Assembly (NCBI RefSeq): GCF_003725695.1
Contig: NZ_RJSE01000009.1
Location: 248,001 to 312,000, forward strand
Length of the DNA: 64,000 nt
Direction of reading: 5' to 3'
Origin: Nocardioides marmoriginsengisoli
Lineage (GTDB): Bacteria > Actinomycetota > Actinomycetes > Propionibacteriales > Nocardioidaceae
Shown: positions 1-64,000 of the stretch, piece by piece
Layout of the letters: each line of letters starts with the position of its first letter
Numbering within the stretch: the stretch's first letter is position 1
The notes under the pieces: model-generated
Seen by the model: only the letters and a program-made list of their open reading frames with translations
What the model was told of the DNA's origin: nothing
Database searches by the model: none
Program-made: the position numbers and the translations under genes

Positions 1-3000
1 AAGTCGACGGTGAACGTGCCGCCCGCGAAGTCGGCGGAGTCGGGATCGGTGAGGGTGGTCGACAGCGCCAGCGGTAGAGCCCCGCTGTTCTCGGGGTAGC
101 CCACCGGCGCCGGATCGAGGATCGAGAGGGTCGGGGCGTCGTTGACCGAGGTCACGGTGATGCCCCGGGTGACGGCCGTGCTGGTGCCGCCGTCACCGTC
201 GGTGAGGACGACGCGCACCGTTCGTGCCGCCCCCGACGGGTTCTCGGAGGCGTTGCGGTAGGTGATGCTCCGCAGCAGCGCCTGGGTCGCGGCGGGGGTC
301 GCGGCGGCGTTGAGGGCGATGGTCAGGGGGAGCAGGCCGGTGCCGACGTTCGACGTGCCGATCACGGTGCCGCCGTAGCTCACGGTGGAGCCCGAGACCC
401 CGATCTGTCCGGCTCCGGTGCCCTCGTTGCGGATCCCGAACCGGTCTTCTGCCAGTCCACCGCTGGTCATGGCGACGGTCAGGCTTCCGGTCGCGAAGTC
501 GGCGGAGTCGGTGTCCGCCACGGTGCCAGCGGCGGTGATCGGCGTAGCGGCATCGTTCTCGGTGTAGGCCAGCGGCCCGGTCTCGATCGCGGCGACCACC
601 GGTGCCGTGTTCGGGGTGCAGCTGACCGTCATCGACACGGTCGCGGAGCTGCCGCCGTTGACGGTGTAGGTGAAGGTGTCCGGCGCTCCGAGGGGGTCGT
701 TGCAGTAGCCGGCGTCCGGCAGGTAGCTCAGGGTGCTGTACGCACCGAGCACGCCGTCGGAGAGCGTCACGGTGCCGTGGGCAGGATCCGAGACGGTGGC
801 GATCGTCCGCGGTCCGGCGTCGACATCGGTGTCATTGTCGAGCACCGGGATCTCGGCCGCGACCACGACCTGGCCGACGGTCGCGGCGTCGTCGACCGCC
901 ACCGGCAGATCGTCGGCCGGGGTGACCGCGATGTTCCGGCTCTCCGGCGCGCTGGTGCCGCCGTCGCCGTCGGTGAGCACGAACTGCGCCGTCCGCGTCG
1001 TCGTGGACGGATCGTCGGAGACGTTGCGGTAGGTGATGCCGCGCAGCAGCGCCTGGATCGCGGCCGGAGTCGCGGCGGCGTTCACACTGACCACCAGGTC
1101 GGTGGTGCCACTGCCTCCGGTGAAGGTTCCGATCGTCGTACCGGCGTAGCTGACGTCCGCTCCGGAGACGCCGATCTGCCCGGCGCCGGTGCCTTCGTCA
1201 CGGATCGCGAGCCGATCGTCGGCCTCCCCGCCGACCTCGAGGCCGACCGTCAGGGTGCCGCCGTCGAAGTCCGCGGAGTCCGGGTCGGCGAGAGTGCCGG
1301 CCGCCGTGACCGGAGTGGCCGGGTCGTTCTCGTCGTAGGTCAGGGCTCCGGCCTCGAAGCCGGCCAGGTCGGGGGCGTCGTTGGACGCAGTGAGCGCGAG
1401 GTTCCGGGTCGCCGGGCTGCTGGTGCCGCCGTCACCGTCGGTCAGCACGAACCGCGCCGTCCGCGTCGTCGTGGACGGGTCGTCGGAGACGTTGCGGTAG
1501 GTGACGTTGCGCAGCAGGGCCTGGATCACGAACGGAGTCGTGACCGCGTTCAGGGTGATCACCAGCGGGGCGGTACCGATGCCGCCGGAGACAGTGCCGA
1601 CGACGTTGTTGGAGTAGGTGACCTCCGTTCCGGAGACGCCGATCTGGCCGGCGCCGGTGCCTTGGTTGCGGAGGTCGAGCCGGTCCGCCGAGCCGCCGCC
1701 TGCGGACAGATCGACGGTCAGGGTGCCACCGTCGAAGTTCCCCGAATCGACGTCGGCGACGGTGCCGGACGCAGTGATCGGCGCGGCCGCCCCGTTCTCG
1801 GCGTAGGCGAGAGGAGGGCCCTCGATCCCGGCGATCACCGGATCGTCGTTGACGGCGGTGACAGCGACGTCCCGGGTAGCGGGCGCACTCGTCTCGCCGT
1901 CGCCGTCGTCCAGCACGAACCGAACGGTGCGGCCGGCCTCCGACGGCGTGTCGGAGTTGTTGCGGTAGGTGATGGCACGCAGCAGCGCCTGGGTCGCCGC
2001 CGGGGTCGCATCGCCGTCCAGGACGACGTCCAGAGCCGTGGCTCCGGTGCCGCCGGTGAAGGTGCCGATCACGGTGCCGCCGTACGAGACCTCGGTGCCC
2101 GAGACCCCGATCTGTCCGGCGCCGGAGCCCTGGCTGCGGATCGCCAGCCGGTCCTCGGCCAGCCCGCCCGCGGAGAAGTCGACCGTCAGCCTGCCGCCGT
2201 CGAAGTCCGCGGAGTCCGCGTCGGTCACGGTGCCGGTAGCGGTCACCGGGGTCGGCAGGTCGTTCTCGTCGTACCCGAGGGCCGAAGTCTCGACGTCCGC
2301 GATCACCGGCGCGGTGTTCACGGCGCAGGTGACGGTGATCGACACGGTCGCGGTGCTTCCACCGCGGAGGGTGTAGGTGAACGTGTCCGCCGGGCCACCG
2401 GTCGGGTCGTTGCAGTAGCCGGCATCGGGGGCGTAGGTCAGCCCGGTGTGCGCGCCGGCCGATCCGCCTGTCAGGACTACCGTGCCGTGGCCGGGGTCGG
2501 ACGCCGCCGTGATCGTCCGTGGTCCGTCGTCGACGTCGGTGTCGTTGTCGAGCACCGGGACGTCCGCAGCAGCCGAGCCCGGTCCGACCGTCGCGTCGTC
2601 GTCGACGGCCTCCGGGTCGTCGTCGACGGCCATCACGTCGACGTCGCGGGTCGCGGGCGCGCTGGTCCCGCCGTCACCGTCGGTCAGCACGAACTGCGCC
2701 GTACGGATGACCGTGGAGGGGTTCTCGGAGTCGTTCTCGTAAGTGATGCTGCGGAGCAGCGCCTGAGTCGCGGCCGGGGTCGCGGCGGCGTTCAGGGTGA
2801 TCACCAGAGGGGTGCTGCCGTCTCCTCCGGCGAACGATCCGATCGTCGTGCCGGCGTAGGTCACGTTCGCCCCGGAGACGCCAATCTGTCCTCCGCCGGT
2901 GCCCTGGTCGCGGACGTCGAGACGGTCCGCGGGCCCGCCTCCCGCCGTCAGGTCCACCGTCAGGGTGCCGCCGTCGAAGTTCGCCGAATCGCCGTCGACC

Positions 3001-4076
3001 ACCGAGCCGGACCCCGTCACCGGAAGGGCACCGTCGCCCTCGCCGTAGTCCAGCGCAGCTCCTTCGACGTCCACGACCGAGGGGGCCTCGTTGGTCACCA
3101 CGACGTCGGTGACGGTGACCTGCAGCGCCCGCTCGACGGAGAGCCCGTCGAGGTCGGTCGCACGGACCCGGATCGACAGCTCGGGATCGTCGGCGTCGAG
3201 GACGGCCGCGGTGTTCAGGTACCGACCGGAGACCACGAAACGAGAGTTGTCCGTGGAGCCCGCACCGGGGACCAGGCGGAACCGGTGGCTGTCCCCGCTG
3301 TCGGGGTCGGCTGCCGTCAGGGTGCCCACCCGGGTGCCGGCAGGACGGTGCTCGGGGACGCTGGCCGGATTCAGGGACACGTTCGTCGGAGCGCGCCTGC
3401 GGTTCACCGCTTCACAGGTCGCGTCGACCGCGTCACTCAGGTCCGCGACCACCCGGTCCGTGCCGGAGCCGCAGGTCACCGCGTCGCGTTCCCCGTCGCG
3501 GGCGTAGATGACGTCGTTGCCGCTGCCGCCCGACAGCTTGTCCTTGCCGGTGCCGCCCGTGATCCGGTCGTTGCCGCTGTCGCCGGAGAGCTGGTCGTTC
3601 CCCTTGCCGCCGGAGAGCTGGTCGTTGCCGGTGCCGCCGGACATCCGGTCGTTGCCGCCACCCCCGCCGGTCAGCTGGTCGTTGCCGCTGCCACCGAAGA
3701 GCCGGTCGTTGCCGCTGCTGCCTGCGGAGACCCGGTCGTTGACACCGGTGCCCCCCGACAGCCGGTCGTTGCCGCTGTTGCCGTACAGCCAGTCGCTGCC
3801 GCTGCCACCGAGCAGGCGGTCGTTGCCGGCGCCGCCCGACAACCGGTCGTTGCCGCTGTTGCCCAGGAGCCGGTCGCCACCGCCGAAGCCGCAGATCCGG
3901 TCGGCACGGTGGGTGCCCACGAGATGGTTCGGCCGCGCGTTGCCGGTGATGGTGCACCGGGCCGCGTCGGCACTGCTCGAGCTCACGACCTGCAGCGTTG
4001 CCGCGACCAGCGCCACGACGGCGACCACCGCCGCGCGACCGAGGCTTCGCTTTCCCAACCCGTTGCTTGCCGTCAT
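1..4076 (-). CDS. Giant secreted RTX / cadherin-like repeat protein (C-terminus beyond window)
   Basis: The minus-strand frame is open from an ATG at 4076 to the window edge, about 1358 residues, with no stop seen. It begins with a signal peptide (MTASNGLGKRSLGR, a hydrophobic core, then SADAA). Residues ~45-195 are RTX-like glycine/aspartate nonapeptides of the GGSGNDRL type, which bind calcium in this family. Residues ~220-325 form a cadherin-like domain. The rest is a tandem array of two modules. Module A (~157 aa) carries ENDxATP, DSADFDGG, GAGQIGVSG and TPAATQALLR. Module B (~100 aa, Big_9/tandem-95-like) carries VLDNDTDVD and DAGYCNDP. Their order from the N-terminus is A-B-A-A-A-B-A. 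A cell-surface adhesin or matrix role is inferred; no enzymatic domain is visible. Large plus-strand open frames opposite this gene are shadows caused by GC bias. Confidence 0.9.
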   Translation of the reverse strand, partial: MTASNGLGKRSLGRAAVVAVVALVAATLQVVSSSSADAARCTITGNARPNHLVGTHRADRICGFGGGDRLLGNSGNDRLSGGAGNDRLLGGSGSDWLYGNSGNDRLSGGTGVNDRVSAGSSGNDRLFGGSGNDQLTGGGGGNDRMSGGTGNDQLSGGKGNDQLSGDSGNDRITGGTGKDKLSGGSGNDVIYARDGERDAVTCGSGTDRVVADLSDAVDATCEAVNRRRAPTNVSLNPASVPEHRPAGTRVGTLTAADPDSGDSHRFRLVPGAGSTDNSRFVVSGRYLNTAAVLDADDPELSIRVRATDLDGLSVERALQVTVTDVVVTNEAPSVVDVEGAALDYGEGDGALPVTGSGSVVDGDSANFDGGTLTVDLTAGGGPADRLDVRDQGTGGGQIGVSGANVTYAGTTIGSFAGGDGSTPLVITLNAAATPAATQALLRSITYENDSENPSTVIRTAQFVLTDGDGGTSAPATRDVDVMAVDDDPEAVDDDATVGPGSAAADVPVLDNDTDVDDGPRTITAASDPGHGTVVLTGGSAGAHTGLTYAPDAGYCNDPTGGPADTFTYTLRGGSTATVSITVTCAVNTAPVIADVETSALGYDENDLPTPVTATGTVTDADSADFDGGRLTVDFSAGGLAEDRLAIRSQGSGAGQIGVSGTEVSYGGTVIGTFTGGTGATALDVVLDGDATPAATQALLRAITYRNNSDTPSEAGRTVRFVLDDGDGETSAPATRDVAVTAVNDDPVIAGIEGPPLAYAENGAAAPITASGTVADVDSGNFDGGTLTVDLSAGGGSADRLDLRNQGTGAGQIGVSGTEVTYSNNVVGTVSGGIGTAPLVITLNAVTTPFVIQALLRNVTYRNVSDDPSTTTRTARFVLTDGDGGTSSPATRNLALTASNDAPDLAGFEAGALTYDENDPATPVTAAGTLADPDSADFDGGTLTVGLEVGGEADDRLAIRDEGTGAGQIGVSGADVSYAGTTIGTFTGGSGTTDLVVSVNAAATPAAIQALLRGITYRNVSDDPSTTTRTAQFVLTDGDGGTSAPESRNIAVTPADDLPVAVDDAATVGQVVVAAEIPVLDNDTDVDAGPRTIATVSDPAHGTVTLSDGVLGAYSTLSYLPDAGYCNDPLGAPDTFTYTVNGGSSATVSMTVSCTPNTAPVVAAIETGPLAYTENDAATPITAAGTVADTDSADFATGSLTVAMTSGGLAEDRFGIRNEGTGAGQIGVSGSTVSYGGTVIGTSNVGTGLLPLTIALNAAATPAATQALLRSITYRNASENPSGAARTVRVVLTDGDGGTSTAVTRGITVTSVNDAPTLSILDPAPVGYPENSGALPLALSTTLTDPDSADFAGGTFTVD

Positions 4077-4181
4077 CGGTTCGCCGTTTCCGTGTGCAGG
4101 GTCGCGCCCGTGCACCGCGAGGACCGAAGGTGGGAGGGAGCCGTCTCGGACGCAACGTAGGACAACCCCGGACCGCGGAGT

Positions 4182-4195
4182 ATCCAGAACTGGAT
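4182..4195. promoter_or_regulatory. Small palindrome in the divergent intergenic region
   Basis: ATCCAG-AA-CTGGAT is a perfect inverted repeat with 6-bp arms. It lies between the divergent starts of the repeat-protein gene (4076) and the zinc-ribbon peptide gene (4230). It could be an operator for either side, perhaps for the neighbouring Crp/Fnr protein, but it does not match the classical TGTGA-N6-TCACA Crp box. Function is inferred only from position and symmetry. Confidence 0.3.
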
Positions 4196-4229
4196 GGTCG
4201 CGCTCAGAGCGGCGACGTAGCGTCGCGGG

Positions 4230-4379
4230 ATGGAAGAAGCGAGTCCTGCGGTCTGCACCGTGTGCGCGCAGGTCGCGTCGGTCAACGCCCGGTTCTGCCG
4301 GCGCTGCGGTGGTCGGCTTCCCAGTACCGAGGACGAGGCCGGCTCGGGAAAGACGCCCGACCCGGAGGGTTCTGACTAG
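4230..4379 (+). CDS. 49-aa zinc-ribbon peptide
   Basis: This is a short open frame from ATG to TAG. Residues 8-30 contain CTVC, ten residues, then CRRC (C9, C12, C23, C26), followed by a GGRLP turn. That is the four-cysteine spacing of a bacterial zinc ribbon. The same spacing (C6, C9, C20, C23) opens the adenylate cyclase encoded at 5143. The C-terminal half is acidic and probably disordered. The Crp/Fnr gene begins 9 bp after the stop, so the two are probably cotranscribed. No good ribosome binding site is visible, which lowers confidence, but the cysteine pattern is unlikely in a random frame. It may be an adaptor that pairs with the cyclase or regulator (inference). Confidence 0.5.
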   Translation: MEEASPAVCTVCAQVASVNARFCRRCGGRLPSTEDEAGSGKTPDPEGSD

Positions 4380-4388
4380 CATCGTTCC

Positions 4389-5066
4389 GTGGCCTCCACC
4401 CGTCCTGAGCCAGGCACGTTCGCGGCGCTGCTCTCGGCAGCGGACCGCGAGGCGCTCGCCGGACTGGGCGGCACCCGTGCCTTCGCGACCGGCGAGCGGC
4501 TGATGCACCAGGGCGAGCCCGGCGACCGGGTCGTCGTCCTGCTCGAGGGCCACGTGAAGGCGAGCCACGTCGACGTCCGGGGTCGTGAGGTGGTCCTCAG
4601 CTTCCGCGGACCCGGGGACGTTCTCGGCGAGCTCACCTTCACCCACGGCGAACCCCGGTCGGCCAGCACGACGGCGATCGAACCGGTCAGCGCGCAGGTG
4701 CTCACGTCCGCGGCGTTCCGCGGCTTCCTCGTCCAGCAGCCGACGGCAGCACTCACCCTGATCGACGTGATCAGCCGGCGGTTCCGCTACGCCAACGACG
4801 CCCGGGTCCAGTTCGGCGACCTGGACACGTCCGGCCGGCTCGCCGCCCGGTTGCTCGAGCTCGCCGACCGGTACGGCGACCCCGTCGCCGACGGGATCAG
4901 GATCCGGCTCCCGGTGACCCAGGCAGACCTCGGCAGCTGGACGGCGTCGTCGCGCGCCGGCGTCGCCGAAGCACTGCGCTCCATGCGCGAGCAGGGCTGG
5001 ATCACGACCGAACGACGACGGATCACGCTGCTCGACGTCGAGGCCCTCACCCGCCGTACCGGGTGA
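4389..5066 (+). CDS. Crp/Fnr-family transcriptional regulator
   Basis: The protein has 225 aa from a GTG start. Residues ~12-130 form a cyclic-nucleotide-binding beta-roll, with RLMHQGEPGDRVVVLLEGHV and the GDVLGELTF turn. Residues ~150-220 form a Crp-type winged helix, with a recognition region around TASSRAGVAEALRSM. The phosphate-pocket region (GELTFTHGEPRSAST) resembles the cAMP pocket of Crp, with Arg-Ser-Ala-Ser-Thr after the Glu, so nucleotide binding is plausible. It stands between a zinc-ribbon peptide gene and an adenylate cyclase gene on the same strand, which suggests that it reads the cyclase product. The ligand itself is inferred. Confidence 0.9.
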   Translation: MASTRPEPGTFAALLSAADREALAGLGGTRAFATGERLMHQGEPGDRVVVLLEGHVKASHVDVRGREVVLSFRGPGDVLGELTFTHGEPRSASTTAIEPVSAQVLTSAAFRGFLVQQPTAALTLIDVISRRFRYANDARVQFGDLDTSGRLAARLLELADRYGDPVADGIRIRLPVTQADLGSWTASSRAGVAEALRSMREQGWITTERRRITLLDVEALTRRTG

Positions 5067-5142
5067 AGTCGGAAAAGGCCCGCTGAGCCCGACTGAACAC
5101 GCCTACGCTGACCGGACGGGGTAGGCGCACGGCAAGGGGACG

Positions 5143-8100
5143 ATGACGACGAGGCACTGCGCCGAGTGCGGGCACTCGGCGTCCGGGCAGGCCCGCTTCT
5201 GCGAATGGTGCGGCGCCGTGCTGACGCCTCCGTCAACGCCGCCGCAGGTCCCCGCTCAGCGGCGTACCGGCATCGAGGGCGAGCGCAAGCAGGTCACCGT
5301 CATGTATGCCGACGTCGTCGGTTCGATGGACCTGACGCGGTCGCTGGACGCCGAGCGCTGGGGCCTCGTCCTCGACCGGTTCCTGGCGGTGTCCGCAGCG
5401 TCCGTGCAGGCGTTCGAGGGCACCGTCAACCAGTTCACCGGCGACGGGATGCTGGCGGTCTTCGGTGCACCGGTCGCCCACGAGGACCACGCCCGTCGCG
5501 CGTGCCTGGCGGTACTCGAGCTGCAGCGCCGGGTGCACGAGCTGTCGACGGAGATCCGTCAGGAGTACGGCGTCGAGCTGGCGGTCCGGTGCGGTCTGAA
5601 CTCGGGCGAGGTGGTCGTCGGCGCGATCGGCGACGACGTGCACATGGACTTCGTGCCGGTCGGCAACACCACGGCGATCGGCAAGCGGATCGAGGAGCTG
5701 GCCCCGGTCGGCTCGACCGCGATGAGCGCTGCCACCGCTGCTCTGGTCAGGGGTGAGTTCGAGGTGCGCGAACTCGGCGAGTTCGACCTCAAGGGCGTGC
5801 TCGGCCGGCAGCTGGTGCTCGAGCTCGTCGGGCCGGGGACGGCCCAGAACCGGCTGGAGGCGATGGCCTCGACCCGCGGACTGGTGCCCTTCGTCGGGCG
5901 AGGAGCCGAGCGCGCGGTCCTGGGCTCGGCGTTGGACGACGCCTCAGCCGGCCGAGGAAGCGCGGTCGGGATCGTGGGCGACGCCGGCATCGGCAAGAGC
6001 CGGCTGGTGCACGAGTTCGTCGCCGCCGGCGTCGAGCGTGGGCTGGCGGTCTACTCCGCGGGCGGCGTGGCGCACGGGCGGTACGTGCCGTTCCTGCCCG
6101 TGCTCGCTCTCTACCGCAACTACTTCGGTGTAGGAGCGCACACCGACCCCGCGATCGCGCGGGCCCAGGTGCGCGCGGCGATGCTGCCGAGAGGACCGCG
6201 CTGGGCCGACGACCTACCGATGCTGTTCGAATTCCTGGGGATCGCAGAGCCGGGTCCCGTGCCCGGCGAGCAGGCGGCACTCGACCACCGGCGCCGGCTG
6301 CTGGAGGTCGCCGTACGGGCTCTGACCGCGAGCGGTCCGACGGAGGCCACCGTGATCGTCCTCGAGGACCTGCACTGGATCGACGATGCGAGCGACGCGT
6401 TCCTGACCGAGCTGGTCGAGGCGATCGCCGGCACCCGGATCCTGCTGCTCGCCACCTACCGGTCCGAGTACGACGACGCCTGGACCGGCGACGCACCGCA
6501 CGCGCGGATCGCCCTCAAGCCGCTGCAACCGGCGGAGACCGAAGACCTGCTGACCGGACTGGTCGGCACCGACCCGTCCGTCGGCGAGCTCACCGACCTG
6601 ATCGATGCGCGGACCCGGGGCAACCCGTTCTTCATCGAGGAGGTCGTGCAGGCGCTGGTGGAGAACGGTCAGCTCGCGGGGATGGCCGGCGACTACCGGC
6701 TGGTGGGCGAGGTCGGCGACCTGACCTTGCCGGCCACCGTCGAAGCGGTGCTGGCAGCACGGATCGACGACCTGCCGCGTCGTGAGCGGGCCCTTGTCCA
6801 GGTGCTGTCCGTCGTCGGTCAGGAGATCCCCGGCGACCTGCTGACCGAGATCGCCGACCTCCCGCCGGACGAGCTGGCTGCCGCGATGCAGACGCTCGAG
6901 CACGGCCAGTGGATCGTTCCCGGCGGCTCCCGCGCGGCGTACCTCTTCAAGCACCCGCTGACCCAGGAGGTCGCCTACCGGTCGCAGCTCTCCGAGTGGC
7001 GGCAGCGCGCGCACGGCAGGGTCGCGGCCGCGATCGAGCGCACGTCCGCCGAGGTGCTGGACGAGCGCGCCGCCTTGCTCGCCCACCACTACGAGGCTGC
7101 GGGCGACGTACGGGGCGCCGCGACCTGGCACTCCCGGGCGGCGGCATGGGCCGAGGTCGCTTCCCCGGCGGAGGGCATGCGGCACTGGCGGCGGCTCCGC
7201 GACCTGACTGCCACCCTCGTGCCGTCCGTCGAGCAGGAGGCCTTGGCGGCGAAGGCACGCCTCGGCATCCTCAGCCTGGGCTGGCGGCTCGGGCTGTCAC
7301 CGGACGAGGAGGCGGCAGCCCAGCCGGACACCGGCGACGAGATCGACCGCGGCCGGGCCCGTCTCTTCCACTCGGGTTTCCTGATGCACAGCGGCAACGA
7401 GCGCGAGGGCCTCGACGGCTTCTTCGCGGCCAGTCGTGACGCCCTGGTTTCCGGCGATCCGGGACTTATCCTCACCGCGTCGAGCGGGGTCGCGTACGCG
7501 AGCTGGGTCTCGGGCGACCTTACCGAGGGGGTGGCGGCCACCGACCACGCGATCCCGCTCGTAGCCGGCGATCCGACCGTGGGATCGGGGCTGGCCTTCA
7601 TCAGCCCGCTCGCTCACGCGTACAGCCAACGCGTGCTCTGCCGCGGCTACCAGGGGGACCTCGTCGGCGCCGTACGAGACTTCGACCTGGCGATCGAGCT
7701 GGCCCGCTCCCAGGGGGACGACGAGACCGTATCCGCCACGTACGCCGCGTACGCGATGGTCCAGGCGAGCTTCGGCGATCCCTCGCAGGCACTCGAGAAC
7801 GCCTCGCTCGGACTGGCGATCGCCGAGGAGGCTGCAAATGCCGTGCACGTGATCGCGTGCTTGGTCCCGCTGCATCTCGCCCAGGTCGGCGCGGGTTTTC
7901 CCTCGGACGCCGCGGCCGGCGCGGGGGCCGTGCTCGCCACGGTTCGCGAGCACCGCATCGGCCTGTACTTCGAGCCGGTGCTGCTCTCGACCGTCGCGCT
8001 GGCGAGGCTTGCGCTCGGGGAGATCGAGGATGCTGTGGCGGCCGCCGAGGAGGCTGCGGCGATTGCGGACGCCCGTGGACTCGGGGCCTGTGCGTTGATC

Positions 8101-8256
8101 GCGCCGATCACGCTGGCTCAGGTGCTGCGGTCGGCGCCTGGTGCTGATCCGGGCCGGATCGAGGTCTTGTTGTCCTCGGCGATGCGCCAGGTCGAGGCGA
8201 CCGGTGCGGATGCGTTCGAGCCGATGATCCGGCGCGAGCTCGCGGCGCTCGCCTGA
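5143..8256 (+). CDS. Zinc-ribbon class III adenylate cyclase / AAA ATPase / TPR protein
   Basis: The 1037-aa protein has four parts. Residues 6-23 are a CxxC-x10-CxxC zinc ribbon. Residues ~45-225 are a class III nucleotide cyclase domain with metal-binding D57 (YADVVGS) and D101 (FTGDGM). Residues ~245-560 are an AAA/STAND ATPase with Walker A GDAGIGKS (279-286) and Walker B VIVLEDLHWID (~405). The remainder is helical TPR-like repeat. The usual adenine-specifying Lys/Asp pair appears as Q97 and N175, the exchange known from M. tuberculosis Rv0386. The transition-state Asn position is Ala178, while Arg182 is kept. ATP may therefore be cyclised weakly, or the domain may act mainly as a sensor. 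It follows the Crp/Fnr gene by 76 bp, with an AAGGGG ribosome site before the ATG. No LuxR output domain is present. Confidence 0.9.
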   Translation: MTTRHCAECGHSASGQARFCEWCGAVLTPPSTPPQVPAQRRTGIEGERKQVTVMYADVVGSMDLTRSLDAERWGLVLDRFLAVSAASVQAFEGTVNQFTGDGMLAVFGAPVAHEDHARRACLAVLELQRRVHELSTEIRQEYGVELAVRCGLNSGEVVVGAIGDDVHMDFVPVGNTTAIGKRIEELAPVGSTAMSAATAALVRGEFEVRELGEFDLKGVLGRQLVLELVGPGTAQNRLEAMASTRGLVPFVGRGAERAVLGSALDDASAGRGSAVGIVGDAGIGKSRLVHEFVAAGVERGLAVYSAGGVAHGRYVPFLPVLALYRNYFGVGAHTDPAIARAQVRAAMLPRGPRWADDLPMLFEFLGIAEPGPVPGEQAALDHRRRLLEVAVRALTASGPTEATVIVLEDLHWIDDASDAFLTELVEAIAGTRILLLATYRSEYDDAWTGDAPHARIALKPLQPAETEDLLTGLVGTDPSVGELTDLIDARTRGNPFFIEEVVQALVENGQLAGMAGDYRLVGEVGDLTLPATVEAVLAARIDDLPRRERALVQVLSVVGQEIPGDLLTEIADLPPDELAAAMQTLEHGQWIVPGGSRAAYLFKHPLTQEVAYRSQLSEWRQRAHGRVAAAIERTSAEVLDERAALLAHHYEAAGDVRGAATWHSRAAAWAEVASPAEGMRHWRRLRDLTATLVPSVEQEALAAKARLGILSLGWRLGLSPDEEAAAQPDTGDEIDRGRARLFHSGFLMHSGNEREGLDGFFAASRDALVSGDPGLILTASSGVAYASWVSGDLTEGVAATDHAIPLVAGDPTVGSGLAFISPLAHAYSQRVLCRGYQGDLVGAVRDFDLAIELARSQGDDETVSATYAAYAMVQASFGDPSQALENASLGLAIAEEAANAVHVIACLVPLHLAQVGAGFPSDAAAGAGAVLATVREHRIGLYFEPVLLSTVALARLALGEIEDAVAAAEEAAAIADARGLGACALIAPITLAQVLRSAPGADPGRIEVLLSSAMRQVEATGADAFEPMIRRELAALA

Positions 8257-8323
8257 CTTCGCGTCTTAGTGGTGTTCCTCACACCGTGTTATCGAGGACG
8301 GTCGATCGACGTCAACAGACCTT

Positions 8324-9460
8324 GTGCACCCCACGACGAAATCGAGCAGACGAACCTCGCTCCTGGCGACCGCAGCCGTAGCCGCCGGAACCCTCCTGAC
8401 CACACCTCCGGCGGACGCCCGTACGCCGTGGGTCTCCCTCCGCGCGCCGGCGAGCGTGACCAGCGGCCAGCCTGTGCTGGTGCGCGGAAAGGTACCCGGC
8501 CACGTCTCGAAGGTGCGGCTCGAGCGGCGGATCTCCGGCCGGTGGGTCCTGGTCAAGCGGGTCGCCGCCCGGAACGGCCGCTACCTGACCTGGGTGCGTC
8601 CGGTCAGCACCACCCGGTACCGGGCCGCGCTCCCGCGCCGATCAGCGACCTCCCGAGCCCAGGTGGTGCGAGTCGTCCGGCCGGCCACCGACACGTGCGG
8701 GGTGCGGCCGACCAAGCCGGACGGATCCCTGTGGAGCTGCACCCTTCACGACGAGTTCACCGGCACGTCCTTGGACCGTACGACGTGGGTGCCGCAGACG
8801 AACTTCGCCTCCGGTGTCCGGGCAGCCCATGCTTGCTACCGGGACGACCCGTCGGTGGTCAGCCAGTCCGGCGGCTCCCTGAACCTCAGCGTGCGCAAGG
8901 TCAGCGACCCGGTCACCTGCAGCTTCGCCGGCCTGAGCGGGCCCACCCACCTCATCGCCGGCGGCGTGATGACCTATCACCTGTTCAGCCAGCAGTACGG
9001 ACGGTTCGAGGCCCGGATCAGGACCACCGCGACCACGGACCCGGGCCTGCACGAAGCGTTCTGGCTCTGGCCAGACGACCGGTTTCCCTCCACAGCGGTC
9101 TGGCCGTACGCCGGGGAGATCGACATCAGCGAGACCTACTCCTCGCACCCGAGCCTCTCGATCCCGTTCCTGCACTACGCCGCCGACGCCCGGGGAAGCG
9201 TCCCCGGAACGAACACCGCGTGGGACTGCACGGCTGCCCGTGGCGAGTGGAACACCTACACCCTGGAGTGGGGTCCGTCCCGGATCGAGATCAAGGTGAA
9301 CGGCAGGACCTGCCTGGTCAACACCTCCGGCGACGCTGCGTTCCAGAAGCCGTACCTGGTCGTGCTGACCCAGCTCCTCGGAGTCGCGGGGAACGCGTAC
9401 GACGGGCGGGCGCCTTTGCCGGCGACGATGAACGTGGACTACCTGAGGGTGTGGAGGTAG
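8324..9460 (+). CDS. Secreted GH16 glycoside hydrolase (beta-glucanase type)
   Basis: The 378-aa protein starts at GTG with a signal peptide (SRRTSLLATAAVAAG to ADA). Residues ~35-125 form a beta-rich, Ig-like module. Residues ~140-378 are a GH16 jelly-roll, with the catalytic EIDISE motif at about residues 265-270 (nucleophile Glu, assisting Asp, acid/base Glu) and the C-terminal MNVDYLRVWR strand typical of the family. The substrate is probably a beta-1,3 or mixed-linkage glucan, but GH16 also includes agarases and carrageenases, so it is not fixed by the sequence. It is 67 bp downstream of the cyclase gene and may have its own promoter. Confidence 0.9.
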   Translation: MHPTTKSSRRTSLLATAAVAAGTLLTTPPADARTPWVSLRAPASVTSGQPVLVRGKVPGHVSKVRLERRISGRWVLVKRVAARNGRYLTWVRPVSTTRYRAALPRRSATSRAQVVRVVRPATDTCGVRPTKPDGSLWSCTLHDEFTGTSLDRTTWVPQTNFASGVRAAHACYRDDPSVVSQSGGSLNLSVRKVSDPVTCSFAGLSGPTHLIAGGVMTYHLFSQQYGRFEARIRTTATTDPGLHEAFWLWPDDRFPSTAVWPYAGEIDISETYSSHPSLSIPFLHYAADARGSVPGTNTAWDCTAARGEWNTYTLEWGPSRIEIKVNGRTCLVNTSGDAAFQKPYLVVLTQLLGVAGNAYDGRAPLPATMNVDYLRVWR

Positions 9461-9480
9461 GGCTGTCCGGCGAACGGCCC

Positions 9481-9855
9481 CTACCGGACCGCCGCGCGAA
9501 AGGTGACCTTCCAAGACCGGGCGATCATTGCGACACAGGCAAGCAATGCTGCGAGATACGCCAGCGCCGTATCGGGATCCTTGTCCAGGGCCGAAACCCC
9601 CCAGGCCACCGCCAACACAAGGCTCCCGAGAGCGAACGCGAGTTCGACCGCCCGAAGTCCGAGAACTGTGCCCTTCAACCGGCGATACGACCGCTCGGAG
9701 CCATCAGGTGCTCCAGGTGGAGGCGGCGCGACCACGGCAACCAACAGGCTCCCGACCATCAGCAGCGCGGCGAGTTCGACGTTGTCACGCACCACCAACA
9801 CGCCAACGACCACCAAGACTCCGAGTTGGATCCCGAACAGGCTGTAGCTCACCAT
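9481..9855 (-). CDS. Small hypothetical membrane protein
   Basis: The 124-aa protein has about four hydrophobic segments: LFGIQLGVLVVVGVLVV, LAALLMVGSLLVAVV, VELAFALGSLVLAVAWGV and LAYLAALLACVAMIA. A Pro/Gly-rich cytoplasmic loop lies between the second and third. No catalytic or family motif is recognised. It converges with the GH16 gene and sits before the tRNA terminator. Codon use is somewhat less GC-rich than the neighbours. Confidence 0.65.
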   Translation of the reverse strand: MVSYSLFGIQLGVLVVVGVLVVRDNVELAALLMVGSLLVAVVAPPPPGAPDGSERSYRRLKGTVLGLRAVELAFALGSLVLAVAWGVSALDKDPDTALAYLAALLACVAMIARSWKVTFRAAVR

Positions 9856-9939
9856 GGTCCTCTTTCGAGTCGACCTCTCCTTTGTACCAAGCGTCGGCCA
9901 CCTGCCGACGTGCCTGCAGCCGGAATCGGAACGAAAGAA

Positions 9940-9964
9940 CCCCCGACGAGGATCTCGTCGGGGG
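9940..9964 (-). terminator. Intrinsic terminator downstream of tRNA-Ser
   Basis: This is a perfect 11-bp stem (CCCCCGACGAG / CTCGTCGGGGG) with a 3-nt loop. On the minus strand it is followed by GTTCTTTCG, a weak T-rich tail. It lies 17 bp beyond the 3' end of the tRNA-Ser gene and is well placed to end that transcript. Confidence 0.75.
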
Positions 9965-9981
9965 TCTTACGTGATGCGAAC

Positions 9982-10071
9982 TGGCGGTGGCGGTGGGATT
10001 TGAACCCACGGTGGGTTTGACCCCACACAACATTTCGAGTGTTGCACCTTCGGCCGCTCGGACACGCCACC
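9982..10071 (-). tRNA. tRNA-Ser(CGA)
   Basis: This is a class II tRNA read on the minus strand. Acceptor arms GGTGGCG and CGCCACC pair perfectly. The anticodon stem CAACA/TGTTG encloses the loop CTCGAAA, giving anticodon CGA. A long variable arm (GTGGGGTCAAACCCAC region) is present as expected for serine. The T arm is GTGGG-TTCAAAT-CCCAC. The discriminator G is followed by an encoded CCA (9982-9984). It reads UCG codons. Confidence 0.96.
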
Positions 10072-10192
10072 GCCGGAGAGATTACCGGAGGGTGGGTCCC
10101 GGGCTGAAATCGCCCACCGGAGTGGATGCAACGTGGTTGCAACGTCGGCGCGCGCACGCTGGCCGGACCCACGACCCCTGGTGGGCTCACCG

Positions 10193-11413
10193 ATGACGCT
10201 GTCTACTGGAACCATGACCCCGCGTGCCCTGCGTCCCGAGGTTGCCGACTCCTGGCACCTGTCCGCGGCCGCCGGCGTGTCCGCGGACAAGGTCGAGGCC
10301 CCGATCACGCTCGCCGAGGACGCCTTGCGCGACCACCGGGCCGCGCATCCGCTGGCCCAGGTCTTCCCGCTGCTCGACGACGTCCTCGGCCAGGCCGCCC
10401 GGGACTGCGACGCGGTGATGGCGGTCTCGGACGCGCACGGCCAGCTGCTCTGGGTCTGCGGGACCCCGGCGACGCTGCGCAAGGCCGAGGCGATCGGGTT
10501 CGTCGAGGGCAGCAACTGGGACGAGCGCCTCGCCGGCACCAATGCGCCCGGCTTGGCGCTCCGGCTGGACCGCCCGGCGCAGGTACGGCGGGCCGAGCAC
10601 TTCCGGCACTCGGTCCAGCAGTGGTCCTGCGCCGCCACCCCGATCCACGACCCCAGCTCCACCAGCCTGCTCGGCGTCCTGGACATCACCGGGAACGACG
10701 ACATCGCGGTGCCGCAGACGATGGCGATGGTGCGGGCCGCCGCCCGGATGGCCGAGGCGGAGCTCGCCCGGGAGATGCTCAGCCGGATCCAGCCGGCGCA
10801 GACCGAGCCCGGTTCGCTGTACCTGATGATCGAGTCGCTCGGCCGCAACGACTCGTTGCTGACCGTCGACGACGGCCGCGGGCACCGGCACCAGCTGCGA
10901 CTCTCGCCGCGGCACAGCGAGATCCTGGTGCTGCTCGCCTCCGCCCCCCGCGGGTTGTCCGGGGACGAGCTGGCGGTGCTGGTCTACGAGGACGACGGCG
11001 CCTCCTCGACGTTGCGCGCCGAGCTCAACCGCTTGCGCAACCTGCTCGGGGACGACGTGCTGAGCTCGCGGCCGTACCGGCTGGCCGGCTCGGTCAACGC
11101 CGACTGGCTGGCGACCGAGGCGCTGCTCGCCGCGGGCGACCTGCGTTCGGCGATGCGTGCCTACCGGGGGCCGATCCTGCCGCGCTCGGTCGCGCCCGGC
11201 GTCGTACGGCTCCGCGAGCAGCTGCACATGAGCCTGCGCGAGGCGGTCCGGACCAGCGGCCAGGCCGACCTGATGTCGACCTGGACCCGGTCCAGCTGGG
11301 GCAGCGACGACTACGAGGTCTGGCAGGCGCAGCGCGACGCGGTCGGCACGACCTCGCCGATGCTGGCGCTGATCGACGGCCAGCTGGCCCGGCTCGATCG
11401 CGAGCTCGGATGA
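10193..11413 (+). CDS. GAF-domain transcriptional regulator (probable activator of the aldehyde dehydrogenase gene)
   Basis: Starting at the ATG at 10193 gives 406 aa; the ATG at 10214 (MTPRALRPEV) is also possible. The N-terminus RPEVADSWHLSAAAGV and the GAF domain at ~30-200 (ending LLGVLDITG) resemble AcoR-like sensory regulators. The C-terminal ~170 residues hold a winged-helix region (LSPRHSEILVLLASAPRG, then TLRAELNRLRNLLG) rather than a sigma-54 AAA domain. In actinobacteria such proteins commonly sit next to exaC-type aldehyde dehydrogenase/DUF779 genes, which lie downstream here (12811, 14334), separated only by the HNH gene. Sensing of an aldehyde or alcohol is inferred from that context. 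Confidence 0.8.
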   Translation: MTLSTGTMTPRALRPEVADSWHLSAAAGVSADKVEAPITLAEDALRDHRAAHPLAQVFPLLDDVLGQAARDCDAVMAVSDAHGQLLWVCGTPATLRKAEAIGFVEGSNWDERLAGTNAPGLALRLDRPAQVRRAEHFRHSVQQWSCAATPIHDPSSTSLLGVLDITGNDDIAVPQTMAMVRAAARMAEAELAREMLSRIQPAQTEPGSLYLMIESLGRNDSLLTVDDGRGHRHQLRLSPRHSEILVLLASAPRGLSGDELAVLVYEDDGASSTLRAELNRLRNLLGDDVLSSRPYRLAGSVNADWLATEALLAAGDLRSAMRAYRGPILPRSVAPGVVRLREQLHMSLREAVRTSGQADLMSTWTRSSWGSDDYEVWQAQRDAVGTTSPMLALIDGQLARLDRELG

Positions 11414-11445
11414 GGGTTATCCACAAATTCTGAGCTCCTCTTGAT

Positions 11446-11461
11446 TCGAACATCTGTTCGA
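11446..11461. promoter_or_regulatory. LexA SOS box
   Basis: TCGAAC-ATCT-GTTCGA matches the actinobacterial LexA consensus TCGAAC-N4-GTTCGA exactly. It ends 14 bp before the ATG of the HNH gene at 11476, and the ribosome site AAGGA (11464-11468) follows directly. LexA bound here would block transcription, so the gene should be induced by DNA damage. Confidence 0.88.
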
Positions 11462-11475
11462 TCAAGGATGGAGTC

Positions 11476-12777
11476 ATGACAACCACGGCAGAGCACCTCG
11501 ATCCGGCACCCGCGCCGGATCTGCAGGCCTGCCTGGACACGATCACGGCGATCGACACCGACGCACTGGACCCGGACGGGCAGGCCCGCCTCGTGCAGTC
11601 GTTGTCCCAGGTGGTGGCCGTGGCGACCGCGAAGAAGCTCCAGGCACTCGCCTCGGCCGAACGGTCCCGCACCGCCGCGAGGGTCGGTGCCGCCTCGACC
11701 GGCCAGTGGGCCGCACGGCTGACCAACAGCGACCAGGTCGTCGCGCAGCGGCAGGTTCGGCTGGCCCGAGGACTCGACGACCGACCGGCGGCCGGCGCCG
11801 CGCTCGCCCGCGGAGTGATCAGCCCCGAGCACGCCGAGGTCATCGTGCACGCGGACCGCCAGCTCCCCGCGCACGTGACCACCGCCCAGCGCGAGGTCGT
11901 CGAGCAGGAACTGGTCACCAAGGCCCAGGTCCTGTCGCCGTCCGCGCTCCGCAGAGTCGCCCGCCGGGCGCTGACCGCGATCGAGGACGACGTCGCCGCC
12001 GTGGACGCCCACGAGAACGAGCTGGTCCGCGACCTCGAGCAGCACGCCAGGACCCGGACCCGGCTGACCCTGCACGACAACGACGACGGCACCGTCACCG
12101 GGCACTTCACCGTCCCCACGGCGCAAGGCCACCTGCTGCGCAAGATCCTCGACACCATCACGGCCCCGCGCCGCGGACGACCGGGAGCGTCTCGCGCCCA
12201 GGTCGGGGACCGCGAGGCGCGCACCGACTGGGACCGGGCCCGCGGCGAAGCGTTCTGCGAACTCGTCGACCACCTTCCGACCGACCACCTGCACCCCAGG
12301 ACCGCCGCCACCCTGGTCGTCACCGTCGACGAGGCCACCCTGCGCCACGCACTCAAGGTCGCCCACCTCGACACCGACGAGGCCCTCTCCGCCGGCGAGG
12401 CACGTCGTCTGGCCTGCACCGCCCGGATCCTGCCCGTCGTCCTGGGCGGCGCGTCACTTCCCCTCGACCTGGGTCGATCCGCACGACTGTTCAGCGAAGC
12501 CCAGCGCACCGCCCTGGGCACCACCCACCGAGCCTGCGCCGCAGACGGCTGCGAGAGACCTTTCGCCTGGTGCGAGCTGCACCACGACGTCCCGTGGTCA
12601 CACCTCGGAAAGACCGATCTGGCCCGTGCGGTCCCGCTGTGCCACTTCCACCACCGGCGCATCCACGACCAGCACTACGTCCACCACCGACAACCCGACG
12701 GGTCGATCGCCTTCCACCAGCGCCACGAGCCTCCGCTCGCGCAACGTGCACGCAACGTCGTCGTTCCTAGCGTGTGA
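11476..12777 (+). CDS. DUF222 / HNH endonuclease (13E12 repeat type)
   Basis: The 433-aa protein has an N-terminal DUF222 helical region (~30-330) and a C-terminal HNH domain (~345-415). The HNH domain shows CAADGCERPFAWCELHH and LCHFHHRRIH, which supply the His/Asn/His metal site and zinc-binding cysteines. The family is widely multiplied in actinobacterial genomes and is often considered mobile or selfish. Several M. tuberculosis 13E12 members are known to be LexA-regulated. A perfect SOS box lies directly upstream. The gene separates a GAF regulator from its likely aldehyde dehydrogenase target, which suggests insertion into that unit. Confidence 0.92.
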   Translation: MTTTAEHLDPAPAPDLQACLDTITAIDTDALDPDGQARLVQSLSQVVAVATAKKLQALASAERSRTAARVGAASTGQWAARLTNSDQVVAQRQVRLARGLDDRPAAGAALARGVISPEHAEVIVHADRQLPAHVTTAQREVVEQELVTKAQVLSPSALRRVARRALTAIEDDVAAVDAHENELVRDLEQHARTRTRLTLHDNDDGTVTGHFTVPTAQGHLLRKILDTITAPRRGRPGASRAQVGDREARTDWDRARGEAFCELVDHLPTDHLHPRTAATLVVTVDEATLRHALKVAHLDTDEALSAGEARRLACTARILPVVLGGASLPLDLGRSARLFSEAQRTALGTTHRACAADGCERPFAWCELHHDVPWSHLGKTDLARAVPLCHFHHRRIHDQHYVHHRQPDGSIAFHQRHEPPLAQRARNVVVPSV

Positions 12778-12810
12778 GCCACACCACTACCTCACCTTCT
12801 GGAGTCGACG

Positions 12811-14333
<1,523 letters not shown>

Positions 14334-14334
<1 letters not shown>

Positions 14335-14738
14335 TGTACAGCTCCACCAGACGGGTGGATGTCACCGAGGAGGCGGCGGAGCTTCTCCGCCGCCTCGTCG
14401 GCCAGTACGGCCCTCTGATGTTCCACCAGTCCGGAGGGTGCTGCGACGGTTCCTCGCCGATGTGCTTCCCGGACGGCGACTTCCTCACCAGCGAGGCGGA
14501 CGTCCATCTGGGCGACCTCGACATCGGCCTGGAGAGGCCGGTCCCGTTCTGGATGTCGCGATCGCAGTTCGCCTACTGGTCGCACACCCACCTGACCGTC
14601 GACGTGGTGCCCGGACGGGGGTCGGGCTTCTCCGTCGAGGCACCGGAAGGGGTCCGCTTCCTGATCCGCTCGCGGCTCTTCACCGACCAGGAGTCAGCGG
14701 CGCTGCTGAGCGAAGAAGGCGTCGAGCAGCGCGGCTGA
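14334..14738 (+). CDS. DUF779 protein, partner of acetaldehyde dehydrogenase
   Basis: The 134-aa protein matches the DUF779 pattern. GGCCDGSSPMCFPDGDF gives three cysteines that could bind metal, and FWMSRSQFAYWSHT lies in the centre. The start codon overlaps the stop of the aldehyde dehydrogenase (TGATG), so translation is coupled. The biochemical role is unknown; constant linkage to ExaC-type dehydrogenases suggests a maturation or accessory role. Its 3' end overlaps tadA on the other strand by 45 bp. Confidence 0.9.
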
Positions 14739-15143
14739 CTCCTCGGCAAGCACCCCGCCGATCACCTCAGGGCGGTGGTTCAGCCGCCGATCCCGTACGA
14801 CGTCCCAGAGGCTGCCGACCGCGCCGGCCTTGTCGTCGTACGCGCCGAAGACGAGGCGTTGCACCCGGGACAGCACGATCGCGCCGGCGCACATCGTGCA
14901 CGGCTCCAAGGTGACCACCAGGGTGCAGCCGTCGAGCCGCCACTCGCCGCGCGTGACCGCGGCGGCACGCAGCGCGACTACTTCCGCGTGCCCGGTCGGG
15001 TCGCCGTCGCGCTCCCGGATGTTCACGCCCGAGCCGATCACCGCTCCGTCCGGGTCGAGGACCACCGCGCCGATCGGCACGTCCTGGCCGGCCTCGGCGG
15101 CGCGCTCCAGCGCTTGCCGCATCGCGGCGTCCCAGGTCGACAA
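14694..15143 (-). CDS. tadA: tRNA-specific adenosine deaminase TadA
   Basis: The 149-aa protein belongs to the cytidine deaminase fold. The HAEVVAL motif supplies the zinc His and the proton-shuttling Glu, and LEPCTMCAGA supplies the zinc PCxxC. TadA converts A34 to inosine in tRNA-Arg(ACG). The TTG at 15143 is chosen because LSTWDAAMRQAL aligns with the E. coli N-terminus and lies just after the stop of the upstream gene; ATG at 15122 is the alternative. It is cotranscribed with the tRNA deaminase-associated gene. Confidence 0.93.
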   Translation of the reverse strand: MSTWDAAMRQALERAAEAGQDVPIGAVVLDPDGAVIGSGVNIRERDGDPTGHAEVVALRAAAVTRGEWRLDGCTLVVTLEPCTMCAGAIVLSRVQRLVFGAYDDKAGAVGSLWDVVRDRRLNHRPEVIGGVLAEESAALLDAFFAQQRR

Positions 15144-15147
15144 GGGG

Positions 15148-15648
15148 CTAGTCCGCCTCGACGTCGTCGACGTACTCGTCGAACGCGTCACCGAACCCGA
15201 TCTGCGACGCGATCTCGCCGAGCAGGTCCTCGGGGTAGAGGTCGAGGTCGTCGAGCAGCTCGCCCATGTCGGCGGCCGAGAAGCCGAGGTCCGCGACGAT
15301 GCCGAGGTCGCCGGCCGGGGCCTGCTCCTCCTCGTCGACCTCGACGTGCACCCCGAGGTGGTCGACGGCCGAGCGGGCCAGGGTCCAGTCCGGGGCGGCC
15401 GACGCGTCCGAGAGCAGCACCCGGACCCGCGAGCCCTCGGCGCGCACCAGCAGGACGAAGTCCTCGTCGATCGAGATCAGTGCCAGCGCCCCCGAGATGC
15501 CGGGGTAGCGGCGCAGCTCCTTGGCGATCGACTCGACGTCGTCGAGGCAGCGGCCGGGCAGCTCGGCGACGTTCCAGGCGCCGTCGTCCAGGTAGGCGAC
15601 GACGGCCAGGTCAATGTCATTGACCTCGGCATCAGTCACGTCCGACAC
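15148..15648 (-). CDS. tRNA adenosine deaminase-associated protein
   Basis: The protein has about 166 aa from the GTG at 15648 ([16 protein letters not shown]). It is very acidic and recognisable by [19 protein letters not shown], the central [13 protein letters not shown] and the acidic C-terminus. Actinobacterial genomes place this family directly before tadA, as here: the tadA start lies 4 bp after its stop. A role supporting TadA is inferred from this linkage. No catalytic residues are evident. An in-frame GTG at 15639 is an alternative start. Confidence 0.88.
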
Positions 15649-15743
15649 GTCGCACCGCCTCCGGTCCCGGGTGGGCCTTACCTGATGGTGGCAGAACACC
15701 GGGTCCGCGCCAACTGGGTTGGCCTCTGCGTAGGCTGCCGTTC

Positions 15744-16385
15744 ATGCGCTTGCACGTTGTCGATCACCCCTTGGTCTCCCACAAGCTCACGACCCTGCGC
15801 GACGAGCGCACGCTCTCGCCGGAGTTCCGCCGACTGACCGACGAGCTGGTCACCCTGCTCGCCTACGAGGCCACCCGGGAGGTGCGGGTCGAGCCGGTGA
15901 CGGTGCAGACGCCCGTCTCACCGGCGCACGGGGTCGCGCTGAGCCGGCCGCGTCCGCTCGTGGTCCCGATCCTGCGGGCCGGCCTCGGCATGCTCGACGG
16001 GATGATGCGCCTGGTCCCGACCGCCGAGGTCGGCTTTCTCGGCATGGTCCGCAACGAGGAGACCCTGGAGGCGTCGACGTACGCCGAACGGCTGCCCGCG
16101 GACCTGTCCGGCCGGCAGTGCTACGTGCTCGACCCGATGCTCGCCACCGGCGGCACCCTGGCTGCGGCGCTGGAGTTCCTGGTCGACCGCGGCGCCGACC
16201 ACATCACCGCGATCTGCCTGCTGGTGGCGCCGGAGGGCGTGGCCAACCTGGAGGCGGGCATCGCGCACCTCGACATCCCGATCACCGTGGTGACCGCGGC
16301 GCTGGACGAGCGGCTGAACGAGAAGGGCTACATCGTGCCCGGGCTCGGTGACGCCGGCGACCGCCTGTACGGGCTGGCTCAGTAG
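15744..16385 (+). CDS. upp: Uracil phosphoribosyltransferase
   Basis: The 213-aa protein has the normal family length. It shows the flexible region [14 protein letters not shown], the PRPP-binding loop [22 protein letters not shown], and the uracil-binding C-terminus [15 protein letters not shown]. It makes UMP from uracil and PRPP in pyrimidine salvage. It is divergent from the tadA pair. Its 3' end carries an 18-bp tandem duplication. Confidence 0.97.
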
Positions 16386-16408
16386 TAGAAGCTGGCTCAG
16401 TAGTAGAA
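16373..16408. repeat. 18-bp perfect tandem duplication at the upp 3' end
   Basis: The unit GCTGGCTCAGTAGTAGAA occurs twice in direct succession (16373-16390 and 16391-16408). The first copy contains the upp stop; the second forms the C-terminal codons and stop of the convergent small membrane protein gene. A recent slippage duplication is the simple explanation. Confidence 0.85.
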
Positions 16409-16570
16409 AACCGTGACCTGACCGGTGGCGGTCGCGAGCATCACCAGCGCCACGATCAGCACCAGGATGAGGTAGCCGCCCTCCCGGTCCTGCCGGTCGC
16501 GGTCCTTCTCCGGCGCGGAGTACCGATACCCGTCGTCCGGGCTGATCTTGAACTCATCGATACGTGCCAT
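16397..16570 (-). CDS. 57-aa single-span membrane protein
   Basis: From the ATG at 16570 the protein begins MARIDEFKISPDDGYRYSAP, continues with a charged DRDRQDREGG segment, then has one transmembrane helix (YLILVLIVALVMLATATG) and a short VTVFYY tail. A purine-rich ribosome site lies upstream. Function is unknown. It is on the same strand as and downstream of pntAA by 62 bp, and may share its transcript. Confidence 0.7.
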   Translation of the reverse strand: MARIDEFKISPDDGYRYSAPEKDRDRQDREGGYLILVLIVALVMLATATGQVTVFYY

Positions 16571-16632
16571 GGCAGTACCTCCACCTCCACGGTACGCCGG
16601 TGGTCGTGGATGCAACAGGCTCCGCGGCCGCG

Positions 16633-17760
16633 CTATCCGCCGATCAGGTCGCGGGTCGGCGGGTGCACGATCGCGCCGTCGCGGGTGACGGCGCAGCCCG
16701 CGACGATCTCGTCGGCGAAGTCGGGCGCGAAGACGGCGGAGTCACCGGGAAGAGTCATCGACGTCAGCAGGCTGAGCACGTTGCGGGCGTAGAGCTGCGA
16801 GGCCGGAGCGGGCAGCTGGCTGGTCACGTCCGCTCCGCCCCAGACCTGGGCCTGCCCGATCCGAACGATCTCACCGGGCCGGACCCCTTCGACGTTCCCG
16901 CCGGCCTCGGCGGCGATGTCGACGACCACCGAGCCCGGGCGCATCGCCTCGACCATCGCCCGGCTGACCAGCACCGGTGCACGCAGCCCGGGCACCGCCG
17001 CGGTGGTGATCAGCACGTCGGCGTTCGCGACGTACGGCGCCAGCAGCTCCTGCTGCCGGGCGGACCTGGCCGCGGTCATCTCCCGCGCGTAGCCGGCCGC
17101 TCCGTCGAGAGGGGCCAGGCCGAGGTCGATCGGGACCGCCCCGAGCGAGGCGATCTCCTCCGCTGCGGACGCACGCACGTCGTACGCCCGGACGACGGCC
17201 CCCAGCCGCTGCATCGTCGCGATCGCCTGCAGGCCGGCCACCCCGGCGCCGAGCACCACCACCTCGGCCGGCGGCACCGTTCCGGCGGCGGTGATGCTCA
17301 TCGGCAGGAACCGGCGCAGTAGCCCCGAGGCCACGATCGCCGCCCGGTAGCCCGCGACGAAGGCCTGCGAGGAGAGCGCGTCCATCGGCTGGGCCCGGGA
17401 GATCCGCGGCACCAGCTCCATCGCGAACGAGGTCACCCCGGCGTCGCGCAGCGCGACCACCACCTCCCGCTCCTGGCGCACCGGGAGGAACGAGATCAGC
17501 GCGGCCCCGGACCGCATCTCCCGGACGACGGCCGGGTCGGGCGGCTGCACCGCGAGCACCAGGTCCGCCTGCCGCACGGCGCCCTCGTCCAGGACCGCGC
17601 CCGCGTCGACGTACGCCTCGTCGGTGAACTCGGCCCGGTCGCCGGCACCCGGCTCGACCAGGACCAGGCAGCCGAGGGCGGTGAGCTCGCCGACCAGCTC
17701 GGGCACCATCGCCACCCGGGCCTCACCGGGACGGGTCTCCCTGACCACCGCGACCTTCAC
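16633..17760 (-). CDS. pntAA: NAD(P) transhydrogenase subunit alpha part 1
   Basis: The 375-aa protein matches the soluble NAD(H)-binding domain I of proton-translocating transhydrogenase. It has the N-terminal VRETRPGEARVAMVPE, the RISRAQPMDALSSQ loop, and the Rossmann segment VVVLGAGVAGLQAIATMQRLG. In the complete enzyme, domain I passes hydride to NADP in the PntB subunit. Neither the membrane subunit (pntAB) nor pntB is found within the window. An alanine dehydrogenase relative is less likely because the RAQPMDALSSQ motif is diagnostic. Three 22-bp repeats lie just upstream. Confidence 0.9.
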   Translation of the reverse strand: MKVAVVRETRPGEARVAMVPELVGELTALGCLVLVEPGAGDRAEFTDEAYVDAGAVLDEGAVRQADLVLAVQPPDPAVVREMRSGAALISFLPVRQEREVVVALRDAGVTSFAMELVPRISRAQPMDALSSQAFVAGYRAAIVASGLLRRFLPMSITAAGTVPPAEVVVLGAGVAGLQAIATMQRLGAVVRAYDVRASAAEEIASLGAVPIDLGLAPLDGAAGYAREMTAARSARQQELLAPYVANADVLITTAAVPGLRAPVLVSRAMVEAMRPGSVVVDIAAEAGGNVEGVRPGEIVRIGQAQVWGGADVTSQLPAPASQLYARNVLSLLTSMTLPGDSAVFAPDFADEIVAGCAVTRDGAIVHPPTRDLIGG

Positions 17761-17784
17761 CCCTGCACGGTATTCCAGCGCCGG

Positions 17785-17850
17785 CCAGAACAGCCCGTTC
17801 GACGAACCAGAACAGCCCGCTCGGCAGACCAGAACAGCCCGTTCGACGGA
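17785..17850. repeat. Three 22-bp tandem repeats upstream of pntAA
   Basis: Three direct copies (17785-17806, 17807-17828, 17829-17850) begin CCAGAACAGCCCG. Each holds the core GAACAGCCCGTTC or a close variant (GAAC and GTTC arms spaced by 5). They start 25 bp before the pntAA start codon and fill the gap to the VIT1 gene, so they could be iterated operator sites. Confidence 0.7.
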
Positions 17851-17856
17851 GAGCGG

Positions 17857-18603
17857 CTAGGTGCTGGAGACGCCGCCTACCACCGAGCCGATCCCGTAGG
17901 TGACGGCCATCGCCAGCAGGCCGCCGACGACGTTGCGGATCATCGCGCGGCGGACGTCGGCCTCGGCGAACCTGGCCGACGCGAAGCCGGTCAGGGCCAG
18001 CGCCAGGACCACCGCGACCACGGTGGCCCAGATCCGGGACGACTCGCTGAAGAGGGTGATCGTGAGCAGCGGGAGCGCCGCGCCCAGGACGAAGGAGATC
18101 AGCGAGGCGACGGCCGCCTGCCACGGGCTGGTGAGCTCGTCCGGGTCGATCCCGAGCTCGGCGTCGGCGTGCGCGGCCAGCGCGTCGTGGGCGGTCAGCT
18201 CCTCGGCGACCTGGATCGCGAGCGATTCGCTGAGTCCCTTGTCCCGGTAGATCCCGGCCAGCTCGGCGAGCTCGTCCTCGGGATCGTCCTCGAGCTCCTG
18301 GCGCTCCTTGGCGATCAGCGCCTGCTCGGTGTCGCGCTGGGTGCTGACCGAGACGTACTCGCCGGCCGCCATGCTGAGGGCGCCGGAGACCAGGCCGGCA
18401 GCGCCGGCGATGAAGAGGGTGTGCCGGCTGTCGGTGGCACCGGCCACGCCCATCACCAGGCCGGCGACCGAGACGATGCCGTCGTTGGCACCGAGCACCG
18501 CGGCGCGCAACCAGTTCAGCAGCGCCGAGGTGCTCTCGTGGTGCGGCTCGTGCTCGTGCGGTCCGATCTCGGCGTCAGGCGGCAGCTCGGCTTCGGTGGT
18601 CAC
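17857..18603 (-). CDS. VIT1/CCC1-family metal transporter
   Basis: The protein has about 248 aa from the GTG at 18603. It shows the family signature LRAAVLGANDGIVSVAGLVMGVAGA in the first membrane helix, AAGEYVSVSTQRDTE leading into the cytoplasmic metal-binding helices, and paired C-terminal helices. VIT1/CCC1 proteins move Fe2+ or Mn2+ across membranes. The N-terminus has a His/Glu-rich stretch (GPHEHEPHHES) that could bind metal. Its start overlaps the end of the upstream lipoprotein gene by 29 bp. Confidence 0.9.
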   Translation of the reverse strand: MTTEAELPPDAEIGPHEHEPHHESTSALLNWLRAAVLGANDGIVSVAGLVMGVAGATDSRHTLFIAGAAGLVSGALSMAAGEYVSVSTQRDTEQALIAKERQELEDDPEDELAELAGIYRDKGLSESLAIQVAEELTAHDALAAHADAELGIDPDELTSPWQAAVASLISFVLGAALPLLTITLFSESSRIWATVVAVVLALALTGFASARFAEADVRRAMIRNVVGGLLAMAVTYGIGSVVGGVSST

Positions 18604-19222
18604 GGTGCCAATCCACCACGCCGGACGGTCCGGTCGCAACGAAGGCAAGGCTGCGTTGAATCCGCGCCTTGTCGGCTCTCCACTCGAAGCGGTACCGGGT
18701 CAGGTTCTCCTCCGGCTCCCGGCCGGTGATCACCGCGACCACCACCACGACCTTGTCGTCGAGCCGCACCCGGCAGCGGGCCTTCGTGCCGACCTCGCCG
18801 GTCAGGTACGGACAGGTGACCTCGTCCGGCTCCGCCTTGAGCTTCGCCGCGGCCCGTTTCCGCAGGTCGTCCTCGAGGGCGTCACCGGTGATGCCGAACT
18901 CGGCCACCTCGTCGTCGAGCTTCACGTGCAGCCGGCCGCCGCCCTCGGTACTGGTGACGCTCACCGTTCCGGAGACCCGGATCAGCCGGCCGCCGCTCAG
19001 CTCGGCGACCCGTTCGCAGCGGACCTCGCTGCCGACCTCGAAGTCCAGGTCCGGACAGGTCAGCTCGCCGGGTGCCATCCCCGGGTGGGTGGTCTCCAGC
19101 TGGCGCTCGGCCATCGCGCCGACCTGGCTGCCCGCGATGCTGTCGATGTCCGGCGTCTCGGAGGTGGTGGTACTGCCGCAGCCGGTGACGAGCAGCAGCG
19201 CGAGCAGGGCCGCCGGTCGCAT
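18575..19222 (-). CDS. DUF4333-type lipoprotein
   Basis: The 215-aa protein has a lipobox (LLLVTGC) in the first 15 residues, so it is probably anchored outside the membrane. Two similar modules follow, each with the Cys pattern TCPDLDFEVGSEVRC or TCPYLTGEVGTKARC, as in DUF4333. The function of this domain is unknown. Its ATG overlaps the stop of the sirtuin gene by one base, so the two are translationally coupled. Confidence 0.82.
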   Translation of the reverse strand: MRPAALLALLLVTGCGSTTTSETPDIDSIAGSQVGAMAERQLETTHPGMAPGELTCPDLDFEVGSEVRCERVAELSGGRLIRVSGTVSVTSTEGGGRLHVKLDDEVAEFGITGDALEDDLRKRAAAKLKAEPDEVTCPYLTGEVGTKARCRVRLDDKVVVVVAVITGREPEENLTRYRFEWRADKARIQRSLAFVATGPSGVVDWHRDHRSRAAA

Positions 19223-19917
19223 CAGCCACCGACCCCGGCACCGAGCTCGGCGACCCAGGCCGGGACCAGCTCACTGGCCAGGCCCTGCCGCGAGACCCGG
19301 AAGTCGCTGTTCGCAGCACGCTCCAGGTTGAGCTCCAGGGTGTCGCTGCCGCCGGCGATCGCGTAGTCCACGAACGCGGCCGCCGGGTAGACCACCCCGG
19401 AGGTCCCGATCGAGACGAACAGGTCGCAGGTGAAGAGCGCCCGGTGGATGTCGTCCATGCCGTACGGCATCTCGCCGAACCAGACCACGTCCGGCCGGAG
19501 CGCGGCGACACCGCAGCGCGGACAGGGCGGTTCGTCGGCCAGCGTGCCGGTCCACGGCATCCGGGAATCGCAGGACACGCACCACGCCGCGCGCAGCTCG
19601 CCGTGCATGTGGTGCACCCGCCGCGAGCCGGCCTGCTCGTGCAGGTCGTCGATGTTCTGGGTGACCAGGAACAGGTCGTCGCCGATCAGGTTCTCGAGCT
19701 CGGCCAGCGCCCGGTGCGCCGCGTTCGGAGCGACCCGGGCCAGGACAGCACGACGCTCGTCGTAGAAGCGCTGCACCAGAGCCCGGTCCTCGGCGAACGC
19801 CTCCGGGGTGGCGACGTCCTCCGGGCGGTGGTTCTCCCAGAGGCCGTCGGCGTCCCGGAAGGTCGCCAGCCCGCTCTCCGCAGAGATACCGGCACCGGTG
19901 AGAACGACGACCTTCAC
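19222..19917 (-). CDS. cobB: Sir2-family NAD-dependent protein deacylase
   Basis: The 231-aa protein is typical of a short bacterial sirtuin. NAD is bound by GAGISAESGLATFRD and TQNIDDLHEQAG, the catalytic His lies in HHMHGEL, and the zinc ligands are CVSC and CPRC. The sequence between the NAD loop and the zinc finger is short. It removes acyl groups from protein lysines. It heads a run with the DUF4333 lipoprotein and VIT1 genes on the minus strand. Confidence 0.94.
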   Translation of the reverse strand: MKVVVLTGAGISAESGLATFRDADGLWENHRPEDVATPEAFAEDRALVQRFYDERRAVLARVAPNAAHRALAELENLIGDDLFLVTQNIDDLHEQAGSRRVHHMHGELRAAWCVSCDSRMPWTGTLADEPPCPRCGVAALRPDVVWFGEMPYGMDDIHRALFTCDLFVSIGTSGVVYPAAAFVDYAIAGGSDTLELNLERAANSDFRVSRQGLASELVPAWVAELGAGVGG

Positions 19918-19950
19918 GTCCCGAAGGTTATCCCCGGGCTGTTCGGGAGG

Positions 19951-20538
19951 TCAGTTGGCGACGGTGAAGCGCTGCCGCACGTGCGCCCGGGTCTCGATCT
20001 CGTCGACCAGTGCCACCGCGTAGTCCTCGATGCTGACGGTGTCCCCGACCGGCGACTCCAACCCGAGCACGAACGACCCGGTGCGCTCGCCGGGCTGGAT
20101 CACCGGAGCCGGGGAGAGGTAGGTCCAGTCGACGACGTCGTCGGTCTCGCGCAGCAGCTCCAGCGTCGCCGCCCCCTTGGTGGCCTCGGCCTTGTAGATC
20201 TCCGGGAACTCAGGAGTGTCGAGCAGCCGGACACCGTCGACGGTGAGGCTGCCGGCGCCGCCGACGACGACCAGGCGGCGGTCGCCGAGGGTGTCGACCA
20301 GGTTGGCGACCGAGTCGACGAACCGGGTGCCGTCGTCGTCGGTGCGGCTCGGGCCGATCGCGGAGACGACGACTTCGTGGTCCGCGGCGACGTCGGCGGC
20401 GAACGCCGGGTCGAGGGCGTCGCCGGTGAGCGCGCTGCCGCGCCGGCTGATCCCGGTGACCTGGTGGCCGCGGGTGGTGGCCTCGGTGGCGATGGCGCTT
20501 CCGATGGCGCCGGTGGCGCCGTACAGGGCGATCTTCAT
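19951..20538 (-). CDS. NAD(P)-binding (atypical SDR/NmrA-like) oxidoreductase
   Basis: The 195-aa protein opens with the Rossmann motif YGATGAIGSAIATEA. It contains VVVSAIGP and LVVVGGAGSL strands and lacks the classical YxxxK catalytic pair, as in NmrA-type members. It is divergent from an HxlR regulator 93 bp away. HxlR proteins often control such reductases in response to quinones or electrophiles, so a redox stress role is likely (inference). Confidence 0.87.
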   Translation of the reverse strand: MKIALYGATGAIGSAIATEATTRGHQVTGISRRGSALTGDALDPAFAADVAADHEVVVSAIGPSRTDDDGTRFVDSVANLVDTLGDRRLVVVGGAGSLTVDGVRLLDTPEFPEIYKAEATKGAATLELLRETDDVVDWTYLSPAPVIQPGERTGSFVLGLESPVGDTVSIEDYAVALVDEIETRAHVRQRFTVAN

Positions 20539-20586
20539 GGGTATCTCCTTGGTGGGACGTCGATGGTTGAATGCTCAACAGAGACA

Positions 20587-20619
20587 GTATCTATTTGATA
20601 CCGAGCACTTCAACGTGCT
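20587..20619. promoter_or_regulatory. Candidate HxlR operators in a divergent promoter
   Basis: Two inverted repeats lie in an AT-richer patch between the oxidoreductase and hxlR-type genes: GTATC-N5-GATAC (20587-20601) and AGCAC-N6-GTGCT (20604-20619). A further GATAC half-site follows at 20623-20627. Position and symmetry suggest autoregulation by the HxlR protein. Confidence 0.5.
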
Positions 20620-20630
20620 ATAGATACCTC

Positions 20631-21008
20631 ATGGAAACTATTGCGTCTTCCAGCGCCTTCCCGCCGGACGCGTTCGCGAAGGACTGCGCCTCCCGGGTGG
20701 TGCTCGACAGGATCGGCGACCGCTGGACGGTGCTGGTCGTCGGTGCCCTGGCGGACGGCCGGCTGCGGTTCTCCGAGCTCCGCACCCGGATCGAGGGCAT
20801 CACCCCCAAGGTGATGACGCAGACCCTGCGCGCGCTGGAGCGCGACGGCGTCCTGACCAGGACGGTGTACGCCGAGGTCCCCCCGCGGGTCGAGTACGAG
20901 CTGACCGATCTCGGCCGGGACCTGCTGGTGCCGATCGACGCGATCCGGCACTGGGCCGAGCAGCACGCGTCCCGGATCGTGGCGAACCGCGAGGTGTACG
21001 ACCGGTAG
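20631..21008 (+). CDS. HxlR-family transcriptional regulator
   Basis: Starting at the ATG at 20631 (METIASSSAF), the protein has 125 aa. It has the family's N-terminal Cys (FAKDCASRVV), GDRWTVLVVGAL, a winged helix with RIEGITPKVMTQTLRALE, and the wing VPPRVEYELTDLG. That single Cys is the redox sensor in some family members. It probably represses itself and the divergent oxidoreductase gene. Confidence 0.92.
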   Translation: METIASSSAFPPDAFAKDCASRVVLDRIGDRWTVLVVGALADGRLRFSELRTRIEGITPKVMTQTLRALERDGVLTRTVYAEVPPRVEYELTDLGRDLLVPIDAIRHWAEQHASRIVANREVYDR

Positions 21009-21018
21009 CCTCACCGCC

Positions 21019-22512
21019 ATGACTGACACCGGATGGTTCGCGTACGCACCGGACGGACCGGAGGCGCCGGTCCCGCCGAAGCGCCGCGTCCCGGTCGCCG
21101 CGATCGTCGCCGTCCTGGTGGTGCTGGCCCTGATCGCCGGTGGTCTGGTCGCCTTCCTCGTGCTCAAGGACGACGGCGACGAGCCGAGCTACCCGAAGAC
21201 CTGGGACTCCCGGATCGCGCCGTACGTGAAGATCGTCGAGAAGGAGCGCCGCCTCACCTTCAAGCACCCCGTCGAGGTCCGCTTCCTCGACGCCGCCGCG
21301 TTCGAGAAGACCGTGAAGAGCGAGGACAAGGACCTCGACAAGAAGGAGCGTCGCGAGATCGATGAGGTCACCTCCCTGTTCCGGGCCTTCGGCCTGATCG
21401 ACGGCGACGTGGACCTCTTCGAGGCCTTCAACGACGCCTACGGCTCCGGCACGCTGGCGTATTACTCGTTCGACGACCAGCGGATCACCGTCAAGGGCAA
21501 GGAGCTCTCCCTCGCCGTCCGCGCCACGCTCGTCCACGAGCTGACCCACGCGCTCCAGGACCAGCGCTTCGACATCGGCAACCGGATGGACCGGCTCTCC
21601 AAGGAGACCGAGAGCGGGAAGCCCACCACCGCGTACGACGCCCTCGAGGCGATCGTCGAGGGCGACGCCGAGCGCACCGCGGACCTGTACCGGAAGACCC
21701 TCTCCGCCGCCGACCAGAAGGCCCTGGCGAAGGCCGAGGAAGAGGACCAGGGCGACGCCCAGAAGGGCCTGGAGAAGGTCCCCGGCGTGGTGGTCTCGCT
21801 GATCAGCGCGCCGTACGCGCTCGGCCAGGCACTGACCGAGGCGGTCGCCGAGGAGGACAAGGACGACGTCGACGACCTCTTCCGCGACCCGCCGACCAAC
21901 GACTCCGTCCTGGTCGACCCGATGGCCGCCGCCACCGGCGACACGGACATCGCCGACGTCGCCGTACCGGGCCTGGAGGACGGCGAGAAGAAGTTCGACT
22001 CCGGCCAGATCGGCGCGCTGACGACGTACCTGATGCTGGCCCAGCGGATCCCCGTGCTCGACGCGCTCGCCGCGACCGACGGCTGGGACGGCGACGCGTT
22101 CGTCGCGTTCACCCGCGACGACGTCAAGTGCGCCCGGGTCTCCTACGCGACCAAGGACGACGCCGCGACGGGTCGGCTGCTCGCGGCGCTGCGGACCTGG
22201 ATCGCCGCGGTGCCGGGCTCGAAGGCCGAGGCCACCCGTGACGGCGACCGGATCGTGTTCGAGTCCTGCGACCCAGGCACCTCGGCCGAGCTCGGGAAGG
22301 ACCACTCGACCACCGCCGTCGAGCTGGTCGCGACGCGGGCGTACCTGGGGGTCGGCGTGCTCCAGGCGGGAGCCAACGCGGACACCGCGAAGTGCTTCGC
22401 GCACCAGATGATCGAGCAGTTCCCGGTTGCCGAGCTCCAGAACCCGAACCTCGGCAAGGACGACCCGGCCGTGGTCCGGAAGATCCAGAAGATCGCGACC
22501 GACTGTCGCTGA
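21019..22512 (+). CDS. Membrane-anchored putative zinc metallopeptidase
   Basis: The 497-aa protein has a short cytoplasmic N-terminus and one transmembrane helix (VPVAAIVAVLVVLALIAGG), then a large Lys/Asp-rich extracytoplasmic region. VHELTHALQDQRF contains HELTH at 173-177, the zinc-binding HExxH site, and IVEGDAERT (~214) offers the downstream Glu expected of a gluzincin. The substrate is unknown and no named family is claimed. It starts 10 bp after the hxlR-type gene, and the polytopic membrane protein gene follows after 40 bp. Confidence 0.72.
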   Translation: MTDTGWFAYAPDGPEAPVPPKRRVPVAAIVAVLVVLALIAGGLVAFLVLKDDGDEPSYPKTWDSRIAPYVKIVEKERRLTFKHPVEVRFLDAAAFEKTVKSEDKDLDKKERREIDEVTSLFRAFGLIDGDVDLFEAFNDAYGSGTLAYYSFDDQRITVKGKELSLAVRATLVHELTHALQDQRFDIGNRMDRLSKETESGKPTTAYDALEAIVEGDAERTADLYRKTLSAADQKALAKAEEEDQGDAQKGLEKVPGVVVSLISAPYALGQALTEAVAEEDKDDVDDLFRDPPTNDSVLVDPMAAATGDTDIADVAVPGLEDGEKKFDSGQIGALTTYLMLAQRIPVLDALAATDGWDGDAFVAFTRDDVKCARVSYATKDDAATGRLLAALRTWIAAVPGSKAEATRDGDRIVFESCDPGTSAELGKDHSTTAVELVATRAYLGVGVLQAGANADTAKCFAHQMIEQFPVAELQNPNLGKDDPAVVRKIQKIATDCR

Positions 22513-22552
22513 ACCCCGGTACGACGGGCCGCCGACCTCTAGGTTGGCTGCC

Positions 22553-23599
22553 ATGACCGAGTACCTGGAATCACCCGGCGAGCGCCCCGGCCGGACCTTC
22601 ACGATCACCTTCGACCTCTCCCGGCTGCCCACGGCGGCGACCGCGGCCGGCGTCGCCCTGGTCTCCGCGGCCGTGGTGGTCTCGGCGATGTACACCCGCA
22701 ACACCGGCGACCTGGACACCTCGAACTTCGTGATGGGCGCGCTCTCCGCGCTCGGCCTGCTCGGGTTCGCGGTGGTGGCGCACCTGGTCGTCCCGGACGC
22801 CGAGCGCCGGGCGGGCCTGGTCTCGTGGCCCGGTGCGGCCGGCGCGGCCGGACTCGGCGTGATGCTCAGCGTGCTGATCTCGAACGACGACGTCTCGATC
22901 TACGCCGGCGCTGGTCTCGCTCTGGTGCTGTCGGTCGCCGGCTACCTCCTCACCCGGGCCGCGCCGTTCGTGCTCAGCTCCCTCGCGGCGCTGGTCGTCC
23001 TCTACGCGAAGCTGTTCGACGACGTCATCGACGAAGGGGACGAGGGGTCGCAGTTCATCGTCATCGGCGCCGCCGTGATGATCTTCGTGATGGTCGCGAC
23101 CGCCGCCGGCTGGTTGCTGCCGGCGACCCGTGAGCTCACCGGAATCGTCGTCGGCATCGCCGGGCTCGCGACGATGGCGGGGGTCCTGATGTCGCTCGGC
23201 ACCATCCGCGCGATGACGGTGGCCTTCTCCGAGTTCCGGGTCTCGGGTTTCGACGACGAGACGGACTTCGCGGAGATGGACGACCTCCCCGGCGGACACT
23301 TCTTCTCCGGGGTCGGCGAGGATCCGTACCAGAACGACGTCTACATCGTCCTGCTGTTCTGCCTCGCCCTGGCGCTGTTCTGGTTCGGCTGCGCGCTGAG
23401 CACCGGCCACGTCGGCTTCCGGCTGCTGGTCGCGGGCAGCGCGGTCCTGATCATCCCGATCGCCACGATCGCGCTGATGGCGAACCGCCCGACCTGGTGG
23501 GAGGTCGGCGCGTGCGCGCTCGGCGGTCTGGTGCTGATCGGGGCGGCGGCCCGGGCACGCCGGCCGGAGACGCCGGCGGAAGTGCCGGTAGCTCCCTAG
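22553..23599 (+). CDS. Polytopic membrane protein of unknown function
   Basis: The 348-aa protein starts at the ATG at 22553 (MTEYLESPGERPGRTF). It has about nine hydrophobic helices. One long hydrophilic loop at ~225-265 is acidic (FDDETDFAEMDDLPGGHFF). No transporter or enzyme motif is recognised. It follows the metalloprotease gene closely, so the two may act together in the envelope (inference). Confidence 0.75.
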   Translation: MTEYLESPGERPGRTFTITFDLSRLPTAATAAGVALVSAAVVVSAMYTRNTGDLDTSNFVMGALSALGLLGFAVVAHLVVPDAERRAGLVSWPGAAGAAGLGVMLSVLISNDDVSIYAGAGLALVLSVAGYLLTRAAPFVLSSLAALVVLYAKLFDDVIDEGDEGSQFIVIGAAVMIFVMVATAAGWLLPATRELTGIVVGIAGLATMAGVLMSLGTIRAMTVAFSEFRVSGFDDETDFAEMDDLPGGHFFSGVGEDPYQNDVYIVLLFCLALALFWFGCALSTGHVGFRLLVAGSAVLIIPIATIALMANRPTWWEVGACALGGLVLIGAAARARRPETPAEVPVAP

Positions 23600-23618
23600 G
23601 AAGTTTCTCGTCACCAGG

Positions 23619-23652
23619 TGTCCCGGATCCCTCGCAGCCGGACATCTGGCTG
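23619..23652 (+). promoter_or_regulatory. Shared ECF-type promoter motif, copy 1
   Basis: TGTCCCG, then 13 bases, then CGGACATCTGGCTG. The same elements at the same spacing recur at 27355-27388 before the other secreted-protein gene of this cassette. The two-block layout resembles an ECF sigma-factor promoter (-35 and -10). It ends 48 bp before the GTG of the gene at 23701. Confidence 0.6.
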
Positions 23653-23700
23653 ATGAGCACGTCCCATCCGAGGGGCGCGCCCGAGCTCTAGGGGCAACCA

Positions 23701-24123
23701 GTGGCTACTTCCACGCAGGTACGACGGATCGCGGCTCTGACCATGGGGATGGGCATCCTCCTCGCCACCGGGTTGTCGCCGGCCGGCGCGACCGTCAAGA
23801 CGGGCACGATCAACGACATCGACTGCAACGCGACCTCGGTCAAGACGGGGGTCTCGCTCGTCCAGGGCCACAGCGGCACGTTCAAGATCAAGCAGAACTC
23901 GGCGACCGACGACCGTCGTACGGACTGGACCGCGCGGTCGTCGAACGGCAACGACCTCGGTTACAAGCACACCAGCACCGGGGACACGGTCACCTGGAAC
24001 GGCGTGCTGCCGAGCACCTACACCGTGCGCGCCCGCAAGTACGTCCCGAGCGACTGCTCCCCGCTGAACCCGTTCAGCGACGGCAGCTACGACGTGACGT
24101 ACACGGCCACCTCGACCAACTAG
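23701..24123 (+). CDS. Secreted 140-aa protein of unknown family
   Basis: The protein has a clear signal peptide (VRRIAALTMGMGILLATG, cleavage near GATVKTG). The mature ~105 residues are rich in Ser, Thr, Asn and Asp and look like a beta-sandwich (KTGVSLVQGHSGTFKIKQ, GDTVTWNGVLPSTYTVRA). Two cysteines (DIDCNAT and PSDCSP) could form one disulfide. It is the first gene of a tight five-gene run ending in an ABC permease and has a promoter motif shared with the I36 gene. It may be an exported effector or the sensor substrate of the system; no homology is claimed. Confidence 0.78.
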   Translation: MATSTQVRRIAALTMGMGILLATGLSPAGATVKTGTINDIDCNATSVKTGVSLVQGHSGTFKIKQNSATDDRRTDWTARSSNGNDLGYKHTSTGDTVTWNGVLPSTYTVRARKYVPSDCSPLNPFSDGSYDVTYTATSTN

Positions 24124-24127
24124 GCCG

Positions 24128-24640
24128 TTGCGAACCAAGCGGCTGGCGATCGCGGCGTGCGCCCTGGCGTGCGCCGCGTTCGCGGCCGGATGCGGCAGCG
24201 ACGAACCGGCCTCGCTGCGGGCGGACGCACCGGTCTTCCAGGGCCTCGACGGCAAGGTCGTCGCGGAGGTGCTGGCGAACCCGGACGCGAGCCGCAAGAT
24301 CGCCGAGGAGGAGACCGACTCCGCGCGCGACAGCATGGCGCAGGGCATCGTGATCAACTTCGTGACCTGCCGCGAGGTCGCCGCGGCGTACCGGTCGTGG
24401 CTGACCACGGGAGTCCGCCCCGAGCTCGCGCCGGTGCCGGCGGTGCGCTCGCCCCAGGAGCCGTCGTACACGGACGCCCGCGGGATCCGCGAGCACCTGG
24501 TGGCGCGCATCCTCAGCGGTGACCCGAGCCAGCTGCGGGCCTATCTCGAGGGACCGTCGTCGTGCGGCCACTGGATCCCGGCGGTTCCCGGAGACGTCTC
24601 CGGACCGACGATCGAAGACTCCCTGAAGGAGGTGCAGTGA
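24128..24640 (+). CDS. Putative lipoprotein of the export cassette
   Basis: The 170-aa protein from a TTG start has a lipobox (AAFAAGCGSD). The mature part is helical and charged, with single Cys residues in FVTCREVAA and PSSCGHWIP. No known domain is recognised. It begins 4 bp after the secreted-protein gene, and the adaptor gene overlaps its stop by 4 bp (GTGA). It may help recognise or hold the exported protein at the outer face of the membrane (inference). Confidence 0.75.
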   Translation: MRTKRLAIAACALACAAFAAGCGSDEPASLRADAPVFQGLDGKVVAEVLANPDASRKIAEEETDSARDSMAQGIVINFVTCREVAAAYRSWLTTGVRPELAPVPAVRSPQEPSYTDARGIREHLVARILSGDPSQLRAYLEGPSSCGHWIPAVPGDVSGPTIEDSLKEVQ

Positions 24641-25521
24641 CCCAGCGCCTCGGGGCGCTGGGGGTCCTGGTTGTGCTTGCGTTCATGTCGGGATGCGCAA
24701 GCACAACCAGGTCCGACGACGGTCCGGGGTCTGCGGACTCGGAGTCTCCGGCCACGGCACCTCCCACGATCAGGCGGGCCGACCTGAAGCTGGAGTACAC
24801 GCTGGACGCGGTCACCGCGCGCAGCGACCGGATCGCCATCGTCACCAACGACCAGCTGCGGTTCGTGCCCCGCGGCGGCCCGGACCAGCGCACGGTCCAG
24901 GCCGGAACGCCGGTCGGCCGGCTGGTGGTGTCGCAGGCCGCGCGAGACGCGCTGTCCGCGCCCGGGGCCGGCGGGGCAGCTTCCCGGCTCGCCGGACTGG
25001 AGGCGCAGCAGCGCGAGGTCCGGGCTCCGGTCGACGCCGTCCTGCACGCGTCCGGGCGGGCGCCCTCCTTCGCCGCGCCCGGCCTGGACGTGGTCGCGGC
25101 GCTGACGCCGATCCAGTACCTGCGCTACCTCTCGATGCCCTTCTCCGGCACCGCCCAGGTCGAGACCGTGCTCGGCCCGACGACGGTCCGCTGCGCCGCC
25201 CTGTGGAGCACCCCCGTCGAGGCGACGAACGAGAGCGCCGCCGCCCTGCACTGCCGGCTCCCCGCCGGCGTCCAGACCGCACCGGGGCTGCGGTCCACGG
25301 TGACGATGCGGTCGACCGAGCTGAAGGACGTCCTGCTGGCCCCCAACCTCTCCATCGGGTACGACGAGCGCACCGACCGCTACTCCGTCTCGGTGATCCG
25401 GGACGGCGACGTAGTCCGGGTGCCCGTCGAGGTCGGGGTGACCGACGGCGTGGTCCGGGTGATCCGGGGAGCCGTCCGGGCCGGCGACCAGCTCGCTCCC
25501 CCGGTGACGGCGGATCCGTGA
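24637..25521 (+). CDS. Lipoprotein with MacA-like adaptor features
   Basis: From the GTG at 24637 the protein has 294 aa, with a signal peptide and lipobox (VLAFMSGCAST). Its layout resembles a periplasmic adaptor (HlyD/MacA type): an N-terminal strand, a helical stretch (ASRLAGLEAQQREVRAPVD), then beta-rich segments ending with VRVPVEVGVTDGVVRVIRG, which looks like the membrane-proximal domain. It precedes the ATPase gene with a 4-bp GTGA overlap. The adaptor assignment is moderate, from shape and context. Confidence 0.75.
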   Translation: MTQRLGALGVLVVLAFMSGCASTTRSDDGPGSADSESPATAPPTIRRADLKLEYTLDAVTARSDRIAIVTNDQLRFVPRGGPDQRTVQAGTPVGRLVVSQAARDALSAPGAGGAASRLAGLEAQQREVRAPVDAVLHASGRAPSFAAPGLDVVAALTPIQYLRYLSMPFSGTAQVETVLGPTTVRCAALWSTPVEATNESAAALHCRLPAGVQTAPGLRSTVTMRSTELKDVLLAPNLSIGYDERTDRYSVSVIRDGDVVRVPVEVGVTDGVVRVIRGAVRAGDQLAPPVTADP

Positions 25522-26210
25522 CCGGGTACGCCGCCGAGCTCCTCGACGTCTCCGTCGCCTACGCCACCGACTCGGAGAGCGTGCTGGCGCTGAACTCGGT
25601 CAGCTTCGCCTGCCGCCCGGCCAGCTCGACCTCCATCGTCGGCCGGTCGGGCAGCGGCAAGTCCACCCTGATCTCGGTGCTGTCCCTGCTCCGCGAGCCG
25701 ACCGTCGGCAAGGTGCTCCTCGACGGCGAGGACGCGGCGCTGATGAGCGACGCGAACAGGTCGGTGCTCCGGTCCGCACGGATCGGCATCGTCTTCCAGG
25801 CGTTCCACCTCGAGCCGTCGCTGACGGTGCTGCAGAACGTGATGCTCGGGTGGAACTTCCGGCACGCCGGCCTGAGCCGGTCCCAGGCAGTCGCCCGCGC
25901 CACCGACGACCTCGACTCGCTGGGCATCGCCGACCTGGCCGGCCGACGGCCCAACGCGCTCTCCGGCGGTCAGCGCCAGCGCGTCGCGATCGCCCGCGCG
26001 GTGTTCGCGCGTCCCACCCTGCTGGTCGCCGACGAGCCGACCGGCAACCTGGACGAGGAGACTGCCGGCGCGGTCGCGGAAAAGCTGCTCGCCCTGCCCG
26101 GGCAGTACGGCACCGCGGTCGTGATCGTCACCCACGACCAGGCGATCGCGCGGCTGGCGGACACCCGGCTGGAGCTCGTCCGAGGTCGGATCCGCGATGC
26201 TCGGGCGTGA
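25518..26210 (+). CDS. MacB/LolD-type ABC transporter ATPase
   Basis: The 230-aa protein starts at GTG (VTGYAAELLDVSVAYA). It has Walker A VGRSGSGKST, the Q-loop FQAFHLEPSLTV, signature NALSGGQRQRVAIARA, Walker B LLVADEPTGNLD and switch His VIVTHDQ. DEPTGNLD is typical of the LolD/MacB/FtsE subclass, which pairs with FtsX-like permeases, as here: the permease gene overlaps it by 14 bp. Confidence 0.95.
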   Translation: MTGYAAELLDVSVAYATDSESVLALNSVSFACRPASSTSIVGRSGSGKSTLISVLSLLREPTVGKVLLDGEDAALMSDANRSVLRSARIGIVFQAFHLEPSLTVLQNVMLGWNFRHAGLSRSQAVARATDDLDSLGIADLAGRRPNALSGGQRQRVAIARAVFARPTLLVADEPTGNLDEETAGAVAEKLLALPGQYGTAVVIVTHDQAIARLADTRLELVRGRIRDARA

Positions 26211-27348
26211 GGCCGGTTCGACCGTCAGGCTCGCGCTCCAGCTAGCTCGGGCGGCCCGGGTCCGGCTGCTCCTCTCGGTGCTGCTGGTCGCGATCGCCAT
26301 GACGGTGTTCCTGATCGTCTCCCAGCTCTCCCAGATCGGAACCCGCGGTCTCGACGACGCGATCGACTCCGAGTCCGGGGCCGAGGGGTCGTACTCGGTC
26401 GAGACGCAGACGACCTTCGGGCTGGGGCGCACCGCCTTCGTCGAGCGCGTCGTGCACCGGTTGCAGCGGATCAGCAGCGCGCCGGTCAGCTACGTCGTCG
26501 GCTACCCCGACATCCGGCCCGAGTGCCCGCCGTACGACGTGCTCGGGTCGGGGATGGTCCGCTTCGTCTACCGGGCCGACGGGACGCCGTACCCGCTCCG
26601 GTACGGCGGCTCGCTCCCCGGCGACACCAAGGTCTGCCTCGCCGGTGCCGCGGTGCCGGCGCGAGCGATCTTCGTCCCGTCGGCCGCGGACAAGAACCGC
26701 TGGGGTGACGGGCTGACGCTCGCCCCGGCGTACGAGTCGTCCGCGGCTCTGATGTCCTCGGAACCGATCGCCTACCGGTTCGTCGTCACGACCGGCCAGC
26801 CGGACAGCATCCCGGCAATCCGGTCCGCGCTGCAGGCCGAGCTCGGCACGGACGCGACGAAGTTCGGCGTCACCGTCGACGAGGTGACGGTCACGATCGG
26901 CCGGCTCGACCGCGGTGAGCAGGTGCGGGCGGCGAGCGCCGGCATCAAGACCATCTTCGGGGTGATCGGGTGGGGCGTGCTGATCCTCGGGGCGCTCGGC
27001 CTCCTGGTCTCGCAGCTGATCGTGGTGCGGGACCGGATGTGGCTCTTCGGGCTGAGCCTGGCGCTGGGGGCGCGGCGCGTCCACGTCGCGCTGCTGGTCG
27101 GTGTCGAGGTGCTCGCCACCGTCGTCCTCGGCGTCGCGTCCGCGATCGTGCTCGCGCTCGCCTCCCAGCCGCTCGCGGACCGGGTCGCGCAGGCGACCTT
27201 CGACGCGGACGCCGACCTGGTCAACCCGGCCGCCATCCCCCGCCTGGTCCTCGGCTCCGTCGTGGTGCTCGTCGTCGCCTCGGCCTGGCCGGTGGTCCGG
27301 GCGACCACCCAGGACCCCCTCGACGTCCTCGAGCCGAAGCTCTCCTAA
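26197..27348 (+). CDS. FtsX/MacB-like ABC permease
   Basis: The 383-aa protein has one N-terminal helix (LLLSVLLVAIAMTVFLIVSQ), an extracytoplasmic domain at ~45-240 containing a cysteine pair (IRPECPPYD, TKVCLAG), then three C-terminal helices with the FtsX-like LALGARRVHVALLVGVEVLA. This is the classical MacB topology, a mechanotransmission ABC that acts on substrates outside the membrane. It completes the ATPase/adaptor set. Confidence 0.9.
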   Translation: MLGREAGSTVRLALQLARAARVRLLLSVLLVAIAMTVFLIVSQLSQIGTRGLDDAIDSESGAEGSYSVETQTTFGLGRTAFVERVVHRLQRISSAPVSYVVGYPDIRPECPPYDVLGSGMVRFVYRADGTPYPLRYGGSLPGDTKVCLAGAAVPARAIFVPSAADKNRWGDGLTLAPAYESSAALMSSEPIAYRFVVTTGQPDSIPAIRSALQAELGTDATKFGVTVDEVTVTIGRLDRGEQVRAASAGIKTIFGVIGWGVLILGALGLLVSQLIVVRDRMWLFGLSLALGARRVHVALLVGVEVLATVVLGVASAIVLALASQPLADRVAQATFDADADLVNPAAIPRLVLGSVVVLVVASAWPVVRATTQDPLDVLEPKLS

Positions 27349-27354
27349 GACGGC

Positions 27355-27388
27355 TGTCCCGATCGGGCTCCTGCCGGACATCTGACTG
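27355..27388 (+). promoter_or_regulatory. Shared ECF-type promoter motif, copy 2
   Basis: TGTCCCG, then 13 bases, then CGGACATCTGACTG, one base different from copy 1 at 23619 in the second block. It ends 2 bp before the ATG at 27391, so a transcript from it would have almost no leader. Leaderless mRNAs are common in actinobacteria. The ECF sigma gene at 27927 is the natural candidate for recognising it. Confidence 0.6.
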
Positions 27389-27390
27389 TC

Positions 27391-27876
27391 ATGACCCGCA
27401 TCCGATTCCTGCTCGCACCGACCCTCGCCGCCCTCGCGATCGGTGCCGGCGCCATCCCGGTCGGCGCCACCACGGCGCCCGCTCCGGCAGCTACCGCGAC
27501 CGCCCAGTCCTATCTCCGCGACCACCCCGGTGGCGTGCTGCGCACCGACCACGAGGTCGTCTACCCGGACGGCAGCGGGTTCGTGGCGGTCCCCGCGGAC
27601 ACGATGTCGCTGAGCGAGTGCTCGAGCGGGCGGTTCTGCATGTGGACCTCGGCGTCGTACACCGGCTCGTTCTCCTACGTGACCGGCAGCGGCGTGACGA
27701 AGCCGCTGAGCACGACCGTGAAGTCGTTCTGGAACAACCGCGGCCAGGCGGCCCGGCTCTACAACAACGCGGCAACGTCGTCGACCTGCTACGCGGCCGG
27801 CGACAAGAAGTCCTCGCTGACGGTTGGCTACCAGCAGCCGGCGAAGGTCCAGCTCTCCGCAGGAGCATCATGCTGA
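27391..27876 (+). CDS. Secreted peptidase-inhibitor family I36-type protein
   Basis: The 161-aa protein has a signal peptide (FLLAPTLAALAIGAGAIPVGATT). After a ~40-residue propeptide-like part, the C-terminal ~80 residues show CSSGRFCMWTSASYTG, VKSFWNNRG, and a spaced pair TCYAAGDK and GASC. This is the SMI/I36 layout of small disulfide-bonded beta-gamma-crystallin-like proteins of actinobacteria. Known relatives inhibit metalloproteases, and a metalloprotease gene lies at 21019. It carries the same promoter motif as the secreted protein at 23701. Confidence 0.82.
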   Translation: MTRIRFLLAPTLAALAIGAGAIPVGATTAPAPAATATAQSYLRDHPGGVLRTDHEVVYPDGSGFVAVPADTMSLSECSSGRFCMWTSASYTGSFSYVTGSGVTKPLSTTVKSFWNNRGQAARLYNNAATSSTCYAAGDKKSSLTVGYQQPAKVQLSAGASC

Positions 27877-27926
27877 ACTAGTCGCTCGCGAATGGCATCC
27901 TTGGCCCATGCTGCGGAGGGGCTCGG

Positions 27927-28436
27927 ATGGACGCGCGCGAGTTTGAGAAGGTGTTCTGGGTGCTGCAACCCCCCTTGCTCAGGTTTGCGCGCAACCAGCT
28001 CGACCCGGCCGGGGCCGAGGACGTCGTCGCCGAGACCCTGACCACGCTCTGGGGCAAGGACCTGGCCTTCCCGGAGTCCCCGGAGGAGGAGCGCGGCCTG
28101 CACGCCCTGGCCTACCAGGTGCTGACCGGGCACATCCGCAACGAGTACCGGTCCCGGCGCCGCCGGAAGGCTCTCGCCGAACGACTCGTCGCCCAGCCCG
28201 TGAAGGTGGCGGCCACCGGGCGGTCGGCGACGGATGTGGACGACGAGGCCCGCGTCACCTACCTGCTCCAGCAGCTCTCCGTCGACGATCGCGAGGTGAT
28301 CCTCTTGTTCAACGCCGGTTTCGACCTCGGCGACACCGCGCGGATCCTCGGGTGCTCGACCGCGGCGGCCGCCAAGCGCCGTACCCGGGCGCGCGGCAGG
28401 TTGCGCGAGATCGTGGACAAGGAGGCCCGGGAATGA
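27927..28436 (+). CDS. ECF RNA polymerase sigma factor
   Basis: The 169-aa protein has region 2 at ~15-85 (PAGAEDVVAETLTTLWGK, YQVLTGHIRNEYRSRRRR) and region 4 at ~105-160 (LSVDDREVILLFNAGF, DLGDTARILGCSTAAAAKRR). A good ribosome site (GGAGGGG) precedes the ATG at 27927. The next gene overlaps by 4 bp and encodes a membrane protein of the type that accompanies these sigma factors. It sits 50 bp after the I36 gene, so it may direct the two shared promoter motifs of the cassette (inference). Confidence 0.92.
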   Translation: MDAREFEKVFWVLQPPLLRFARNQLDPAGAEDVVAETLTTLWGKDLAFPESPEEERGLHALAYQVLTGHIRNEYRSRRRRKALAERLVAQPVKVAATGRSATDVDDEARVTYLLQQLSVDDREVILLFNAGFDLGDTARILGCSTAAAAKRRTRARGRLREIVDKEARE

Positions 28437-29563
28437 GCAACCTCCGACCCAACGACGACCCGGAGCTGCGCAAGCTCCTCGACTCGATCGGGCTGCACGA
28501 GAACGTCGTACCGGAGTCCGATCCGGAGTCGACCGCTCGGGCGCAGGCGATGCTCGGGCGCATCCTCGAGCAACCTCGCGGCCGGGGCCAGGGGCGCCGC
28601 TTCGTCCGGCCTGACCTGCGGCTCCGTGTCGGCGGTCGGCGTACCGTGCTGGGTCTGCTCGCCGCCGGGGTCGCCTGCGCGGTGATCGCGATCGCGCTGG
28701 TGGTCGTCGAGCCGGGTGCGGGACCGCGGCCCGCGGCCGCGGAGACCCCGCCGATGCTCACGTTCTCCGGCGTGGACGGGGATCACCTCCCCGGCGCGGG
28801 CGCACCGGCGCGGGCGCTGCTGGAGAACCTGGCTGGGCGCGCGGAGGGGCAGCCCCCGGCGGCGGACCTGCCGGTGCAACGGGTCGTCCTGGATGCCTGG
28901 TGGTCGTCGACGGATCCCGCCGATCGTGACCGCGGACCCGCCACCGTGCTGGTCCCGCGGCACGTCGAGGTCTACCAGCTCCCGGACGGGACCCGGCGCT
29001 CGATCGAGCGCCGCGGCCGACCGCTGGACGCCGACGGCCGGGCCACGGACCAGCCGGGCTCGTGGAGCGCGGTGCCGTCGACCACCGACGAGACCTTCAC
29101 CAACGACCTGGGCGCGGACTACCCCGGCACGCTGCCGGAGTCGGTCCCCGCTTTGCGGAAGCTGCTGGCTCCCCCGTACGGCTGCGGCGGCGTCGCCGGC
29201 GGGTGCCTGCTCGGTGCCGTCAACGACCTCTTCACCGGCTACGTGGTGGCACCATCCGTGACCGCGCGCCTCTGGCGCCTGCTCGCGACCGAGCCGACGA
29301 TCACCACCCTCGGTACGACGAAGGACCGGTTGGGCCGGGACGCGGTCGTGCTCGTGGCCGACGCGACCGACCCCACCCAACGGACGCTCGTCCTGATCGA
29401 CCCCGACACCGGGAGGTACCTCGGGTCGGAGTCGATCCTGGTGAAGCCGAACAAGGATCTGGGGTTCAAGCCGCCGGCGGTGGTCGCGTTCACCGCGCTC
29501 GCGAGCGCGGACCGGGTCGAGCAGGGAGAGGTGCCGGACAGCCGGACCACCACGCGGTACTGA
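28433..29563 (+). CDS. CU044_5270-type membrane protein, probable sigma-factor partner
   Basis: The 376-aa protein starts at the ATG overlapping the sigma-factor stop (ATGA). It has a ~70-residue cytoplasmic part (LRKLLDSIGLHENVVPESDPE), one transmembrane helix (RTVLGLLAAGVACAVIAIALVVVE), then an extracytoplasmic region with a Cys pair (PYGCGGVAGGCLLG) and beta-rich C-terminus. This family regularly follows ECF sigma genes in actinobacteria and is taken to act as anti-sigma factor or sensor, although no zinc-binding ASD motif (HxxxCxxC) is present. Confidence 0.85.
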   Translation: MSNLRPNDDPELRKLLDSIGLHENVVPESDPESTARAQAMLGRILEQPRGRGQGRRFVRPDLRLRVGGRRTVLGLLAAGVACAVIAIALVVVEPGAGPRPAAAETPPMLTFSGVDGDHLPGAGAPARALLENLAGRAEGQPPAADLPVQRVVLDAWWSSTDPADRDRGPATVLVPRHVEVYQLPDGTRRSIERRGRPLDADGRATDQPGSWSAVPSTTDETFTNDLGADYPGTLPESVPALRKLLAPPYGCGGVAGGCLLGAVNDLFTGYVVAPSVTARLWRLLATEPTITTLGTTKDRLGRDAVVLVADATDPTQRTLVLIDPDTGRYLGSESILVKPNKDLGFKPPAVVAFTALASADRVEQGEVPDSRTTTRY

Positions 29564-29584
29564 GCGGCGATGGTTCGGACCTGG

Positions 29585-29600
29585 TCAGTAGTACCAGGGG
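29585..29600. repeat. Left att-like 16-bp direct repeat
   Basis: TCAGTAGTACCAGGGG is identical to 32767-32782, the end of menB. It lies 22 bp after the stop of the sigma-partner gene and is noncoding here. This is the expected leftover of the displaced original 3' end after integration into menB. Confidence 0.65.
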
Positions 29601-29765
29601 AAGCACGGCAAGCTCAGCGGGTGTTGGTAGTCATCGACGGCGATGTGCCGCTGACCTGCGCAAACGTGATGGTGGGCGTTGGCGGTCGACGGGCTCCGAC
29701 GACTCTGCTGCCACGTTCTTGCCACGCACGCGTGCGGCTGATCGGGCGTCACTACCCTGTTCGTC

Positions 29766-30467
29766 ATGCCCGTGCCCAAAGTCGTCGACTCCCTACGTGG
29801 GTGGGTCGGGTTCAAGTCTCTCCAGACGCGCTGGGCGATCAAGAGCCGCTGGCGGCGAGTGCGCGGTCACCACGGCGCGTTCGAGCACGGCGAGGTCAGT
29901 ATTCGTGCAGTGCAGCTGACCGAGCTGTGGGAGCGCACGTGGCCCAGGGCCGAACCGCTCGGCTACGTGCTGCGAGTCGAATACGCCGATCAGTGGGTCC
30001 GGTTCCATAGCCTTCCCGAGTCGAAGCGATACGCCGAGAACGAGGTGGAGTACGACGAGATCCTCCGGCGGCATCGCACCGTCCTGCGAGAGCTCCAAGG
30101 CTCCGCCGGCACCGCCGACTTGTGCGTAATCGCTGCGGACTGGGGTTGGCGGGATTCGGCCGCAGGCTGGTCAAGGCGAAAGGTGTCCGGCGCGTGGCCA
30201 TGGCGCATTGGCCAAGCGGACGACGACCCAGACACCGGACGCAACTACTTCTGGGCGGCGTCAGGACTGTCTGACGCCGAGGTCGACTCTCTTCTGCTGG
30301 CGGCGGCAGACGACCAAGGCCGCTTCGTCATCGGCGCTCCCAATCTCGAATGGCTCTACTGCCCTTACGACGGTGGCGCCGACGTTGTACTTCCAAGTGC
30401 GGTCGCGCGCGACGGCCTCAAGGCCCGTCATGCCGGCTGGTTGTCTTCGTACCCAGGCGGTCTCTGA
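29766..30467 (+). CDS. DUF3885-like protein in the island
   Basis: The 233-aa protein is soluble, with no signal peptide. It has RFHSLPESKRYAENEVEYDE, a central acidic region, and a C-terminus PYDGGADVVLPS ... WLSSYPGGL, which resembles DUF3885, a family frequent among toxin-immunity gene sets. The match is from memory of the pattern, so it is tentative. Codon use is less GC-rich than the flanking genome, supporting transfer. The N-terminal ~35 basic residues may not belong to the domain, and the true start could be further in. Confidence 0.68.
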   Translation: MPVPKVVDSLRGWVGFKSLQTRWAIKSRWRRVRGHHGAFEHGEVSIRAVQLTELWERTWPRAEPLGYVLRVEYADQWVRFHSLPESKRYAENEVEYDEILRRHRTVLRELQGSAGTADLCVIAADWGWRDSAAGWSRRKVSGAWPWRIGQADDDPDTGRNYFWAASGLSDAEVDSLLLAAADDQGRFVIGAPNLEWLYCPYDGGADVVLPSAVARDGLKARHAGWLSSYPGGL

Positions 30468-30481
30468 AGCTGACAATGCGG

Positions 30482-31309
30482 CTATGCACCAGCCGCGATG
30501 CGCTGCACGAACTCGTTGACCCAGGCCACGGCGGCACCCACGTCAGGCAGTACGTCTATGTCCTCGATCGCGGCCTCATACAGCGTGTCCCAACCGGCAC
30601 CAGTCTCGATGGTCGGCGGCCATAGCTGCTGGCGCCGGTACGCGAAGAGCCGGACGCACGTGGCCTTGACCTGCGCGAGGTCGAGGTCTTCGCCCTTGTC
30701 GAGCAGCTGAAGGTCGACGAGGTCGCGCGATCGCTCGCTGCCAGGGTCCGAGACCGCATGCAGCTTCTGGGCGACCTGGTGATCGGCCCGCATCACCGGC
30801 ACCGGCTTGGGCACTTCGAGGCCAACCTCGGTGAAGAGCTGGGCCAAGCCGTCCGCGAGCTGGTACTCCGGTTCCTCCGCATCGCCGATCTCGTTGTGTC
30901 CGAGCTCGAACTTCACGGTGCACCAAGGTCGGCCGCGGTAGTCAAGCTTCACGTTGAACGGCTGCATGACGTACGCCGTTGGCACGCCGGTAGGCCGCGG
31001 TGCAGCCCTCTCGATTAGCCTGCCGGTGAAGCCCGCCCATCCGGCAGCCAGCGAGTCCTCGAAGTCGCTGCGGAACCGAGCCAGCGGCTGCACGCGAGCC
31101 GCGTCGAGATCCTGGGTGAACCGAGTGCCGCGGCCGTAGCGAAGCGCCATCGCGCTGCCGCCCTTGATGGCTCCCTCGGGAAGCATTTGGCCGACCACGA
31201 CGAGCGCCATGCCGACGCGTCGCCGAACGGCGAGTTCCTCGCTGCTCTCGAGGTTGCGGATGCGCTGCTCCAACGACCGGACGCTGTTCGGCACATCGGC
31301 GTAGCTCAC
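30482..31309 (-). CDS. abiEii: AbiEii-family nucleotidyltransferase toxin
   Basis: From the GTG at 31309 the protein has 275 aa. The nucleotidyltransferase core reads AIKGGSAMALRYG, then GTRFTQDLDAAR, which gives the GGS loop and the paired Asp residues for metal and NTP. The C-terminal half has QVAQKLHAVSDPGSERSRDL, as in AbiEii/AbiGii. These toxins transfer nucleotides, and relatives modify tRNA 3' ends. Its start overlaps the antitoxin stop by 4 bp (GTGA), ensuring coupled synthesis. It provides phage defence by abortive infection (family knowledge). Confidence 0.9.
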   Translation of the reverse strand: MSYADVPNSVRSLEQRIRNLESSEELAVRRRVGMALVVVGQMLPEGAIKGGSAMALRYGRGTRFTQDLDAARVQPLARFRSDFEDSLAAGWAGFTGRLIERAAPRPTGVPTAYVMQPFNVKLDYRGRPWCTVKFELGHNEIGDAEEPEYQLADGLAQLFTEVGLEVPKPVPVMRADHQVAQKLHAVSDPGSERSRDLVDLQLLDKGEDLDLAQVKATCVRLFAYRRQQLWPPTIETGAGWDTLYEAAIEDIDVLPDVGAAVAWVNEFVQRIAAGA

Positions 31310-31848
31310 GATCGAAGTTCCTTCCTGACCCGCTGCCACTCCTTGGTGGTCATCAGACCTTCCTTTCGCGCTTCCTCAGCAGCATCCATCAGCCGGCTCC
31401 GCTCGATGCGCCCGCGGCATTCGAGGATCGCGTCCGCAACACGTTGCGACCTCAGGCCTTCATACAGCGTGGTGGTGACATCGTCCTTCACCCGCGTCAG
31501 GTCGATGAACGGCGGCAGCTTCGGCCGCGTGCGCTTCCGAACGGCGACCCTGATCCGTCGAGGGTTCACATCGGCGAGCCCGAACAAGGCGAGCACCGAG
31601 TCTCCATGGAGGTACGACCCCTCACCCGCGCGTAGTAGCGCCTCGGCGAACTGATCGAACGCGCTGGTAGGAGCATCCGGCACTCGATAGAGCCCATAGG
31701 CGACGTTGTTCAGACCGCCACGAGCAGCAAGCTTGGGAAGCTCGACGGCGGGAACCCCGGCCTCGGCCGCCTGCTTGGTCGTGACGTAGCCGTACTGATC
31801 GAGCGCGATCTCGCGCACGATGTCCCGGTACTTCACCTCAGCGGCCAT
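31306..31848 (-). CDS. abiEi: AbiEi-family antitoxin / autorepressor
   Basis: From the ATG at 31848 the protein has 180 aa. Residues ~8-60 form the winged helix (IALDQYGYVTTKQAAEAGV), followed by the AbiEi core (GLYRVPDAP, HGDSVLALFGLADVNPRRIRVAV) and the conserved TTTLYEGLRSQRVADAI. It neutralises AbiEii without stable binding in studied type IV systems and represses its own promoter through inverted repeats. A near-perfect inverted repeat lies exactly at this start codon, supporting ATG 31848 over an upstream ATG at 31962. Confidence 0.92.
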   Translation of the reverse strand: MAAEVKYRDIVREIALDQYGYVTTKQAAEAGVPAVELPKLAARGGLNNVAYGLYRVPDAPTSAFDQFAEALLRAGEGSYLHGDSVLALFGLADVNPRRIRVAVRKRTRPKLPPFIDLTRVKDDVTTTLYEGLRSQRVADAILECRGRIERSRLMDAAEEARKEGLMTTKEWQRVRKELRS

Positions 31849-31883
31849 GTCACAACTATACCGAAAACGGTAGTGTTGTGACA
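31848..31883 (-). promoter_or_regulatory. abiE promoter and operator inverted repeat
   Basis: Two 16-bp arms, TGTCACAACTATACCG and CGGTAGTGTTGTGACA, match at 14 of 16 positions around an AAAA spacer. On the minus strand TATAGT stands 6 bp before the ATG, and CTGTCA lies 18 bp further upstream. RNA would start at or near the A of ATG, giving a leaderless message. A repressor on the repeat would cover both promoter boxes, as expected for AbiEi autoregulation. Confidence 0.78.
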
Positions 31884-31891
31884 GAGTCAGC

Positions 31892-31987
31892 TTAGCTCTT
31901 GAGCAGCAAGTAGTCCGTTCCGCAGTCGGGACAAGTCGAGCGGTCGATGGTCGACTCGCCATCCAGTCGGAGATCGCTAACGGTCAT
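31892..31987 (-). CDS. 31-aa CPxC peptide, translationally coupled
   Basis: The ATG at 31987 overlaps the stop of the 202-aa gene (ATGA). The peptide begins MTVSDLRLDGES and ends STCPDCGTDYLLLKS, with a single zinc-knuckle-like CPxCG. One knuckle could bind zinc only as a dimer or with a partner. It ends 44 bp before the abiEi start. The tight overlap favours real translation, but its size makes this uncertain. Confidence 0.45.
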   Translation of the reverse strand: MTVSDLRLDGESTIDRSTCPDCGTDYLLLKS

Positions 31988-32592
31988 TGATCCCATCCCT
32001 CCGGCAGTGCGAGGGCTTCTTTCACGTATCTCCGGTAGGCCGACGTCTCCCACGTGCGGGTGATGTCATTCCAATCACCGATCTTCGACGACTGAAGCTG
32101 GGCCTTGAGGTCGCCGCGGCGGCCCATGTAGAGGACGAACGTGAACACCTCGCGCTCGGTAGTGACGAGCACACCGAACTCCTGATCGCCGTCGTCCGGG
32201 AAGAACTGGGCAAGGACCACCGTCTCGACATCGACGCCGCACTCAGGCAGCAGATCCCTGATGCGCGCAAAGAGCGGATCGCCGCTGCGCCTGAGCATCC
32301 GAGTGAGATGGGCGGCCTGCGACTCGGCGCCGCGAGCTGGTTGACCGTCGTTCTCCCATCCGTGCTCGACGTACGTTTTGTGATCCCACTCCTGGTCGGT
32401 CGTATAGACACCCCAACCCTGGTGCTCGTAGTAGGCCGTCATCGCGTCGAAGTGGCTCGCCGCCTCGACCGTCCAGACGAGCCTCGCCGACGAGGAGAGC
32501 AATGCGCGCGCATCGGCACCGCGCAGACCGCTCAGACAGAACGTGTATCGGCCTTCGTCCTCAGGGTCGTCCCAGAGTTCATGCAGCAGCAC
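31984..32592 (-). CDS. Hypothetical 202-aa protein of the AbiE island
   Basis: It is read from a GTG at 32592. The N-terminal half (HELWDDPEDEGRYTFCLSG, then RLVWTVEAASHFDAMTAYYE) and the C-terminal half (DPLFARIRDLLPECGVDVET, then VFTFVLYMGRRGDL) look like two compact alpha/beta domains. No known family is recognised and no membrane segment is present. It follows a DUF4279-like fragment by 9 bp and overlaps a 31-aa peptide gene. The setting suggests cargo such as an immunity or defence accessory protein (inference). Confidence 0.7.
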   Translation of the reverse strand: MLLHELWDDPEDEGRYTFCLSGLRGADARALLSSSARLVWTVEAASHFDAMTAYYEHQGWGVYTTDQEWDHKTYVEHGWENDGQPARGAESQAAHLTRMLRRSGDPLFARIRDLLPECGVDVETVVLAQFFPDDGDQEFGVLVTTEREVFTFVLYMGRRGDLKAQLQSSKIGDWNDITRTWETSAYRRYVKEALALPEGWDQ

Positions 32593-32601
32593 AGTCGGAC
32601 G

Positions 32602-32754
32602 CTACTCGTCGTCCGGAGCGCCGACGTATTGATCAACGTCGAGATGGCAGCCAAGCTGCGCCATCAGCTCCACCGTTTCGTGCGAGAAGGCCAGCGCGGG
32701 TGTTGGAACGTCGGCCCACGGTTCGTCGGCCTCGATGTTGATGTCGCCGATCAT
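32602..32754 (-). pseudogene. C-terminal fragment of a DUF4279-like gene
   Basis: A 50-codon frame encodes DEPWADVPTPALAFSHETVE, then LMAQLGCHLDVDQYVG. The pattern of a Ser/His-Glu-Thr helix followed by LGxxLDxDxYV resembles the last ~40 residues of DUF4279 proteins. In-frame sequence upstream hits the TGA within the att-like repeat 12 bp away, so the rest of the gene is missing. It was probably truncated at the island junction. A genuine 50-aa protein is the alternative. Confidence 0.45.
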
Positions 32755-32766
32755 GTAGATGTCGAA

Positions 32767-32782
32767 TCAGTAGTACCAGGGG
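32767..32782. repeat. Right att-like 16-bp direct repeat (menB 3' end)
   Basis: TCAGTAGTACCAGGGG, identical to 29585-29600. On the minus strand it encodes the last menB codons (P-W-Y-Y-stop). Integration into the 3' end of a conserved gene that leaves the gene intact is the usual design for site-specific islands. Confidence 0.65.
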
Positions 32783-33717
32783 TACGGCGACCAGTCCGGG
32801 TCGCGCTTCTCGAGGAACTGGTCGCGACCCTCCTGGGCCTCCTCGGTCATGTACGCGAGCCGGGTGGTCTCGCCCGCGAAGAGCTGCTGGCCGACCAGGC
32901 CGTCGTCGATCAGGTTGAACGAGTACTTCAGCATCCGCTGCGCGGTCGGGCTCTTGCCGTTGATGATCCGGCCCCACTCCAGGCCGGTCTTCTCCAGCTC
33001 GGCGTGCGGGACGGCGCGGTTGACGGTGCCCATCCGGACGCCCTCGTCGGCGGAGTACTCCTGGCCCAGGAAGAAGATCTCGCGGGCGATCTTCTGACCC
33101 ACCTGGCGCGCGAGGTACGCCGACCCGAAGCCGCCGTCGAACGAACCCACGTCGGCGTCGGTCTGCTTGAACCGGCCGTGCTCGGCGCTCGCCAGGGTGA
33201 GGTCGCTGACCACGTGCAGCGAGTGCCCCCCGCCGGCCGCCCAGCCGTTGACCAGGCTGATCACGACCTTTGGCATGAACCGGATCAGCCGCTGGCACTC
33301 GAGGATGTGCAGCCGGGCCATCTTGGCCTGGTCGATCGGGTTGGGGGGCGCGCCCGCGTCGCTCCCGGTTCGCGCCTCCGTCCCGGCGGTCTCGTACTGG
33401 TAGCCGGCCTTGCCGCGGATCCGCTGGTCGCCGCCGGTGCAGAACGCGTGCTTCCCGTTCTTGGTGCTCGGCCCGTTGCCGGTCAGCAGCACGCAGCCGA
33501 CGTCACCCGACGTACGGGCGTGCTCCAGGGTGCGCAGCAGCTCGTCGACCGTGTGCGGTCGGAAGGCGTTGAGCACGTCCGGGCGGTCGAAAGCGATCCG
33601 GACCGTGCCGTGCTCCTTGGCGCGGTGGTAGGTGAGATCGGTCAGATCCTCGAAGCCGGGGACCTCGTCCCAGTCGGCCGGGTCGAAGATGTCGCTGACG
33701 CCGTCAAGAGCACTCAT
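32767..33717 (-). CDS. menB: 1,4-Dihydroxy-2-naphthoyl-CoA synthase
   Basis: From the ATG at 33717 (MSALDGVSDIFDPADW) the protein has 316 aa, the usual actinobacterial length. Crotonase-fold features are FDRPDVLNAFRPHTVDEL, CTGGDQRIRG, VVISLVNGWAAGGGHSLHVV and the acidic loop TDADVGSFDGGFGSAYLARQ that distinguishes MenB. The C-terminal YPWYY is typical. It closes the naphthoquinone ring in menaquinone synthesis. No other men genes are in the window. Its last codons lie within the att-like repeat. Confidence 0.95.
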   Translation of the reverse strand: MSALDGVSDIFDPADWDEVPGFEDLTDLTYHRAKEHGTVRIAFDRPDVLNAFRPHTVDELLRTLEHARTSGDVGCVLLTGNGPSTKNGKHAFCTGGDQRIRGKAGYQYETAGTEARTGSDAGAPPNPIDQAKMARLHILECQRLIRFMPKVVISLVNGWAAGGGHSLHVVSDLTLASAEHGRFKQTDADVGSFDGGFGSAYLARQVGQKIAREIFFLGQEYSADEGVRMGTVNRAVPHAELEKTGLEWGRIINGKSPTAQRMLKYSFNLIDDGLVGQQLFAGETTRLAYMTEEAQEGRDQFLEKRDPDWSPYPWYY

Positions 33718-33780
33718 GCCGCTGAGGCTATCGGTGCTGCTCTCTGGAATCTTCGCCGGCAGCGTGCTGTTGTGAGCGGT

Positions 33781-34224
33781 ATGACTCTTCAAGGAACGTA
33801 CGTCCCCAGCAAGGCGGGCTGGGTCCGCGATCAGGTCGCCGCCTTCGAGGCCTCCAACGGCGCCGAGGCGAACACGTTGCAGGGCGGCCCGCACCCGATC
33901 GTGGTGATCACCTCGGTCGGCGCGAAGTCCGGCAACCTGCGCAAGAACCCGGTGATGCGGGTCGAGCGCGACGGCAAGTACGTCGCGATCGCCTCGAAGG
34001 GCGGAGCCGACGACCAGCCCGAGTGGTACTACAACTTCGTCGCCCACCCCGAGGTCGACCTCCAGGACGGTCCGGTCAAGAAGACCTACAGCGTCCGCGT
34101 CCTCACCGGCGACGAGCGCGCCGACTGGTGGCAGCACGCGGTCGACACCTGGTCGACCTACGCGTCGTACCAGAAGAAGACCGAGCGCGAGATCCCGGTC
34201 TTCCTGCTCGAACCGACGAGCTGA
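33781..34224 (+). CDS. Nitroreductase-family deazaflavin-dependent oxidoreductase (DDN-like)
   Basis: The 147-aa protein begins MTLQGTYVPSKAGWVRDQ (an in-frame GTG lies 9 bp upstream). It has the split-barrel motifs of the F420-dependent DDN family: VVITSVGAKSGNLRKNPVMRVE and VAIASKGGADDQPEWYYNFVA. Relatives use F420H2 to reduce quinones or nitro compounds. Being divergent from menB across 63 bp, it may act on menaquinone (inference). Confidence 0.92.
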   Translation: MTLQGTYVPSKAGWVRDQVAAFEASNGAEANTLQGGPHPIVVITSVGAKSGNLRKNPVMRVERDGKYVAIASKGGADDQPEWYYNFVAHPEVDLQDGPVKKTYSVRVLTGDERADWWQHAVDTWSTYASYQKKTEREIPVFLLEPTS

Positions 34225-34228
34225 CGGT

Positions 34229-34864
34229 CTAAGCGTTGCGGCGGAGGGAAGCCGCCATGGCCACGAGATGAGCGAGCCTTGCGATCTCGGAGTCGAGGAA
34301 CTCGGGACCGCCGCGACGGCCGACCACCACGAGCTCGTCGGCGCTGAGCGGTGACGCCGCGACGACCAGCTCGGACCACTCCGCCACGTCGATGACCTGA
34401 GCCTTCTCGAGGTTCTCCGGCCAGCGGACCCCGCTCGGCACCTCGGTCGGCGCGGAGACGGTCCCGTGCACGATCGCGGCTCCGTCGCCGGTGCGGGTCA
34501 TGTGCAGGCCCCAGTCGACCCGGAAGACGTCCGGCACCGCGTTGACCAGCTTCTCGATCGCGACCGTCGGGTCCTGGGTCATCGCCTCGACGGCCTCCAG
34601 GTCCATGAAGAGGTTGCCGCCGGCGGCGTACCGGGAGATCCAGAGCACCTTCACCCCGTCGAGCGCGGTGCACGCCGAGACGATGCTGTCCGGCATGATC
34701 CCGTCGGCCGCGATGAACACGTCGTCGATGGCGATGCCGCCGACCGGATCCTTCGCGACGATCTCGAGGGCCTCGATGTTCGCCCCCGCGTCACCGATGG
34801 CACTCGCCAGCCGCCCCAGGGAACCAGGGACGTCGGGAAGTTCGACGCGCAGCAGGTACGACAT
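34229..34864 (-). CDS. ACT-domain protein
   Basis: From the ATG at 34864 (MSYLLRVELPDVPGSLGRLA) the protein has 211 aa. Residues ~1-75 form a typical ligand-binding ACT domain, with VPGSLGRLASAIGDAGANI. The C-terminal ~130 residues resemble a GAF-like alpha/beta sensor (PDVFRVDWGLHM, ELVVAASPLSADELVVVGRR). It probably senses an amino acid or similar small molecule; no output domain is present. It converges with the DDN-like gene, with stops 4 bp apart. Confidence 0.85.
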   Translation of the reverse strand: MSYLLRVELPDVPGSLGRLASAIGDAGANIEALEIVAKDPVGGIAIDDVFIAADGIMPDSIVSACTALDGVKVLWISRYAAGGNLFMDLEAVEAMTQDPTVAIEKLVNAVPDVFRVDWGLHMTRTGDGAAIVHGTVSAPTEVPSGVRWPENLEKAQVIDVAEWSELVVAASPLSADELVVVGRRGGPEFLDSEIARLAHLVAMAASLRRNA

Positions 34865-34942
34865 GGCTTCGACCCTAGCCAACGACGGTTTCGCCCGGGT
34901 TTCGTCTCAGTCCCGCGCCCCGGGAGCGTCTAGTCTCGGTCG

Positions 34943-36283
34943 GTGACGACGTTGCTGTGGTTTCGCCGCGATCTGCGCCTGGCCGACCACCCGGCGCTCG
35001 CTGCGGCGGCCGAGGCAGGCCCCGTCCTCGGCCTCTTCGTGGTCGATCCGCGGCTCTGGGAGTCCGCAGGGCCGGTACGCCGGGCCTGGATCGCCGCCTC
35101 GGTGCTCGCTCTCGACGCAGAGACCGGCGGCAACCTGGTGATCCGGTACGGCGACCCGGCGGCCGTCGTCCCGGCCACCGCGCGGGAGGCGGGTGCCGAC
35201 TCGGTCCACCTGACCCGGGAGACGACGCCGTACGGACTCGCCCGCGACCGCCGGGTCGCCGCGGCCCTCGACGCCGCCGGGGTCGGACGGGTCGGCCTCG
35301 GGACGCCGTACGCGGTCGATCCGGGGACGGTGCGCACGCTGAAGGGCGAGCCGTACCAGGTCTTCACCCCGTTCTCCCGGGCCTGGCGCGGGACCGGGTG
35401 GGACCAGCCGACGGCGGCACCGGACGTCGCCTGGGTGTCGGCCGACGCGGATCCGGCCGCCGCCGCGCTGCTCGCCCGGGCGATCGAGGAGTCACCGATC
35501 GTGCTGCCCGCCGCCGGCAGCGCCGCGGCCCTGGCCCGCTGGCGGGAGTTCCGGGACGCCGATCTCGCCGACTACGACACCGCCCGGGACCTGCCGGCCG
35601 AGGACGCCACCTCCCGGCTGTCGCCGTACCTCAAGGTCGGCGCGATCCACCCGAGGACGCTGCTCGCCGACCTCGGCCCGGGCTCCCCCGGGACGGACCG
35701 CTTCAGCACCGAGCTCGCCTGGCGGGACTTCTACGCCGACGTGCTCTGGCACCGCCCGGACTCCGCCTGGGCCGACCTGCGACCGCTGGCGATCGACTAC
35801 GACGATGCCCCGGACGCCGTCCTAGCGTGGCGGGAGGGACGGACCGGCTACCCGATCGTGGACGCCGGGATGCGGCAGCTGCGTCACCAGGGCTGGATGC
35901 ACAACCGGGTCCGGATGATCACCGGCAGCTTCCTCGCCAAGGACCTGCACACCTGGTGGCCGGTCGGCGCGCGGCACTTCCTCGACTGCCTCGTCGACGG
36001 CGACCTCGCGTCGAACTGCCACGGCTGGCAGTGGGTCGCGGGCACCGGCACCGACGCGTCGCCGTACTTCCGGGTCTTCAACCCGGTGACCCAGGGCAGG
36101 AAGTTCGACCCGGACGGCGACTACGTCCGGCGGTGGGTCCCCGAGCTCGCCCACCTGCCCGGCGCCGCCGCGCACGAGCCGTGGAAGCACCCGACCGGCT
36201 ACGAGGGCGACTACCCGAGGCGGATCGTCGACCACGACCAGGAGCGCCGCACCGCGCTGGACCGGTACGCCGCCCGCGGCTAG
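34943..36283 (+). CDS. phr: Deoxyribodipyrimidine photolyase
   Basis: The 446-aa protein from a GTG start opens with TTLLWFRRDLRLADHPAL (antenna domain). The FAD-binding C-terminal part has ELAWRDFYADVLWHRP, GYPIVDAGMRQLRHQGWMHN, the electron-transfer WHG/WQW region NCHGWQWVAGTGTD and PYFRVFNPVTQGRKFDPDG. It repairs UV cyclobutane dimers using light. The length is normal for class I CPD photolyases. Confidence 0.96.
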   Translation: MTTLLWFRRDLRLADHPALAAAAEAGPVLGLFVVDPRLWESAGPVRRAWIAASVLALDAETGGNLVIRYGDPAAVVPATAREAGADSVHLTRETTPYGLARDRRVAAALDAAGVGRVGLGTPYAVDPGTVRTLKGEPYQVFTPFSRAWRGTGWDQPTAAPDVAWVSADADPAAAALLARAIEESPIVLPAAGSAAALARWREFRDADLADYDTARDLPAEDATSRLSPYLKVGAIHPRTLLADLGPGSPGTDRFSTELAWRDFYADVLWHRPDSAWADLRPLAIDYDDAPDAVLAWREGRTGYPIVDAGMRQLRHQGWMHNRVRMITGSFLAKDLHTWWPVGARHFLDCLVDGDLASNCHGWQWVAGTGTDASPYFRVFNPVTQGRKFDPDGDYVRRWVPELAHLPGAAAHEPWKHPTGYEGDYPRRIVDHDQERRTALDRYAARG

Positions 36284-36963
36284 CCGGCGACCTTCGGGAA
36301 GCGGGCCACCAGGTCCTTGGTGCTGCTCCCGCCCGGACCGCCGGGGTCGGCGTACTCGTAGCGGACGATCAGCGACAGACCGGCGCCGACCGGAGTCTTG
36401 ATGCCGCCGATCAGGCCAGTGTAGATCGCTGCGCTCGCCGGCGCGATCTCGTCGTCGCCCTTGTTGACCCGTGCGGCGGCAGCGCAGTCGCGGGCCTTCC
36501 GCTGCGGCGTGATCGCGATCGCCTTGGACGCCTTGGTGAAGGTGAGTCCCGGGCTGACCGCTCCGGCCGCGGTCACGTTCGCGCCGAACTCGAGACGGGG
36601 CACCTGGGCCGGCGCGGCGCCCTCGTTGTCGATCCGCACCGTGAAGCGCAGGTTGGTCCGCCCCGCCCTCGGGGCCGGCACGCAGCCGTCGTTCGAACCG
36701 ACGTTGACCGGCTCGTTGATCGGGGTGATCGTGAGCCGGTAGGAGTCACCGGCCGCCGTCTTCCAGGTGTTGCCGACCGTGGTCAGCGCGGCCCCGACCG
36801 GCGTCTGCCCGTCGTCGGCGGCATCCTCGCCCCCGAGGACGAGCCGCAGCAGCAGGGCCGCACCGGCCACCGCGACGACCGCGACGAGCACCCGGACAGG
36901 CGTGCCCGGCAGGCGCGCGGGGGCGCGTCTGCGGGCGTGCTTGTGCTTGCTCGACACGGTCAT
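36280..36963 (-). CDS. Membrane-anchored hypothetical protein
   Basis: The 227-aa protein has a basic N-terminus (SSKHKHARRRAPARLPG), one transmembrane helix (VRVLVAVVAVAGAALLLRLVL) and an extracytoplasmic beta-rich domain. The domain has two Cys residues (NDGCVPAPRAG, ARDCAAAARV) and resembles DUF4352-like Ig folds (RLTITPINEPVN, NLRFTVRIDNEG). Function is unknown. It converges with phr, sharing a 4-bp overlap of stops. Confidence 0.78.
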   Translation of the reverse strand: MTVSSKHKHARRRAPARLPGTPVRVLVAVVAVAGAALLLRLVLGGEDAADDGQTPVGAALTTVGNTWKTAAGDSYRLTITPINEPVNVGSNDGCVPAPRAGRTNLRFTVRIDNEGAAPAQVPRLEFGANVTAAGAVSPGLTFTKASKAIAITPQRKARDCAAAARVNKGDDEIAPASAAIYTGLIGGIKTPVGAGLSLIVRYEYADPGGPGGSSTKDLVARFPKVAG

Positions 36964-37060
36964 CTAGGGCGCAATTCCGGTCAGGTTCCAGGGAGGTGAG
37001 GGCGACGCTACGCGGTTGCGGGGACGCCCCACCAGGAATCCGGAGAATGGCCTAGAGGGC

Positions 37061-38215
37061 TCAGAAGCCCAGGTCGCGGCCGATGAGCTCCTTCATGATC
37101 TCGTTCGAGCCGGCCCAGATCTTGGTGACCCGAGCGTCCCGCCAGGCGCGAGCGACCCGGTACTCGTTCATGTAGCCGTAGCCGCCGTGGACCTGGACGC
37201 AGTGGTCGATGACCTCGTTCTGCACCTGCGAGGTCCAGTACTTCGCCTTGGCCGCGTCGGTCGCGGTGAGCTTGCCCTTGGTGTGCGCGAGCACGCACTG
37301 GTCGAGCCAGGCCTCGGTGACCTCGATCTTGGTGACCTGCTCGGCCAGCAGGAACTTGTTCCACTGGAAGTTGCCGATCGACTGGCCGAACGCCTTGCGG
37401 TCGTGGGCGTACTGGACTGTCTCGGCCAGGATCTGCTTGGCGTGCGCGACGTTCGCGATGGCGCAGTTGAGGCGCTCCTGCGGCAGGAACTGCATCATCG
37501 AGATGAAGCCGGTGTCGAGCGGGCCGATCAGGTCGTCGTTGCTGACCCGGACGTTGGTGAAGGCGAGCTCCGCGGTGTCCGACTCGGGCTGGCCGACCTT
37601 GTCGAGCTTGCGGCCGAGGGAGAAGCCCTCCTTGGTGGTGTCGACGCCGAACAGCGAGATGCCCTTCGCCTTCTTCTCCGGCGCGGTGCGTGCCGCGACC
37701 ACGACCAGGTCGGCGCTGAAGCCGTTCGTGATGAAGGTCTTCGAGCCGTTGATCACCCAGTCGTCGCCGTCGCGGACCGCGGTGGTCTTCAGGTTGGCCA
37801 GGTCGGAGCCCACGCTGGGCTCGGTCATCCCGATCGCGCCGAGGATCTCGCCGGCGGCGTAGCCCGGGAGCCAGCGCTTGCGCTGCTCGTCGTTGGTCAG
37901 GTGCACCAGGTACGGCGCCACGATGTCGGCGTGGATGCCGACGCAGGAGGCGAGCGCCATGTTGACCTTGGCCATCTCCTCGGTGAGGACTGCGTTGAAC
38001 CGGTAGTCACCGGCCTCCGCGCCGCCGAACTCCTCGGGGATCTCCAGGCCGAGGAAGCCCTGCTTGCCGGCGCCGAGCCAGAAGTCCCGCGGAAGGGCGT
38101 GCGCCTCGGCGTGCTCCTCGACGTTCGGGACCACCTCGCGGTCGAGGAACTCCTTCACGGAGGAACGGAAGGCTTCGTGGTCATCGTCGTAGATCGTGCG
38201 CTCCATGCGCGCCAT
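37061..38215 (-). CDS. Acyl-CoA dehydrogenase (long-chain type)
   Basis: The protein has 384 aa from the ATG at 38215 (MARMERTIYDDDHEAFR; ATG at 38206 is also possible). The family motifs are IGMTEPSVGSDLANLKTTA for FAD/substrate binding, the QFLPQERLNCAIANVAHA helix and the C-terminal VHGGYGYMNEYRVARAWRDA. The usual catalytic Glu position before GSNEI is Ala. Long-chain and isovaleryl-type enzymes instead use a Glu on an earlier helix, and AETVQYAHDRKAFG offers one. It starts fatty acyl-CoA beta-oxidation with FAD reduction. Confidence 0.92.
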   Translation of the reverse strand: MARMERTIYDDDHEAFRSSVKEFLDREVVPNVEEHAEAHALPRDFWLGAGKQGFLGLEIPEEFGGAEAGDYRFNAVLTEEMAKVNMALASCVGIHADIVAPYLVHLTNDEQRKRWLPGYAAGEILGAIGMTEPSVGSDLANLKTTAVRDGDDWVINGSKTFITNGFSADLVVVAARTAPEKKAKGISLFGVDTTKEGFSLGRKLDKVGQPESDTAELAFTNVRVSNDDLIGPLDTGFISMMQFLPQERLNCAIANVAHAKQILAETVQYAHDRKAFGQSIGNFQWNKFLLAEQVTKIEVTEAWLDQCVLAHTKGKLTATDAAKAKYWTSQVQNEVIDHCVQVHGGYGYMNEYRVARAWRDARVTKIWAGSNEIMKELIGRDLGF

Positions 38216-38278
38216 CGTAGTTCCGCCGACTACTCGTGAGTACGTGCCCTCGCTCACAGCAGCGCTAACGTCGGTGTT

Positions 38279-39160
38279 GTGCGCAGGTACCTGGCTCTCG
38301 TCGCGGTCGCCGCCGTCCTGGCCGGGTGCGGCGCCACCGGGTCACCCGCCACCGAGCCGCCGGCCACCGTGCCGCCGGTCACGACCACGAGCGCGACCAC
38401 GAGCGCGCCGGTCCCGTCGGCGCCCGCGACGACGTCCACCACCCCGGCTCCCGGGACCCGGCCGCCGCCGTGGCTCGGCACCCGGGTGCTGCCGGTGACG
38501 GAGGCAGGCTTCGGCGTGCAGCGCCCGACCCCGCGGGCGCTCCGGGAACGGCGCTTCACCCTGCCGGACACGATGCCCGAGCTGCCCGGCACCGGCTTCG
38601 CCTCGAGGATCGCCGACCCGGCACCGGCCGCGGTGATCGCCCGCTCCACCTGGGCTCCCGGGTGCCCGGTCGCGGCCACCGACCTCGCCTGGATCCGGCT
38701 GACCTTCTGGGGCTTCGACGACCGGCGTCACACCGGCGAGCTCCTCGTGAACAGCGCTGCCGCCACCGACCTCGTCGCGGTCTTCCGGTCCCTGTACGAC
38801 GACCGCTTCCCGATCGAGCAGATGCGGATCACCACGAAGGCGGAGCAGACCGCGCCGCCGACCGGGGACGGCAACGACACCGGCTCGTTCAACTGCCGCC
38901 CGGTGCGCGGCGCGACGACGTACAGCCAGCACGCCTACGGGCTGGCCGTCGACGTCAACCCGTTCCAGAACCCTTATCAGAAGGGCAGTCTGGTGCTTCC
39001 CGAGCTGGCCGGCTCCTACACCGACCGGACCTGGAAGCGTCCCGGGATGATCCTGCCCGACGGCCCGGTCGTGCGCGCGTTCACCGCGATCGGCTGGACC
39101 TGGGGCGGCACCTGGCGATCACTGAAGGACCTGCAGCACTTCTCCCGGTCCGGCGGCTGA
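38279..39160 (+). CDS. M15-family D-Ala-D-Ala carboxypeptidase-like lipoprotein
   Basis: The 293-aa protein from a GTG start has a lipobox (AAVLAGCGA), then a Pro/Thr/Ala-rich linker to ~residue 65. The catalytic domain shows TTYSQHAYGLAVDVNPFQN, with the zinc-binding SxHxxGxAxD pattern, and the C-terminal DLQHFS supplying the last His. These enzymes cut peptidoglycan peptides outside the membrane. The cell-wall substrate here is inferred. Confidence 0.9.
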   Translation: MRRYLALVAVAAVLAGCGATGSPATEPPATVPPVTTTSATTSAPVPSAPATTSTTPAPGTRPPPWLGTRVLPVTEAGFGVQRPTPRALRERRFTLPDTMPELPGTGFASRIADPAPAAVIARSTWAPGCPVAATDLAWIRLTFWGFDDRRHTGELLVNSAAATDLVAVFRSLYDDRFPIEQMRITTKAEQTAPPTGDGNDTGSFNCRPVRGATTYSQHAYGLAVDVNPFQNPYQKGSLVLPELAGSYTDRTWKRPGMILPDGPVVRAFTAIGWTWGGTWRSLKDLQHFSRSGG

Positions 39161-39179
39161 GTCCGGCGGCTGACGTGGG

Positions 39180-40991
39180 TCAGCTCGACCCGCCGAGCCG
39201 TTCCGCGAGACCCGAGGCGCGCTGCACCTGGCGGCCGATCGCCGCGCGCAGGGCGGCCTCGGTGCCGACGATCGTGACCTTCTCCTTGGCCCGGGTGACC
39301 GCGGTGTAGAACAGCTCGCGGGTCAGCAGCGCGGAATCCTCCGGCGGCAGCACCACGGTGACCGCCCGCGCCTCGGATCCCTGGCTCTTGTGCACCGTCA
39401 TCGCGTAGACGGTCTCGATGCCGCTGAGCCGGGTCGGGGCGAACAGCTTGACCTCGGTCCCGGTCCGGACCACCACCCGGAGCCGGCCGTCGGGCATCCG
39501 CGCCACGACGCCGATGTCCCCGTTGGAGACCCCGAGCCCGCGGTCGTTGGCGGTCACCAGGATCGGGCGTCCCGGGTACCACTCGTCGAGGTGGGCCACG
39601 TCCGCGCGCTCGGCGAGCAGGTGCTCGACCTGACGGTTCCAGCTGCTCACCCCGAACGGGCCCTCGCGGTGGGCGCACAGCAGCCGGTGCTCGTCGAGCA
39701 GGTCGGTCAGCGGGACCCGGTCCTCCGGGTCGGCGAAGGCCAGCGCCCGGCGAGTGACCGCGTACGCCGCGTCGGTCACCTCGGCCCGGACCCCGGCCAG
39801 CTGCTCCTGGTCGGCGGGATCGACGAGCCGGACCGCGTCGGTCCCCGAGGTGAGCAGGTCGAAGGCGAGGTCGGCGTCCCCCTGGCGCAGGGCGTCGGCG
39901 AGCGCGTCGAGCTCCGCACCGGCGGCCCCGGCCTTGGTCCGGTGGGTCTGGGTCAGCCGGAGCACCGGCGAGTCGGCCGACCCCGCGAACCCGTTCACCA
40001 GGTCGGCGAGCACGGCGCCGGCCTCGACGGACGCGAGCTGATCGGCATCGCCGACCAGGATCAGCCGAGTGGTCGGCCGGACCGCCTCGAGGAGGCGGGC
40101 CATCTGGGAGAGCGAGACCATCGAGACCTCGTCGACCACCACGACGTCGTACGAGAGCGGGTTCTCGCGATGGTGCCGGAACCGGGTGCCGCTGTCCGGT
40201 CGCCAGCCGAGCAACCGGTGCAGGGTGCTGGCCCGCAGGTCGGCGAGCCGGGCCCGGTCGACCGGGTCGAGACCGGCCGCCTCGCGCGCGACCGACTCCT
40301 GCAACCGGGCGGCCGCCTTGCCGGTGGGCGCGGCCAGCGCGATCCGGGGCGCCCGGTCAGCGTCGAGCTCGAGCTGCTCGGCGATCAGCGCCACCATTCG
40401 GGCCACCGACGCGGTCTTCCCGGTGCCGGGTCCGCCGGTCAGCACGGTGGTCCAGCGCCGCGCCGCCGCGAGCGCCGCGTCGCGCTGCTGGTCCCAGCCG
40501 TCGGGGAAGAGCCGCGGAACCGCCGCAGCGAGCACCGCCTCGTCCACCTCGGGGGCGCGCCGCGCCAGCCGGGCCAGCAGGTCGTCGCAGACCTGGCGCT
40601 CCTCGCGCCAGTGGCGATCGAGGTAGAGCAGGTCGCCCTCGTGCCGCAGGACCCCGCGCGCGGTCAGCGGACTGGCCGCGACCGCGTCCCGCCAGCCGGC
40701 CGGGTCGGGCCAGGTCACCTCGTCGAGCAGCTCCAGCGGCTGGTCGGGGGCCGCGCTCAGGTCGACGCAGACGGCACCGAGCCGGGCCGCCCGGACCGCG
40801 AGGGCCACCGCGAGCAGGACCGTCTCGTCGGCCTCGTCCCCGAGTGCGCCGAGCCGGACGGCGACGTGCACGTCGGACGCCTCGAGCACCCCGGCACGGT
40901 TGAACACGCCCAGCAGGCTCGGAGCCCGCTGCGCGATCCGCCGGGCGTACGGGTCGGGGCCGGCCGCCGCGACCTCGGGTATCGGGCTCAT
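39180..40991 (-). CDS. recD: Exodeoxyribonuclease V subunit alpha (RecD helicase)
   Basis: From the ATG at 40991 the protein has 603 aa. Superfamily 1 helicase motifs appear in order: Walker A LTGGPGTGKTASV (~185), APTGKAAARL, VVVDEVSMVS, LVGDADQLASVEAG and the late YAMTVHKSQGSE. RecD is the fast 5'-3' motor of RecBCD. Its start overlaps the recB stop by 4 bp (ATGA). It is the last gene of the recC-recB-recD operon. Confidence 0.95.
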   Translation of the reverse strand: MSPIPEVAAAGPDPYARRIAQRAPSLLGVFNRAGVLEASDVHVAVRLGALGDEADETVLLAVALAVRAARLGAVCVDLSAAPDQPLELLDEVTWPDPAGWRDAVAASPLTARGVLRHEGDLLYLDRHWREERQVCDDLLARLARRAPEVDEAVLAAAVPRLFPDGWDQQRDAALAAARRWTTVLTGGPGTGKTASVARMVALIAEQLELDADRAPRIALAAPTGKAAARLQESVAREAAGLDPVDRARLADLRASTLHRLLGWRPDSGTRFRHHRENPLSYDVVVVDEVSMVSLSQMARLLEAVRPTTRLILVGDADQLASVEAGAVLADLVNGFAGSADSPVLRLTQTHRTKAGAAGAELDALADALRQGDADLAFDLLTSGTDAVRLVDPADQEQLAGVRAEVTDAAYAVTRRALAFADPEDRVPLTDLLDEHRLLCAHREGPFGVSSWNRQVEHLLAERADVAHLDEWYPGRPILVTANDRGLGVSNGDIGVVARMPDGRLRVVVRTGTEVKLFAPTRLSGIETVYAMTVHKSQGSEARAVTVVLPPEDSALLTRELFYTAVTRAKEKVTIVGTEAALRAAIGRQVQRASGLAERLGGSS

Positions 40992-43900
40992 CGGTCCGCC
41001 TCCCCGTCGAGGATCGCGGAGAGTGCCAGCACCAGGGCCACCGGCGGCCGCCACGAGAAGACACCGCACGGCACGCCGTCGACCTCGGGAGTCTCGGCGC
41101 CGACCATGCCGCGGACGTAGAGGTAGAGCACGCCGCCGAGGTGCGTCTCCGGGTCGTAGTCCGGCTGCCGCCAGCGCAGGTAGCGGTGCAGGACCACCGA
41201 GTACAGCAACGACTGCAGCGGGTAGTGCGAGTGCAGCATCGACGCCGTCACCTTGTCCGGCGCGTAGTCCCAGGCCGACTGCGGCCGGCCGGGCTCGCCG
41301 AGCGTGTTGGTCTTGTAGTCGACCACGACGTAGCGCGGGCCGACCGATCCGGGGACCCGCAGCACCACGTCGATCGAGCCGCTCAGGTAGCCGCGCAGTA
41401 CCTGGTCGCCGAGCCCCGGAGCCTCCAGCTTGTCGGCGTACGGGCGGATCGGGTCGTCCTCGGGGAGGTGCCTCCGCAACGCGTCGGCGAACGCCGCCAG
41501 CGGGAGCCCGCGGTCCGGTCCGGCGTCCAGGTCCCCACCGGCCATCGGGATCTCGAAGTCCAGCTCGCAGAGCCGGTCCGCCGTACCGATCCGGGTCAGC
41601 GTCAGGTTGTCGGCCAGCGGTCCGAGCGACGTGTGCTGCATCGGCAGCAGCGCATCGGCCAGCTCCTCGCTGGTCGACGGCACCGACCACCACCGTCGCT
41701 CGACCTCCACCTTCGCAAGCAGCTCGGCGCGCAGGTCGGCGGCCTGCGGATCGGTGTGCTCCAGGACCGCGTGCACCAGGGAGCCGAAGGTGGCGCTCCC
41801 GGCCATCGCGTTCATCGGGGAGAGCAGTCCGGGATCGAACCCGGCATCGGCGTCCTCGGTGACCTCCGGGACCTCCACCGGCTCGTCCTCGTCGACGGTC
41901 CCCTGCGCCTCCGGCTCGCTCTGCGGTGCCGGCCCGGCGAGCTCCTCGGCCCGGATCAGCCCGCTGTACGACGTCCGCCGCCACTCGACGTCCACGTCCC
42001 GGTCGAAGGTGCGCTCGGACAATGCCGCTGGCGGGTCCGCGAGCTCGACCGTGCTGTCGCCGACGCGGCTCGCCTCGACCCGGAACGCGCCCAGGCCGGC
42101 CCAGCGGCCGAGGACCGCGTCGGCCTCGTCGTCGTCCTGGCCGAAGGCGGCGCGGTCGGGGACGATCGCGTCTCCGGGGCCGCGGCCGAAGATCAGCCGG
42201 GTCAGGGCGCCGTTCGGGCCGTTGTAGGTCGGCGCCCACCACGCCACCACCTGGGCGCGGGCGCGCGTCAGCGCCACGTAGGCGAGCCGCAGCTCCTCCT
42301 GGGCCTCCTCGGAGCGGGCAGCAGCCTTGGCCCGCGGGCTGTCCGCGAGGTCGAGGCAGGGCACGTCGCCCTCGTGGTAGGCGTGCACGGTCGGCCAGTC
42401 CCGGATCGGACGGTCGAAGAGCTGCGGCAGGTAGACGACCGGGTACTCCAGGCCCTTCGAGCCGTGGATGGTCACGAACTGGACCGCCTTGGCGTCCACG
42501 TCGAGCCGGCGCCGGCGCGCGTCGTTGCGGTTGCCCTCGGACACCGCCTCGCGCAGCCAGACCAGCAGGCCGCTGATCCCGAGGCGGTGCTCCTGGGCGG
42601 CTGCGTGCAGCAGCTGGCCGACGTGGTTGAGGTCGGTGAGGACCCGTTCGCCGCCCTGCTGGCCGAGCACCCGGGGAGCCAGGCCGGCGGCGTGCGCGGC
42701 GCTCGTGACCGCCGCGACGCCCCGGGATCGGAGCAGGTCGAGCCAGCTCCGGATCCGCTCGGCCAGCTCGTCGGTGCGGTCGTCGCCGTCCACGAGAAGC
42801 CCCTCGGGCGTGTCCGGGAAGAAGGGCGTCAGCGCCGCGGCCCGGATCCGGCCCGGGAGCTGCGGCTTCTCCATCGCCTCCAGCAGCCGGAGCCAGTGCT
42901 GCGCGGCCGCGCTGCTCATCACGCTCTCGGCGGAGTTGATCACCGACGGGATGCCGCGCTTCGCCAGCTCCGCCTGGATCCTCGGGGCGTCGTCCTTGAC
43001 CGAGTGCAGCAGCACCGCGATGTCGCCGGGGTCCAGCCGCCGGCCGTCCAGGGTGACGCCCTCGGCCAGCTGCCGGGCGATGTCGGCAGCCAGGTCGGCG
43101 GCGATGTGGTCGCGGACCTTGCCGATGTTGATGGTCCCGGACTTGGTCAGCGCGAACCCGTCGCGGCGTACCTGGCGCAGCCGGACCCCGCCGCCGACCG
43201 AGAGCGAGGACCGGGTCCGCTTCGCGGCCACCTCGTGCACCCGGATCCGCTCGTCGCCGAGCTCGGCTCCGCGGGTGAGCGCCTGGAGGGCGTCGACGAC
43301 CGCGGCGTCGCTGCGGTAGTTGGTGCCGAGGGTCTGCACGGTCGCGTCCCGGACGGCACGCAGGTAGGTCGGGGTGTCACCGCCGCGGAACGCGTAGATC
43401 GCCTGCTTGGGGTCGCCGATCAGCACCAGCCGGGTCCCCGTGCTGAAGGCGTGCCGCAGCACGTCCCACTGGACCGGGTCGGTGTCCTGGAACTCGTCGA
43501 CCAGGACGACGTCCCAGCGCGCCCGCATCCGCTCGGCGGCCGGGGGTGTCGGCTCGTCCTCGGTCGGGGCCACCGCCTTCGCCAGCCGGGTCAGCATGTC
43601 GTCGAAGGTGAAGACCCCGGCGCGGCGCTTGCGGAGCTCGATCTCGCCGCGCACCTCCTCGGCGAACGCAACCAGTGCCTTCGCCTCGGGGTCCTCGCGG
43701 TCGATCGGGCGCAGGACGGAATGACTGCTCTCGACCGCGCGGCGGGCGGCGTTGCGCGCGGTCCGGTAGTCGACCGGCGGGTCGACCGGCTCGTTGGCGT
43801 AGAGCGCGAGGAAGCGATCGTCGACCACCTCGTCGCGCAGCTCGGTGAGGTCGTCGCGAAGGGTCTCGGTGGCGTCCAGCGAACCGGCGACGCCGAGCGA

Positions 43901-44338
43901 GCGCAGGACCGCGTGGCAGAACTCGTGGGTGGTCGCGATCGTGGCCGCGTCGTAGTTGGCGATCGCGTCGAGGAGTCGGCGCCGGCGTACGGCGACCTCG
44001 TCGTCGGACAGGTCGCTGCCATCGGCGGCCCGGGTCAGGACCGCGATGTCGCGCTCACCGGAGACACGTGCCCGCGCCGGGTCGGCGAGCGCCTCGGCCG
44101 CGTGCACGAACCGCTCCCGCACCCGGTCCCGCAGCTCCTGGGTCGCGGCGCGGCTGAAGGTGATCACCAGCATCCGGTCGAGCGGGGCGATGTCCTCGGC
44201 GACGAACCGGGTCGCCAGCGCGGCGACGGCGTACGTCTTGCCGGTGCCGGCACTCGCCTCCAGCACCGTCGTCCCGATGCCCGGCAACGGACCTGCCAGG
44301 TCGAAGGTCGGCCAGGAGGCGACCGTGTCGTCGCTCAT
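40988..44338 (-). CDS. recB: Exodeoxyribonuclease V subunit beta (RecB helicase-nuclease)
   Basis: From the ATG at 44338 the protein has 1116 aa. Helicase motifs are ASAGTGKTYAVAAL (28-35 Walker A), VVLVDEFQDTDPVQWDVL and GDPKQAIYAFRGGD, followed by FVTIHGSKGLEYPVVYLPQL. The C-terminal RecB nuclease has GSIDVVLRVPGSVG then YVVVDYKTN (~1004), giving the catalytic Asp-Tyr-Lys. It unwinds and degrades DNA ends and loads RecA. Overlaps of 4 bp with recC and recD imply equal synthesis of all three subunits. Confidence 0.95.
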   Translation of the reverse strand: MSDDTVASWPTFDLAGPLPGIGTTVLEASAGTGKTYAVAALATRFVAEDIAPLDRMLVITFSRAATQELRDRVRERFVHAAEALADPARARVSGERDIAVLTRAADGSDLSDDEVAVRRRRLLDAIANYDAATIATTHEFCHAVLRSLGVAGSLDATETLRDDLTELRDEVVDDRFLALYANEPVDPPVDYRTARNAARRAVESSHSVLRPIDREDPEAKALVAFAEEVRGEIELRKRRAGVFTFDDMLTRLAKAVAPTEDEPTPPAAERMRARWDVVLVDEFQDTDPVQWDVLRHAFSTGTRLVLIGDPKQAIYAFRGGDTPTYLRAVRDATVQTLGTNYRSDAAVVDALQALTRGAELGDERIRVHEVAAKRTRSSLSVGGGVRLRQVRRDGFALTKSGTINIGKVRDHIAADLAADIARQLAEGVTLDGRRLDPGDIAVLLHSVKDDAPRIQAELAKRGIPSVINSAESVMSSAAAQHWLRLLEAMEKPQLPGRIRAAALTPFFPDTPEGLLVDGDDRTDELAERIRSWLDLLRSRGVAAVTSAAHAAGLAPRVLGQQGGERVLTDLNHVGQLLHAAAQEHRLGISGLLVWLREAVSEGNRNDARRRRLDVDAKAVQFVTIHGSKGLEYPVVYLPQLFDRPIRDWPTVHAYHEGDVPCLDLADSPRAKAAARSEEAQEELRLAYVALTRARAQVVAWWAPTYNGPNGALTRLIFGRGPGDAIVPDRAAFGQDDDEADAVLGRWAGLGAFRVEASRVGDSTVELADPPAALSERTFDRDVDVEWRRTSYSGLIRAEELAGPAPQSEPEAQGTVDEDEPVEVPEVTEDADAGFDPGLLSPMNAMAGSATFGSLVHAVLEHTDPQAADLRAELLAKVEVERRWWSVPSTSEELADALLPMQHTSLGPLADNLTLTRIGTADRLCELDFEIPMAGGDLDAGPDRGLPLAAFADALRRHLPEDDPIRPYADKLEAPGLGDQVLRGYLSGSIDVVLRVPGSVGPRYVVVDYKTNTLGEPGRPQSAWDYAPDKVTASMLHSHYPLQSLLYSVVLHRYLRWRQPDYDPETHLGGVLYLYVRGMVGAETPEVDGVPCGVFSWRPPVALVLALSAILDGEADR

Positions 44339-47300
44339 TCGACCTCCGCCGTCAGGGCGTGCTTCCACACGCGGTCGGCGAGCTCGTCGAAGAGCGGTCT
44401 GCCGGACGTCCCGGGTTCGGCGGTGACCTCGTCCCAGCTCGGGCGGTGTCCCCACGCGGTGGACATCTCGATGCCGGCGTTGTCCTTGCGCCACTGGTCG
44501 CCCAGCTCGCGCTGCACCATCCAGCCCGGCCGGCTCGAGGTGGCCGAGCGGGCCGCCAGCCGCGAGGTCTCGGCGGCGTACGGAAGCACCCGCTGCAGCG
44601 CCAGGTCGTAGAACGCCACCAGGTCGGCGAGCACCGCGGCCGGCTCCACGACCACCCCGTACGTCGCCCGCACCGGATCGTCGCCGGCGGCGGAGCGCCC
44701 GATCATCCGCGCCACCCAGTCGCCCCGCACGGACGCCGAGAGGGCGACCAGGCTGATCCAGGTGTCGAGCCGGTGGCGGGCACCCAGGCGGGAGAAGGTG
44801 GCCCGCACCAGCCGGGAGTCGTAGAGGTCCGGAACGGTGCCGAGCAGGCGGCGGCCGTCGCCGAGGTCGACGTCCACGTCGTACGCCTTCGCCGCGATGC
44901 CCTGGGTCGACGCGGCGAACATCTCGGTGATCGGCGCGGCCGCGGCGGCGAGCTGCGCGGTCTGGCGCCACCCGAACCGGCCCGGCGGCATCGTGCCGCG
45001 TCGCCACTCGGCCTGCATCGCGTCGGCGGGGTCGCGACCGGCGATCATCTCGGCGAGCATCCGGTCGCCCACCTGCCAGCGCGCCAGGCCGCCGAGCTCG
45101 ACCGGGAGCGAGTCGCTGACCTCGTCCTCCTCGCGCGGGAGGTCCACCCCCAGCCGGAAGCGCAGGAACCCGCGCACCGGGTTGCCGATTACGCTGATCA
45201 GCTCGGCCAGATCGATGTCGGCGGCCGGAGCCGGTGCAGCAACCACCGAGGCCAGCGCGGCCACCGGGGTCCGGGTGCCGGCTGCCGAGCGGGCTGCCCG
45301 CGCGGCGTCCGGGTCGAAGGAGAAGGCCGGGCCGTTCGCGGCGTCCAGGTACTCCGGGTGGAAGGCCTGCGACCGGTGTCGGCGCACCTCGAACGCCGGG
45401 CTGGTCGGCTCGACCACGTCGAGGAACTCGCGCAACGGCACCGACGGCGGCCGTTCCAGCCCCGAGGACTCGCTGAACCCGGTGTAGGTGATCACCAGGG
45501 TGTCGGTCGCCGCCATGATCGCGTCCAGGAACAGCTGCCGGTCCTGGCTGCGCACGTCGCGCTCGCCGACCCGCGGCAACCGGGCGAGGACGTCGTCGCC
45601 GTCCAGCGAGCCGCCGCGGGGGAAGACGCCGTCGTCGAGGCCGAGCAGGCAGACGACCCGGTGCGGGACCGAGCGCATCGGCGTCATCGTGCAGACGGTC
45701 AACGTCCCGGTCCGGAAGTTGGCCCGGGTCGGCCGGCCGGCGAGCTGGGAGCCGAGCAGCGCCCGGATGTCGGCGAGCCGGAGAGAGAGACGGTCCCCGG
45801 CGGCCACCCCCAGTCCGGCCAGCTCGCGACGGACCTGGGCGACCTGCCACTCGTCGTCGCGCGGCACCTGGGCGAGCTGCTCGACGCCGCCCGCGAGAAC
45901 GTCCATCCAGTGCGTGACGTCGTGCTCTCCGCCGAGCTCCGCGGTCAGCGCGGCGAGCCGGTCGATCGCCTCGGCGAACCTGCCGGCCAGGCTGATGTCG
46001 GTGGTGGAGACGTCGTCGAGCGGCAGCGTCGGTCCCAGCCACAGGCCCGAGTCGTCGGAGAGCGCGACCCCGGTGAGGATCCGGTCCAGGCCGAAGCGCC
46101 AGGTGTTCTGGGGAAAGTCCGCGAGCCCGTAGCGCTGCCGGCCCTCGACGTCCCAGGCCCAGCGGATCCCCGACTCGGCGACCCAGGAGGTCATCGTCTC
46201 CAGGTCGGACTCGCTGAACCCGAACCGCCGGCGTACCGGCTCGGCGGCGAGCAGGTCGAGCACCCGGCTCGCCTCGGCCCGCCCGTCGGCCAGGTCGACC
46301 AGCTGGGAGAGCACCGCGAGCAGCGGGTTGGTCTGCTGGGCCGAGCGGTCGGCGAGCATCACCCGGAGCTGGTGCCCGGGGTGGCTGCCGGCGACGGCGT
46401 CACCGAGCCCGAAGGCGCCGCTGATCAACGGCGCGTACTCGTCGATGTCCGGGCACATCACCAGGATGTCCCGGGGCTCCAGGGTCGGGTCCTCGGCGAG
46501 CAGGCCGAGGATGACCTCGCGCAGCACCTCGACCTGGCGTGCGGGTCCGTGGCAGGCGTGCACCTGGACCGAGGCGTCCTGGTGCTCGCACGGCGTCGGG
46601 GCCCGGTCGGCGGCGATGTCGCCCTGGAGGTGGCCGAGCACCGTCGCGGGTCTCGGGAGGACCGGCGGTGCCGGCGCCTCCACCGCTCCGGCGGTGAGCA
46701 GCGCCGACTCGGTCTCCCGGATGTCGCGGCCCATCGCGGCGAGGAGCGGGTGACCCACCTGGAGGTGGCTGTCGTCGTCCCGCCGCCAGCCGGTGAGCGG
46801 CTGCGACCGGAGCGCCTCCCAGAGCGGCGCCGACGGGTGCGGCAGCCAGAGGTGCACCTCGCGGTCGGTGCCGAGCGCCGCGAGCAGCTCCGCCTCGGTG
46901 GAGCTGAGGCGGGTGTGGCCGAAGAGGGAGATCCGGGCGGGCAGGTCCAGGGTCAGCCGTCGCGCCCGCAGGTCGGCGACCACCTCGGCGTGCCGGACGA
47001 CCGGGCTGGGCAGGTCGATCGCGGCGACGCTCCGGCGCCAGAGCTCAGGCTGCCAGGCGAGGTCGTCGGGGAGGTCACCGCCGCCACCGTCCCCGCATCC
47101 CCCGGCCTCCCAGTCGGCGAGCATCGCCGGGCGCTGGACGGCGTACGACGCGAACAACCGGGCCAGCCGCCGCGCGACCGCGAGCCGCCGGCCGCGGCGC
47201 AGGTCGCCTTCTTCCCCGGGGACGTCGTGACCGAGGTGCTCGGCCAGCACCTTCGCCCAGGGCTCGCCGAGGGCGTCGTCGATGACCCGGAGCAGCGGCC

Positions 47301-47586
47301 ACATCAGCGCCTCCGGCGACCACGGATCCTCGTCCCGGGTGCCGAGCACTTCCGCGATCAGCGACCCCGGCGACCGGAAGTCCACGCCGGCGCAGACCCC
47401 GTCGCCGCGCCCGCCGCCGTTCCCCACGCGGTGCGAGAGGCGCTGGGAGAGCCAACGCTCGACGCCCCGCGCCGGGACGATGACGAGCTCCCGCGCGAAC
47501 GGGTCCGGAAGGGGGGTGCGCAGCAGGTCGGCGAGCCCCTCCGCCAGGAGGTCGGCCCGCTCGGCCCGATGCACCAGGAACGTCAC
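44335..47586 (-). CDS. recC: Exodeoxyribonuclease V subunit gamma (RecC)
   Basis: The 1083-aa protein begins MTFLVHRAERADLLAEGLAD and continues VPARGVERWLSQRLSHRVG, a RecC hallmark. Further family segments are LQGDIAAD, QVEVLREVILGLL, VMCPDIDEYAPLI and FRTGTLTVCTMTPMRSVPHRV. RecC has inactive helicase and nuclease folds and recognises Chi in E. coli. It is the first gene of the operon and starts 36 bp from the stress-protein gene. The full recCBD set indicates a RecBCD pathway for double-strand breaks. Confidence 0.95.
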   Translation of the reverse strand: MTFLVHRAERADLLAEGLADLLRTPLPDPFARELVIVPARGVERWLSQRLSHRVGNGGGRGDGVCAGVDFRSPGSLIAEVLGTRDEDPWSPEALMWPLLRVIDDALGEPWAKVLAEHLGHDVPGEEGDLRRGRRLAVARRLARLFASYAVQRPAMLADWEAGGCGDGGGGDLPDDLAWQPELWRRSVAAIDLPSPVVRHAEVVADLRARRLTLDLPARISLFGHTRLSSTEAELLAALGTDREVHLWLPHPSAPLWEALRSQPLTGWRRDDDSHLQVGHPLLAAMGRDIRETESALLTAGAVEAPAPPVLPRPATVLGHLQGDIAADRAPTPCEHQDASVQVHACHGPARQVEVLREVILGLLAEDPTLEPRDILVMCPDIDEYAPLISGAFGLGDAVAGSHPGHQLRVMLADRSAQQTNPLLAVLSQLVDLADGRAEASRVLDLLAAEPVRRRFGFSESDLETMTSWVAESGIRWAWDVEGRQRYGLADFPQNTWRFGLDRILTGVALSDDSGLWLGPTLPLDDVSTTDISLAGRFAEAIDRLAALTAELGGEHDVTHWMDVLAGGVEQLAQVPRDDEWQVAQVRRELAGLGVAAGDRLSLRLADIRALLGSQLAGRPTRANFRTGTLTVCTMTPMRSVPHRVVCLLGLDDGVFPRGGSLDGDDVLARLPRVGERDVRSQDRQLFLDAIMAATDTLVITYTGFSESSGLERPPSVPLREFLDVVEPTSPAFEVRRHRSQAFHPEYLDAANGPAFSFDPDAARAARSAAGTRTPVAALASVVAAPAPAADIDLAELISVIGNPVRGFLRFRLGVDLPREEDEVSDSLPVELGGLARWQVGDRMLAEMIAGRDPADAMQAEWRRGTMPPGRFGWRQTAQLAAAAAPITEMFAASTQGIAAKAYDVDVDLGDGRRLLGTVPDLYDSRLVRATFSRLGARHRLDTWISLVALSASVRGDWVARMIGRSAAGDDPVRATYGVVVEPAAVLADLVAFYDLALQRVLPYAAETSRLAARSATSSRPGWMVQRELGDQWRKDNAGIEMSTAWGHRPSWDEVTAEPGTSGRPLFDELADRVWKHALTAEVE

Positions 47587-47622
47587 GCGGTCACCCTAGA
47601 GGGCCCGCCCGACACGGCCGTC

Positions 47623-48129
47623 TCAGGCGAAGGGGTTGGGTGTGGCTCCGGGCAATTGCTGCAGCAGCTGCTGCGCCTGGCCGAGCACCTTGTGCTCGAC
47701 GAGCACCTCGTACCGGGTCGCGACGACTGCGGTGACCGAGGAGAAGTCGCGCTGCCCCCGGGTCGCCATGAAGCCGAGCAGCGACCAGACGGTGCCGAAC
47801 GCCGCCCCGAGCAGCGCGGTGGACAGCACCATCGCGAGCGCGTTCCCGTCCTTGCCGAAGAACGAGAAGATCAGACCGACGAAGAGGCCGAGCCAGAGAC
47901 CGGAGAGCGCGCCCATGCCGGCCACCCGGGCGTTCGTGAGCCGGCCGGTGATCCGCTCGACCTGCTTGAGCTCGGTGCCGACGATCATGCAGTTCTGCAC
48001 CGGGAACTCGTGGTCGGACAGGTAGTCGACCGCCTTCTGGGCGTCCTTGTACTCGGTGTAGACGGCCAGCGACTGCGGGAAGTCGAGGGTGAGGAGCTTC
48101 GTGGTCCGGGGCTGCTGTGCAGGTGCCAT
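47623..48129 (-). CDS. General stress protein (YflT/17M-like) with membrane segments
   Basis: From the ATG at 48129 (MAPAQQPRTTKLLTLDFPQ) the protein has 168 aa. The N-terminal ~70 residues (SLAVYTEYKDAQKAVDYLSD, FPVQNCMIVGTELK) match the YflT/general-stress domain. A glycine-rich two-helix membrane hairpin follows (GALSGLWLGLFVGLIFSFF, LSTALLGAAFGTVWSLLG). The role is unknown; such genes are induced by heat and envelope stress in other bacteria. Confidence 0.85.
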   Translation of the reverse strand: MAPAQQPRTTKLLTLDFPQSLAVYTEYKDAQKAVDYLSDHEFPVQNCMIVGTELKQVERITGRLTNARVAGMGALSGLWLGLFVGLIFSFFGKDGNALAMVLSTALLGAAFGTVWSLLGFMATRGQRDFSSVTAVVATRYEVLVEHKVLGQAQQLLQQLPGATPNPFA

Positions 48130-48187
48130 GAGCCCATTGTGCTCCCCGACCGGTGGTCCGCGCCCGATCCGGCTGGATGAGGACGCT

Positions 48188-48216
48188 CTCATCCGACGCT
48201 CACGACTGCCTCACCT
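48188..48216 (+). promoter_or_regulatory. Three heptamers with 11-bp period (response-regulator box)
   Basis: CTCATCC, CTCACGA and CTCACCT are direct heptamers separated by 4 bp each, an 11-bp period typical of OmpR/PhoB-family regulators. The box ends 71 bp before the Asp-rich protein gene at 48288, a normal place for an activator site. A related triple lies at 52107-52135 before the two-component operon. An overlapping GGATGAG/CTCATCC inverted repeat is also present (48175-48194). Confidence 0.55.
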
Positions 48217-48287
48217 GCGACCGTCAGAGTCCTCTCGTAGACGTCCTCGGGCCTTCCGGCCACGGGACCACGACGAGAGGAACGACC

Positions 48288-48671
48288 ATGAAGAAGTCCC
48301 TGTTGACCGCCCCGCTGCTCGGCATGGCCGGGTTGCTGGCCGTCGGCGTGCTGGCGATCCAGAGCCCGAGCTCGGCCGACAACGCGAACAAGCGCGACGA
48401 GGACAGCCCGGAGCTGGTCCTCGTCGCCGACGACGACGATGACGACACCAACGACCGGCTGGCCGACACCCGCAGCCGCGACACCCGCAACACCGGGGTC
48501 TCGCGCAGCACCCGCGACCACACCCGGAGCAACTTCACCAAGGTCAGCCGCGACCGGGACCTCTCCCGCAGCGACAAGACCCGGGACTGGACCCGGGACG
48601 GCGGGGACCGGACCCGTGACCGGTCGGCGAACCTGACCAACGACCGCAGCCGCAACGACACCCGCCGCTGA
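48288..48671 (+). CDS. Secreted Asp/Arg-rich low-complexity protein
   Basis: The 127-aa protein has a signal peptide (KKSLLTAPLLGMAGLLAVGVLAI to SSADN). The mature part starts with an acidic run (VADDDDDDTNDR) and continues as a disordered stretch dominated by Asp, Arg, Thr and Ser (TRSRDTRNTG, RDRDLSRSDKTRDWTRDGG). No fold is expected; metal or envelope binding is a guess. The ribosome site GAGAGGAA is good. A strong hairpin follows the stop. Confidence 0.75.
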   Translation: MKKSLLTAPLLGMAGLLAVGVLAIQSPSSADNANKRDEDSPELVLVADDDDDDTNDRLADTRSRDTRNTGVSRSTRDHTRSNFTKVSRDRDLSRSDKTRDWTRDGGDRTRDRSANLTNDRSRNDTRR

Positions 48672-48685
48672 TCCTCGGCGCCACC

Positions 48686-48713
48686 GGGGTGCGGTCCGCA
48701 CGGACCGCACCCC
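48686..48713 (+). terminator. 13-bp perfect hairpin terminator
   Basis: GGGGTGCGGTCCG and CGGACCGCACCCC pair perfectly over 13 bp with a 2-base CA between the arms. It lies 14 bp after the Asp-rich protein gene and 19 bp before the kinase gene. There is no T-run, as is usual for actinobacterial terminators. It should end or attenuate transcription into the kinase gene. Confidence 0.7.
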
Positions 48714-48732
48714 CGACCGGACGGAGCACCTG

Positions 48733-49641
48733 ATGACGATCACCGCAGCCCGACCCGACGTGGTCGCCGACTCCTGGGCCCTCGCCGAGGGCGACCCGCT
48801 CACCGACGAGCTGACCGCCGTCCGCCTGCTCGGCGGCGGGGCGGCGTACGAGGCGTACCTCGCGTTCGACGAGATCACCTACGGCCCGGCGGTCGCCAAG
48901 GTGGTGCGGCCGAGCCAGGTCGAGGACGGCTCGGCCCTGCGCGGGCTGCGGCGCGAGGTCGCTGCACTGGCGGCGATCAACCACCCGGTGGTGGTCCGCG
49001 GACTGCGCCACGTCCTCGACGGCCCGCGCCCGCACGTGGTGCTGGAGAACGTCGACGGACCGCGGCTGTCCAGCCTGATCCGGCGCTACGGCCCGCTCCA
49101 GGAGCAGCAGTACCTGCCGCTGGCGATCGACATCTGCTCGGCGCTGCACTACCTGGACCGGGTCGGCTACGTGCACCTCGACATCAAGCCCAGCAACGTC
49201 ATCATGGGCGCCCCGGCCCGGCTGATCGACCTGTCGGTGGCCCGGACGCACGAGGACGCCGCGGCGCTCGGGCACCTGATCGGGACCGACGCGTACATGG
49301 CGCCCGAGCAGTGCGAACCGGGCGGCCGGTACGGCGTCCCGACGGTCGCCGCCGACGTCTGGGGAGTCGGCGCGACCCTCTACGAGGCGATCACCGCGTC
49401 ACGGCCGTTCCGCCAGGGCGACCCCGACGCCGGCAGCGCCGCGGAACGGCACCCGCAGCTGATCGAGGAGACCGACCCGCTTCCCGACCGGGTCCCCGGT
49501 CCGGTCCGGGTGATCGTCGAGGCGATGCTCGAACGGCATCCCGCGGACCGGCCGCGCCCGGCGGAGGTGGCCGACCACCTCGCCCCGGTGCTCGCCGCGA
49601 TCCCCCGCGGCCACCTGGCCGGGTTCAAGGTGCGCGGTTAG
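48733..49641 (+). CDS. Soluble serine/threonine protein kinase
   Basis: The 302-aa protein has a Gly-rich loop (LGGGAAYEAYLA), catalytic Lys (AVAKVVRP), the catalytic loop YVHLDIKPSNVIM, and the APE-like YMAPEQC. The usual DFG motif is DLS (LIDLSVAR), which keeps the Mg-binding Asp but lacks the glycine. There is no transmembrane helix or PASTA domain, so it is cytoplasmic. It converges with the response-regulator gene (stops overlap by 4 bp). Substrates are unknown. Confidence 0.92.
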   Translation: MTITAARPDVVADSWALAEGDPLTDELTAVRLLGGGAAYEAYLAFDEITYGPAVAKVVRPSQVEDGSALRGLRREVAALAAINHPVVVRGLRHVLDGPRPHVVLENVDGPRLSSLIRRYGPLQEQQYLPLAIDICSALHYLDRVGYVHLDIKPSNVIMGAPARLIDLSVARTHEDAAALGHLIGTDAYMAPEQCEPGGRYGVPTVAADVWGVGATLYEAITASRPFRQGDPDAGSAAERHPQLIEETDPLPDRVPGPVRVIVEAMLERHPADRPRPAEVADHLAPVLAAIPRGHLAGFKVRG

Positions 49642-50309
49642 CCCCGGAACCGGTAGCCGGCGCCGCGGACCGTCTCGATCCGAGCCGCGCCGAGCTTGCG
49701 CCGCAGGTACCCGACGTAGACGTCGACGACGTTCGAGCCCGGGTCGAAGTCGTAGCCCCAGGCGTGGTCGAGCAGCTGCTCGCGGGAGAGCACCTGCCCG
49801 GGGTGCGACAGGAAGATCTCGGCCAGGGTGAACTCCTTGGCCGACAGCTCCACCTCCCGCCCGTCCGCCACCGCGCGCCGGGTGCGCAGGTCGAGCCGGA
49901 CCCCGCCGCTCTCCAGGATCTCGGACCGGTCGCCGTCGTTCGCCCCGCCGGGCGCCCGGAGCCGCAGCCGGACCCGGGCGAGCAGCTCGGCGAACCGGAA
50001 CGGCTTCGCCATGTAGTCGTCGGCGCCGCCCTCGAGCGCCGAGACGGTGTCGCCCACCGAGTCCCGGGCGGTCAGCACGATCACCGGGATCGCCGACCCC
50101 TGGGACCGGAGCTGGTCGAGCACCTCGAAGCCGTCGATGCCGGGCAGCCCGATGTCCAGGATCATCAGGTCGTGCTCACCGCTGAGCGCGACGTCGAGCC
50201 CGGTCGGGCCGTCCCCGACGACCGTGGTCAGGTGCCCTTCGGCCCGCAGGCCCTTGTCGAGGAAGGACGCGATACGGGTCTCGTCCTCGACGATCAGGAT
50301 CCGAGCCAT
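49638..50309 (-). CDS. OmpR-family response regulator
   Basis: From the ATG at 50309 the protein has 223 aa. The receiver domain has ILIVEDETRIASFLDKGL, phospho-Asp in MILDIGLPGIDGFE, and VIVLTARDS plus the Lys in DDYMAKPFRFAEL. The C-terminal winged helix shows ELSAKEFTLAEIFLSHPG and NVVDVYVGYLRRKLG, ending IETVRGAGYRFRG. It is last in the operon after the histidine kinase, whose stop it overlaps by 16 bp. The heptamer boxes at 48188 and 52107 are its likely targets. Confidence 0.95.
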   Translation of the reverse strand: MARILIVEDETRIASFLDKGLRAEGHLTTVVGDGPTGLDVALSGEHDLMILDIGLPGIDGFEVLDQLRSQGSAIPVIVLTARDSVGDTVSALEGGADDYMAKPFRFAELLARVRLRLRAPGGANDGDRSEILESGGVRLDLRTRRAVADGREVELSAKEFTLAEIFLSHPGQVLSREQLLDHAWGYDFDPGSNVVDVYVGYLRRKLGAARIETVRGAGYRFRG

Positions 50310-51784
50310 GTCCGGTCCTCGCTCTCCGGTACGGGGATGATCAGGGTCTGCTCGGCGTCGCTCGCGTCCCGGCGTACCCACGGGACCGCGATCACGAACC
50401 GCGCCCCCGGTACGGCGTCCTCCACCCAAGCACGCCCGCCGTGCGCCTCGGCGATCGCCCGGACGATCGAGAGACCCAGGCCGAAGCCGTCGTCGTCCGG
50501 CGACCCGGTCGAGCGTCCGAACCGCTCGAAGACCCGCTGCCGATCCAGTTCCGGTACGCCGGCGCCGCGGTCCCGCACCCAGAGCTGGAGCTCGTTGCCG
50601 CGGACCCAGGCACCGAGCACGATCCGGGACCCGTCCTCGCTGTGCTTGACCGCGTTGGCCGCCAGCTGGAGCACCGCCTGGGTGATCCGCTGCTCGTCGA
50701 CCACCGCTTCGCCGGCCGCGTCCGTCTCGGTGACCCAGTCCCGGTCGCCGAGCGCGCTCGCCTTGGCCCGGACCGACTCGAGCAGGGTGGCGACGTCGGT
50801 GGGTGCCGGCGCCAGGAAGTCGGGGCGCTCCGACTTGGCGAGCAGGATCAGGTCCTCGACCAGCCGGGACATCCGGTCGACCTCGTCGAGCAGCAGGACT
50901 CGGGTCTCGTCGACCTCCGCAGCATCGGCCGGATCGAGCAGCTCGAGGTGCCCGCGCAGGATGGTCAGCGGCGTCTTCAGCTCGTGACCGGCGTCGTCGA
51001 GGAACTCCCGCTGGGTGGCGAACCCCGCTTCGAGCCGGTCCAGCATGGCGTTGACGGTGCTGGTCAGTGCGGCGATGTCGTCCTGACCTCGGACCGGGAT
51101 CCGGCGGGAGAGGTCGGTGGCGTTGATCTCCTGGGCCGTCGAGCGCAGCACCCGCAGGGGTGCGAGCAGTCGGCCGGAGTAGACCGCCGCGACCGCGATC
51201 ATCAGGATCAGCGCGATCCCGGCGACCACGGCGTAGGTCCGCATCGTGCTGGACAGCTCGGCGCGGTCGGAGTCCAGGAAGTGCACGATCGCCATCGAGC
51301 CGCTGCTCCGGGTGTCGACCACCGGCACCGTGGTGACCCAGACCTCGCCGAGCCCGGAGATGTCGACCTCGACGTTGCCGCCGCGCTCGAGAATGCCGGC
51401 GACGGCCTGCCGGTAGGCGGGCGCCGCGAGCAGCTCCTCGGCGTCCTCGTGGGGGCTCCGGAACGCTGGCTTGCCGGCGGCGTAGTGCACCAGCAGCTCG
51501 TCCTCGTCGGGCACGTTCCGGGTCAGGAAGACCTCGATCAGCCGGTCCGCGTCACTGATCCGCCGGCCGGTGTCGGGGTCGACCGAGGTCTCCTCGAAGA
51601 CGCGGAGCTCGGCGACCTCCTGGGTGATCCGGTCGTTGACCCGCTCGTCGATCCGGCCCGACTCGAGCAGGTACACCAGCACCCCGGCGACGCTCAGCGC
51701 GAGCGCACCGAGCACCGCGACGGTGGCGGTGATCCGGGTGCGCACGGTCAGCGCGTGGCCCGGCCGCGCTCCCTCAGTCGTCAT
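50294..51784 (-). CDS. Sensor histidine kinase
   Basis: From the ATG at 51784 (MTTEGARPGHALTVRTRITA) the protein has 496 aa. Two transmembrane helices (VAVLGALALSVAGVLVYLLE and YAVVAGIALILMIAVAAVYS) enclose a ~140-residue extracytoplasmic sensor. HAMP follows, then the H-box DDAGHELKTPLTILRGHLEL, N-box LAANAVKHS and G-boxes DRGAGVP and GFGLGLSIV. Its start overlaps the Asp-rich protein gene by 11 bp, so that protein and the kinase are coupled. Confidence 0.95.
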   Translation of the reverse strand: MTTEGARPGHALTVRTRITATVAVLGALALSVAGVLVYLLESGRIDERVNDRITQEVAELRVFEETSVDPDTGRRISDADRLIEVFLTRNVPDEDELLVHYAAGKPAFRSPHEDAEELLAAPAYRQAVAGILERGGNVEVDISGLGEVWVTTVPVVDTRSSGSMAIVHFLDSDRAELSSTMRTYAVVAGIALILMIAVAAVYSGRLLAPLRVLRSTAQEINATDLSRRIPVRGQDDIAALTSTVNAMLDRLEAGFATQREFLDDAGHELKTPLTILRGHLELLDPADAAEVDETRVLLLDEVDRMSRLVEDLILLAKSERPDFLAPAPTDVATLLESVRAKASALGDRDWVTETDAAGEAVVDEQRITQAVLQLAANAVKHSEDGSRIVLGAWVRGNELQLWVRDRGAGVPELDRQRVFERFGRSTGSPDDDGFGLGLSIVRAIAEAHGGRAWVEDAVPGARFVIAVPWVRRDASDAEQTLIIPVPESEDRTWLGS

Positions 51785-52097
51785 CGTCGCCCCGGCCGCG
51801 GTCGTCGTCGCGCTCGTCGTCGTCATCGTCGTCGTCATCGACCCGGGTCGGCCGTGGCGGCACCACCGTGACGCCGTTCCCGGTCGGCTTCGCCGTCGGC
51901 TTGCCGGTGGGGGTCGGCTTGCCGGTGGGCGTCGGCCTGGGGGTGGGCGCCGGGGGCTCGGTGATCACGATCGGCTGCAGCGGTCCGGGGTCGGGACCGC
52001 CGCGACTGGCCAGCGCCCCGACCCCGACGCCGAGTCCGACGAGGATCACGACGCCGACGATCACGAAACGCGTCACGGTGCCCACCTGCAGCATCAT
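51774..52097 (-). CDS. Membrane-anchored protein with Asp-rich tail
   Basis: The 107-aa protein has one transmembrane helix (RFVIVGVVILVGLGVGVGAL), a Pro/Thr/Lys-rich linker (PTPTGKPTPTGKPT) and an acidic tail (VDDDDDDDDERDD). The tail should lie outside the membrane. A GTG at 52076 (VTRFVIVG) is an attractive alternative start because the regulator box would then sit at the usual distance. It heads the operon with the two-component genes and may feed a metal or charge signal to the kinase (inference). Confidence 0.72.
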   Translation of the reverse strand: MMLQVGTVTRFVIVGVVILVGLGVGVGALASRGGPDPGPLQPIVITEPPAPTPRPTPTGKPTPTGKPTAKPTGNGVTVVPPRPTRVDDDDDDDDERDDDRGRGDDDD

Positions 52098-52106
52098 CCC
52101 CGACCG

Positions 52107-52135
52107 GGATGGGTCCTGGATGAGTCCTTCATGAG
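52107..52135 (-). promoter_or_regulatory. Three heptamers with 11-bp period before the two-component operon
   Basis: On the minus strand CTCATGA, CTCATCC and CCCATCC are separated by AGGA each time, an 11-bp period. Together with the related triple at 48188 this suggests binding by the OmpR-family regulator encoded in this operon, that is, autoregulation. The box ends 10 bp before ATG 52097 and 31 bp before the alternative GTG 52076. Confidence 0.55.
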
Positions 52136-52150
52136 AGACCTCTCATGAAG
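52127..52150. repeat. Perfect 11-bp inverted repeat between operons
   Basis: CTTCATGAGAG and CTCTCATGAAG are exact reverse complements separated by AC. The repeat begins one base after the FMN reductase stop and overlaps the first heptamer of the regulator box. It could terminate the flavin operon or be part of the operator; it lacks a T-run. Confidence 0.7.
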
Positions 52151-52151
52151 C

Positions 52152-52748
52152 TCAACCGTTGAGCAGGCTCTCGAAGTCGCCCATCGCGGCGAGGTCCCGA
52201 TCGAACTGGTCCGGCTTGGCCGTCCGCGGCCGGGCCGCGACCAGGGCCGCGAGCTCGGCGGCCGCCCGGTCGACCCGGCGGCGGAGCGCGTCCCCGGCGA
52301 AGTCGTCGGTCGCGGCGAACACCCCGGTCGGGACGACGACCGCGTGCAGGTAGCTGAACAGCGGCCGCAGTGCGTGCTCCAGGACCAGCGAGTGCCGCGC
52401 GGTCCCGGCGGTGGCGGCGATCAGCACCGGGGTGCCGTCCAGGGCGCCCGTCTCCAGGACGTCGAAGAACGTCTTGAAGAGTCCGCTGTACGACGCGCTG
52501 AACACCGGGCTGACCACGATCAGGCCGTCGGCCGCGGCCACCTTCGCCAGCGCCTCCGCCAGCTCGCCGGTGGCGAACCCGGTCAGCAGGTGGTCGGTGA
52601 GCGCGTGCGCCAGCGGCCGGAGCTCGATCACGGTGACCTCGGCCTCCGGCAGCGCCGTCCCGGCCGCGCCGGCGAGCAGGTCGGCGAGCAGCCGGGTCGA
52701 CGACGGGTCGCTCAGGCCGGCGGTGACGACGACGATCTGGTGGGTCAT
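52152..52748 (-). CDS. CE1759-type NADPH-dependent FMN reductase
   Basis: The 198-aa protein has the flavodoxin-like fold of SsuE/NQO types: IVVVTAGLSDPSSTRLLADL for the FMN phosphate, then GLIVVSPVFSASYSGLFKTF and VLIAATAGTARHSLVLEHAL. It supplies reduced FMN to the luciferase-like monooxygenase encoded directly upstream. Their genes overlap by 4 bp (ATGA). The pairing is a known actinobacterial arrangement (CE1759/CE1758 families). Confidence 0.9.
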   Translation of the reverse strand: MTHQIVVVTAGLSDPSSTRLLADLLAGAAGTALPEAEVTVIELRPLAHALTDHLLTGFATGELAEALAKVAAADGLIVVSPVFSASYSGLFKTFFDVLETGALDGTPVLIAATAGTARHSLVLEHALRPLFSYLHAVVVPTGVFAATDDFAGDALRRRVDRAAAELAALVAARPRTAKPDQFDRDLAAMGDFESLLNG

Positions 52749-53809
52749 GAGGCACTCCCTTCGGGTGCGGGCGTCTCGACAAGCTCGACGTCCGGGCTGG
52801 GCGTCTCGTGGGACCGGAGCTCGGCGACGACTTCGCCGAGCAGGTCGAGCTGCTTGAGCACCGCGTCGAGCGGCAGCCCGGCGTGGTCGACCAGGAACAG
52901 CTGGCGGTTGTAGTTGCCGGCGTACTCCTTGAAGCCCAGCGTCTTCTCGACGACCTCGGCCGGCGACCCGACGGTGAGCGGCGTCTGCGCGGTGAACTCC
53001 TCCAGCGACGGGCCGTGGCCGTAGACGGGGGCGTTGTCGAAGTACGGGCGGAACTCCTTGACGGCGTCCTGGCTGTTCCGCGCCAGGTAGACCTGACCGC
53101 CGAGTCCGACGATCGCGTCGTCGGCGGTGCCGTGGCCGTAGTGCTCGAAGCGGGCGCGGTAGAGCGCGATCATCCGGGCGGTGTGCTCGGCCGGCCAGAA
53201 GATGTGGTTGGAGAAGAACCCGTCGCCGTAGTACGCCGCCTGCTCGGCGATCTCGGGGCTGCGGATCGACCCATGCCAGACGAACGGCGGGCTGCCGTCC
53301 AACGGGCGCGGCGTCGAGGTGAAGCCCTGCAGCGGCGTCCGGAACTTGCCCTGCCAGTCGACGTTCTCCTCGCGCCAGAGGCGGTGCAGCAGCGCGTAGT
53401 TCTCGATGGCGAGCGGGATGCCCTCACGGATGTCCTTGCCGAACCACGGGTACACCGGGCCGGTGTTGCCGCGGCCGAGCATCAGGTCCATCCGGCCGTC
53501 GGCCAGGTGCTGCAGGTAGGCGTAGTCCTCGGCAATCCGCACCGGGTCGTTGGTGGTGATCAGCGTGGTCGAGGTGGAGAGCTTGATCCGCTCGGTCTTC
53601 GCGGCGATGTGCGCGAGCAGCACCGGCGGGTTGGCGGGCGCGGCGAACGGCGGGTTGTGGTGCTCGCCGGTGGCGAAGACGTCCAGGCCGATCTCCTCGG
53701 CCTTGACCGCGATGGCGACCGTGCTCTTGATCCGCTCGTGCTCGGTCTGCGTGCGACCGGTCGTCGGGTCGGTGGTGACATCGCCGACGGTGAAGATGCC
53801 GTACTCCAT
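52745..53809 (-). CDS. CE1758-type FMN-dependent luciferase-like monooxygenase
   Basis: The 354-aa TIM-barrel protein starts MEYGIFTVGDVTTDPTTGRT, continues FATGEHHNPPFAAPANPPVLLAH and LMLGRGNTGPVYPWFGKD, all typical of LLM-class flavin enzymes. It uses FMNH2 and O2 to oxygenate an unknown substrate. It is transcribed with the FMN reductase. The ribosome site GGAGGA is good. Confidence 0.92.
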   Translation of the reverse strand: MEYGIFTVGDVTTDPTTGRTQTEHERIKSTVAIAVKAEEIGLDVFATGEHHNPPFAAPANPPVLLAHIAAKTERIKLSTSTTLITTNDPVRIAEDYAYLQHLADGRMDLMLGRGNTGPVYPWFGKDIREGIPLAIENYALLHRLWREENVDWQGKFRTPLQGFTSTPRPLDGSPPFVWHGSIRSPEIAEQAAYYGDGFFSNHIFWPAEHTARMIALYRARFEHYGHGTADDAIVGLGGQVYLARNSQDAVKEFRPYFDNAPVYGHGPSLEEFTAQTPLTVGSPAEVVEKTLGFKEYAGNYNRQLFLVDHAGLPLDAVLKQLDLLGEVVAELRSHETPSPDVELVETPAPEGSAS

Positions 53810-53842
53810 CAGGTCCTCCTCGGTTCGGACTCAGGTCCGGTA

Positions 53843-53856
53843 GTTGATCCTTCAAC
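53843..53856. promoter_or_regulatory. Candidate operator before the flavin operon
   Basis: GTTGA-TCCT-TCAAC is a short inverted repeat in a locally AT-rich patch 33 bp upstream of the monooxygenase start. It resembles MarR-type half-sites, but no MarR gene is nearby. Weak evidence. Confidence 0.35.
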
Positions 53857-53883
53857 AAACTGAGGAGGAAGTCCATTCCTGGG

Positions 53884-55533
53884 TCAGACGCCCGCAGCGT
53901 GCCGCGCCGCGATCCACCCGAAGACCATCGCCGGACCGATCGTCGCCCCGGCGCCGGCGTACTCGGGACCCATCACCGACGCGCTGGTGTTCCCGGTCGC
54001 GTAGAGCCCCTCGATCGGCCGGCCGCCGACATCGAGCACCCGGGCATCCGGGTCGGTGAGCAGGCCGCCCTTGGTGCCCAGGTCGCCGGCCTCGATCCGG
54101 ACCGCGTAGTACGGGCCGCGCTCCAGCGGCGCCAGCGTCGGGTTCGGCAGCGTCGGGTCGCCGTAGTACCGGTCGTAGGCGCTCTCGCCGCGGGCGAAGT
54201 CGGGATCGACCCCCTCCCGGGCGTGCTCGTTGAACCGGTCGACCGTCGCGGCGAGCACGTCGGCCTCCACCCCGATCCGGCCGGCGAGCACGTCCAGGGA
54301 CGACGACCGCAGCACCAGCCCGGACTCGTACCAGGACCGCGGGAACGGCTGCCCCGGCAGGATCCCCGCGAACGGGTAGCGCGACCGGGCCCGGGCATCC
54401 ATCACCAGCCAGACCGTGCGGTGCCCGGCCCGCAGCTGGTCCTTCACGAAGTTCACGTACGGCGAGCTCTCGTTCACGAACCGCCGCCCCTCGGGCGTCA
54501 CGATCAGCGACCCCGGGATGCACCGCTCCGAGACCAGGACCTGGATCCGGTCGCCGGGCAGCCGGACCACGGGCATCCACCAGGCGTCGTCCATCAGGTC
54601 GGTGGCCGCGCCGATCGCCCGGCCGGCGAGGATCCCGTCGCCGGTGTTGGTGTTCGCGCCGCCGCTGGCGTCCGCCGCGGCCAGCGCCGGCAGCTCGGCA
54701 TCGCGCAGCTGCTGGTTGTGGTCGAAACCGCCGCTCGCGAGGACCACCCCGCGCCGGGCGCCCAACCGGGAAGCCACGCCGTCCCGCCGGACCTCGACCC
54801 CGCGCACCCGGCCGTCCGCCACCACCAGGCCGGTGAGCTCGCACTCCAGCCGGACCGGGACGCCGGCCTCCTCGAGCGCCAGCCGGAGCCGCCCGACGAG
54901 TGCCTGGCCGAGCGCGACCATCCGGCGCCGCCGGACCCGGTCGAGGATGCCGCGGCCGGCCATCCGCAGCGCCGTACGGCGCCCTCGCCAGGTGCGCCGC
55001 ATCATCGCGACGGCGGCGTACTCCGCCTCGGTCAGGTAGAGCCCCATCGGCGCGGCCAGCGGGGTCCGGCGCATCGTCCGGGCCAGTCCCCCGAGCAGGG
55101 TCGTGTCGAACGGGAGCGCCTCGACCGTCCTGCCCTCGGGGCGGCCGCCGGGCAGCTCCGGGTGGTAGTCGCTGTATCCGGCGACGTGCTCGAAGCGCAG
55201 GTGCGGACTCGCCTGCTCCAGCCACGCCATCACCTTCGGACCCTCCTGCACGTAGGTCCGGATCCGGGCGTCGTCGACCGCGTCCCCGACGAGGGCCCGC
55301 AGGTAGGTCAGGACCGACTCCTCGGGGTCGCTGACCCCGGCCTCGACCAGGGTCGGGTTGTTGGGCACCCAGATACCGCCGCCGGAGAGCGCGGTGGTGC
55401 CTCCGAACCACGGCGCCTTCTCGACCAGGACCACGTCCAGCCCGGCCGCACGGGCCGCCAGCGCGGCCACCATCCCGCCGGCGCCGCTGCCCACGACCAC
55501 CAGGTCGACGTCCTGCTCCTGCTGCTCAGTCAT
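53884..55533 (-). CDS. 3-Ketosteroid delta-1-dehydrogenase-like flavoprotein
   Basis: The 549-aa protein has the FAD dinucleotide fold at the N-terminus (DLVVVGSGAGGMVAALAARA), then GGTTALSGGGIWVPNN and the C-terminal YAGAGATIGPAMVFGWIAA. In KstD enzymes the corresponding YPGPGATIG contributes the catalytic Tyr and Gly, and both are conserved here. It would dehydrogenate the A ring of a steroid or a similar cyclic ketone. The actual substrate is uncertain because no other steroid genes are nearby. It is divergent from a TetR gene across a palindromic operator. Confidence 0.88.
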   Translation of the reverse strand: MTEQQEQDVDLVVVGSGAGGMVAALAARAAGLDVVLVEKAPWFGGTTALSGGGIWVPNNPTLVEAGVSDPEESVLTYLRALVGDAVDDARIRTYVQEGPKVMAWLEQASPHLRFEHVAGYSDYHPELPGGRPEGRTVEALPFDTTLLGGLARTMRRTPLAAPMGLYLTEAEYAAVAMMRRTWRGRRTALRMAGRGILDRVRRRRMVALGQALVGRLRLALEEAGVPVRLECELTGLVVADGRVRGVEVRRDGVASRLGARRGVVLASGGFDHNQQLRDAELPALAAADASGGANTNTGDGILAGRAIGAATDLMDDAWWMPVVRLPGDRIQVLVSERCIPGSLIVTPEGRRFVNESSPYVNFVKDQLRAGHRTVWLVMDARARSRYPFAGILPGQPFPRSWYESGLVLRSSSLDVLAGRIGVEADVLAATVDRFNEHAREGVDPDFARGESAYDRYYGDPTLPNPTLAPLERGPYYAVRIEAGDLGTKGGLLTDPDARVLDVGGRPIEGLYATGNTSASVMGPEYAGAGATIGPAMVFGWIAARHAAGV

Positions 55534-55541
55534 GCCCGAGT

Positions 55542-55561
55542 TCTAATACGTTTGTATTAGA
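55542..55561. promoter_or_regulatory. TetR operator palindrome
   Basis: TCTAATAC-GTTT-GTATTAGA has perfect 8-bp arms. It lies 8 bp before the KstD-like start and 46 bp before the TetR start, between the two divergent genes. It is AT-rich in a GC-rich region. TetR bound here would repress both. Confidence 0.82.
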
Positions 55562-55607
55562 CTTGTCAACCTGTAGTATTACCGCACCGAGAGAACCAGG
55601 AGGATCC

Positions 55608-56234
55608 GTGGCGCGCACCGCCCGAGAGAAGCTGCTCGTCGCCGGCGAGCGACTGATCGCCGAGCGCGGCCTCTCGGTGCCGACCCAGGAGATCGTCGAA
55701 GCCGCCGGGCAGCGGAACCGGTCGGCGGTCCAGTACCACTTCGGCGCCCGCGACGGACTCATCACCGCGATCCTCGAGCGCCGGCTCGCCGACCTCGCCG
55801 ACCGGCAGGTCGAGCTGCTCTCCGCGCACGAGACCAGCGGCCGTCCCGACACCGTGGTCGCGCTGCTGGAGATCCTGATCCGGCCGATGTTCGAAGTCCC
55901 GTACGCCGAGGGCTCGACCCACTACGCCCGGTTCCTCGAGCAGGTACGCCGGCTGCCCGCGGTCACCGAGGGCCTGCTCAGCAGCGAGCGCTGGCCGGTC
56001 GTCAGCATCGTCGCGCACCGGCTCAGCCTCGCCCTCAAGGAGCTGCCGCGGGAGACCCGGCGACGGCGGATGGACGCACTGACGACCGTGATGGCCGGGC
56101 TGATCGCCGACCTGGAACGAGCGGCGCAGGCGGAGGGTCGCGCGATCGCCGACGACGACGCGACCATCACCGAGACGGTCGCGATGATCGCCGGGATGCT
56201 GACCGCGCCGGTCTCCGAGGCTACCGGCGCGTAA
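55608..56234 (+). CDS. TetR-family regulator (of the KstD-like gene)
   Basis: From the GTG at 55608, preceded by AGGAGG, the protein has 208 aa. The helix-turn-helix is LSVPTQEIVEAAGQRNRSAV followed by QYHFGARDGLITAI. The C-terminal ligand domain is of the longer TetR type, with RFLEQVRRLPAV. It lies next to a perfect operator shared with the divergent dehydrogenase gene, so local autoregulation is likely. Confidence 0.92.
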   Translation: MARTAREKLLVAGERLIAERGLSVPTQEIVEAAGQRNRSAVQYHFGARDGLITAILERRLADLADRQVELLSAHETSGRPDTVVALLEILIRPMFEVPYAEGSTHYARFLEQVRRLPAVTEGLLSSERWPVVSIVAHRLSLALKELPRETRRRRMDALTTVMAGLIADLERAAQAEGRAIADDDATITETVAMIAGMLTAPVSEATGA

Positions 56235-56265
56235 CCGGGGTCACGCAGCCATCGTTGTCCCGGTC

Positions 56266-58092
56266 ATGCGCTTCTCACCCCGCTCGATCGCTCCCCTCGT
56301 CGCCCTCGCCCTGGCGGCCGGCGCGCTCGCGACGGCCGGCCTGTCGACTCCCGCGTCCGCCGCCGCGAAGTACACCGTCACCCCGCTGCACTTCAAGGTG
56401 AAGGTCGGCCCGGGCGCCAAGAAGACCTGCGACATCGTCGGCGACCTCTACCTGCCGGCCGGGGTGAGCAGCCGCAAGCGCGTCCCGGCGATCCTCGCCA
56501 CCAACGGCTTCGGCGGCTCCAAGGCCGACCAGGCCGGCATCGGCAAGGCGTTCTCGCAGCGCGGGTACGCGGTGCTCTCCTACTCCGGCCTCGGCTTCGG
56601 CGGGTCCGGCTGCCAGATCACCCTCGACGACCCGGACTGGGACGGCGTCGCCGGCAGGCAGCTGATCTCCTACCTGGGCGGCGCCCGCGGGATCGCCTTC
56701 AAGGACGCCAAGCACACCAAGCCCGCGCCGGTCCTCACCGTGATCCGGCGGGACGCGAAGGCGCACAACGGCAAGCGGCTCGCCAACGACCCGAGGGTCG
56801 GCATGGTCGGCGGCTCGTACGGCGGCCAGATCCAGTTCGCGATCGCCTCGGTCGACCCGCGGCTGGACGCCATCGTCCCGATCATCACCTGGAGCGACCT
56901 GTCCTACTCGCTCGGCCCGAACAACACCACCCAGGTCTCGGGGGTCCGGACCTCGACGCCGGGGGCCACGAAGCTCACCTGGGGGCTGGGCTTCACCGCC
57001 CTCGGCATCATCAACGGCCTGAACAACGCCGCTGTCGACCCGACCCGGTTCCTGCCCTGCCCGAACTTCGCGTCCTTCGTCTGCGCCGCCCTGGTCCAGG
57101 CCGGGACCCTCGGCTACTTCGACGCCGGCTCCACCGCCAAGCTGCGGCACGCGTCGGCGTCGTCGTACCTGCCGAAGATCAAGATTCCGACCCTGCTCAT
57201 CCAGGGCGAGGGCGACACCCTGTTCAACCTCAACGAGGGCATCGCCAACTACCGCGGCCTGCAGGCGCAGGGCACCGAGGTCAAGATGATCTGGCAGTCG
57301 TGGGGACACTCCGACAGCAGCCCGGCGCCCGGCGAGATCGACCTCTCCCGTCCGAACCCGGCGACGCAGTACGAGACCGGCCGGATCTCGGCCTGGTTCG
57401 AGCGCTACCTGAAGGGCCGGAAGGTCGGCACCGGACCCGAGTTCGCCTACTTCCGGGACTGGGTCAAGTACTCCGGCAACGCCTCCCCGGCGTACGCCAC
57501 CTCGGCCTCGTTCCCGGTCGGCAGCACCCGGTCCTACTACCTGTCCGGCAAGGGCCTGACGCCGTCGGCGACCGGCCTCGTCAAGGGCACCCAGAGCCTG
57601 GTGACCGCGCCGGCCGGACTGCCGACGAACCTGACCGCGCTGGACGCCATCTCGTACTTCGCGAAGATCTCGGTCCCCGAGTTCGACCTGCCCGGGACGA
57701 CGGCCGCCTGGAACAGCGCCGCGCTCACCAGCCCGGTGGCCGTCGCCGGATCCCCCAAGCTGACCCTCAAGGTCTCGGCGGCCGCCGCCGAGGCGACCCA
57801 GAAGCTCGGCCCGGCCGGCGACCTGGTGCTCTTGATCCGGATGCAGGACGTCGCACCGGACGGGAAGGCCAGCGACATCAAGAACCTGACCGCCCCGGTG
57901 CGGATCCCGGACGCCTCCAAGCCGTTCACGGTGACGATGCCCGCGTTCGTGCACCGCTTCGCCCCGGGCCACCGGATCCGGCTGGTGGTGGCGGCGAGCT
58001 CGCTGAACTACCGCGGCGGCCTCGGCGCGAACCTGGTGACGATCACCTCCGGGAGCACGGCCCAGGTGCTCCGGCTCCCGGTGGTGAAGTGA
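56266..58092 (+). CDS. Secreted S15-family (X-Pro dipeptidyl-peptidase/CocE-like) hydrolase
   Basis: The 608-aa protein has a signal peptide (SIAPLVALALAAGALATAG to ASAAA). The alpha/beta hydrolase core has the nucleophile in MVGGSYGGQIQF (Ser184), an acid in IQGEGDTLFN (~316), and His in WQSWGHSDS (~347). The C-terminal PepX/CocE beta domain ends VRLPVVK-like (RLVVAASSLNYRGG). Substrates could be acyl-peptides or esters; the sequence does not decide. It starts 31 bp after the TetR gene. Confidence 0.9.
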   Translation: MRFSPRSIAPLVALALAAGALATAGLSTPASAAAKYTVTPLHFKVKVGPGAKKTCDIVGDLYLPAGVSSRKRVPAILATNGFGGSKADQAGIGKAFSQRGYAVLSYSGLGFGGSGCQITLDDPDWDGVAGRQLISYLGGARGIAFKDAKHTKPAPVLTVIRRDAKAHNGKRLANDPRVGMVGGSYGGQIQFAIASVDPRLDAIVPIITWSDLSYSLGPNNTTQVSGVRTSTPGATKLTWGLGFTALGIINGLNNAAVDPTRFLPCPNFASFVCAALVQAGTLGYFDAGSTAKLRHASASSYLPKIKIPTLLIQGEGDTLFNLNEGIANYRGLQAQGTEVKMIWQSWGHSDSSPAPGEIDLSRPNPATQYETGRISAWFERYLKGRKVGTGPEFAYFRDWVKYSGNASPAYATSASFPVGSTRSYYLSGKGLTPSATGLVKGTQSLVTAPAGLPTNLTALDAISYFAKISVPEFDLPGTTAAWNSAALTSPVAVAGSPKLTLKVSAAAAEATQKLGPAGDLVLLIRMQDVAPDGKASDIKNLTAPVRIPDASKPFTVTMPAFVHRFAPGHRIRLVVAASSLNYRGGLGANLVTITSGSTAQVLRLPVVK

Positions 58093-58104
58093 TGCGGCAC
58101 CGGC

Positions 58105-60261
58105 TCAGGCTTCGCGGATCCCGTACCGCTCCCAGAAACGGCGGAGCGGGCCGGGTGCCCACCAATTCCATCTGCCGAGCAGCTTCATCGTCGCGGGCAC
58201 GAGCAGCGCGCGGACAATGGTCGCGTCGACCAGCAGCGCCACCAGCATGCCGACGCCGATCATCTTCATAAAGACGATCCCGCTGGTGGAGAAGCCGCCG
58301 ATCACGACGGCCAGCAGCAGCGCCGCGGACGTGATGATCCGCCCGGTCTTCTGAACCCCGACCGCGACTGCGTGGGTGTTCCGGTCCGACGGGCTCATCC
58401 CTGAGTCCGCGTCCTTGTCCCACTGCTCGCGGACCCGGCTGAGCAGGAAGACCTCGTAGTCCATCGAGAGGCCGACCAGGATCGCCAGCATGAAGATCGG
58501 CTGGGTCGCGTCCAGGAACCCGGTGGAGCTGTAGTCGAGGAACCCTTCCAGGTGGCCGCCGCCGAAGATCCAGGTGATCACGCCGAAGGAGGCGCTGATC
58601 GAGAGCAGGTTCATCACCACCGCCTTGATCGGCAGCACGATCGATCCGAACGCCAGGAACAGCAGCACCAGCATCGCGGCGACGATGATCGCGCCCATCC
58701 ACGGCAGGTGCGTCTTGATCGAGGAGAGCAGGTCGACGGTGTCGGCGCTCAGCCCGCCGATCAGCACCTTGCTGCCGTCCGGCCCGGGGATCTCGCGGAG
58801 GTCCTCGACGACCCCGCGGGACGCCTCGGTCTGGCTGTTGCCGGACCAGGTGGCGCGCAGCAGGGTGACGCCGTCCTTCGTCTCGACCGGCCGGACGTCG
58901 AGCACCTTGTCCACCTTGCTCGCGCTCGCGACGTAGGAGTCGATCTCGGTCTCGTCGGCGGTCTCGAGGAGCACGTTGGCCGTCGACTTCTCCTCGCCGA
59001 ACTGGTCGTTGAGCTTCTCGGCCGCGACGTGCGCCGGGTGGTCGGGCGGGAGCACCCGGTAGTCGACCGAGCCCCACTTCACGCCGAGGAACGGCGAGGC
59101 CACCAGCAGCAGCAGTCCGACGATCGCGATCATCACCACGATCGGGCGCTTCATCACCGCGTGCGCCAGCCGCGCCCAGGCGCCGTGGCTGGTGTCGGTC
59201 GCGACTGCCTTGCCGCGGCGCCACGGCATCCGGCCCGCGTCGATCCGGCGGCCGAGCAGGACCAGCACGGCCGGCAGGATCGTCAGCGCGGTGACGGCAC
59301 CGATCAGCACCGCCGCGATGCCGCCGTACCCGAGGCTGCGCAGGAAGTTCTGCGGGAAGACCAGCAGCGCGGACATCGCCACCGCGACGGTGAACGCGGA
59401 GAAGAGCACGGTGCGCCCTGCCGTGCCGAGGGTGATCCGCATCGCCGTCCTCGCGGCGTTCTCGTCGTCCTCGGGCAGCTCGGCGAGCTCCTCGCGGAAG
59501 CGGCTGATGATGAACAGGGCGTAGTCGATCGCCAGACCCATGCCGAGCAACGAGATGACGTTGATCGAGAAGACCGAGACCTCGCCGAACAGCGTGAGGA
59601 TCCGGACCAGTGCGAGTGCGCCGAGCACCGAGATCGCGCCGACCATGACCGGCATCGCGGCGGCGACCAGGCTGCCGAAGATGAGCAGCGAGAGGATCAG
59701 CACGATCGGCAGGGTGATCAGCTCGGCCCGGGCCAAGTCCTCCGAGACGGTCTCGTTGACACCGGTGTAGACGGCCCACGGGCCGGCGAGGTCGACCTCC
59801 AGGTCGCCGGCGGTGCGCTCGAGCGCCGGCATCACCACGTCGTTGCTGTCGGCCTGGTCGTTCTGGGTCTCACCGGCCAGCGAGACGAGCACCTGGACGG
59901 CATGGCCGTCAGTGCTGATCATCGCCGGATCGCCGGTGTCCCAGGCGGTGAGCACCGAGGTCACCGCGTCCTTCGGGACGCCGGCGAGGGTCTCCTCGAC
60001 GTCCGCCTTGAACTGCGGGTCGGTCGCGGCCAGGCTCTCGCTCCGGAAGATCGCCACCACGTCGACGTTCTTGTTGCCGAACACGGCCCGCTCGCGCGCC
60101 AGCTCCTGGGACGAGTCGGTCGACGGGTCGTCGAACCCGCCCTGCCCGAGGGCGTCGAAGACGCCGAGCCCGTACGTCGCGGCGGCGATCGTGGCGACGA
60201 TGCCGGTGGCCAGGACGAACTTCGCCCGGCTGAGCAGGAACTGGGTCCAACGGTTCAGCAT
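58105..60261 (-). CDS. MMPL-family RND transporter
   Basis: The 718-aa protein has about 12 transmembrane helices in two halves. The typical MMPL segments are FSINVISLLGMGLAIDYALF and the matching PIFMLAILVGLSMDYEVFLL, each with the Asp-Tyr pair for proton coupling, followed by SRVREQWD. Two extracytoplasmic domains follow helices 1 and 7. MMPL proteins export lipids or hydrophobic compounds using the proton gradient. It is divergent from a TetR gene with a long operator between. Confidence 0.94.
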   Translation of the reverse strand: MLNRWTQFLLSRAKFVLATGIVATIAAATYGLGVFDALGQGGFDDPSTDSSQELARERAVFGNKNVDVVAIFRSESLAATDPQFKADVEETLAGVPKDAVTSVLTAWDTGDPAMISTDGHAVQVLVSLAGETQNDQADSNDVVMPALERTAGDLEVDLAGPWAVYTGVNETVSEDLARAELITLPIVLILSLLIFGSLVAAAMPVMVGAISVLGALALVRILTLFGEVSVFSINVISLLGMGLAIDYALFIISRFREELAELPEDDENAARTAMRITLGTAGRTVLFSAFTVAVAMSALLVFPQNFLRSLGYGGIAAVLIGAVTALTILPAVLVLLGRRIDAGRMPWRRGKAVATDTSHGAWARLAHAVMKRPIVVMIAIVGLLLLVASPFLGVKWGSVDYRVLPPDHPAHVAAEKLNDQFGEEKSTANVLLETADETEIDSYVASASKVDKVLDVRPVETKDGVTLLRATWSGNSQTEASRGVVEDLREIPGPDGSKVLIGGLSADTVDLLSSIKTHLPWMGAIIVAAMLVLLFLAFGSIVLPIKAVVMNLLSISASFGVITWIFGGGHLEGFLDYSSTGFLDATQPIFMLAILVGLSMDYEVFLLSRVREQWDKDADSGMSPSDRNTHAVAVGVQKTGRIITSAALLLAVVIGGFSTSGIVFMKMIGVGMLVALLVDATIVRALLVPATMKLLGRWNWWAPGPLRRFWERYGIREA

Positions 60262-60280
60262 GAAGACTCCTCGGGAGGGG

Positions 60281-60311
60281 GTTTACACCGTTAACTGTAA
60301 ACGGTGTAAAC
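60281..60311. promoter_or_regulatory. Long TetR operator palindrome
   Basis: The 12-bp arms GTTTACACCGTT (60281-60292) and AACGGTGTAAAC (60300-60311) are exact reverse complements separated by AACTGTA. It lies 19 bp before the MMPL start and 34 bp before the TetR start. The AT-rich arms could also form overlapping promoters for both genes. Confidence 0.88.
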
Positions 60312-60345
60312 TGGAGGTTGTCAAGTCCGTTCACCGAGGAGTCCC

Positions 60346-61095
60346 GTGACCACCGCACCGACCAGCGCGTCGAGCACTCGGGCGCAGACGCACGCCGCGA
60401 CCACGGCGCGCATCGTCGCCGCGGCGCGCACGCTGCTCGTGAATCGTGGCGAGGTCACCCTGCGCGCGGTCGCCCGCGAGCTCGGCATGACCGCCCCGGC
60501 GCTCTACCGGTACGCCGCCAGCCACGAGGAGCTGGTCCGGATGGTCGCGATCTCGATCGACACCGACGTCGCCGAGCGGATCACCGGCGCCGCCGACGGC
60601 CAGCCCGCCGACGACCCGGCCGGCCGGCTGATCGCGGCGGCCGTCGAGTTCCGGCAGTGGGCGCTCGACAACCGCGAGGAGTTCTCGCTGGTCTTCACCA
60701 ACGTCGACGTGGACTGCGTCGACGAGGTCAGCTCACCCGGCACCGGCATGATCTTCTCGGCGCTGCTGTTCGAGCTCTGGGAGAAGTACCGGTTCCCGAT
60801 CCCCGCGCTGACCGACCTCGAACCGGGCCTGGCCACCATCCTCCGCGACCCGCAGGTCCCCGCCGACCTGACCGGCGTACCGGAGGAGATGCGCGGACTG
60901 GTCTGGATCCTGGAGCGCGCCTGGTCGCGCCTCTACGGCACCGTCACGCTGGAGGTCTTCCGGCACATCGACCCGCGGATCGTCGACGAGGCGCACCTCT
61001 TCCGCGCGATGATCGAGGACCAGGCAGCGCCCCTGGGCCTGGTCGACGAGCTCCCCCGCCTCCGCACCCTGATCCGAGACCTGCTGGCCCGCTGA
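60346..61095 (+). CDS. TetR-family regulator (of the MMPL gene)
   Basis: The 249-aa protein from a GTG start has the helix-turn-helix VTLRAVARELGMTAPALYRY AASHEELVRMV. The C-terminal domain is of the TetR_C_13-like actinobacterial type, with LIAAAVEFRQWALDNREEFS and LERAWSRLYGTVTLEVF. It probably senses the compound moved by the MMPL transporter and represses it from the shared operator. Confidence 0.92.
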   Translation: MTTAPTSASSTRAQTHAATTARIVAAARTLLVNRGEVTLRAVARELGMTAPALYRYAASHEELVRMVAISIDTDVAERITGAADGQPADDPAGRLIAAAVEFRQWALDNREEFSLVFTNVDVDCVDEVSSPGTGMIFSALLFELWEKYRFPIPALTDLEPGLATILRDPQVPADLTGVPEEMRGLVWILERAWSRLYGTVTLEVFRHIDPRIVDEAHLFRAMIEDQAAPLGLVDELPRLRTLIRDLLAR

Positions 61096-61101
61096 GCCGG
61101 C

Positions 61102-61479
61102 TCAGCGCTTCTGGAAGAGCCCCATCAGGTTGCCCTCGACGTCCTTGAAGTACGCCGCGTAGCCCATGTCGCCGACGTCCTGGCGGCCGAGCACGACCAT
61201 CCCGCCGAGCTCCTCGACGCGGGCCACGGCGGCGTCGATGTCCTCGACGTCGATCGTGATCACCGGACGGTCGGTGGGCGACTCGCGCTTGAGCATGCCG
61301 CCGCCGATGTAGCCGCCCTCCGACGGGAACCCGTCCGCGTCGGTCGGGCCGGTCCGGACGATGGCGTAGTGCATGTCCGGGATCTCCTGGATGTCCCAGC
61401 CGAAGGCCTCGGCGTAGAACTTCCGGGCGCGGTCCCCGTCGTCGTACGGGATCTCGAAGTGAACGACACGTCCAGTCAT
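61102..61479 (-). CDS. VOC-family (glyoxalase-like) protein
   Basis: The 125-aa protein has two beta-alpha-beta-beta-beta modules: VVHFEIPYDDGDRARKFYAE with GWDIQEIPDMHYAIV, and RPVITIDVEDIDAAVARVEE with AYFKDVEGNLMGLF. The Glu/His pattern is that of vicinal-oxygen-chelate proteins without an assigned reaction. It converges with the TetR gene, the stops being 6 bp apart. Confidence 0.92.
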   Translation of the reverse strand: MTGRVVHFEIPYDDGDRARKFYAEAFGWDIQEIPDMHYAIVRTGPTDADGFPSEGGYIGGGMLKRESPTDRPVITIDVEDIDAAVARVEELGGMVVLGRQDVGDMGYAAYFKDVEGNLMGLFQKR

Positions 61480-61549
61480 GGCGCCCAGCCTAGCGGGAGC
61501 AGGTCGCCCACCCCAGGGCGTCGCCGGTGACCGCTCCGCCGCACCTCCG

Positions 61550-63208
<1,659 letters not shown>

Positions 63209-63220
63209 GCGCTCAGCGTC

Positions 63221-63265
63221 ACACATCCGCGATGTGTCCTACAAGTGACACATCCTGTGTGTGTC
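63221..63265. promoter_or_regulatory. Two TetR operators between dehydrogenase and regulator
   Basis: Site 1 is ACACATC-CGC-GATGTGT (63221-63237). Site 2 (63247-63265) is an imperfect 19-bp palindrome, GACACATCC-T-GTGTGTGTC, with 7 of 9 pairs matching. Both contain ACACATCC and TGTGT half-sites. They occupy the gap between the dehydrogenase start (63208) and the TetR start (63289). Confidence 0.75.
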
Positions 63266-63288
63266 CTCACAGCCGGTAGGGTGCTGGC

Positions 63289-63834
63289 ATGAGCGCAACA
63301 CCGGCCGACGCGTACGCCGCCGCCACGCGGACCTACCTCGCCGGACAGCGCCTCGACATGCGGCAGCTGGCCGGCGAGCTCGGCGTCTCCCGCAACACCC
63401 TCTACCGCTGGACGGGGGGACGGGAACGGCTGATCCAGGACGTCGCCTGGGCGCTCAGCGACGCGGTCATCGCCGACATCTGGTCCCGGACCGCCCGCCG
63501 CCGCGGCAGCAGCCGGCTGCTCGAGGCGCTGCGCCAGTACGTCGTCACGATCGTCGAGTCGTCCGCGCTGCAGTCCTTCGTGCGCAACGAGACCCAGACC
63601 GCGCTGCGGCTGCTGACCTCCCGCGGCCCGTTCCAGGACCGGCTGGTCGACCGGGTCCGGAGCCTGATCGACGAGGAGGCGGCGCGCGGCGACTGGCGAC
63701 CGCGCTCGGACACCGGCGTGCTCGCCTACGGGATCGTCCGGCTGATCGAGGGGTTCGTCTACAACGACGCGACCCTGCAGGACGATCCTGCTGTCGACGA
63801 CGCCCTGGCCGTGATCAGGCTGTTGCTGACCTGA
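63289..63834 (+). CDS. QsdR-type TetR-family regulator
   Basis: The 181-aa protein has a compact helix-turn-helix, RLDMRQLAGELGVSRNTLYR with WTGGRERLIQDV. The C-terminal domain resembles that of QsdR, with YVVTIVESSALQSFVRNETQ and RLIEGFVYNDATL. QsdR itself controls a lactonase gene in Rhodococcus. Here the divergent FAD dehydrogenase is the likely target. Its 3' end overlaps the incomplete TetR gene by 20 bp. Confidence 0.92.
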   Translation: MSATPADAYAAATRTYLAGQRLDMRQLAGELGVSRNTLYRWTGGRERLIQDVAWALSDAVIADIWSRTARRRGSSRLLEALRQYVVTIVESSALQSFVRNETQTALRLLTSRGPFQDRLVDRVRSLIDEEAARGDWRPRSDTGVLAYGIVRLIEGFVYNDATLQDDPAVDDALAVIRLLLT

Positions 63835-64000
63835 GCCCGTCCAGCACGATCTCCAGGTGGCGCCGCCAGACGCCGCGGTCGTGCAGGAAGTACATCGTGG
63901 CCGTGGTGGCGCACATCAGCATCCCGTACTCCTCGATGCGCAGGTCGGCGCGGACCGCACCGGCCCGCTGCGCCCGCTCGATGATCCGGAGGACGACCGC
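63815..64000 (-). CDS. TetR-family regulator, C-terminal part (continues past window)
   Basis: The minus-strand frame is open from the window edge to TGA at 63815-63817, giving 61 visible residues. The sequence AVVLRIIERAQRAGAVRADL then MLMCATTATMYFLHDRGVWR and HLEIVLDGLRSATA is typical of the ligand-binding end of TetR/AcrR proteins (the ERAQRAGxVRADL helix is common). The DNA-binding part lies beyond the window. Confidence 0.75.
   Translation of the reverse strand, partial: AVVLRIIERAQRAGAVRADLRIEEYGMLMCATTATMYFLHDRGVWRRHLEIVLDGLRSATA

What the first reader, a model, noticed from the sequence alone, without database searches (positions are those of the whole stretch)
23619..29563. Self-contained export cassette with its own ECF sigma factor and a shared promoter motif
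Two secreted proteins (an unknown 140-aa protein and an I36-type protein) flank two lipoproteins and a MacB-like ABC transporter. Both secreted-protein genes are preceded by TGTCCCG, exactly 13 bases, then CGGACATCTG. An ECF sigma factor and its membrane partner follow at once. This predicts one regulon: the sigma factor drives secretion of both proteins and the transporter that handles them. I know of no described system with this composition.
Basis: partly seen in the sequence, partly recalled or inferred. Interest (0 to 1): 0.75.

Follow-up and report, generated by a model that had tools for sequence, protein, structure and literature searches.

The report
Sigma factor with two local promoters
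An actinobacterium carries a small self-controlled switch (a sigma factor and its membrane partner) that very probably turns on two neighbouring promoters, one for its own operon and one for an adjacent secreted-protein and transporter operon; in related bacteria each of the two sets is mostly found without the other.

Summary
TGTCCCG-N13-CGGACATCTG lies exactly before both secreted-protein genes and nowhere else in the 4.46-Mb genome. The locus is two modules. Module A (140-aa secreted protein, two lipoproteins, ATPase, FtsX-type permease) is rare: five loci found, window included. Module B (I36 protein, ECF sigma, CU044_5270 membrane protein) stands without A in other genomes of the family; I36 precedes sigma in 12 of 14 such loci. 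Only the window and G561 have both. Module B's promoter place is fixed: KGTRA at -34 from the I36 start in 10 of 10 loci of one sigma clade, RACAKC at -14/-13 in 4 of 4 I36 loci of the window's clade. In G481 the equivalent motif also occurs just twice in the genome: before I36 and before neighbouring small secreted proteins. So the motif is best read as the sigma factor's promoter, with A recruited as a target. That the transporter exports the secreted proteins is not supported: both look Sec-exported, and module A's secreted gene is damaged in 3 of 5 loci while the transporter stays open. In G561 the motif is not recognisable. Nothing was tested experimentally.

The parts
23619..23648 (+). 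P1: predicted ECF promoter of the module A operon, TGTCCCG-N13-CGGACATCTG
   Evidence: one of two exact copies in the genome; same -35/-10 spacing as the promoters of kin
23653..23691 (+). possible 12-codon upstream ORF right behind P1 (leaderless only if transcription began at 23653; the spacing at P2 predicts about 23655)
   Evidence: read by eye; inference only
23701..24123 (+). sec140: 140-aa protein with signal-peptide-like start, module A
   Evidence: N. zeae homologue 56% identical overall; no Pfam or NCBIfam family over cut-off
24128..24640 (+). lipoprotein 1 (lipobox-like AAGC, by eye), no known family
24637..25521 (+). lipoprotein 2, adaptor-like (MacA/HlyD class, weak)
   Evidence: TIGR01730 E 7e-4; Foldseek of a low-confidence model (pLDDT 47) to CusB/AcrA/MacA-type adaptors
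25518..26210 (+). ABC ATPase of the LolD/MacB class
   Evidence: TIGR02211 185.7 bits, below its cut-off of 307.75
26197..27348 (+). FtsX-domain permease
   Evidence: PF02687 46.9 bits, cut-off 25.5; one TM near the N-terminus, three at the C-terminus by hydropathy
27355..27384 (+). P2: predicted ECF promoter of the I36-sigma-partner operon (I36 probably leaderless)
27391..27876 (+). I36-family secreted protein, module B
   Evidence: PF03995 35.4 bits, cut-off 21.1
27927..28436 (+). ECF sigma factor
   Evidence: TIGR02937 46.4 bits, cut-off 42.9; tree
28433..29563 (+). CU044_5270-family membrane protein, presumed anti-sigma factor (73 residues, one TM at 74-92, about 280 residues; orientation inferred)
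   Evidence: (NF038083 102.9 bits, cut-off 100)

Best explanation
The locus is a two-module regulon. Module B encodes an ECF sigma factor and its presumed one-TM anti-sigma factor, co-transcribed behind a secreted I36 protein from promoter P2, so the system feeds back on itself. The two TGTCCCG-N13-CGGACATCTG sites are this sigma factor's -35/-10 promoters; the second, P1, puts the neighbouring five-gene module A (a small secreted protein, two lipoproteins and an ABC transporter) under the same control. Shown by sequence: gene sets, exclusivity and geometry of the motif, separate existence of the modules, repetition of the layout in G481. Inferred: that this sigma factor reads the motif, that CU044_5270 holds the sigma factor until an outside signal, that the I36 message is leaderless. 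Weaker inference: module A serves envelope defence or competition, its transporter acting as efflux or immunity pump for a secreted product rather than as that product's exporter.
For: Only two exact motif sites in the genome, both here. Module B without module A: I36 directly before sigma in 6 of 20 CU044_5270 regions fetched (of 34 matches listed, own included) and in 12 of the 14 loci found with the window-type partner profile (L145 and L120 lack it). Promoter place: KGTRA at -34 in 10 of 10 I36 loci of one sigma clade, RACAKC at -14/-13 in 4 of 4 I36 loci of the window's clade, 0 of 10 and 0 of 4 the other way round. Window, G481 and G491 share one spacing (8+14+6 bases) between -35 start and -10. 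In G481 SGTTAGAT-N14-RACAKC occurs exactly twice in the genome, before I36 and before a neighbouring stretch with two small secreted proteins and lipoproteins; once in G491; 0 in G000, G466, G561, G496; reversed-pattern control 0 in all six. With each locus's own two blocks (6 of 7 and 6 of 8 bases, same spacing), a second copy outside the module's coding sequence is found in 3 of 14 loci: window, L149 and L111, in L111 just behind the partner gene (null 0.40, 0.07 and 0.00 per locus). The window's sigma clade is monophyletic in the tree (100/98). The motif is absent from the three module A loci without sigma. ECF41 is a published precedent for an adjacent gene as sole target (PMC3426412, abstract and passages seen).
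Against: No expression data. In G561, the only other locus with A and B together, the motif is absent at up to 3 mismatches and no NGT-N19-RACAKC site exists on the coding strand of its 13 kb; only the -10-like part stands before I36. That loose pattern is itself unspecific: in window 21001-30000 it has 3 further sites, in L150 3, in L149 1. By plain 31-base identity the second window copy (20 matches) does not exceed the null maximum of 20 within 14 kb, because the spacer is free; the case rests on the two blocks. A second copy is seen in only 1 of 10 loci of the other clade (L111); L148 has one weak site on the opposite strand with a null of 0.70. The 6-of-7/6-of-8 criterion was set after I had seen the candidates. 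The G481/G491 pattern was derived from the sites that it finds; only the lack of further sites is independent. I36 start codons were chosen by me. Module A's function rests on gene decay and remote resemblance.
Confidence: 0.7

Rival explanations
1. The two sites are operators of a dimeric transcription factor: TGTCC-N16-GGACA is an inverted repeat two helical turns apart, so a repressor or activator rather than the sigma factor links the two promoters.
For: Exact dyad arms in both copies; TGTCC/GGACA pairs with other spacings also lie near the I36 start in L144 and L150; an HxlR-type regulator gene lies at 20571-21005, 2.6 kb before P1.
Against: The element sits at the -35/-10 place relative to the I36 start, as in kin whose elements are not such palindromes (KGTRA; SGTTAGAT...RACAKC); an N16 gap is long for a dimer site (general knowledge); no regulator gene other than the sigma factor lies between P1 and the end of module B.
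Confidence: 0.15
2. Module A is a bacteriocin-like toxin with its immunity pump: sec140 is the secreted antagonist, the lipoproteins and ABC transporter protect the producer. (A functional reading that can hold together with the best explanation.)
For: sec140 was found at E<1e-9 only beside this transporter (2 of 296 genomes, own included; five further genomes with matches at E 7e-4 to 7e-3 were not followed up). Its signal sequence or N-terminal half is lost or out of frame in 3 of 5 loci (G696; G561 and G128), while lipoproteins, ATPase and permease stay open there, the pattern expected when a costly weapon is lost and protection is kept.
Against: No bacteriocin family matched; the mature part is as conserved as the permease (69% and 68% by tblastn to N. 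zeae), unlike a fast-changing toxin; the damage could partly be assembly error.
Confidence: 0.35
3. The transporter exports or releases sec140 and I36.
For: Same predicted regulon and, for sec140, same operon.
Against: Both proteins start with signal-peptide-like stretches, so Sec would suffice (by eye, no signal-peptide program was run; sec140 reached no TM threshold); the transporter stays open without an intact secreted gene; none of the 12 I36-sigma loci has a module A gene of the window's type beside it.
Confidence: 0.1
4. Chance neighbourhood: two unrelated operons with a coincidental sequence likeness.
For: A and B occur apart in most loci found with either.
Against: 0 of 2000 shuffles give the bipartite match; A and B are also together and in the same order in G561.
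Confidence: 0.05

Closest known systems
ECF41-type sigma factors and their adjacent target (PMC3426412; abstract and passages seen)
   Same: A sigma factor whose only detected target is the neighbouring transcript, with a -35 beginning TGTC (TGTCACA-n16-CGTC).
   Different: Here the -10 is GACATCTG-like, there is a separate membrane partner and the 169-aa sigma factor has no long C-terminal extension, and two promoters are predicted.
ECF sigma / one-TM anti-sigma pairs (classical membrane-anchored anti-sigma factors; general knowledge)
   Same: Co-encoded with a 4-base overlap, short first part, single TM, long second part.
   Different: The partner is CU044_5270 (NF038083); 0 papers of the library hold that name.
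MacAB / LolCDE / DevA-class ABC transporters with adaptor protein
   Same: ATPase of this class, FtsX permease, adaptor-like lipoprotein.
   Different: Separate ATPase and permease, no MacB_PCD match (the G466 permease has one), an adaptor with only weak MacA likeness.
Lactococcin 972-type loci (secreted bacteriocin with ABC transporter); recalled, not fetched
   Same: A small secreted protein next to a MacB-class ATPase; the ATPase matches TIGR03608 at 140.5 bits.
   Different: TIGR03608 cut-off (254.85) not reached; no bacteriocin family match for sec140.

Membership tests
ECF sigma factor | sigma-70 regions 2 and 4 only | tested here: met
   TIGR02937 46.4 bits over 42.9; PF08281 30.8 over 25.7; PF04542 18.8 bits, below its cut-off of 24
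ECF sigma factor | recognises a -35/-10 pair before its own operon | tested here: inconclusive
   position and geometry conserved; no transcription data
Membrane anti-sigma factor (CU044_5270) | family profile over cut-off, single TM, gene paired with sigma | tested here: met
   102.9 bits over 100; TM 74-92; a sigma profile hit in 20 of 20 CU044_5270 regions fetched
Membrane anti-sigma factor (CU044_5270) | binds and holds the sigma factor | not testable with these tools
   needs a binding assay
MacB transporter | fused ATPase-permease with MacB_PCD periplasmic domain | tested here: not met
   separate genes; PF12704 not matched at E<=1
MacA/RND adaptor | profile over cut-off | tested here: not met
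   TIGR01730 18.7 of 94.9 bits, PRK11578 15.4 of 342 bits; fold likeness from a low-confidence model only
Lactococcin 972 system | bacteriocin precursor family and TIGR03608 ATPase over cut-off | tested here: not met
   no bacteriocin family; TIGR03608 140.5 of 254.85 bits
Peptidase inhibitor I36 | PF03995 over cut-off | tested here: met
   35.4 bits over 21.1
Peptidase inhibitor I36 | inhibits a protease | not testable with these tools
   needs an enzyme assay

The most novel reading that the evidence does not exclude
A previously undescribed class of ECF switch (I36-sigma-CU044_5270) in which the secreted I36 protein, made from the leaderless first gene of the sigma operon, is a protease inhibitor that damps release of the sigma factor by protecting the outer domain of the membrane partner from cleavage, and in which the sigma factor's -35 specificity changes quickly while neighbouring weapon or defence cassettes are recruited by acquiring a copy of the current promoter.
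Probability: 0.15. Interest if true: 0.75.

Novelty: new variant of a known kind. Interest (0 to 1): 0.5.

Why it matters
ECF sigma factors are common bacterial signalling proteins, and many groups have no known target or signal (general knowledge). This locus and its kin give a natural series in which sigma factor and promoter seem to have changed together (KGTRA at -34; SGTTAGAT; TGTCCCG), a promoter that can be predicted to the base, and a case of a neighbouring operon apparently captured by a copy of that promoter. It also ties an I36 inhibitor-like protein to an ECF system, which makes a protease-inhibitor feedback loop directly testable.

Tried and rejected
Rejected: the motif as a duplicated attachment or target site (the 13-base spacers differ). 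Rejected: one indivisible cassette. Led nowhere: permease search of plasmids (no match); the first family search with the single permease gave five partial matches at E 1.7e-5 to 8.8e-4 besides the own one, which I did not take for module A; solved-structure search for sec140 (two matches, best E 0.26); its model has pLDDT 57 and resembles FN3/Ig domains without any match at E<=0.001; the adaptor model has pLDDT 47. Generic relatives of the sigma factor (40 regions fetched of 77 matches listed, the window's own included): an ATPase hit lay somewhere in 6 of 40, not in the module A manner; the one looked at gene by gene (L086) is an amino-acid-type ABC operon by its frames.

Literature: nine searches of the held open-access library. 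Four found 0 papers: ECF/MacB/peptidase inhibitor/actinobacteria, CU044_5270, Inhibitor_I36 with sigma factor, family I36 with sigma factor. Searches listed papers on ECF factors, bacteriocins, genomes or promoter mapping; one search listed one Streptomyces ECF-deletion paper (listing only). The ECF reclassification paper (doi 10.1093/nar/gkaa1229) is not held, so no ECF group number was assigned. Of PMC8999054, PMC9964109 and PMC3426412 only found passages were seen (parts of the abstract among them for the last two).

Full report
WHAT IS THERE. Eight genes lie on one strand from 23701 to 29563: sec140, lipoprotein 1, adaptor-like lipoprotein 2, ABC ATPase, FtsX permease, I36 protein, ECF sigma factor, CU044_5270-family membrane protein. 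The first five are 4 bases apart or overlap; sigma and partner overlap by 4 bases. The motif TGTCCCG-N13-CGGACATCTG is exact at 23619 and 27355 and nowhere else in the 4.46-Mb assembly. The bipartite match between the two intergenic stretches arose in 0 of 2000 shuffled pairs.

TWO MODULES. A permease profile found module A in 4 of 341 genomes of the family at E<=1e-12 (own, G561, G695, G696) and in 1 of 24 of the genus at E<=1e-15 (own); the single protein found it in 2 of 394 of the class at E<=1e-6 (own and G128). That makes five module A loci. In L017/L023 (N. zeae), L024 (G696) and L016 (G128) the five genes stand in the same order with no I36, sigma or partner hit in the fetched region; in L025 (G561) all eight stand in the window's order. 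Module B without module A: of 34 CU044_5270 matches listed in 24 of 120 family genomes, own included, 20 regions were fetched; a sigma hit is present in 20 of 20 and an I36 gene directly before it in 6 of 20. A profile of the window-type partner found 14 loci in 13 of 49 genomes of genus g19; 12 of 14 have the I36 gene before sigma (L145 and L120 do not). In none of these 12 did sec140, lipoprotein 1 or a permease or adaptor of the window's type give a hit; L112 and L148 have an ATPase hit about 0.8 kb and 2.2 kb from the module, on the opposite strand, and L150 has a transporter operon of the G466 type on the opposite strand.

THE PROMOTER. Anchored at the I36 start codon, KGTRA lies at exactly -34 in 10 of 10 loci of one sigma clade (L111, L112, L114, L115, L117, L119, L144, L146-L148), and RACAKC at -14 or -13 in 4 of 4 I36 loci of the window's clade (window, L149, L150, L025); within 40 bases neither occurs in the other clade. 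Start codons were chosen by me; for nine of the ten loci one search lists every in-frame start, and KGTRA stands at -34 of just one of them. In the window, G481 and G491 the -35-like and -10-like blocks have one spacing (8+14+6): TGTCCCGA/TGTCCCGG, CGTTAGAT, GGTTAGAT, each followed by 14 bases and RACAKC. Genome-wide, SGTTAGAT-N14-RACAKC occurs twice in G481 (before I36; and before two small secreted proteins followed by lipoproteins), once in G491 (before I36), and not in G000, G466, G561 or G496; the reversed-pattern control is 0 in all six. So G481 repeats the window's plan with other letters and another target. A two-block scan of all 14 loci finds a second copy in the window, in L149 and in L111 (at 7803, directly behind the partner gene, null 0.00 per locus; what follows it was only listed as open frames), a weak one on the opposite strand in L148 (null 0.70), and in the window the near-palindromes of the two sites themselves. 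In a tree of 30 sigma sequences that I selected, the window, G561, G466, G481 and G491 form one clade (100/98), and the ten sequences of the other I36-linked clade fall in one group with L120 and L145 (100/100). The simplest reading is a sigma factor whose promoter recognition changes along with its promoters.

WEAK POINTS. In G561 the -35-like block is not recognisable, although A and B stand together; there the sec140 gene is short of its N-terminal half and the I36 gene has its start and its domain in different frames and an in-frame stop, so regulation may be decaying too. Plain 31-base identity does not single out the second window site. The inverted repeat TGTCC-N16-GGACA leaves a dimeric regulator possible. 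In nine of the ten loci of the other clade no second promoter copy on the module's strand was seen.

MECHANISM. Shown by sequence: gene order, overlaps, motif, geometry, distribution. From knowledge of the families: an ECF sigma factor held by a one-TM partner is freed by an outside signal and starts transcription at its own promoter. Inferred: P2 makes I36, sigma and partner (I36 message leaderless), P1 makes module A. For module A, the transporter genes stay open while the secreted gene has lost its signal sequence, its N-terminal half or its frame in G696, G561 and G128, which argues that the transporter is not merely its exporter; efflux or self-protection is more likely. sec140 has no known family; its low-confidence model is a beta sandwich.

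OTHER LINKS TO TRANSPORTERS. In G466 a sigma factor of the same clade and its partner follow a lipoprotein-adaptor-ATPase-permease operon of another type. In G491 a second sigma gene, followed by a membrane protein that resembles CU044_5270 by eye only (no profile hit), precedes such an operon on the strand opposite to module B. ECF pairs beside such transporter operons may therefore recur, but 40 generic sigma relatives did not show it as a rule.

NOVELTY. An ECF sigma factor with a strictly local regulon is a known kind (ECF41 precedent). The combination I36-sigma-CU044_5270, its fixed promoter place and the recruited secreted-protein/transporter operon were not found described in nine literature searches of the open-access library, which lacks most subscription papers. 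I file it as a new variant of a known kind.

Noticed in passing
window 30485-31339 (-) and 31309-31962 (-): AbiEii-type nucleotidyltransferase (PF08843, 60.2 bits) with an AbiEi_4-like gene beside it (24.3 bits, just under the cut-off of 25): a probable type IV toxin-antitoxin pair just downstream.
   Followed up: partly
window 21019-22512 (+): Protein with a TM-like stretch near its start (by eye) that matches NF038145 Hvo_1808 family surface protein at E 3.8e-34 but below the cut-off (118.7 of 200 bits).
   Followed up: no
L149 about 7536-9850 on the reverse-complemented strand (G481): Two related small secreted proteins and a lipoprotein distantly like the G466 lipoprotein (28% by tblastn) follow a second copy of that genome's sigma-promoter pattern; the first secreted protein and the lipoprotein have no Pfam match over cut-off, the second secreted protein was not scanned.
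   Followed up: partly
L150 1-4650 (-) (G491): A second sigma gene and a following membrane protein precede a lipoprotein-adaptor-ATPase-permease operon, divergent from the I36-sigma-CU044 operon.
   Followed up: partly
L111 7803-7828 (+) (G480): A second copy of that locus's I36 promoter blocks (7 of 7 and 6 of 8 bases, same spacing) directly behind the CU044_5270 gene; target gene unclear.
   Followed up: partly
L115 near 5604-5640 (-) (G498): A divergent site with GGTGAAT and GGATGAAC like the I36 promoter lies just upstream of it on the other strand (19 of 31 identities); it fails the two-block criterion.
   Followed up: partly
L144 and L150, upstream of I36: TGTCC/GGACA inverted pairs with short spacings overlap the region just before the start codon; a possible extra operator.
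   Followed up: no
L025, L024, L016: Different damage to the sec140 gene (N-terminal half lost; signal sequence deleted; signal and domain in different frames) beside open transporter genes.
   Followed up: partly
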